A stretch of DNA of 23,282 nt, taken from positions 1 through 23,282 of the IMG/VR virus record IMGVR_UViG_3300028920_002860, one strand, 5' to 3'. The translations under genes and the position numbers were made by a program. Numbering within the stretch: position 1 is the first letter of the stretch; each line of letters starts with the position of its first letter. Below, piece by piece: positions 1-23,282 of this stretch. This DNA comes from a virus. The notes below the pieces were generated by a model, which saw only the letters and a program-made list of their open reading frames with translations, made no database searches and had not been told where the DNA came from.

Positions 1-1203
1 GACCACCTCGACGCCGCCCTCGACGGACGCGACGCTCCACTTCTTGTGGCCGGCGTCGAAGGCGAGGGCGGGCATCACGATGGCGAGGAAGGGCGGCTCG
101 TCGACGAGCACGAAGTCCTGGTTGCTGTGGACCTCGACGGCGACCGTGCCGTCGGTCGCCGCGCCGAGGACCGCGTCGCGCAGGTAGCGGAGGCGGAGCG
201 AGAGGGGCAGCAGCTCCGGCCCGTCCCACGACCCGCCGAGCGGGCGCGTCTCCGTCACGTCGGGCTGGCCGTGCGGCGTCGAGTCGAGGACGACGCGCGC
301 CTCGACGCCGTCGCGCTTGAGCAGGATCTCGGCCTCCTCCATCGCCTTGCGCCCGGCCGCCTCCCTGACCTTCGCCGCGTCGACGCGCATCCGCCAGGTT
401 CGCCGCCCCCTCGCCGGCTTCATGATCGTCCCCCTCCAGTCGGGGAAGGCGTCGGGGTCGCGCGCCTCGAAGGCGAGGCCCGGCCCGCCCTCGGCCTCGA
501 CGCCGCACCAGCCGTCCTTCCCGGTCGCCGCCGCGACCCACGCGCCGACCTCGCCGTCGCGGACGTCCTTGAGCGCGGCGTGGACGGCGAGGAGCGCCGG
601 CGCCGGGACCATCGACGGGTCGAGGCCCTTGAGCGCGGCGAGGCGCAGGTGGTGGAGGCGGTGCCCGTCGGTCGCGGTCGCGCCGCCCCTCGCGAGGTGG
701 ACGCACGTCAGGTTCCAGCGGTAGTCGCTCCCGTCGTGCGCGACCGCGGCCACGTCCTCCGCGATCCTTCCGAGGTCGTCCTTGCCGAGGCGGAGGTCGG
801 AGCGGGCGACCGTCCTCGGCGCGGCGCGCATCGCCCGCCCCTCCGGCAGGCCCGCCGCGTCGAGACCCTCCCACTTCGCCGTGCCGACGCGGAGCGATGG
901 CTGCTTGCGCGAGGTCCCGACCGCGATGTCGACCAGCTCGCGGTCGCCGCCCTTCTTGCGCTTCGGCATCCGGCTGCCGCCCAGGCCGCTCACGAGGACC
1001 TGCATGGGGTGGGCCGTGATCCCCTCGTCGAGGATGCGGAGGAAGGCGACGCCGGCGCCCGGCTCGAAGTGCGCGTCGCGGTGGATCGCGACCAGCGTGA
1101 GGAGCCCCTCCTCGGCCACGGCGCCGAGGGCGTCGGCCTTCGCCGCGCGGGCCATCTTGAAGAAGTGGCGGAGCGCCCACCCGTCCGTCTGCGTCCTGAT
1201 CAT
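1..1203 (-). CDS. dnaN: DnaN-like DNA polymerase sliding clamp, partial (C terminus beyond window)
   Basis: The minus strand is open from ATG at 1203 to the left edge (401 codons, no stop). Four blocks line up in order with the bacterial beta clamp: TATDGHRL (residues 176-183), FPDWRGTI (253-260), YLRDAVLG (340-347) and IVMPAL (375-380). In DnaN these lie in the middle domain and at the C-terminal end. Family members form a ring that tethers the replicative polymerase and other DNA enzymes to DNA. Bacterial DnaN usually ends just after the VMP block at about 370 residues; this protein continues at least 20 residues further, so it has a C-terminal extension. The start overlaps the upstream gene's stop (ATGA, 1200-1203), indicating an operon with translational coupling. 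The N-terminal third shows no clear motif. Homology is fairly certain; the polymerase it serves is outside the window. Confidence 0.75.
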   Translation of the reverse strand, partial: MIRTQTDGWALRHFFKMARAAKADALGAVAEEGLLTLVAIHRDAHFEPGAGVAFLRILDEGITAHPMQVLVSGLGGSRMPKRKKGGDRELVDIAVGTSRKQPSLRVGTAKWEGLDAAGLPEGRAMRAAPRTVARSDLRLGKDDLGRIAEDVAAVAHDGSDYRWNLTCVHLARGGATATDGHRLHHLRLAALKGLDPSMVPAPALLAVHAALKDVRDGEVGAWVAAATGKDGWCGVEAEGGPGLAFEARDPDAFPDWRGTIMKPARGRRTWRMRVDAAKVREAAGRKAMEEAEILLKRDGVEARVVLDSTPHGQPDVTETRPLGGSWDGPELLPLSLRLRYLRDAVLGAATDGTVAVEVHSNQDFVLVDEPPFLAIVMPALAFDAGHKKWSVASVEGGVEVV

Positions 1204-1595
1204 CGGAGCACCATCCCGTCCGACTTCCTCGCCAGCTCGTCGAGCGCCTCGGCGCAGTTCTCCGACTCGTCGCGGACGGCGTCGGCGAGACGCGAGAGGA
1301 ACAGCTCCAGGTCGGCGTGCGTGCCGCCCGGCCCGAGCGCCATCTTGCCGACGTCGCCGACGTAGTCGAGGTCGCCGACGCCCGCCTCGGCGCGCCGCTC
1401 GTCGACGGCCTCCGCGAGCGGCTCGGCCACCTCCTTCTTCGCGACGTCGAGCGCCTCCTTCACGTAGGCCACGACGCGGCGGCCGATCTTGCCGTCGTCC
1501 TGGTCGCGCTCGACCTTCCGCATCGCGGCCTCCTCCGCGATCTCCCACACGTCCTCGACCGCCTTCTCCTCGGGCGTCCTGCTGTCCTCGGGCAT
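1200..1595 (-). CDS. Unknown acidic 131-aa protein upstream of the sliding clamp
   Basis: The ATG at 1595 is preceded by GGGAGG with a 5-nt gap (minus strand, complement of 1601-1606), a strong ribosome binding site. The protein is mostly helical in appearance, rich in Glu, Asp, Ala and Lys, with no signal peptide, membrane segment or cysteine motif. It opens with an acidic stretch (MPEDSRTPEEKAVEDV) and has a Gly-rich turn in the middle. It is the first gene of a leftward unit and ends in the ATGA that starts the DnaN-like gene, so a replication or early role is likely from context only. I do not recognise the family. Confidence 0.7.
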   Translation of the reverse strand: MPEDSRTPEEKAVEDVWEIAEEAAMRKVERDQDDGKIGRRVVAYVKEALDVAKKEVAEPLAEAVDERRAEAGVGDLDYVGDVGKMALGPGGTHADLELFLSRLADAVRDESENCAEALDELARKSDGMVLR

Positions 1596-1656
1596 CGTGT
1601 CCTCCCAGTGTTCGTGCCTCGCGGGTACGATACACGGGCGACAAGGCGAGAGGACG

Positions 1657-1675
1657 GTCGCGCGACTTGCGCGAC
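1657..1675. repeat. 7-bp inverted repeat overlapping a -35 element, possible operator
   Basis: GTCGCGC (1657-1663) and GCGCGAC (1669-1675) are perfect inverted copies separated by 5 bp. The right arm covers the -35 element of the promoter-like site that follows, a position where a repressor or activator could act. GC-rich DNA makes such repeats by chance fairly often, so the position is the main argument. Confidence 0.3.
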
Positions 1676-1695
1676 GGCGGCCCGCTCGCTATACT
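1667..1695 (+). promoter_or_regulatory. Sigma70-like promoter candidate for the head operon
   Basis: TTGCGC (1667-1672), a 17-bp spacer, then TATACT (1690-1695). The -10 matches TATAAT at five of six positions; the -35 matches only its TTG. Transcription would begin near 1702, just before a strong Shine-Dalgarno sequence (1712-1719). It lies in the divergent gap directly upstream of all the rightward genes. The host sigma factor is unknown. Confidence 0.45.
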
Positions 1696-1726
1696 GGGCG
1701 CGTCTCGATCTGGAGGAGGCTTGACT

Positions 1727-1882
1727 GTGGCGGCTCGCGGATCGCTGGACTTTGGGGAGGGCCGGCGCGATCATGCTCGGCGGCTCGGGGGTTCCCCCCC
1801 CCCCCCCCTCCCAACCGCCGACCGCCGCGCGTCGGCCCTCCCCTCCCACCCGTTCAACGCTGAAGCATCGAAAGGACGGTGA
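1727..1882 (+). CDS. Possible 51-aa leader peptide containing a C15 tract
   Basis: GGAGGAGG (1712-1719) sits 7 nt before GTG 1727; TTG 1721 is in the same frame. The frame stays open to TGA at 1880-1882. It would encode a short Arg/Pro-rich peptide in which the 15-C run gives a Pro stretch. The next gene starts at GTG 1889 in the same frame, with only one stop codon and two codons between them. It resembles nothing I know. It could be a leader or regulatory peptide, a misread of untranslated mRNA, or an N-terminal extension made by stop readthrough. The strong ribosome binding site is the main reason to list it. Confidence 0.3.
   Translation: MAARGSLDFGEGRRDHARRLGGSPPPPLPTADRRASALPSHPFNAEASKGR
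1794..1808 (+). repeat. Homopolymer of 15 C
   Basis: Fifteen uninterrupted C residues lie just after GGGGG-TT (1787-1793). No other homopolymer of comparable length was noticed in the window. Such tracts are prone to slippage by polymerases and also to sequencing and assembly error, so the exact length should be treated as uncertain. Confidence 0.85.
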
Positions 1883-1888
1883 GCCGCT

Positions 1889-2428
1889 GTGACTGACGAT
1901 CGGGGACGTCTCGACACGGGCGAGGTCCTGGCCGCGGAACTCGACACGGACTTCGGCGATCCCGCGAGCGGCGGGACCGGCGCGAGGGACTTCCGAGAGC
2001 TGGTCCTCGTCCGCGTCACGCAGCTCACCGGCGCCGTGAAGAATATGAGCGACAAGCTGGACCAGACAGTGTCGGCCGACCAGTGCGAGGCCCGCGCGGC
2101 GAAGTGCCGCGCCGGCATCGCGGAGGAGATCCGCGTGGCGACCGACCAGGTGATGAAGGACGCGGTCGCGAAGGCCGCGAGGACGGCCGGCGCGGTGGCC
2201 GCGCGCGAGGCGTCGAAGGCCGCGGCCGCCGCGACCGCCGAGGCCATCGTGAAGCGCGTCAACGGCCACAAGCCGTTCTGGCCGCAGGACGCGCGCGGAT
2301 GGCTGGCGCTGATCGTCGTCGGCCTCCTCTTCCTCTCGTGGCTGGGCGTCCAGGTCAACTGGTCCGGGCCGCCGCGTCCCGCCACCCCGTCGCAGGTCGC
2401 GGGCGCGGCGAAGGCGCTGAAGCCGTGA
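1889..2428 (+). CDS. Single-pass membrane protein with helical Ala-rich stalk, unknown
   Basis: GTG 1889 is the first usable start after the in-frame TGA at 1880; only a distant AAAGGA (1871-1876) serves as ribosome binding site. The 179-aa product has a polar N-terminal part, a long Ala/Lys/Glu helix likely to form a coiled coil (residues about 40-125), one hydrophobic segment (WLALIVVGLLFLSWLGVQV, about 139-157) and a short Pro-rich tail. There is no signal peptide. Its stop overlaps the terminase start (GTGA, 2425-2428), so it is the first gene of the head operon. A holin-like, anchoring or packaging-accessory role would fit the shape, but nothing specific is recognised. Confidence 0.75.
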   Translation: MTDDRGRLDTGEVLAAELDTDFGDPASGGTGARDFRELVLVRVTQLTGAVKNMSDKLDQTVSADQCEARAAKCRAGIAEEIRVATDQVMKDAVAKAARTAGAVAAREASKAAAAATAEAIVKRVNGHKPFWPQDARGWLALIVVGLLFLSWLGVQVNWSGPPRPATPSQVAGAAKALKP

Positions 2429-3867
2429 CGACGGCGGGCGTCGCCGAGGCCGTCGGCCGCGACGAGCTGGTCCGCGCCGCGGCCGAGGCGCACGAACTGT
2501 CCAACGAGCTGATCCGCCGCGCGGTCCTCGAGCACTCGCGCTTCGACATCCTGGCCGAGCAGGTCCTCGGCCTCACGATGGAGCCCGTCCACCTAGAGCT
2601 GCTCGCCTTCGCGCTGGAGCATCCCGAGTCGATGCACCTGGCCTTCCGCGGATGCGGCAAGACGTCGTCGCTGTCCATCCCCTACGCCATTGGCCGCCTG
2701 CTCCAAGACCCCGAGCTGCGAATCTTCATCGGGTCGCGGACGACGCACTACGCGAAGGCCATCCTCAAGGAGATCAAGGGCCACCTCGAGAGCGAGCGGC
2801 TGGTCGAGATCTTCGGCGAGCAGCGCAGCGAGGACAAGTGGGAGGAGACCGAGGCCAACGTTCGCGGCAAGAAGCGCGTGACGAAGGAGGCGAGCCTGAC
2901 CGCGCTCGGCGCGGAGTCGAGCGTCACCGGCCGCCACGCCGACATCCTCATCATCGACGACCTCGTCGACGAGGAGAACGCGCGGACGAAGTCGCAGCGC
3001 GAGCGCATCAAGACGTTCTACTACAAGACCCTCGACCCGTGCCTCGAGCCGGGTGGCGAGCGGAAGATCATCGGGACGCGCTACCATCCCCATGACCTCT
3101 ACGGTTGGCTGATGGCCAACGACATGCGGCACTCCACGCAGATCATCCCGGCGCTCCACGAGAGGGTCGCCGACGACGGCGAGACCGAGTACGCGTCGGC
3201 CGCGCCGGAGCGGTTCCCCGTCCGCTTCCTGATGAAGAAGCGCGAGAAGCTGCCCGCCATCGTCTGGTCGTCGCAGTGGCAGTGCGAGGTCGACCGCTTC
3301 GGCGGCGAGATCTTCAAGCCCGAGTTCTTCGAGCGCGAGGGCTTCTTCACGGACGCGATCCCGGACGACGCCTTCACCTTCATCGCCGTCGACCCGGCCG
3401 CGACCGAGAACACGAAGAACGACCTCTTCGCGCTGGTCGTCGTGCGCGTCTCCGGCGACGAGGTCTTCGTCGACGACTACGTGCACAAGCGGATGGAGTT
3501 CCCCAAGCAGGTCGACGCCTGCGTCGACCGCTTCGAGCAGCACGAGCCCATCCGCCTCGGCTTCGAGGCGAACGCCTACCAGGGCGTGCTGGGCCAGGAG
3601 ATCGTGGCGCGCTGCCCCGACCTCAAGGGCAAGGTCGTGCCGATCTTCACGAGCAAGGACAAGATCACAAGGGCGCTCCGCTTGACAGCCTACTTCGAGT
3701 CGGGGAGAATCCATTTCCGCCGGAGGATGCGCGATCTCGTCGAGCACCTCCTCGAATTCCCCGAGGGGGAGCACGACGACCTCTTCGACGCGCTCGACCT
3801 GGCCGTGACCCTCGGGACGCGGATGAGGATCAAGCGCAGGCGGTCCGCGGAGCCAGAGGTCTTCTAG
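2425..3867 (+). CDS. terL: Terminase large subunit
   Basis: This is the DNA-packaging motor: the ATPase translocates phage DNA into the prohead through the portal, and the nuclease cuts it to length. I chose GTG 2425, which overlaps the previous stop (GTGA); the frame is open further upstream but that would overlap the preceding gene. The product has 480 residues, a normal size. Visible motifs are a Walker A variant RGCGKT (75-80), Walker B ILIIDD followed by acidic residues (174-183), and RNaseH-like nuclease acidic positions in FIAVDP (D323), FEAN (E381) and HDDLFDAL (around D452). The portal gene follows after 14 bp. No small terminase subunit is recognisable; the membrane protein upstream does not look like one. 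A promoter-like sequence lies inside the 3' end of the gene. Confidence 0.95.
   Translation: MTTAGVAEAVGRDELVRAAAEAHELSNELIRRAVLEHSRFDILAEQVLGLTMEPVHLELLAFALEHPESMHLAFRGCGKTSSLSIPYAIGRLLQDPELRIFIGSRTTHYAKAILKEIKGHLESERLVEIFGEQRSEDKWEETEANVRGKKRVTKEASLTALGAESSVTGRHADILIIDDLVDEENARTKSQRERIKTFYYKTLDPCLEPGGERKIIGTRYHPHDLYGWLMANDMRHSTQIIPALHERVADDGETEYASAAPERFPVRFLMKKREKLPAIVWSSQWQCEVDRFGGEIFKPEFFEREGFFTDAIPDDAFTFIAVDPAATENTKNDLFALVVVRVSGDEVFVDDYVHKRMEFPKQVDACVDRFEQHEPIRLGFEANAYQGVLGQEIVARCPDLKGKVVPIFTSKDKITRALRLTAYFESGRIHFRRRMRDLVEHLLEFPEGEHDDLFDALDLAVTLGTRMRIKRRRSAEPEVF
3682..3710 (+). promoter_or_regulatory. Intragenic sigma70-like promoter candidate inside terL
   Basis: A perfect TTGACA (3682-3687), a 17-bp spacer and GAGAAT (3705-3710, four of six matches) lie about 170 bp before the portal start. 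The surrounding codons (ACA, TTG, ACA, AGA, CAT, GAA) are unusual for this GC3-rich gene, consistent with selection on the DNA sequence itself. It could add transcription of the portal and later head genes. Confidence 0.35.
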
Positions 3868-3881
3868 GAAGGACGGCAAGG

Positions 3882-5702
3882 ATGGGAAGAAGGAAGGGAC
3901 GCACCGGGCGCATCCTCAAGATGCGCGTCCGCCCCGACGCCGCGGGCGGTCCGCTCGCCGCGGCCGCCAGCCCGTCGACCGACTACGAATCGGTCGACAT
4001 CAGGCGCGACGCCGACGGCCGGCAGATCGTCAAGGCCCTCGTGATCGGCGGCGACGAGGCGAAGCCCGGCGGCCCCGTCTCCCAGGTCATGCGCGAGGAC
4101 CCCTTCGAGCGGCTGACCGGGACGGGCGGCATCCTCGCCCCGCCGCTCAACCCGTCGCTGCTCTCGACCCTCTGGGAGAACAACTCCGACCTCGGCCCCT
4201 GCATCGCCGCGATGGCCGTGAATTGCGAGGCCTTCGGCCACCGCTACATCCCGCGCATCGAAGTCCGCCCCGACACGCCCGACGCGATCAAGAAGCAGAT
4301 CGAGGACGAGAAGCTGCTCCTCGACAACTTCTTCGAGAACTGCTGCATCGAGGCCGACTCCTTCACGGACCTCCGCGTCGTGAAGCGGCAGGACCTCGAG
4401 GCGGTGGGCTACGCGGCATGGGAGATGGTCGACACGACCGGCGGCGAGATCCTCGGGATGAACTACCTCCCCGCGCACACCCTCCGCGTCTCGTGCCTCG
4501 GCGACTACGTCGAGGCGCCGAGGAAGATGCTGGTGCGCCGCGAGGACGGGTCGATGGCCTACGTCGAGAAGACGATCTGGCGGCGCTTCCGCAAGTTCGT
4601 CCAGGTGCGCGGGTCGAAGATGCGGTGGTTCCGCGAGTGGGGCGACCCGCGCGAGATGGACGCCGAGACGGGCGAGTACTCGACGAAGCCGCTGCCGGCG
4701 ACGAGGCGCGCCAACGCCGTCCTCTACTTCTCGCTGCGCAACGCGCCCCGCACCCCCTACAGCCTGCCGCGCTACGCGGGCAACCTGCTCTCGATCTACG
4801 GCGGCCGCGCGACCGACGAGATCAACTACTTCACCTTCGAGAGCAACAACATCCCGTCGATGGTGATCACGGTCTCCAACGGCATCCTCTCGGACGGGTC
4901 GATCTCGCGCGTCAAGTCGTTCGTCGAGTCGCAGGTGAAGGGGCAGCGGAACTACTCCCGCTTCCTCGTGCTGGAGGCGGAGCCAGTGACCGAGGGGACG
5001 CGAGACCCCGGCCGCGTCGGCATCGATATCAAGCCGCTCACGAAGGAGCAGCGCGACGACGCTCTCTTCACCGAGTACCAGGACCGCGCGCGCTCCAAGA
5101 TCCGCCGCTCCTTCCGCCTGCCCGACCTCATCTTCGGCGACACGCCCGCGGCCGGCGGCGCGGTCGGCGCGATGGAGATCCTCCGCAAGCTGGTCGACGA
5201 GCAGGTCTTCCAGCCGGAGCGCGACCTCTTCGACGCGATCATGAACCGCCGCGTCCTCCCCGCGCTGGGCGTCGTCTACCTGCGCTTCGCGTCCAACACG
5301 CCGCAGACGACCGACAATAAGGATCTCGTCCGCGTCCTCGCGATGGCGGAGAAGTCGGGCGGCGCGACGCCGCGCATCGCCCGCGACATCCTCTCGCAGG
5401 CCTTCGGCCGCGACCTCGGCCGCGTCACCGAGGTCGAGCCCGACATCCCCTTCTCGCTGCAGGTCGCGCGGGCCGTGCAGAGCCAGGGCGACCCGAAGGC
5501 CGCGCTCTCCGTGCCCGGCACCAACGACCTCCGCCGCATGGGCGCGACGACGCGCGGCGAGCTGGGCCTCGATGTGGAGAAGGACGAGGACGGCGATCTG
5601 GAAATCCCGGGCGACGCGCATGTCGGCGAGGCGCTCCTCGCAGGACTCGTCGCCCTCCGGCAGAGGCTCTCGGCCGAGCGCGACCGACGCGACGACGACT
5701 AG
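3882..5702 (+). CDS. Portal protein (PBSX/P2-type capsid portal family)
   Basis: The portal is the ring at the unique capsid vertex through which DNA enters and leaves; it docks the terminase and later the neck. ATG 3882 follows AGGAAGGAC and starts 14 bp after the terL stop. The product is 606 aa. It has a basic N terminus, a central region typical of this portal family (the segment RYAGNLLSIYGG at about residues 300-311, followed by an FTFESNNIPSM-like stretch), and a helical stem and crown region with DLIFGDTPA. The C-terminal tail is acidic (ends DRRDDD). Identification rests on these family-like stretches, the length and the place between TerL and MuF. The MuF gene follows after 10 bp. 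The exact structural subfamily is uncertain. Confidence 0.85.
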   Translation: MGRRKGRTGRILKMRVRPDAAGGPLAAAASPSTDYESVDIRRDADGRQIVKALVIGGDEAKPGGPVSQVMREDPFERLTGTGGILAPPLNPSLLSTLWENNSDLGPCIAAMAVNCEAFGHRYIPRIEVRPDTPDAIKKQIEDEKLLLDNFFENCCIEADSFTDLRVVKRQDLEAVGYAAWEMVDTTGGEILGMNYLPAHTLRVSCLGDYVEAPRKMLVRREDGSMAYVEKTIWRRFRKFVQVRGSKMRWFREWGDPREMDAETGEYSTKPLPATRRANAVLYFSLRNAPRTPYSLPRYAGNLLSIYGGRATDEINYFTFESNNIPSMVITVSNGILSDGSISRVKSFVESQVKGQRNYSRFLVLEAEPVTEGTRDPGRVGIDIKPLTKEQRDDALFTEYQDRARSKIRRSFRLPDLIFGDTPAAGGAVGAMEILRKLVDEQVFQPERDLFDAIMNRRVLPALGVVYLRFASNTPQTTDNKDLVRVLAMAEKSGGATPRIARDILSQAFGRDLGRVTEVEPDIPFSLQVARAVQSQGDPKAALSVPGTNDLRRMGATTRGELGLDVEKDEDGDLEIPGDAHVGEALLAGLVALRQRLSAERDRRDDD

Positions 5703-5712
5703 GATCTGAAGG

Positions 5713-8700
5713 ATGGGCGGAGAAGCCCGCCAGCTCCCGTTGACCGACGAGGTCCTCTCCGGCATGACCGACGAGCAGGTCGGCCTCGCGCTCGACGTCG
5801 TCGACGACATCCTCATCCGCGAGGGCGTGTTCAAGGCGGCCGAGGGCATCAACGCGATCCAACGCGACCTCGCCACGTCCTTCGGCCAGAAGTGGGGCTC
5901 GAAGGCGAAGGGCGTGATCTTCGAGGCCGCGCAGGCGCTCTCCGACGCGGGCCTCGGGATCATCTCGCAGGCCGACCTTGACGCGGTCCTCGACGGGATC
6001 GACGGCAAGATGAAAGGATACGGCTTCACGCCCGCGATGCAGTCGAAGGTCCGTAAGGCCGCGGGCGTCGCCATCAGCCTCGCGATGAAGGGCGCGCTCG
6101 AGGAGTCGAAACTCGACGTCCCCTCGTCCTTCGCCCTCGTCGACAAGAAGGCGCTCAACGCGCTGACGAAGAACTACACGCATTGGGTCGACGGGTACTA
6201 CCACAGCAACGTCCGCGAGGCGCTCCGCGTCGGCGCGTCCGAGGCCATCGTGAAGGAAGGCCTCGCGGGGCGCGACGCCGGGCGGCGGTTCAAGGAGGTC
6301 GCCGACCACTACTTCAAGGGGAAGGCCGGGCCGGCGCCGGGGCTGCCCGCCTCGCTCTCGGTCCCAAAGTCCTACCACGGGACGGCCGACCAGTATTGGG
6401 ACGGCCTCGCCAACCATGTCGCCTACCAGGGCAACGTCTTCGGCCGCATCGACGCCTTCAAGAAGATCGGCGTGACCAAGTACCGCATTGTCGCCGTCCT
6501 CGACCGACGGACGTCCGACATCTGCCGGATGATGCACGGCCAGGTCTTCACGATCGAGCAGGCGCAGCCGAACCTCGACGCCTGGATGAGCGACACGCCG
6601 GCGGACGTGAAGGATGCGGCAGGATGGCAGAAGGGTCCGGCCCTCGCGAAGGAGATCGGCCTGTCGGGCTACAAGCCCGGCGCGACGACGCCGAGCATGA
6701 CGCCGGCGCAGCTCAACACGATCTCGTCCAAGGGCCTCGCGCTCCCGCCCTACCACTTCCGCTGCCGCACCGATGTCGACATCGAGGAGCAGGTCGAGGA
6801 CCTGCCCTTCATCCCCGGCGAGAAGCCGCCGAAGAAGCCCGCGCCTGCGAAGCCCAAGCCGAAGGAGCCCAAGAAGCCGCCAGCCGCGAAACCGAAGCCG
6901 AAGCCCGTGCCGAAGCCTCCCGCGCCGAAGGCTCCGACGCCGATCCCGTCGAAGCCGAAGCCCGGCGCGAAGAAGCCCGACATCAAGCCCGCGCAGCCGA
7001 CGCCGGAGTCGAGGACCCCCAAGGAGTTCCCCTGGGCGGAGGACCAGCTCACCGAGGTCAAGCGCGGCGCGAAGGGGATGCACGAAAAGCAGTTCTTCAA
7101 GGACCCCGACGGCAACGAGTGGATGTTCAAGCCCGCGCCCGGCGGCAAGGACTTCCGCGCCAACGTCGAGTCCATCGCGTCCGAGGCGGCGAAGCGGCTG
7201 GGCCTCGACTCGGCCGACGTCTTCCTGGTCAAGCACCGCGGCAGGACCGGCACGATGCACCGCATGTTCAAGGCCGTGAAGAACGACGGCCTGGAGCGCG
7301 TCGGGATCGAGGGGCTGACGCAGCAGCAGGTCGAGGCGATGCAGCGGCAGCACGTCCTCGACTGGCTGATCGGGAACAACGACATGCACGCCGGCAACTT
7401 CATGGTGCTGAAGGACGGCACCCTCGTCGGCATCGACCGCGGGCAGGCCTTCCGCTACTTCGCGAAGGACCGCCTCGCGACCGACTACAACCCCAACGCG
7501 GGCTATGGAATCCGCGTGCTCTACAACGACCTCTTCGCCGCCGCGCAGAAGGGGAAGATGCCGAAGGGGCTGAAGCTGGTCGACCTCGACTCGGCGCCGA
7601 TGCGGAGGATGCTGGAGAAGGTCGCGTCCGTGTCGGACGATGAGTGGCTCGCGATGTGGAAGCCCTACATCGACGATGCGCTGAAGAACAAGAGCCTCGC
7701 CTTCGGGTCGCGCGCCAAGTTCGAGGCGGAGCTGCTGCGGCGGAAGAACTCGCTCGGCAAGGACCTCGACGAGTTCTACTCAAAAATCTTCAAGCGGCAG
7801 ACGCGCGAGGTCGCCGAGGCGCAGGCCCAGAAGGGCGCGCTCACGAAGGTCGACGCCAAGCTGGCGAGGAAGGTCGGGGAGTCGCAGAACCGCGGCGCGA
7901 CCGTCCTCGTCGCGACCGAGAAGGTCGAGAACGGCAACCTGCTCGTCTACCGCTACAAGGACGGGAGCACCGTCGTCGAGGGCAAGGTGCGCCGCTCGGC
8001 CGACGAGGTCGTCAAGCGCCGCCTCGTCGGCGAGGACGGGATGCGGAAGATGGCGGCGGACGCCGCCGACGCCGGAGGCGTCGACCCGGATTGGACCGCC
8101 ATCCTCAACCAGATCAAATCATTCAACTACCACCTCGGCCCCGGCGGCGACGGCGTGATCTCGAAGATCAAGCAGGACGCCTTCTTCTCGAAGCTGAATG
8201 CGCTGAAGAAGAAGATGACCGACCCGACGGCCACGCCGCAGAACAAGGCGAAGGCGAAATACTACCACGACATGCTCTCGAAGTACGGGACACAGAAGAA
8301 GGGCATCCACCTCGGCCCGAAGACGAAGAAGATGCTCGGCGTCAAGCAGGAGCCCTACACGCCGCCGAAGCCGAAGGAGACGCCGCAGCGGACGGGCGGC
8401 AAGTCGAGGCGCGTGAAGAAGTCGAACGTGCGGAAGATCGCCGAGGAGAAGCGGGCGCTGGAGAACGGCGAGATCGTCAACGAGACCGGCGGCGGCCTGA
8501 CAAGCGCGGGCCTTCGGACCGACGAGTTGAGGGAGATGATCGTCGCGGAGCTGGACGACGGCACGCGAATCTTCTACACGCCGCACGACAACCACCACAT
8601 GGGGCAGGCATACTCGAAGCAGGGCCGCTTCCGCATCGTCGTCCCGAAGGGGTCGAGGCCGCCCGGCGCGAAGGAGATCGAGAGGGCGCTCGACGCGCTC

Positions 8701-9507
8701 GAGGACATGGGCGTCGAGAAGAAGCTGATGACCCCGGACGACTTCGAGCTGCTCTACCTTCGGAAGAACGCGCACGCGATGGGGATCGCCGACGATCCCG
8801 TCTTCGCCAACATCTCGTCCGACCTGCCGGTGAAGAAGCAGGTCGAGAGGATGCTCGAGGGGTTCAAGAAGAAGATCGGGAAGGACCCGCGCAAGATGGC
8901 GGGCTACAACCCGAAGCCCGTCTTCTACGGCAAGGAGGGCGAGGGCATCGCGCGCTTCCAGCGGTTCGACTTCTCCGACGCCGACATCGCGAAGAGGAAG
9001 TTCACCATCATCCACGACCTCTACTCGTCCAGCCCCGGCGACTTCCTCCTCTCGCGCATCGACGACGGGACGCGGTGCCTCATCGCGACCGAGGAGAAGA
9101 TCAGGCGCGGCATCCCCCTCGCCGGCATGAGCCCCGGCGCCGACCAGAACACGGGCGGCGCGCAGTTCGTCTTCCTCCGCATCAGGAAGGGCGCGGCAAA
9201 GGGACGCCGTCGCATCCACCTGAAGAAGGCGCTGCTGCGCGACACCAACGCGGTCTCCTACAATGGGGACTACTTCGGCAACATGGAGCCGTCCTTCAAG
9301 GAAGCGCGCCGCGCGAAGACCGTGCCCGAGGCGCTGAAGATGACGTCCAGCAGCAACGAGACCTTGATCAAGAACGAGGTCCCGCTCGAGATGTGGGACC
9401 ATATCGACGTCGGCAGCGCCGCCGAGCGGACGCGCGTCCTCGGCGAGCTGCGCAAGCGCGGGATCAAGGAGATCGGCGGCACGCCGATCGAGGACTTCGT
9501 GAGGTAG
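5713..9507 (+). CDS. Giant MuF-type minor head protein with fused kinase-like domain
   Basis: This 1264-aa protein starts at ATG 5713 (AGGA at 5701-5704) and ends in tandem TAG stops. Residues 1-200 are helical. Residues about 200-360 carry the Mu gpF minor-head signature: DRRTSDIC (264-271) and, after a spacer, PPYHFRCR (ending at 352). A Lys/Pro-rich linker (about 365-435) follows. Residues about 440-650 look like a HipA/PI3-4-kinase-type kinase: Lys473 in WMFKP, GNNDMHAGN (D557, N562) and GIDRG (D575). A Lys-rich stretch follows, then an unassigned C-terminal region (about 930-1264). MuF proteins sit at the portal, usually at 300-500 aa, and some carry C-terminal toxins delivered by phage. 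Here the extra domains may be packaged and injected. The MuF assignment is firm, the kinase fold likely, the C-terminal function unknown. Confidence 0.85.
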   Translation: MGGEARQLPLTDEVLSGMTDEQVGLALDVVDDILIREGVFKAAEGINAIQRDLATSFGQKWGSKAKGVIFEAAQALSDAGLGIISQADLDAVLDGIDGKMKGYGFTPAMQSKVRKAAGVAISLAMKGALEESKLDVPSSFALVDKKALNALTKNYTHWVDGYYHSNVREALRVGASEAIVKEGLAGRDAGRRFKEVADHYFKGKAGPAPGLPASLSVPKSYHGTADQYWDGLANHVAYQGNVFGRIDAFKKIGVTKYRIVAVLDRRTSDICRMMHGQVFTIEQAQPNLDAWMSDTPADVKDAAGWQKGPALAKEIGLSGYKPGATTPSMTPAQLNTISSKGLALPPYHFRCRTDVDIEEQVEDLPFIPGEKPPKKPAPAKPKPKEPKKPPAAKPKPKPVPKPPAPKAPTPIPSKPKPGAKKPDIKPAQPTPESRTPKEFPWAEDQLTEVKRGAKGMHEKQFFKDPDGNEWMFKPAPGGKDFRANVESIASEAAKRLGLDSADVFLVKHRGRTGTMHRMFKAVKNDGLERVGIEGLTQQQVEAMQRQHVLDWLIGNNDMHAGNFMVLKDGTLVGIDRGQAFRYFAKDRLATDYNPNAGYGIRVLYNDLFAAAQKGKMPKGLKLVDLDSAPMRRMLEKVASVSDDEWLAMWKPYIDDALKNKSLAFGSRAKFEAELLRRKNSLGKDLDEFYSKIFKRQTREVAEAQAQKGALTKVDAKLARKVGESQNRGATVLVATEKVENGNLLVYRYKDGSTVVEGKVRRSADEVVKRRLVGEDGMRKMAADAADAGGVDPDWTAILNQIKSFNYHLGPGGDGVISKIKQDAFFSKLNALKKKMTDPTATPQNKAKAKYYHDMLSKYGTQKKGIHLGPKTKKMLGVKQEPYTPPKPKETPQRTGGKSRRVKKSNVRKIAEEKRALENGEIVNETGGGLTSAGLRTDELREMIVAELDDGTRIFYTPHDNHHMGQAYSKQGRFRIVVPKGSRPPGAKEIERALDALEDMGVEKKLMTPDDFELLYLRKNAHAMGIADDPVFANISSDLPVKKQVERMLEGFKKKIGKDPRKMAGYNPKPVFYGKEGEGIARFQRFDFSDADIAKRKFTIIHDLYSSSPGDFLLSRIDDGTRCLIATEEKIRRGIPLAGMSPGADQNTGGAQFVFLRIRKGAAKGRRRIHLKKALLRDTNAVSYNGDYFGNMEPSFKEARRAKTVPEALKMTSSSNETLIKNEVPLEMWDHIDVGSAAERTRVLGELRKRGIKEIGGTPIEDFVR
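7030..7662 (+). other. Kinase-like domain within the MuF protein (residues about 440-650)
   Basis: The order of elements is that of HipA-like and PI3/4-kinase-like enzymes: an ATP-binding Lys473 in a beta strand, a Glu-containing helix (ESIASEAAKRLGL), a catalytic loop GNNDMHAGNF with D557 and N562, and a metal-binding Asp (D575) in GIDRG. All expected catalytic residues are present, so activity is plausible. The substrate, protein or otherwise, cannot be read from the sequence. Confidence 0.65.
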
Positions 9508-9511
9508 TAGG

Positions 9512-9943
9512 ATGGCGGACCCGAGAAGGATCGGAAGGACGATCTCGGCGAAGGACGCCGTCGAGCACCTCGACGAGCTGCTCGCCCGCTTCGGCGGCGT
9601 GACCGTCGGTGTGCAGCACCTCCTCGACGACGGGCGCGCCGTCGTCTCCGCGACCGCGAGGCCGACGCGGACCATGCTGATTGACGACAGGGCGCGCCGT
9701 CTCGGATGGACCTGGTGGCCGAGCGTGCACACCCTCGACTTCCGCGAGGCGAGGCGCGACGACGGCGACCTCGTGCTCATCGGCAGGACGGGGCCGGACC
9801 GCGACGTCGTCGCGGTCGCGACGATCACGGGGATGATGTTCGACGAGGACCGTCGCGACTACGACCGGTGGATGCGCGGCGTGAGCGACGACGAGCTGGC
9901 GGCGGTCCACGTCGCGCTCGAGGAGGCGATGCGTGGCGAGTAG
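9512..9943 (+). CDS. Unknown 143-aa protein between MuF and the giant protein
   Basis: ATG 9512 lies 4 bp after the MuF stop, with GAGG (9501-9504) 7 nt upstream. The protein is mixed alpha/beta in appearance, Arg/Asp-rich, without cysteines, signal peptide or membrane segment. A beta-rich middle (residues about 30-105) is followed by a C-terminal helix. It overlaps the next gene by 11 bp and is probably co-translated with it. No family is recognised; position suggests a head-assembly or accessory role. Confidence 0.7.
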   Translation: MADPRRIGRTISAKDAVEHLDELLARFGGVTVGVQHLLDDGRAVVSATARPTRTMLIDDRARRLGWTWWPSVHTLDFREARRDDGDLVLIGRTGPDRDVVAVATITGMMFDEDRRDYDRWMRGVSDDELAAVHVALEEAMRGE

Positions 9944-10277
9944 GAACTACACGGCGGTCTATGTCAACAAGCGCGTCGAGGACGACTTCGAGACGGTCGG
10001 CGCGCTCGCGTTCGACGGCGACGAGATCGCCTTCGTCCCGGTGCCCGGCAACGACGCCTACTCGATTCTCTGGCGCGGGAGGATCGACATCGCGCTGCAG
10101 CACGGGATGTCGCCCGAGGACTTCTACCAGGGGTGGGACGAGAGGGCGAACACCGCGGGCGGGTTCTCCGACCCGAGGCGCGCGAGAGCGGAGTCGGCGT
10201 GGGAGGCGGGCAAGGATCTGCTTGCGCGCCATCCCGAGATCGGCGATGCTTTCGACTGGGACGCCGTCCAGCCGTAG
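9933..10277 (+). CDS. Unknown 114-aa protein, translationally coupled
   Basis: GTG 9933 is preceded by GGAGG (9922-9926) with a 6-nt gap, all inside the end of the previous gene. The 11-bp overlap suggests coupled translation. The N-terminal half is beta-rich with aromatic residues (YTAVYVNKRV, YSILWRGRIDIAL); the C-terminal half is helical and acidic and ends FDWDAVQP. I see no catalytic motif and do not recognise the family. It immediately precedes the giant protein, so it could be a small partner of it or a head accessory protein. Confidence 0.7.
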   Translation: MASRNYTAVYVNKRVEDDFETVGALAFDGDEIAFVPVPGNDAYSILWRGRIDIALQHGMSPEDFYQGWDERANTAGGFSDPRRARAESAWEAGKDLLARHPEIGDAFDWDAVQP

Positions 10278-10290
10278 GAGGACCGAAAGG

Positions 10291-13200
10291 ATGAGGATCA
10301 AGGACATCAGCCCGGACGCCCTGCGCCGGGTCGACGACCGCGAGCTGCTCTCGCTGCACCTCCGCACCCATCAGCTCCACGGCGCCCACTTCGCCGACGA
10401 CGCGCCGAAGGGCCGGGGCCTGCGCGACGACAAGGGCGCCGAGGCGAAGGACGGCATCCTCGTCGCGGACAACGACGCGATCCTCGACGCCTGGAAGGGC
10501 AAGCGCGAGACGCTGCCGCTCAAGGCCGCGCCCAAAGGCGACGGCCGCACCTTCATCCTGGTCTCGCCGTCCCTGGCCTACGGCGTCGTCCGCCTCGGCG
10601 ACGAGAAGGACGGCGAGTGGCCGATCCTCTTCCTCAACCCCTTCGATGTCCCGCTCCCCTACGCGAGCGGCAAGGTCGACGGGGCCGTCGTCCCCGACAT
10701 CGACCTCGAGGGCGACGGCGCGCCGATGTCGCTCGAGGACCTCGTCCACGCGCACCTCTTCGTCGTCGAGGAGATGCTGCGTCGGGAGATCAGGCACAAG
10801 CGCGTGTCCGACCTCGACGACGAGGAGCTGCCCGACGGGACCAAGGCACCGGTCGTCAAGTTCGCGTGCCCCGACCCGGACAGCATGCCGAACGTCGTCA
10901 CGAAGGCCGGCGACGTCGCGGCCGCCCTCAAGCCGCGCGCCGGGCAGGCGGTCGACATCTTCTGCGGCATGGGCGCCCTGTCCATCGCCGCCGCGGCCGA
11001 AGGCTTCCACTCGACGCTCGCCGTCGAGAACGAGCCGCTCGCCGCGACGTCCTACGCGACCAACCACCCGCGGACGACCGTATTCCACGGAGATGTCCGC
11101 CAGCTCAACGCGGCCGACCTGGCCAAGGCGCTCGGGCCGGTCGACCTCGTCTGCGGCGGCGTCCCCTGCGAGCCCTTCTCGACCATCGGCGCGAAGGACC
11201 CGACCGACGGGCGGCGCGGCCTGATCAAGGTCGCGGTGAAGTTCGTCAAGGCGATGCGCCCGCGATACTTCCTCTTCGAGAACGTGCCGCAGGCGATGAA
11301 GGCCGACGGCTGGGCGACTGCGAGGAAGGCGCTGCAGCGCGAGGGATACGCGACCGACTTCTGGGTCGTGACGCACAACGAGGTCGGCGGAGGCACGGCG
11401 CGCAAGCGCGTCTTCTTCGTCGGCGTCCGCGGCGGCGAGCTGCCGTCGCTCGACGACCTGCCGCGCTCGAAGTCGGCCGGGTTCAAGGCCGCGCTCAAGG
11501 GCATCACCTCGCCGCCGAAGGGCGAGAACAAGGCCGACCCGATCCACGTCCATCCCGGTCCGCTCCAGCCGCACGCCGTCCGCAACGTCGCGCAGGTCCG
11601 CGCCGGCGGCAAGCCGACGGCGACCTGGAACGTGCGGCCGACGCCGCCGCAGGACCCCGCGCCGACCCTGCTCTCGCAGGCCGACAACCTGCACTGGTCG
11701 GCGAAGCGCCTGCTCACCGGCCGGGAGATGGCGACCCTCCACGAGATCCCGAGGTCCTACCGCTTCGTCAACTCGACCAGGAGCGGCGTCCGCAAGCTGG
11801 TCGGCGACTGCGTCCCGATCCGCCTCGGCCGCGCGGTCCTCGGCCACCTGAAGAAGGCGCAGGCGGAACGGGACCGCGAGCGCGGGCCGGTCGCGAAGGG
11901 CCTCCGCGCCGTCGACCTGGCCGACTTCAAGAACGTCGTCCACGAGGCGAAGGACGTGTGGAAGGTCGCGACGCCGAGGCCGCGCGCCGTCGACCTGTTC
12001 AGCGGGATGGGCGGGTTCTCCCTCGGCGCGTCCGCGGCGGGCTTCGACACCGTCCTCTCCGTCGAGTGCGACGAGCGGGCCGCGGCGACCTTCGCGGAGA
12101 ACCACGCCGGGGCGCCGGTCCTCCAGGCCGATATCAGGAAGATCGACCCGAAGGAGATCGCGCGAAGGGTCGGAAGGATCGACCTCGTGATCGGCGGCGT
12201 GCCGTGCGAGGCGTTCTCGCCGCTCGGCCGCGGCACCGCGCCGGAGCAGCGGAAGGCCGGCGTCGGCCCGGCCCACATGCAGGACAAGAAGCGCGAGAAG
12301 ACCGGGCGACGCGACCTTGTCAAGGTAGCCGTGAAGTGGGTCGAGGCGCTGCGCCCGAAGTTCGTCGCCTTCGAGAACGTGCCCGAGGCCGCCGATTCCG
12401 GCGAGTGGGACGCGGCGGTCAAGTCCCTCAAGCGCGCCGGATACGACGCGACGATCTGGGTCATGCGCGACGAGCAGGTCGGCGGGGCGACGAAGCGGAA
12501 GCGCGCCTTCCTCGTCGCGAAGCGCGACGGCGCGCTCCCCTCCCTCGACGACATCCCGCGACGCAAGGCGACCGCGTGCGGCTCGATCCTCTCGAAGTTC
12601 GCCAGCCCGCCGCAGGGGTCCAACCACGCCGACCCGCTCCACGTCCATCCCGGCCCGCTGACCGACATCGCGAGGCGGAACATCGCGGCCTCCGACCGCG
12701 GCGAGGCTCCGAAGGCCGGATGGGCGATCCGCCCGTTCTCCGCCGACGGCCCCGCGCCGACGATCACGTCGGGCAACGACGTGATCCACCCGAACCGCAA
12801 GCGATACCTCACGGGCCGCGAGATCGCCGCCCTGCACGGCGTGCCGAAGTCCTACCGCTTCCCCGCGTCGACGACCAGGACGGGCGTCCGCGACCTCGTC
12901 GGCGACTCCGTCCCGGTGCCGCTCGGCCGCGCCGTCCTCTCGCACCTCTCCTCCGGCCGCGCGACGAAGTCGGTCGTCGGCCCCATGCCCGCCAACCTCG
13001 TCGAGGACATCGGCGATGTGAAGCGCGTGGAGACGTCGAGGCCACGCGTCGTCGACCTCTTCTCCGGCATGGGCGGCTACTCGCTCGGCGCCCGCGCCGC
13101 CGGATTCGAGACGGTCCTCGCCGTCGAGCACGAGAAGCACGCGGCGGCGACCTTCGCCGCCAACCACGGCGGCACGCCCGTCTTCTTCGGCGACATCCAG

Positions 13201-16200
13201 AAGGTCGACCCGAAGGAGGCGCGCAAGCGCGTCGGCCCGGTCGAGATGATGATCGGCGGCGTGCCGTGCGAGCCCTACTCCTCGTCGGGCCGCGGGTCGG
13301 CCCCGGAGCAGCGCAACGACGGCGGCCGCGTCTTCGGGCGCCGCGGCCTCGTCAAGGTCGCGGTCTCCTGGGTCGAGGCGTTCTCCCCCAAGTTCGTCGC
13401 CTTCGAGAACGTCCCGCTCGCCGCCGACTCCCCCGAGTGGAAGGCCGCGCTGAAGTCGCTGGCCGGGATGGGCTACAGCGCCACCATCTGGGTCGTGCGC
13501 GACGATCAGGTCGGCGGGGCGACGACACGCAAGCGCGCCTTCCTCGTCGCGTCCAAGGGCAAGCTGCCCGACCTGGACGCGATCCCGAGACGCAAGGCCA
13601 GGACGGTGAAAGACGTCCTCGCGGCCCTTCCGTCCGTCGGCAGCGGCGACCCGCTGCACGTCGCCCACGGGACGGTCTCGGAGCGGAGGCTGAAGGGCAT
13701 CCGCGCGCAGCTCGACGGCAAGAAGATCCCAGGCTTCTTCCACGAGGGCGTGAACAAGATGGATGAGCCGGCGCACCCGATCATCGCCAGCCGGCAGTCG
13801 ATCCACCCGAGCCTCAAGCGGCACTTCACGCCGCGCGAGGTCCTGACCATGCACGGGGTCCCGAAGTCCTATCGCTTCCCCGTCAACATCGGGACCGTGC
13901 CGTCGCTCGTCGGCGACTCCGTCCCGGTCGCGCTCGGGTCGGCGATCATCAACCACCTCACCGGCCGCGCGCGGAAGGACGAGGAGGCCGACTGGCTGGG
14001 CGACGCGACGGACGCGATCCTTCCCGAGATCCTTGCCGACGAGATTGTCGGCGTCGACCTCGAGGGCTTCGAGGACATCGCGAAGGAGCACGCCGGCCCC
14101 GGCGGGTTCTCGGTCAAGATCGACCCGACCGACCTCCCCAACGTGATCACGAAGCAGGAGCAGCTCCGCAAGGACGCGGGCGGCGGCAAGCGCGTCGTCG
14201 ACCTGTTCTCCGGTCTCGGGGCCTACTCGCTCGGGGCGCACGCCGCGGGCTACCGGACCGCGCTCGCCGTCGAGCTGGAGCCGACGGCCGCGGCGACCTT
14301 CGCGACGAACAACCCGCGGTCGCAAGTCTACTTCGGCGACGTCCGCAAGCTGGACCCCCGCGCGGTCCGCGACAAGATCGGCAAGGTCGACCTCGTGATC
14401 GGCGGCGTGCCCTGCGAGCCCTTCTCGTCCGCCGGCAATTCCAGGGTGGATCAGCAGAACGACCCGCGCCGTGGTCTGGTCGGGATCGCGGCCAAGTTCG
14501 TCGAGGCGCTCGAGCCCGACTTCTTCGCCTTCGAGAACGTGCCCCAGGCCGCGAAGTCGTCCGAGTGGGGCCGCGCCCTCAAGCGGCTCAAGCGCGGCGG
14601 CTACGAGGTCGCGATCTGGAAGGTGTCGCACGACGAGGTCGGCGGCGCGACGAAGCGCAAGCGGGCCTTCATGGTGGGCGGCAAGAACGGCCTCCCATCG
14701 CTCGACGACCTCGGGCGGAAGTCTGCGACGCCGTGCGGCGAGGCGCTCAAGGGACTCGGCAACCCGCCGTCGAGGGAGAACCCGAGCGACCCGCTGCACG
14801 CGGTCCCGTACCCGCTGCGACCGAACGCCATCCGCAACATCGCCTACATGAAGGCCAACCCCAAGGCGACCGCGCCGCCGAGCATGTGGGCGGTCCGCCC
14901 CGTCGACTCGCGGCAGCCGTTCTTCACGATCGTCGGGATGGTCGACATGCTGCATCCGAGCAGCCGCCGCTACCTGACCGCGCGAGAGGCCGCGACGCTG
15001 CACGACATCCCGAAGTCCTACCGCTTCCCCGACACGCGGCACATCGCTGTCCGCACGCTGATCGGCGACTCGGTCCCGGTCGCGCTCGGCACCGCGGTCC
15101 TCAAGCACCTCACCTCCGCGAAGGTCGCGAAGGGCGAGGGCGTCGACCGCGACGAGGTCATCCGCTGCATCGAGGAGGCTGGCGAGTTCGTCGTCGTCCG
15201 CGACTTCGTCTCGCTGGTCGGGTCGGTCGTGACCGCGCCCGAGGGCCGGCCCGCAAAGGACGTCGACCTCGTCGTGCGCGACGACGTCCCCGACTCCTCG
15301 GTCGAGCTGAAGCTGCGCCGTCTCTTCCCTCCGGCCATCCGCAGCAAGGTCCATATGGTATGGGACGCGAAGGGGCCAAACTGGGCCTACCTCCCGTTCT
15401 ACGACCTCGTGCTGCGGAAGCGCGACGAGCTCAAGGCGCAGGGCGTCGACGAGCCCGACTACAAGCCCTATGCGTCGGGGTCCGTCGAGAAGGCCGAGGC
15501 CGTCCGCCTGATGCGGCCGTTCGTCCCGCTCAAGGCGAGGACCGGATACCACCAGGGCGAGTTCTTCGCGGTCGACCCGCTGCTCGACCTGTGGGCCGCG
15601 CCCGCGTTCAAGCAGGGCAAGTCCGTCGCGGTGGAGCCGAAGTTCGACGGCGTCCGCCTGACCGTGCACAAGGACGGCGACCGCGTCGCGATTTTCACCG
15701 AGGACAAGAAGCGCGACCGCGCCGCCATCCTGCCCGACGTCGTCGAGGACGTGCGCAAGCTGAAGGATGAGAAGCTGATCCTCGACGGCGAGATGGTCTG
15801 GTGGAAGGACGGCAAGCCCATCGCCCGGCACGACATGATGAGGATCGTCGTGGGCAAGGACCCGCTCAAGGGCGAGGACCTGCGGCTCAACGCATTCGAC
15901 ATCCTCTGGCGCAACGACGACGGCCCTCTCGACCACATGCCGTGGGCCGCGCGGCAGGCGCAGCTCGAGGCCGCGCTGCCCGACGACACGAGGCACCTCA
16001 AGAGGGCGCGCCCGACCGTCGCCGGCAACCGTCGCGAGTTCCTCGCCGCGGTGAAGCGGGCGAGGGCCTACCCCGGCAGCGAGGGCGCGATGCTCAAGCT
16101 GACCGACGCGCCCTATGACCTCGACGGGCGGAGCGGCGCGTGGGCGAAGCTGAAGGACGTCTTCGAGCTGCAGGTCGTCGTGATCGGCGCGAAGAAGAAG

Positions 16201-18222
16201 ATCCCGTCGAAGGACGAGGACGCGGACTTCCGCAAGCAGCCGGGGCGGTGGTCCTACGACGGGATCAAGGACCCGTCCGCGTGGACCTACCGCGTCGCCT
16301 TCCTCGGGCCGCGCGGGAAGCTGATCCCGATCGAGGCCGACGAGACCTACACCGAGAGCGACCTCAAGCTGCGGTGGGTCGACAAGGGCGAGAAGGACCC
16401 CGTCACCGGCCAGGTCGCGAGCGAGAGCCAGTGGCGTGGGACCGACGACCCGCGGCTGTGGAAGATGGGCCGGGGCTTCGACGCGCGCAAGGCCGGAGAT
16501 GTCCAGTACGGCACGACCTACAACACCGGCATCGAGGCGAAGATCGGCGACGTGATCACGGTGACGCCCGTCTTGATGCGCGAGTTCTCCGGGCCGCAGG
16601 GCCGGCGCCGCTACTCGTGGACCTTCCCGATCGTCCGCGAGGCGACGCCGACCAGGGAGCGGCCCGACACCCTCGAGGATGTGCGGCGAATCGTCGCCGC
16701 CAGCTCCGAGCGGACGCCCGAGGACATGCCCGACGAGAAGGATGTGAAGGAGGTCGCGAAGTCGCGCGGCCGCCTCGGCATCAGCCGACTCCAGAAGCAG
16801 CGGCGCGGGCAGATCGATCCCGACGAGTCGACGAGGGACCAGGAGCGCGAGGCGGCGGAGCGCGCCGGCGGCGACCCCTACATGGTCCCGCAGAAGGGCA
16901 AGGCCGAGCAGCGGTTCGTCGCGCAGCTCCACTACCGCGGCTTCTGGTCGGAGGACGAGCGGGACCTCGTCCGCGAGGCGCTGAAGAAGGCGCGGGCCGA
17001 GGCGAAGGCCGGCGACCGTGCGGCGGCCAGGGAGATCCTCGACAACGCGTGGAAGGATCTTGGACCCGCGATCCTTCGCGTCCCGCTCGACGAGCTGAAG
17101 GCCGGGGCGCAGCGCGCCGAGGACGCGGGCGACGGCGACGTCTCCGCGGCGGTGCGCCGTGGCCTGGACACGCGGCCGCCGAAGGTCGACGACCTCGAGG
17201 GGATCGAGGGGCGCATCGTGAACCTCGGGAACGTCCACGCCGACCTGCGGATGAAGTCGCCCCTCGGCGAGTGGCTGATCGGCTGGACGCTGGACACGCC
17301 GAAGGTCGCGATCCAGACACTCGACGGCAAGGCGGTCCCGCTCCTGCGGAACAAGATCACGCACAACGAGGAGGGCGACAACATCGTCGCGCAGCGCAAG
17401 CTGGTCCAGCCCGTCGCGTGGCTTGACATCGTCTCGAAGGACAAGCCCGTGCACAGGACCGGCGCCGGCCAGGTCGGCGCGACGCCCGGGACGGCCGGCG
17501 AGTTCCACTACCTCGCGTCGGGGCGCGCCGTCTTCGGCGTCCAGAAGACCGACTACCACGAGGTCTTCCTCTTCCCCGAGGACGGCACCGACTGGGGCGG
17601 GCGCTGGGGTCTCCAGCTCATCGAGGGCCGGCCCGACTACCGCCGGGCGCGCGGCGAGTTCTGGATGGCGAACCGCCCGAAGGAGCAGTCGCCATACATC
17701 ACGACGCACGACGAGGAGAAGGAGAAGGACAAGGCGAAGCGCGAGAGGATCGACGTCGAGTGGAACACCGACACGGTCGAGGCGCTGCGCGCGAAGGGCT
17801 ACTCGCCGCTCGGCCCGGAGAAGGCGGCGAAGCGCGACGGGCGGAAGGTCCGCCTGCTCGTCCCCATCGCGAAGATCGCGAAGCAGGAGCGGTATGTCCT
17901 CGGCGTCGTGATGGAGCCGGACGCCGTCGACGCGCACGGCGAGGTCGCGGACGCGGCCGACATTCGACGCGCCGCCCACAATTTCCTTGTCAAAGGCGCA
18001 CAGATCGGTTATCAACATCAAGAGAAGCCAGGCGGACTGACACTCTTGGAGAGCTATCTTGCACCCGTCGAATTCAAGCTGGGCAACCGAACCGTCCCGA
18101 AGGGGACGTGGCTGATGGCGGTCCGCGTGAACAACGACAAGGTGTGGCAGGAGGTCCTCGACGGGAAGCTGACCGGCTTCTCGATCGAGGGCTACGCGAA
18201 GCGAGTGCCGGTCGCGGCGTAG
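10291..18222 (+). CDS. Giant polyprotein: four C5 DNA methyltransferases, nucleotidyltransferase, DNA ligase, 3'-phosphoesterase-like, XkdF protease
   Basis: The frame is unbroken for 2643 residues. ATG 10291 was chosen because AGGAGG (10276-10281) lies 9 nt upstream and the previous gene ends at 10277; the longer upstream frame overlaps both small genes. Order: N-terminal region with a His-rich LHLRTHQLHGAHF (about 1-215), methyltransferase units at about 219-520, 565-890, 919-1230 and 1300-1612, nucleotidyltransferase-like (1620-1720), ATP-dependent ligase (1765-2140), LigD-type phosphoesterase-like (2205-2480), XkdF protease (2527-2643). XkdF proteases mature phage capsids, and the place just before scaffold and capsid genes is the normal one. 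The protease may cut the chain so that the enzymes stay in the head. A fused polypeptide or self-processed parts are both possible. Codon use is uniform except for an AT-richer patch near the protease His. Confidence 0.9.
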   Translation: MRIKDISPDALRRVDDRELLSLHLRTHQLHGAHFADDAPKGRGLRDDKGAEAKDGILVADNDAILDAWKGKRETLPLKAAPKGDGRTFILVSPSLAYGVVRLGDEKDGEWPILFLNPFDVPLPYASGKVDGAVVPDIDLEGDGAPMSLEDLVHAHLFVVEEMLRREIRHKRVSDLDDEELPDGTKAPVVKFACPDPDSMPNVVTKAGDVAAALKPRAGQAVDIFCGMGALSIAAAAEGFHSTLAVENEPLAATSYATNHPRTTVFHGDVRQLNAADLAKALGPVDLVCGGVPCEPFSTIGAKDPTDGRRGLIKVAVKFVKAMRPRYFLFENVPQAMKADGWATARKALQREGYATDFWVVTHNEVGGGTARKRVFFVGVRGGELPSLDDLPRSKSAGFKAALKGITSPPKGENKADPIHVHPGPLQPHAVRNVAQVRAGGKPTATWNVRPTPPQDPAPTLLSQADNLHWSAKRLLTGREMATLHEIPRSYRFVNSTRSGVRKLVGDCVPIRLGRAVLGHLKKAQAERDRERGPVAKGLRAVDLADFKNVVHEAKDVWKVATPRPRAVDLFSGMGGFSLGASAAGFDTVLSVECDERAAATFAENHAGAPVLQADIRKIDPKEIARRVGRIDLVIGGVPCEAFSPLGRGTAPEQRKAGVGPAHMQDKKREKTGRRDLVKVAVKWVEALRPKFVAFENVPEAADSGEWDAAVKSLKRAGYDATIWVMRDEQVGGATKRKRAFLVAKRDGALPSLDDIPRRKATACGSILSKFASPPQGSNHADPLHVHPGPLTDIARRNIAASDRGEAPKAGWAIRPFSADGPAPTITSGNDVIHPNRKRYLTGREIAALHGVPKSYRFPASTTRTGVRDLVGDSVPVPLGRAVLSHLSSGRATKSVVGPMPANLVEDIGDVKRVETSRPRVVDLFSGMGGYSLGARAAGFETVLAVEHEKHAAATFAANHGGTPVFFGDIQKVDPKEARKRVGPVEMMIGGVPCEPYSSSGRGSAPEQRNDGGRVFGRRGLVKVAVSWVEAFSPKFVAFENVPLAADSPEWKAALKSLAGMGYSATIWVVRDDQVGGATTRKRAFLVASKGKLPDLDAIPRRKARTVKDVLAALPSVGSGDPLHVAHGTVSERRLKGIRAQLDGKKIPGFFHEGVNKMDEPAHPIIASRQSIHPSLKRHFTPREVLTMHGVPKSYRFPVNIGTVPSLVGDSVPVALGSAIINHLTGRARKDEEADWLGDATDAILPEILADEIVGVDLEGFEDIAKEHAGPGGFSVKIDPTDLPNVITKQEQLRKDAGGGKRVVDLFSGLGAYSLGAHAAGYRTALAVELEPTAAATFATNNPRSQVYFGDVRKLDPRAVRDKIGKVDLVIGGVPCEPFSSAGNSRVDQQNDPRRGLVGIAAKFVEALEPDFFAFENVPQAAKSSEWGRALKRLKRGGYEVAIWKVSHDEVGGATKRKRAFMVGGKNGLPSLDDLGRKSATPCGEALKGLGNPPSRENPSDPLHAVPYPLRPNAIRNIAYMKANPKATAPPSMWAVRPVDSRQPFFTIVGMVDMLHPSSRRYLTAREAATLHDIPKSYRFPDTRHIAVRTLIGDSVPVALGTAVLKHLTSAKVAKGEGVDRDEVIRCIEEAGEFVVVRDFVSLVGSVVTAPEGRPAKDVDLVVRDDVPDSSVELKLRRLFPPAIRSKVHMVWDAKGPNWAYLPFYDLVLRKRDELKAQGVDEPDYKPYASGSVEKAEAVRLMRPFVPLKARTGYHQGEFFAVDPLLDLWAAPAFKQGKSVAVEPKFDGVRLTVHKDGDRVAIFTEDKKRDRAAILPDVVEDVRKLKDEKLILDGEMVWWKDGKPIARHDMMRIVVGKDPLKGEDLRLNAFDILWRNDDGPLDHMPWAARQAQLEAALPDDTRHLKRARPTVAGNRREFLAAVKRARAYPGSEGAMLKLTDAPYDLDGRSGAWAKLKDVFELQVVVIGAKKKIPSKDEDADFRKQPGRWSYDGIKDPSAWTYRVAFLGPRGKLIPIEADETYTESDLKLRWVDKGEKDPVTGQVASESQWRGTDDPRLWKMGRGFDARKAGDVQYGTTYNTGIEAKIGDVITVTPVLMREFSGPQGRRRYSWTFPIVREATPTRERPDTLEDVRRIVAASSERTPEDMPDEKDVKEVAKSRGRLGISRLQKQRRGQIDPDESTRDQEREAAERAGGDPYMVPQKGKAEQRFVAQLHYRGFWSEDERDLVREALKKARAEAKAGDRAAAREILDNAWKDLGPAILRVPLDELKAGAQRAEDAGDGDVSAAVRRGLDTRPPKVDDLEGIEGRIVNLGNVHADLRMKSPLGEWLIGWTLDTPKVAIQTLDGKAVPLLRNKITHNEEGDNIVAQRKLVQPVAWLDIVSKDKPVHRTGAGQVGATPGTAGEFHYLASGRAVFGVQKTDYHEVFLFPEDGTDWGGRWGLQLIEGRPDYRRARGEFWMANRPKEQSPYITTHDEEKEKDKAKRERIDVEWNTDTVEALRAKGYSPLGPEKAAKRDGRKVRLLVPIAKIAKQERYVLGVVMEPDAVDAHGEVADAADIRRAAHNFLVKGAQIGYQHQEKPGGLTLLESYLAPVEFKLGNRTVPKGTWLMAVRVNNDKVWQEVLDGKLTGFSIEGYAKRVPVAA
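10945..11850 (+). other. Cytosine-C5 methyltransferase unit 1 (residues about 219-520)
   Basis: Motif I DIFCGMG (222-228) binds S-adenosylmethionine. Motif IV GGVPCEPFS contains the catalytic Cys293. Motif VI FENV (329-332) supplies Glu330. Motif VIII is VGGGTARKR (365-373). A short specificity region containing HVHPGPL follows, then motifs IX-X ending LVGDCVPIRLGRAVL. The unit is complete, so activity is plausible. It is preceded by PDSMPNVVTKAGDV, a linker whose relative occurs before unit 4. This copy lacks the longer insert after motif IV seen in units 2 and 3. Confidence 0.85.
11983..12960 (+). other. Cytosine-C5 methyltransferase unit 2 (residues about 565-890)
   Basis: DLFSGMGGFSLGA (from 568), GGVPCEAFS with Cys639, FENV (694-697), VGGATKRKR (to R738) and GDSVPVPLGRAVL (from 871) give a full set of C5-methyltransferase motifs. 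After motif IV comes GRGTAPEQRK and a charged insert (to about 670). It is closest to unit 3: both share GRG-APEQR and ATIWV-RD-QVGGAT. Confidence 0.87.
13045..13980 (+). other. Cytosine-C5 methyltransferase unit 3 (residues about 919-1230)
   Basis: DLFSGMGGYSLGA (from 922), GGVPCEPYS with Cys993, FENV (1038-1041), VGGATTRKR (to R1082) and LVGDSVPVALG (from 1206) are present. The specificity region differs clearly from the other units: it has SGDPLHVAHGTVSERR and a GFFHEGVNKMDEP stretch not seen elsewhere. That suggests a different target sequence. Confidence 0.87.
14188..15126 (+). other. Cytosine-C5 methyltransferase unit 4 (residues about 1300-1612)
   Basis: DLFSGLGAYSLGA (from 1304), GGVPCEPFSSAG with Cys1375, FENV (1414-1417), VGGATKRKR (to R1458) and LIGDSVPVALGTAVL (from 1590) are present. 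It is preceded by a longer acidic linker (about 1230-1300) that ends in DLPNVITKQEQL, resembling the linker before unit 1. The specificity region contains DPLHAVPYPLRPNAIRN, again different from the others. Confidence 0.87.
15148..15450 (+). other. Nucleotidyltransferase-like segment (residues about 1620-1720)
   Basis: The pattern LVGS (1642-1645) followed by KDVDLVV (1656-1662) resembles the GS...DxD core of the polymerase-beta-type nucleotidyltransferase superfamily. The segment is short, the spacing between GS and DxD is somewhat long, and a third catalytic acid is not obvious. It could be a reduced nucleotidyltransferase or a structural remnant. Confidence 0.45.
15583..16710 (+). other. 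ATP-dependent DNA ligase domain plus OB fold (residues about 1765-2140)
   Basis: The adenylation motif is VEPKFDGVRL with Lys1784 as the predicted AMP-accepting residue. LDGEMV (1831-1836), SEGAMLK (1930-1936) and WAKLK (1951-1955) match ligase motifs III, IV and V. An OB-type region follows (GDVITVTPVLMREF, then WTFPIVREATP). The whole covalent nucleotidyl-transfer core is intact. Such enzymes seal nicks in duplex DNA using ATP. Confidence 0.85.
16903..17730 (+). other. LigD-type 3'-phosphoesterase-like domain (residues about 2205-2480)
   Basis: VHADLRM (His2316, Asp2318, Arg2320) matches the HxDxR core of the LigD phosphoesterase, and EWLIGWTL follows as in that family. An earlier His2214 in VAQLHYRGF could be the first active-site His, but a charged helical insert of about 95 residues separates the two. 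Downstream, DYHEVFLF, GGRWGLQL and FWMANRPKEQSPY resemble the C-terminal half of such domains. In LigD this domain trims 3' ends before ligation. The assignment is by motif resemblance only. Confidence 0.5.
17869..18219 (+). other. XkdF-type phage serine protease domain (residues about 2527-2643)
   Basis: The segment starts RYVLGVVMEPDAVDAHGE, a form typical of XkdF-like maturation proteases. It carries a candidate catalytic His2576 in GYQHQ and Ser2631 in LTGFSIEGY near the C-terminal end. AHNFLVKG, LLESYLAP and GTWLMAVRVNNDKVWQ lie between and are also family-like. These proteases cleave scaffold and capsid components inside the prohead. The scaffold-like gene follows directly. Confidence 0.8.
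17987..18015 (+). promoter_or_regulatory. Intragenic sigma70-like promoter candidate before the scaffold and capsid genes
   Basis: TTGTCA (17987-17992, five of six), a 17-bp spacer and TATCAA (18010-18015, four of six) lie inside the protease-coding part, about 220 bp before the scaffold start. They sit in an unusually AT-rich stretch (17961-18075). This would allow the abundant scaffold and capsid proteins to be made in excess over the giant protein. Confidence 0.4.
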
Positions 18223-18235
18223 AGGGAGATCCCCG

Positions 18236-19600
18236 GTGGCCGATCCTGTCGACAAAAAGGCGAAGCGCAGACTCACCGACATCAACGTGACCAACGTCGA
18301 TCTGGTCGACCGGCCGGCCAACCAGGAAGAGTTCCTCGTCGTAAAGAGGAAGGACGGGAAGGAGGACCCCGACATGGACCCGAAGGATGAGAAGGTCGTC
18401 AAGGACGAGGAGAGCACCGTGGCCGAGGAGCTGACGGACGGCGGCGGGAGCGAGGACGCCCCCGACACCGACGAGTCCAAGGACGACGACGCCGAGGACG
18501 GCGACGGGTCCGACGACGCCGGGGGCGACGCCAAGGACGACGACGCCAAGGACGACGACGCCGAGGGCGACGACTCCGAGGGCGGCGATCCCGTGCAGAA
18601 GGCGGTCGACGCCGTCGAACGGTTCACGGGCGCGCTCAACGACTTCCTCGCCGGCCTGGAGAAGGGCGGCAAGAAGAAGACCGAGAAGGAGGAGGACGAG
18701 GACGGCCAGGTCGAGAAGGCGGACGGGATCGCGAAGCTGGCGAAGATGGTCTGCGACGAGGCGCGCAAGGTCCGCAAGATGAGCGACCTCCCCGAGCCCA
18801 TCGGCAAGGCGCTCGACGGCCTGATCAAGATGGCCGACGACGTCCTCGCCGCCGCGGAGAAGGCGGGCAAGTACCCCTACCCCGAGCCGGCCTCCGCGAA
18901 GAAGCAGGACGACGAGGACGAGGACGGCAAGGTCGAGAAGGCCGGCCGCATCCTGTCCGCGGCCAACATCAAGACCGTGAAGGACGCGCTCTCCGGCATG
19001 GGCAAGGCGCTCGAGCTGCTGGGCGGCATGGTCAAGCAGGTCGAGTCGCGCTACGCCGAGAAGGCCGAGGGCGAGGACGACGAGGACAAGGACGCCGAGG
19101 CCGCCGACAAGGGCGAGACCAAGAAGGGCATGTGCCCCGAGTGCGGCGCCCCGCTCTTCGGCAAGGCCGTGTGCAAGAAGTGCGGCGCGAAGATCGGCAA
19201 GGACGGCAAGGTCGCGAAGGCCGCGAAGGCGGACGACGAGGACGACGCCGGCAAGGCCGAGAAGCAGGACATGATGAAGTGCCCGCACTGCGGCGCGGAG
19301 ATCGAGGCGGGCCTCGACAAGTGCCCCGAGTGCGGCAAGGCCATCGAGATGGAGAAGGCCAAGGGCAAGAAGGACGACGACGCCGAGGCGACCGACAAGA
19401 AGATCCTCAAGGCCATCGAGAACCTCGCCGACAAGGTCGAGGCCCTCGGCAACCGCGTGACCAAGGCGGAGGCCGCGGTCGGGATCTCGAAGTCGCTGGG
19501 CGACGACGAGGAGGACGGCAACGGCGAGAAGCCGTCGCTGTGGTCCGGCCTGGGCCTCGTGCCGGGCGACGTCGCGACCGAGCGGCAGAGCAAGGACTGA
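18236..19600 (+). CDS. Acidic scaffold-like protein with two zinc ribbons
   Basis: GTG 18236 follows GAGGGAG (18222-18228), 13 bp after the protease stop. The 454-aa product opens with INVTNVDLVDRPANQEEFLVVKR, the sequence often found where XkdF-type proteases join their scaffold part. It continues with a very acidic Asp/Glu-rich tract (about 40-120) and helical segments. Two four-cysteine clusters are present: C300/C303 with C313/C316, and C349/C352 with C363/C366, each CxxC-x9-10-CxxC as in small zinc ribbons. A coiled coil (about 385-425) follows. It is probably an internal scaffold for capsid assembly and a substrate of the upstream protease. The ribbons are unusual for a scaffold and might bind nucleic acid or the packaged enzymes. 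Confidence 0.8.
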   Translation: MADPVDKKAKRRLTDINVTNVDLVDRPANQEEFLVVKRKDGKEDPDMDPKDEKVVKDEESTVAEELTDGGGSEDAPDTDESKDDDAEDGDGSDDAGGDAKDDDAKDDDAEGDDSEGGDPVQKAVDAVERFTGALNDFLAGLEKGGKKKTEKEEDEDGQVEKADGIAKLAKMVCDEARKVRKMSDLPEPIGKALDGLIKMADDVLAAAEKAGKYPYPEPASAKKQDDEDEDGKVEKAGRILSAANIKTVKDALSGMGKALELLGGMVKQVESRYAEKAEGEDDEDKDAEAADKGETKKGMCPECGAPLFGKAVCKKCGAKIGKDGKVAKAAKADDEDDAGKAEKQDMMKCPHCGAEIEAGLDKCPECGKAIEMEKAKGKKDDDAEATDKKILKAIENLADKVEALGNRVTKAEAAVGISKSLGDDEEDGNGEKPSLWSGLGLVPGDVATERQSKD

Positions 19601-19669
19601 TCTAGGAGGTAGCCCGCGGGCGGCGTACCCGACGGGATTGAGACCCTAACGGGAGGAGAGGAGAACGAA
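19601..19669 (+). promoter_or_regulatory. Leader of the major capsid gene
   Basis: This 69-bp gap contains GGAGGT (19605-19610), a 10-bp perfect palindrome GCCCGCGGGC (19612-19621) and a rich ribosome binding region (GGGAGGAGAGGAG, 19651-19663) ending 6 nt before ATG 19670. The purine-rich Shine-Dalgarno region fits high expression of the capsid protein. No clear promoter is seen here. Confidence 0.5.
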
Positions 19670-20872
19670 ATGTCCGTGGACAACCAGGAGATCCTGCGAA
19701 AGGCCGTCATCACCACCGACTCGATGACCACCGCCGGACTGCTCAACCCCGAGCAGGCCGACAAGTTCATCGACTTCGTGTGGGACATCTGCAAGCTGAA
19801 GGGCAACGCCCGCACGCTGAAGTTCCGCCCCGAGGAGCTGCAGATCGACAAGATCGGCGTGGGCTCCCGCGCGGCGGTGCCGAAGGTCGAGGCGACCGAT
19901 CCCGGCGTGCGGCGCGGCATCACCACGAGCCGCGTGACCCTGCGGCCGTCCGAGGTGATGGTGCCCTTCGAGATCAGCTACACCGCGCTCGACGTGAACC
20001 TCGAGGGCGAGAAGCTGGCGGAGCACCTCGTCAAGATGTTCGCCACCCAGTTCGGCAACGACCTGGAGGAGCTGTACATCCAGGGCGACCAGCTCGGCGC
20101 GGCCATCCTCGAGAGCGACTACTTCGACGGCGGCGCGTCCGACAAGTACGTCAAGGACGGCTTCCTCGCGCTGCAGGACGGGTGGCTGACCCTCGCCCGC
20201 CAGGGCCACGGCGTCGACTTCGCCGGCGCCAACATCAGCAACCGCCTCTTCTCGCGGCTGCTGAACGCGCTGCCCGAGAAGTTCAAGCGCGACCGCACCA
20301 AGCTGCGGTTCTTCTGCTCCACCGACCTCGAGCAGAACTACCGCGAGAAGGTGGCGGCGAGGGCCACCGGCAAGGGCGATCAGGCGCTCATGTCCGAGAT
20401 GCCGCTGACGCCGTTCGGCGTCCCGCTGATCGGCGTGCCGCTCCTGCCCTTCCAGCCCAAGATCGTCGAGCACGTCGTGGTCAACACCGACGGGACCACC
20501 GCGACCGCCCTGCTCTACAAGGACCTCGCCAACGTGGTCGTGACCACCTCGACGCTCGGCGCCTCGCCGGAGTCGGCCTACACCGAGGGCGTGGACTACA
20601 CCCTCGACGCGGCCAACGGTACGATCACCCGCCTCGGCGGCGGCTCCATCCCGAGCGGCGGAACCGTCAAGGTCACCTACCAGGCCGAGGCCCAGGTGAT
20701 CTGCACCCACCAGGACAACTTCCTCGTCGGCATCGGCAAGGACGTCCGCATCGAGACCGACCGCGACATCTTCAAGTCCGTCCTCCAGTACGCGCTGACC
20801 GCCAAGGTGGCCTGCGAGTTCGAGGAGGCCGACGCGATCAGCTTCGGCTACAACATCGGCCTCGACGTCTAG
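19670..20872 (+). CDS. Major capsid protein, HK97-like fold
   Basis: ATG 19670 has the strongest ribosome binding region in the window. The 400-aa product is a typical capsid size and follows the scaffold. The N-terminal part (TTAGLLNPEQADKFIDFVWD) and a central ISYTALDVNLEGEKL stretch resemble capsid proteins of P2-like and related phages. An Ig-like or beta-rich insert appears near the C-terminal third (about 270-345), with the repeat-like YTEGVDYTLDAANGTITRL and GTVKVTYQ. The chain then returns to QDNFLVGIGKDVRIETDRDI, typical of the capsid axial domain. No N-terminal delta domain is evident, consistent with a separate scaffold. A hairpin-rich gap follows. Confidence 0.85.
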   Translation: MSVDNQEILRKAVITTDSMTTAGLLNPEQADKFIDFVWDICKLKGNARTLKFRPEELQIDKIGVGSRAAVPKVEATDPGVRRGITTSRVTLRPSEVMVPFEISYTALDVNLEGEKLAEHLVKMFATQFGNDLEELYIQGDQLGAAILESDYFDGGASDKYVKDGFLALQDGWLTLARQGHGVDFAGANISNRLFSRLLNALPEKFKRDRTKLRFFCSTDLEQNYREKVAARATGKGDQALMSEMPLTPFGVPLIGVPLLPFQPKIVEHVVVNTDGTTATALLYKDLANVVVTTSTLGASPESAYTEGVDYTLDAANGTITRLGGGSIPSGGTVKVTYQAEAQVICTHQDNFLVGIGKDVRIETDRDIFKSVLQYALTAKVACEFEEADAISFGYNIGLDV

Positions 20873-20892
20873 CGGCGGTCCTCGCGACCTGA

Positions 20893-20926
20893 CCCGCCCC
20901 GGCGGGCGGCGAGACGCCGGGGCGGG
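20893..20926 (+). terminator. Strong GC hairpin downstream of the capsid gene
   Basis: A perfect 12-bp stem (20893-20904 with 20915-20926) encloses a 10-nt loop, beginning 20 bp after the capsid stop. No run of T follows, so it is not a classical intrinsic terminator. It may act as a partial terminator or protect the 3' end of the capsid mRNA. Confidence 0.55.
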
Positions 20927-20936
20927 CTAGCCCGCC
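20921..20936. repeat. 16-bp perfect palindrome overlapping the hairpin
   Basis: GGCGGGCTAGCCCGCC is a perfect palindrome that shares 6 bp with the right arm of the preceding hairpin. The two RNA structures would compete with each other. As DNA it could also bind a dimeric protein. Confidence 0.6.
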
Positions 20937-20962
20937 GACCGCACCCATTCTCGCCCAGACAC

Positions 20963-20974
20963 GGGAGGCCTCCC
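20963..20974. repeat. 12-bp palindrome covering the ribosome binding site of the next gene
   Basis: GGGAGGCCTCCC is a perfect palindrome. Its left half is the Shine-Dalgarno sequence for ATG 20977. Pairing of the mRNA here would hide the ribosome binding site, though the loop would be small. Confidence 0.5.
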
Positions 20975-20976
20975 TC

Positions 20977-21480
20977 ATGACGACCGCGAAGAAGAAGGCG
21001 ACAGGGGCTCACAAGAAGTCCACTGGCCGAGCGGCGAAGAAGCCCGCGAAGAAGAAGGCGAAGGCGAAGAAGGCGGCGACGCCGAAGAAGCCCGCGAAGC
21101 CCAAGTGCTACGGCGACGCGGGGACCTTCGACCTCGACGATCCCGGCTGCGCGGCCTGCGACTGGCAGGACGACTGCGGCGCGGAGATCGCCCTCTCTAA
21201 CTTCCCGAAGCCGGACGAGGACGAGTCCCCGCCGGCCGACGAGGAGAAGGCGGAGGCGCCGCCCGTCGAGGACGCGCCGAAGCCGCGCAAGGCGAGGACC
21301 CCCGCGGCCCCGCCGCCCCCGCCGTCGGGGACGGCCCGCGTGATCCTCAAGGTCGGCCGCACCGACACCCCGATCCCGGGCGGCCAGAAGTTCTACCTCA
21401 ACCGGCCGGTGACGGTCCGCAACCCCGAGCACATCGCGCTGCTCCGGGTCAACGGGCGCTACTCGGTCGAGGAGGGCTGA
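20977..21480 (+). CDS. Small protein with histone-like basic tail and four-cysteine cluster
   Basis: ATG 20977 follows GGGAGG (20963-20968) with an 8-nt gap. The 167-aa product has three parts. Residues 1-43 are Lys/Ala/Pro-rich like a histone H1 tail. Residues 44-67 hold C44, C58, C61 and C67 in a CYGDAGTFDLDDPGCAACDW arrangement, a pattern I associate with small zinc-binding modules in phage and bacterial proteins. After an acidic, Pro-rich linker (72-116), the C-terminal part is a small beta-rich domain ending VNGRYSVEEG. The basic tail probably binds DNA or RNA. It may be a minor head protein or DNA-associated protein; function unknown. Confidence 0.75.
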   Translation: MTTAKKKATGAHKKSTGRAAKKPAKKKAKAKKAATPKKPAKPKCYGDAGTFDLDDPGCAACDWQDDCGAEIALSNFPKPDEDESPPADEEKAEAPPVEDAPKPRKARTPAAPPPPPSGTARVILKVGRTDTPIPGGQKFYLNRPVTVRNPEHIALLRVNGRYSVEEG

Positions 21481-21483
21481 AGG

Positions 21484-22008
21484 ATGGCGCGCCACATGAT
21501 GCAGTTGCGCTCGAGGCGCGGCATGAAGATCGTGGACCTGGGCGGGCGACGCCGCTCCATCTCCGGCGCCCGCTCCATCCCGGTCTCGGCCGAGGAGCGC
21601 GACTTCGTGCTCGCCGGCCCGGACGGCGGCGACCTCGTCTTCACCGAGATCCCCGAGCGGGATCGGCGGAAGAAGGCGAAGCCCGCGAAGGACGATCCCC
21701 CGAAGAAGGATCGCCCGGCCGGGCCGCCCGAGGACCACGCGAAGGCGAAGGCCGCGGCCGCGGAGATCAACGACGCCGCCTCGGTCGACAACGACAAGGC
21801 CGCCGCCGAGGACAAGGCCGCGGCCGACGAGAAGCACGCCGCCCGTCGCGAGAAGCGCGACAAGCGCCGCGAGAAGGTCGAGGCCGACAAGGCCGCATCC
21901 GATGGCGACGACTCCGCTTCCGAGGGCGACGACTCCTCCGCCAGCCCGTCCGACGAGGACCCGCCGAAGAAGTCGCGCAAGAAGAAGAAGCGCAAGGGCG
22001 GCGACTAG
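21484..22008 (+). CDS. Charged low-complexity protein, unknown
   Basis: ATG 21484 lies 3 bp after the previous stop with GGAGGG (21471-21476) upstream. The first 60 of 174 residues could fold (MMQLRSRRGMKIVDLGGRRR, then a short beta-rich segment). The rest is a highly charged Lys/Asp/Glu/Ala tract, likely helical and disordered, ending with an acidic Ser/Asp stretch and a basic KKSRKKKKRKGGD tail. No catalytic motif is visible. The neighbours suggest a head or DNA-associated accessory role. Confidence 0.7.
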   Translation: MARHMMQLRSRRGMKIVDLGGRRRSISGARSIPVSAEERDFVLAGPDGGDLVFTEIPERDRRKKAKPAKDDPPKKDRPAGPPEDHAKAKAAAAEINDAASVDNDKAAAEDKAAADEKHAARREKRDKRREKVEADKAASDGDDSASEGDDSSASPSDEDPPKKSRKKKKRKGGD

Positions 22009-22025
22009 CCCGCCCTCGCGGCGGG
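22009..22025 (+). promoter_or_regulatory. Small hairpin next to a start site
   Basis: CCCGCC (22009-22014) and GGCGGG (22020-22025) form a 6-bp stem with a 5-nt loop directly after the stop codon. It reaches into the ribosome binding site GGGAGGGG (22023-22030) of the next gene and could reduce its translation. Confidence 0.4.
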
Positions 22026-22032
22026 AGGGGCC

Positions 22033-22440
22033 GTGCTCAAGGTCAACCTGCGCGACGGCTCGACCCTCACCTTCGACCTCTCGACCGAGGCGGGCCGCAA
22101 GGACTGGCAGCGACGCCAGGGCGATCCGCACTTCCAGGCCGAGATCACCGGGGCGGGCATCCTTCACGACGGCGTCCTCCACGCCATGCCAGTCCCGTCG
22201 AGGTTCAGATCGACGCAGTGGGAGGCGGAGCCGATCTGGAAGAAGAACGGCTCCGGCCCGCAGATTGTGGCCGACCGATTGACCTGCTATGCTGACGCCA
22301 CGCGGCTGTCGATCACTGTGCACCACGGCAGCCGCCCGCGCGTCGTCCGATTCTCGGCGGCGCGCGTCGGCCGTCTGCGATACAGCCCGCGCCTCCACGG
22401 CAGCGTCGAGGCGCGCGACCGAGAAGGAGGAGAAGGATGA
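22033..22440 (+). CDS. Unknown 135-aa protein
   Basis: GTG 22033 is preceded by GGAGG with a 4-nt gap. The product begins with a beta strand pair (MLKVNLRDGSTLTFDL) and is basic overall, with two more beta-rich stretches and a hydrophilic C-terminal end (RDREGGEG). One cysteine, no signal or membrane segment. Its stop overlaps the next start (ATGA, 22437-22440), so the two are probably co-translated. The family is not recognised. Confidence 0.65.
   Translation: MLKVNLRDGSTLTFDLSTEAGRKDWQRRQGDPHFQAEITGAGILHDGVLHAMPVPSRFRSTQWEAEPIWKKNGSGPQIVADRLTCYADATRLSITVHHGSRPRVVRFSAARVGRLRYSPRLHGSVEARDREGGEG
22265..22293 (+). promoter_or_regulatory. Weak promoter candidate inside the 22033 gene
   Basis: TTGTGG (22265-22270), a 17-bp spacer, then TATGCT (22288-22293). 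The -10 context GCTATGCT resembles the GCTATACT of the candidate at 1667-1695. It would serve the gene at 22437 and the lipoprotein. Confidence 0.25.
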
Positions 22441-22910
22441 GCGACCGACACTACGAGGGCGGCACGCCGCACAAGGACGATCCCCGTCAGCTCGAGCCCA
22501 ACAGCGGCAGCGCGGGCGAGGACTTCATCCAGGCGCCGAAGCTGAACCGTGTCCGCGTGACCGTCGAGGACGTGCTCGTCGCGGGCGAGACCGTCGAGAT
22601 CAACCCGCTCGAGTTCCGCGGGACCGTGCGCCGCATTCAGGCGAAGAAGGTCAGCGGGTCGGCGACGACCTACGACCTCGCGATCTACTCCAGCGACCCC
22701 GCCGGCGCGGGCCACCACGACTTCGACGAGATCGAGTCGGTCACGGGCATCGCGGTCGCGAGCGCCTACGACTCCGGCGTCGTCGACGTTCCCTACGAGA
22801 ACACGGACGACAACGTGATCAAGCGGTCGCTCTACGCGACGATCACCCCGGACGACTCCGCGACGCCCAACGTCTTCGACCTCCAGCTCATCGTCGAGCA
22901 GCGGGTCTAG
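22437..22910 (+). CDS. Beta-rich 157-aa protein, possible capsid decoration protein
   Basis: ATG 22437 overlaps the previous stop and has AAGGAGG (22424-22430) 6 nt upstream. After a polar N terminus the chain alternates beta strands with loops (RVRVTVEDVLVAGETVEI, then YDLAIYSS, then FDLQLIVEQRV), as expected for a jelly-roll or Ig-like fold. No cysteines or catalytic motifs are seen. The size and the position after the capsid gene would suit a decoration, head-fibre or tail-associated protein, but this is inference from context. Confidence 0.65.
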   Translation: MSDRHYEGGTPHKDDPRQLEPNSGSAGEDFIQAPKLNRVRVTVEDVLVAGETVEINPLEFRGTVRRIQAKKVSGSATTYDLAIYSSDPAGAGHHDFDEIESVTGIAVASAYDSGVVDVPYENTDDNVIKRSLYATITPDDSATPNVFDLQLIVEQRV

Positions 22911-22924
22911 GAGGGAGCGAGAGC

Positions 22925-23282
22925 ATGAGAAGGATCGCCGTGCTGCTGATCGCCGTCGTCCTGGCCGGCTGCGCCGGGACGCCCGACTACCTGCCGCTGA
23001 TCGACGCGGGCCTGCTCGGCGGCGAGGGGATCACCCAGGCCGGCAAGAGCCTCGCGGTCGAGCGCAAGGACGTCGCGGGGTGCTTCGTGACCTGCGCCCT
23101 GCTCACGACGCTCGCCTCGGCGAAGGAGGCGGTCGACGGCTGGCTGCGGACGCCGTCGGGGCCGGGCGTGATCCCCGGGGTGGACATCGACCTGGCCGAG
23201 TGTGTCGCGCTCTCCGGCAAGCCGCTGGAGCCTGTCCTCAAGGGCGAGGCCGAGCAGATCGTCAAGGGCATCGCCGACGGCG
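22925..23282 (+). CDS. Putative lipoprotein, partial (C terminus beyond window)
   Basis: ATG 22925 follows GGAGGGAG (from 22910). The first 119 residues are in the window without a stop. The N terminus MRRIAVLLIAVVLAGC is a clear lipoprotein signal: basic start, hydrophobic core, lipobox LAGC with Cys16 as the predicted lipidated residue. Three more cysteines (in GCFVTC and AEC) follow. Phage lipoproteins include outer-membrane spanins and superinfection-exclusion proteins; neither can be assigned here. The signal shows that the host has lipoprotein processing. Confidence 0.75.
   Translation, partial: MRRIAVLLIAVVLAGCAGTPDYLPLIDAGLLGGEGITQAGKSLAVERKDVAGCFVTCALLTTLASAKEAVDGWLRTPSGPGVIPGVDIDLAECVALSGKPLEPVLKGEAEQIVKGIADG

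Follow-up and report, generated by a model that had tools for sequence, protein, structure and literature searches.

A phage head-operon polyprotein joining four tandem C5-cytosine methyltransferases and a LigD-like repair set to an XkdF-type capsid protease

The head operon and its polyprotein gene

The window analyzed here (the whole stretch of 23,282 nucleotides, positions 1 to 23,282 of IMG/VR virus record IMGVR_UViG_3300028920_002860) contains a phage head operon in which one long gene is placed between the genes for a MuF-type minor head protein and those for the scaffold and major capsid protein (MCP; Table 1). The chain that it encodes comprises, in order, an N-terminal domain, four C5-cytosine methyltransferases, a putative nucleotidyltransferase (NTase), an ATP-dependent DNA ligase, a phosphoesterase (PE), and an XkdF-type protease, with domain bounds drawn from our own profiles, which were built on the polyprotein and its relatives. 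The XkdF domain sits 5' of the scaffold and MCP genes, the MCP being two genes on.

The reading frame of this gene remains open upstream of position 10291, back to 9706; the homologous residue is the start of a relative's protein (MKIKDISP) and matches the ATG at 10291. An antisense ORF of 2968 aa overlaps the gene and is longer than the sense ORF, so ORF length alone is no proof of a polyprotein gene. A chance ORF in GC-rich DNA is nonetheless ruled out by profile matches and codon bias (G+C at codon position 3 is ~0.96 in each segment of the sense frame 10291-18222), and the antisense ORF is a by-product.

Three neighboring genes have features of their own. The kinase region of the MuF protein (5713-9507) has GNNDMHAGN...DRG; this kinase part is kept in two large relative genomes (G006 and G007), and the copy in a third (G005) is a 424-aa ORF with the MuF part only. 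The protein at 18236-19600 has an N-terminal leader segment as in XkdF-type proteins, and its zinc ribbons are unusual for a scaffold. At the left end of the window, a minus-strand ORF (1-1644) looks by eye like a sliding clamp (DnaN-like), with no Pfam match.

Table 1. Features of the head operon and domains of the polyprotein
Feature	Position	Strand	Residues	Evidence or remarks
Terminase large subunit (TerL)	2200..3867	+		phrog_38 8.9e-75
Portal protein	3906..5702	+		phrog_12 8e-25
MuF-type minor head protein fused to HipA/PI3K-like kinase region	5713..9507	+		1264 aa
Polyprotein gene	10291..18222	+		2643 aa, no internal stop; ATG start, AGGAGG just 5'
N-terminal domain	10291..10824	+	1-178	partly helical
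C5-cytosine methyltransferase unit 1, Cys293	10930..11865	+	214-525	PF00145 2.7e-38; fold M.HaeIII Z 31.5
C5-cytosine methyltransferase unit 2, Cys639	11971..12963	+	561-891	PF00145 1.0e-41; alignment
C5-cytosine methyltransferase unit 3, Cys993	13033..13989	+	915-1233	PF00145 1.7e-37; most divergent target-recognition region
C5-cytosine methyltransferase unit 4, Cys1375	14179..15129	+	1297-1613	PF00145 2.7e-35 and 8.2e-9 (two pieces)
Putative Pol-beta-superfamily nucleotidyltransferase	15151..15480	+	1621-1730	GS, DxD, third Asp invariant in 12 sequences
ATP-dependent DNA ligase	15517..16644	+	1743-2118	PF01068 1.2e-22; K1784 in KFDG; LDGE, EG (SEG), WAKLK
LigD-type 3'-phosphoesterase	16873..17712	+	2195-2474	fold match; H2214, H2316-x-D-x-R, H2424 invariant
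XkdF-type capsid maturation protease	17860..18210	+	2524-2640	PF14550 4.3e-28; phrog_3017 head maturation protease 1.5e-35; His2576, Ser2631 invariant
Probable scaffold/assembly protein, two zinc ribbons	18236..19600	+		phrog_3017 positions 2-46 1.1e-9; Zn_ribbon_3 6.5e-8
Major capsid protein	19670..20872	+		phrog_1623 virion structural protein 1.1e-73

Methyltransferase units and repair modules

An earlier note, made from the sequence alone, had read four full sets of C5-methyltransferase motifs, ligase motifs, and a C-terminal XkdF protease in this single frame, and profile searches recover every one of them (PF00145 four times, PF01068, and PF14550; Table 1), although the note had overlooked the N-terminal domain, the NTase, and the LigD-type 3'-phosphoesterase. 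The multispecific C5 enzymes of SPR and phi3T combine one catalytic core with several target-recognition domains (TRDs). The polyprotein resembles them in that several cytosine specificities would come from one chain (inferred here), but it does not meet the one-core criterion: as the note had seen, the whole enzyme is repeated, i.e., four complete cores are present, each with its own TRD region. Neither of the outcomes that would have refuted the note came about, given that the copies diverge and independent relatives carry the fusion (a computational argument against an assembly artefact), and that the one unit modeled has the methyltransferase fold, the other three following by their identity to it.

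PF00145 scores above its cut-off in all four units (E 1.0e-41 to 2.7e-35), and the PC, ENV, VIII, and X motifs are all present in each. The four METHYLTRANSFERASES (i.e., the C5 units) share 41-58% identity in protein and 59-66% in DNA, a divergence that points to old duplications rather than an assembly echo and rules out assembly duplication as the source of the four copies. A model of the N-terminal domain with unit 1 (mean pLDDT 79, mostly >90 over unit 1) matches M.HaeIII (1dct; Z 31.5, 286 residues aligned), DNMT1 (31.3), and M.HhaI (29.6), i.e., unit 1 has a class I methyltransferase fold with a TRD, like M.HhaI and M.HaeIII. Unit 1 alone was modeled; the C5 fold of units 2-4 rests on the protein identity given above.

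The units differ most where targets would be recognized. Specifically, unit 3 is only 24-34% identical to its siblings in the target-recognition stretch (motifs VIII-IX) and 47-69% identical in the core, while units 1, 2, and 4 are 42-49% alike in that stretch. Since the target-recognition stretches diverge and the cores are kept, the units likely have several specificities (at least two, perhaps four), an inference for which we have the alignment only.

Relatives of the C5 units are few. In a phylogenetic tree with 12 other C5 enzymes, the four units and an enzyme from a 4.3-kb contig (L069) cluster together with good support (97/98), separate from the rest; the position of L069 inside this five-member group is unresolved, and a C5 methyltransferase on a 1.5-kb plasmid stretch (L103), obtained as a possible outgroup, was left out. 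The L069 enzyme begins directly after a portal gene and is cut off by the contig end, such that it may be a second example of a C5-type chain and cannot be counted as one. A C5 profile scan returned nothing but distant enzymes and L069, a single-sequence scan of IMG/VR returned no close relatives of unit 4, and among the chassis-bearing records (i.e., those with the NTase-ligase-phosphoesterase set) a C5 enzyme was present in the polyprotein's own contig alone. Four tandem C5 enzymes are known from this contig only so far. Two further observations concern L069: its C5 enzyme also has the PCE motif, and two genes before it a D12 methyltransferase and a MuF domain lie in one 578-aa ORF (L069:705-2438).

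The C5 fold is common to the unit 1 model and the carboxymethyltransferase CmoX (PMC12783734; 8yf3), and CmoX-type carboxymethylation was considered and rejected. The units lack SPPC and R350 (carboxy-SAM), having GGVPC and GD[S/C]VP, so that Asp stands in motif X where CmoX has Arg (position equivalence was set by motif X). Plain methyl transfer is the expected activity of the C5 units, as inferred from their motifs and without activity data.

Downstream of the C5 units lie the three modules of the chassis. The NTase domain has the Pol-beta-type pattern (G-S...D-x-D and a third Asp, in 12 sequences), with profile support limited to a weak PF01909 match (0.0084) in one relative (L052); its profile had no significant match among PDB sequences, and the chassis model is of low confidence over this domain. 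That C-terminal model (mean pLDDT 55) is poor outside the ligase and PE, and only those two were read from it. Fold comparison pairs the ligase with human ligase I/III/IV and with archaeal ligases (Z ~13-14), and the PE, at a pLDDT of mostly 70-90, matches the archaeal LigD-type phosphoesterases 3p43 (Z 14.8; 2.0 A over 123/124 residues) and 3n9b (Z 12.7). The PE is recognized by fold only, as Pfam gives no significant match for the domain and the PE-XkdF profile found nothing significant among PDB sequences. Its putative metal/phosphate ligands (H611, H713-x-D715-x-R717, and H820 in the numbering of the modeled segment) are invariant in nine chains and were assigned to known LigD residues by pattern, not superposition.

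Together these modules resemble bacterial LigD (POL-PE-LIG) in joining an ATP-dependent ligase and a 3'-phosphoesterase in one chain, but differ from it in their LIG-PE order, in a large PE insert, in the fusion to a capsid protease, and in the Pol-beta-type NTase that occupies the place of the primase-type POL. A scan of nine records, some of which are fragmentary, found no Ku (PF02735).

Relatives, exchanged modules, and known systems

The chassis extends well beyond this contig. A phosphoesterase plus XkdF profile found 41 loci in IMG/VR, and the NTase, ligase, phosphoesterase, and XkdF occur in a single ORF in 12 IMG/VR contigs besides the polyprotein's own. Among 50,697 phage records, the NTase-to-phosphoesterase query had one match, the "ATP-dependent DNA ligase" of ANMV-1 (AJP62006.1), in which the same trio is a single chain encoded immediately behind a portal-like gene; unlike in the polyprotein, neither XkdF nor a modification enzyme was detected in the ANMV-1 chain. 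Two scans of bacterial and archaeal species genomes found no chassis. The modules are spread over two ORFs in L033 (with the break between ligase and phosphoesterase) and in L012 (possibly through a frameshift), so fusion is not obligatory. Distant chassis proteins (L043:3226-6993 and L052:1217-5764) combine a uracil-DNA glycosylase and a small class I methyltransferase with NTase, ligase, and XkdF. The N-terminal domain has its own gene in two relatives, and several chassis proteins begin with it; a single-sequence scan of IMG/VR found no close relatives of it. Separately, metallo-beta-lactamase-fold domains (PF12706/PF13483) occur in the chassis relatives L013:6776-10555, L012:5180-7057, and L057:6065-10174; by analogy with ligase-associated exonucleases, these are possibly nucleases.

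A feature that the earlier note had missed, the exchange of modification modules, emerged from three large relatives (G005, G006, and G007). These are contigs of 107-113 kb, collinear around the head genes, with TerL 61-64% and MCP 69-77% identical. In the G006 chain, the NTase is flanked by a Dam-type methyltransferase on each side; no further D12 enzymes were found in the 107 kb of this contig. In G005 and G007, a TGT/DpdA-like domain opens the chassis chain (phrog_887, 5e-11 and 6e-12) and the N-terminal domain is encoded as a separate gene; between this N-terminal ORF and the TGT fusion lie QueE-FolE-QueC in G005 and QueE-FolE in G007, where QueC is found elsewhere in the record. Among the records tested, QueC and FolE occur in these two only. 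The modification part is thus a replaceable cassette: the slot that holds four C5 enzymes in the polyprotein holds two Dam-type enzymes or a 7-deazaguanine system in relatives. The 7-deazaguanine relatives share with phage DpdA/preQ0 systems a TGT-like domain accompanied by genes for QueE, FolE, and QueC, which mostly lie in this slot. At L026:6434-8464, QueE, FolE, and QueC lie inside the head operon of a collinear phage, between the N-terminal ORF and a TGT-NTase-ligase-phosphoesterase-XkdF chain.

Phage polyvalent proteins, including P1 DarB, are likewise giant multi-enzyme chains encoded next to virion genes, with DNA methylases among their domains (PMC5512222). With nine domains between the MuF and MCP genes, the polyprotein meets the definition used for them (a chain of 2-15 disparate domains whose gene lies close to those of the virion) and belongs to this broad theme. 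None of their hub domains MPTase, ArdC, SNF2, and ParB (PMC5512222) was detected in it, however, and it differs from them in that the carrier is a capsid protease and the C5 enzymes are four-fold. The survey itself (PMC5512222) contains no DNA ligase, no XkdF, and "cytosine" only in a reference, nor is a LigD-type phosphoesterase described there.

Fusions of an enzyme to XkdF as such are not new. A D12 methyltransferase is joined to a C-terminal XkdF domain in phrog_13242 (450 aa), as is a domain labeled "RNA ligase" in phrog_14859 (373 aa); in contrast to the polyprotein, these carry one enzyme each, without the four-fold C5 set and without the NTase-ligase-PE chassis. Literature searches on XkdF with ligase or methyltransferase found nothing relevant, and PHROGs hold only such partial fusions; the earlier note's failure to recognize the combination fits these outcomes. 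Three features are new: four complete C5 enzymes in a row, a capsid protease that bears a LigD-like repair chassis, and a slot at which modification systems are exchanged.

Some cultured phages have small XkdF proteins labeled "DNA methyltransferase"; these were also considered as earlier methyltransferase-XkdF fusions and rejected, as they have 150-212 aa only. The apparent source of the label is phrog_1530, which bears it and matched queries only in or beside XkdF; a 349-aa protein of Lactococcus phage 28201 consists of XkdF and a scaffold-like tail. Pseudomonas phage XkdF proteins of ~150 aa (L007:2932-3387 and L009:3950-4402) are among those annotated in this way.

A possible role in genome protection

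We propose, with moderate confidence, that the polyprotein protects the genome and that the phage has built it upon its head maturation protease; its delivery, cleavage, and activity are inferred. The late operon encodes the single chain, of which the XkdF part must, by inference, enter the procapsid, bringing the fused enzymes along; XkdF would then cleave itself and probably also set the modules free. The methyltransferases would mark several cytosine motifs on the phage genome, at packaging and/or after ejection, and such multi-motif marks could blind several restriction systems at once, while the phosphoesterase, NTase, and ligase would repair that DNA where it is nicked or its ends are blocked, and seal it.

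Capsid maturation proteases work inside the procapsid. Because XkdF is the only S78/S78_2 capsid protease recognized in the three large relative genomes, we infer that the fused enzymes probably get into the procapsid with it, unless they are cut off earlier. The best hint as to what the fusion is for comes from the 7-deazaguanine relatives: the DNA-acting enzymes are fused and the small-molecule preQ0 enzymes are not, which suggests that an enzyme is fused in order to reach the genome within or at the head. The timing of modification can be judged by analogy only, and the analogies diverge. Because the producing cell is where preQ0 is synthesized, the DpdA variant argues for modification at packaging, ahead of ejection, whereas the packaged P1 DarB methylase, which acts on injected DNA and protects it in cis (PMC5512222), would be a precedent for action after ejection. 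Several points count against the protection reading: the chassis modules can lie in separate ORFs, ANMV-1 has the chassis trio without a detected XkdF, the four-fold C5 form comes from one contig, and the records scanned for Ku showed none.

More tentatively, and short of calling it probable, we suggest that the polyprotein and its relatives form an undescribed class of virion-borne modification and end-repair polyproteins. In such a class the protease would be both delivery tag and releasing enzyme, the NTase, ligase, and 3'-phosphoesterase would be a conserved repair core, and base-modification systems (four C5 enzymes, two Dam enzymes, or a 7-deazaguanine transglycosylase, with a uracil-DNA glycosylase and methyltransferase in the distant members) would be exchanged as cassettes between related phages. 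Marking and mending of the genome would take place within the head or during exit from it.

A rival that we doubt, yet regard as a real possibility, confines modification to the producing cell: the enzymes would act late, no later than packaging, on DNA that has been replicated or is concatemeric; fusion would ensure only co-expression or placement at the portal, and the next cell would receive nothing functional. The placement of the cassette in the head operon, from MuF to scaffold/MCP, accords with this, as do the preQ0 genes of the DpdA-type relatives, which stand unfused in the same slot as the one fused, DNA-acting enzyme and thus fit modification where preQ0 arises. What this rival leaves unexplained is why a ligase, a phosphoesterase, and an NTase, useful for damaged or incoming DNA, should be the part that is conserved and should be tethered to the single protease required to enter the procapsid.

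It is improbable that the C5 units no longer transfer methyl groups and act as DNA-binding or packaging elements. The suspicion arises from deviations from consensus that are identical in all four units (PCE for PCQ in motif IV, TxRKR for QxRxR in VIII, and GD for GN in X), but the catalytic Cys, the ENV Glu, the SAM-binding motif, and both motif VIII Arg are invariant in the same four, and the Cys and ENV are kept in the partial L069 enzyme as well. Moreover, active enzymes are matched along their entire length by the unit model, and Dam-type enzymes with intact DPPY motifs fill the slot in relatives.

Still weaker is the idea that the enzymes target the host chromosome rather than phage DNA (e.g., provoking modification-dependent restriction or blocking host genes). 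We know of no 7-deazaguanine systems that serve as host-directed weapons. Phages commonly carry host-directed effectors in their virions (PMC5512222), but C5, Dam, and 7-deazaguanine enzymes with a ligase and phosphoesterase are the usual set to protect or mend phage DNA, and we consider a host target very improbable. Finally, an assembly or annotation artefact is scarcely credible even for a polyprotein known from one metagenome contig, given the DNA divergence of the C5 copies (repeat families are 64-85% alike), the intact frame and uniform codon bias, and the homologous fusions in independent contigs, with the same chassis in relatives from other metagenomes.

Phage DNA marking is thought to be done mostly by free-standing enzymes. 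In the phages described here, by contrast, unrelated modification systems are found, each physically joined, along with LigD-like modules for end repair, to the protease that has to enter the capsid. Should delivery prove real, these phages would protect and repair their genomes by means of virion-borne enzymes (the main precedent being P1 Dar), and a single genomic slot would predict the modification type of a phage. The polyprotein itself offers four natural C5 methyltransferases in one chain, probably of different specificities, and the occurrence of C5, Dam, and 7-deazaguanine systems in otherwise collinear phages provides a ready comparison of the effect of each mark.

Follow-up and report, generated by a model that had tools for sequence, protein, structure and literature searches.

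The window, a single virus record of 23,282 bases (IMGVR_UViG_3300028920_002860), carries head genes in this order: terminase large subunit, portal, a MuF-type protein that includes a HipA-like part, a giant protein that combines several enzymes and has an XkdF-type protease at its end, P0001 and an XkdG-like capsid protein. By Pfam, the giant protein (10291..18222, + strand; the start codon at 10291 is our own reading) contains five stretches of C5-cytosine methylase (PF00145), an ATP-dependent DNA ligase domain (PF01068) and a C-terminal XkdF-type prohead serine protease domain (PF14550, E 3.8e-28; 17866..18204, + strand). In its relatives, this C-terminal protease is joined to other enzymes, namely D12 adenine methylases, ligase and other methyltransferases. 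The XkdG-like major capsid protein (19670..20872, + strand; 400 amino acids) matched phrog_1623, a virion structural protein, at E 1.1e-73, and its tblastn matches were annotated major capsid proteins and XkdG, each below 60% identity. An additional segment of this protein, near residues 280-343, is similar to Ig-like or tail tube proteins; phrog_807 matched at E 3.5e-7, and NF052337 at E 1.2e-8, which falls short of that model's cut-off. The HipA-like stretch of the MuF-type protein (5713-9507), which matched Pfam HipA_C at E 8.7e-7 and 29.2 bits, just below the cut-off of 30.5, is a possible candidate for a packaged effector.

Between the protease and capsid genes lies P0001 (18236..19600, + strand), an acidic, scaffold-type head protein of 454 amino acids with a GTG start. 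It contains 120 acidic (D+E) and 76 basic (K+R) residues, for a net charge of -44. An N-terminal element (18263..18355, + strand; residues 10-40) includes VDLVDRPAN at residues 21-29, and phrog_3017, a head maturation protease family, matches residues 10-58 at E 1.1e-9. An acidic linker follows (18356..18589, + strand; residues 41-118; net -30), which AlphaFold2 predicts to be mostly disordered (pLDDT mostly below 50). The helical part (18590..19087, + strand; residues 119-284) has predicted helices at 119-146, 158-180, 187-211 and 242-284, the last preceded by a KAGR..S..N stretch (235-244) that is conserved in an alignment of four siblings. Further on are a C-terminal helix in the AlphaFold2 model (19370..19477, + strand; residues 379-414) and the motif SLWSGLGLVPG (19535..19567, + strand), whose W-x-G would contact the capsid. 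Compared with viral structures, the full model gave no match at E 0.001 or better.

Eight of the nine cysteines of P0001 (173, 300, 303, 313, 316, 349, 352, 363 and 366) fall in two CxxC clusters. Pfam, the structure model and the cysteine spacing all point to the first cluster as a zinc ribbon (19133..19183, + strand; residues 300-316; C-x2-C-x9-C-x2-C; CPECGAPLFGKAVCKKC); the second (19280..19333, + strand; residues 349-366; C-x2-C-x10-C-x2-C; CPHCGAEIEAGLDKCPEC) lies in the best stretch for Zn_ribbon_3, residues 346-368. P0001 scored above the curated Pfam cut-offs for Zn_ribbon_3 (E 6.4e-8; 32.2 bits vs 27), DZR (E 7.4e-7; 29.7 bits vs 27.3) and Zn_Ribbon_1 (E 5.2e-6; 26.5 bits vs 25). Shuffling its 454 residues 200,000 times produced at least one cluster in 104 sequences and two clusters in none. 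Thus, the Pfam scores, the shuffles and the net charge support the initial annotation, which had placed two zinc ribbons in an acidic scaffold candidate and bracketed the pair at 19133-19339.

The structure prediction that it had proposed for this region also agreed. With a 56-row alignment, AlphaFold2 modeled ribbon 2 at a pLDDT near 90 (ten-residue blocks of 73 for residues 341-350 and 89-90 for 351-370) and ribbon 1 in blocks of 74-76 (residues 301-320). When the 102-residue ribbon stretch was modeled alone, pLDDT was 76-78 for ribbon 1 and 78-82 for ribbon 2. Two CxxC knuckles at ribbon spacing and short strands in the model, the features by which we recognize a ribbon, are present in P0001, and both predicted ribbons would bind zinc. 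Comparison of the ribbon model with the PDB using Foldseek gave no match at E 0.001 or better (best E 0.13), and the best VIA-align match had a Z of 3.1 and an rmsd of 1.8 over 31 residues, with NZF- and RanBP-type fingers among the best. We claim no fold neighbor for the modeled ribbons, and these weak matches name no ligand.

Since the P0001 sequence as query brought no relatives in viral contigs or phage records, we built a survey on the capsid protein. (The ribbon stretch alone matched nothing in viral contigs and gave seven matches at E 0.03-0.9 in phage records.) The survey covered viral contigs, genome contigs and phage records, with loci taken from among the matches listed. As a single query, the capsid protein had no match in genome contigs; a capsid alignment found 30 loci there, titled Bacillus (27), Brevibacillus (1), Oscillospiraceae (1) and uncultured cyanobacterium (1), and none of the ORFs examined at these 30 loci had a CxxC pair. 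Among the matches listed, 236 of the 292 capsid-matching loci have an ORF with an LVDxPAN element immediately 5′ of the capsid gene. Because these include contigs present more than once, we reduced the 236 to 126 non-redundant loci; the element is in a separate scaffold gene in 100 and in one ORF with the protease in 26. Scaffolds were picked by the element, and the counts omit L258, which has no capsid match, and the 56 element-less loci, which include most proteins of the Circinus type described below.

P0001 has the sequence traits of this XkdF-type family, as its gene lies between those for an XkdF-type protease and an XkdG-like capsid protein and its N terminus contains LVDxPAN. PF14550 is not among the families listed for P0001; that domain ends the upstream protein instead. 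Since separate genes are the commoner arrangement (100 of 126, among the matches listed), this bars P0001 from the name XkdF, but not from the scaffold family. Among the same matches, 98 of the 100 separate scaffolds are net acidic and 76 have W-x-[GSND] within the last 30 residues. We infer that P0001 is the prohead scaffold of an XkdF/XkdG-type head, and consider it very probable that its anatomy is that of such a scaffold carrying two lineage-specific zinc ribbons.

Among the closest known head proteins is XkdF of PBSX-like elements (PF14550, Peptidase_S78_2), represented here by Bacillus phage PBP180 ORF10. ORF10 shares an LVDxxAN-type element, the protease and a C-terminal W-x-G, and, like the window's set, lies upstream of the capsid gene. 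It is a single protein with the element before the protease, whereas the window has separate protease and scaffold genes and a scaffold with ribbons.

We characterized the N-terminal element with a profile trained on 47 separate scaffolds. Of 90 non-redundant loci in which the protease has its own ORF, 89 gave a match to the profile; 47 of these had trained it, and the scaffolds of all 90 were chosen regardless of the element. At E < 1e-3 the profile matched 183 ORFs, and 179 of them were those picked as immediately preceding the capsid gene. (Both figures use the longest ORF upstream of the capsid gene, a pick that is wrong for L023 and L112.) Phage records that matched were JP1 (L004), PBP180 (L006), DLP_5 (L211) and RcMenchie (L215). 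At E < 0.5 the profile found nothing in PA_L9 (L210), Trina (L212), RHph_I4 (L213), VH2_2019 (L214), phiH (L216), BoomerJR (L217) or psiM100 (L218); by a plain motif scan, the element is present in L212, L213, L214 and L217 and absent from L210, L216 and L218.

Fusions link the element to the protease. In seven loci (L019, L026, L031, L038, L040, L072 and L078), the element follows the protease domain within one ORF (E 5e-4 to 4e-14), and since protease and scaffold are fused there, they plausibly act together. The element precedes the protease in PBP180 (E 4e-6). Streptomyces/Circinus-type proteins matched the profile at E 0.11-0.29 only. In Circinus (L005), the sequence ELSLVDSPAN, which starts at residue 152, lies within a match to PF04586 (Peptidase_S78) that spans residues 105-166 (27.6 bits, cut-off 21) and within a match to the HK97 proheadase model TIGR01543 that spans 103-166 (23.6 bits vs a cut-off of 59). 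This position within the Peptidase_S78 stretch indicates that the element appears to be part of the protease fold, yet in the window it starts a separate gene. As judged from these sequences, the first 40 residues of the scaffold likely complete or dock on the protease fold, tying protease and scaffold together. A protease-fold element that opens a separate scaffold gene is a layout that could tether the two without a ribbon. Because it occurs in 89 of the 90 non-redundant loci with a separate protease ORF, the element is likelier than the ribbons to be the general tether.

We determined how the ribbons are distributed among relatives. The nearest are L002 (with L003, identical in the scaffold gene), L007 and L074, whose capsid proteins are 70-78% identical to the window's. 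Their scaffolds are 38-43% identical to P0001 over the full length, and P0001 is homologous to P0005 of L002. These siblings have the same gene order and the long upstream protease ORF, but no ribbon: in a four-sequence alignment, both ribbons are gaps in all three. Ribbons are also absent from the next two rows out, L008 and L085. The initial annotation had named homologous scaffolds lacking the cysteines, together with no metal binding, as evidence against its reading, and the first half of this is what the three nearest homologues show.

Its claim that such scaffolds normally lack ribbon modules held up. Among the matches listed, 89 of the 100 non-redundant separate scaffolds have no paired-cysteine module and 58 have no cysteine at all. 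The other 11, a figure that is not a prevalence since two scans targeted the L036 and L178 clades, carry modules of four kinds: the window's pair of ribbons (1), one CPxC ribbon in the L178 clade (4), C-x2-C...C-x2-C in the L036 clade (5) and CFG...CxxC...C in L069. In loci up to L084, window included, such modules occur in 6 of 56.

On a quick capsid tree of 99 rows (L077 was left out as short), cysteine modules required 5 changes and ribbons 2, and a single clade of the five ribbon bearers was rejected (p-AU 2e-6). Relative to the conserved KxG helix, the L178-clade ribbon is N-terminal and the two ribbons of the window are C-terminal. Two independent ribbon gains fit these sequences best; a single gain followed by many losses, or transfer, is less likely. 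The lineage of the window itself probably acquired its two ribbons, which lie in the linker that joins the last helix of the body to the C-terminal helix.

The L178 clade (L178, L220, L222 and L242) belongs to the same family, with a CPxC...CxxCGY motif in a linker and protease ORFs of 924-1229 amino acids. Its ribbon columns are 67% identical on average, compared to 20% in the 40 columns before, 25% in the 40 columns after and 40% over the whole protein. None of the 4 members has lost any of the four cysteines. Nonsynonymous and synonymous codon differences numbered 33 and 28 in the ribbon and 886 and 390 elsewhere. Against Pfam DZR, the L178 ribbon, the one scanned, scored E 0.047 and 14.3 bits, below the cut-off of 27.3. 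The sister of this clade, L240, has no ribbon and a protease ORF of 303 amino acids. The ribbon is kept while its flanks diverge, so scaffolds of this kind can retain a ribbon-like module. The window's double ribbon is known from one genome only.

A model that we favor, tentatively, is that P0001 is an XkdF/XkdG-type prohead scaffold whose lineage-specific ribbons add a binding surface to the core, most likely for protein. The N-terminal element would pack against the protease domain that ends the giant upstream protein, tying protease and scaffold together, and the C-terminal motif would touch the capsid shell. The ribbons would be small zinc-held knobs forming a protein-binding grip on the inner scaffold core. 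Their partner would most likely be a further constituent of the core, perhaps the enzyme portion that is joined to the protease, and the contact would be made before the scaffold is cut and leaves. The chief rivals of this protein-binding model are that the ribbons are passengers and that they bind nucleic acid.

As passengers, the ribbons would be compact folded spacers that a permissive linker acquired by chance, with no partner in the window's phage. Their absence from the three nearest relatives, the lack of paired-cysteine modules in 89 of the 100 separate scaffolds among the matches listed and the variable length of the ribbon-bearing linker among siblings are all as expected for passengers. 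However, all eight cysteines are intact with their usual spacing, the separate scaffolds include four kinds of module, for which the tree requires 5 changes, and in one clade the ribbon is retained as its flanks diverge. We regard passenger status as rather unlikely, although it deserves weight.

The initial annotation had also raised nucleic acid binding. In the form considered here, ribbon 1 and its lysine-rich tail would retain RNA, or the end of the entering DNA, within the prohead. Residues 297-330, which comprise ribbon 1 and this tail, are the only one of 13 tabulated segments that is clearly basic (net +6; whole protein, -44), and there is weak sequence likeness to the ribbons of ribosomal L32 and L40e (best E 0.027 and 0.79). 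Against this, ribbon 2 has a net charge of -3, acidic and basic charges are mixed in the linkers on either side of the L178-clade ribbon, and nucleic-acid binders match the ribbon structure no better than ubiquitin- or Ran-binding zinc fingers do. We consider nucleic acid binding unlikely.

The alternative function in the initial annotation was recruitment of the giant enzyme protein into the head. We compared ribbons with protease ORF length in 98 separate scaffolds with a protease ORF (L045 and L097, where none was found, were left out). "Long" was set at 900 amino acids or more, an arbitrary line applied to stop-to-stop lengths; some frames run off contig ends (such as those of L012, L014, L032 and L242), and some short protease ORFs are cut by contig ends. 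Among the matches listed, 23 of the 98 loci have a long protease ORF, and CPxC ribbons occur in 5 of these 23 and in 0 of the 75 shorter ones (Fisher p 5e-4). When every cysteine module is counted, the figures are 5 of 23 and 6 of 75. On the tree, there were two independent pairs; on average the long state changed in parallel with the ribbon in 1.2 of them, and it changed in the opposite direction in none. With two lineages, the link between ribbon and long ORF cannot reach significance, and the Fisher p is not proof.

The evidence on the recruitment claim points both ways: all five CPxC ribbons sit beside long ORFs, but 18 of the 23 long-ORF loci, including L002, L007 and L074, have no ribbon. 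By Pfam, the long ORF of L002 contains two D12 methylase stretches, a ligase and the protease, and that of L074 a ligase and the protease; in the long ORFs of L007 and L222, Pfam finds the protease only. We think it improbable that the ribbons serve to dock cargo, having arisen two or more times in phages whose prohead protease is fused to large DNA-modifying enzymes, and that they hold this enzyme mass within the growing head.

It is very unlikely that P0001 is instead an internal protein that is packaged and enters the host together with the DNA, its ribbons acting in the host cell: gene position alone is no proof of scaffolding and its neighbor is of a kind thought to be packaged and injected (the polyvalent proteins, PMC5512222), but the family has the gene place of a scaffold, a helical body that is acidic and a shared motif at the C terminus, and some members are fused to the protease.

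Tailed-phage scaffolding proteins are mostly treated as helical placeholders. That differing cysteine modules occur in several lineages, and that one clade keeps its module, suggests that these scaffolds can take on extra binding tasks in the prohead. As similar modules occur in a few other related phages, they resemble add-on grips. Both the type of ribbon and the family of scaffolds are of known kinds, and a precedent for their combination did not show up in searches of an open-access library, which listed no paper seen to describe a zinc ribbon in a phage scaffold. Polyvalent proteins of phages are large, combine several enzymes and are proposed to be carried inside the head (Iyer et al., 2017, PMC5512222); the giant upstream protein fits this description and may likewise be packaged in the head. 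In the main text of that paper, "zinc ribbon," "scaffold" and "XkdF" are absent, and "prohead protease" appears once, in the reference list.

A further parallel with a named phage is the capsid maturation protease of the Streptomyces phage Circinus (Stanwilliamsviridae), in which a cysteine cluster, FWC...CxxC...NIGW, lies between LVDSPAN and the helical part. In contrast to P0001, the Circinus-type motif has three cysteines and the protease is in the same chain, and Circinus has no Pfam zinc-ribbon match above cut-off. The motif LVDxPAN...FWC...CxxC...NIGW was found in 23 ORFs, representing 13 non-redundant proteins, and the window is not among the 23. The cyanobacterial locus L278 also has the Circinus-type cluster.

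Other cysteine clusters were observed in and near these head genes. The scaffolds of L036, L057, L060, L062 and L141 carry C-x2-C...C-x2-C and a further cysteine after the N-terminal element, and L079, a near relative of this clade, lacks the module. The module resembles the ClpX zinc domain. The label of a ClpX-like finger was dropped since no Pfam relative was listed for the module and a PDB search gave nothing below E 0.25. The long protease ORFs of L178 (3409-6906) and L242 (2-3445) have a cysteine cluster of their own. In the window, a small protein encoded 3′ of the capsid gene (20977-21480) contains a CYG...CxxC...C cluster, a motif that also follows the capsid gene in L002, L007 and L074 and lies within the scaffold in L069.
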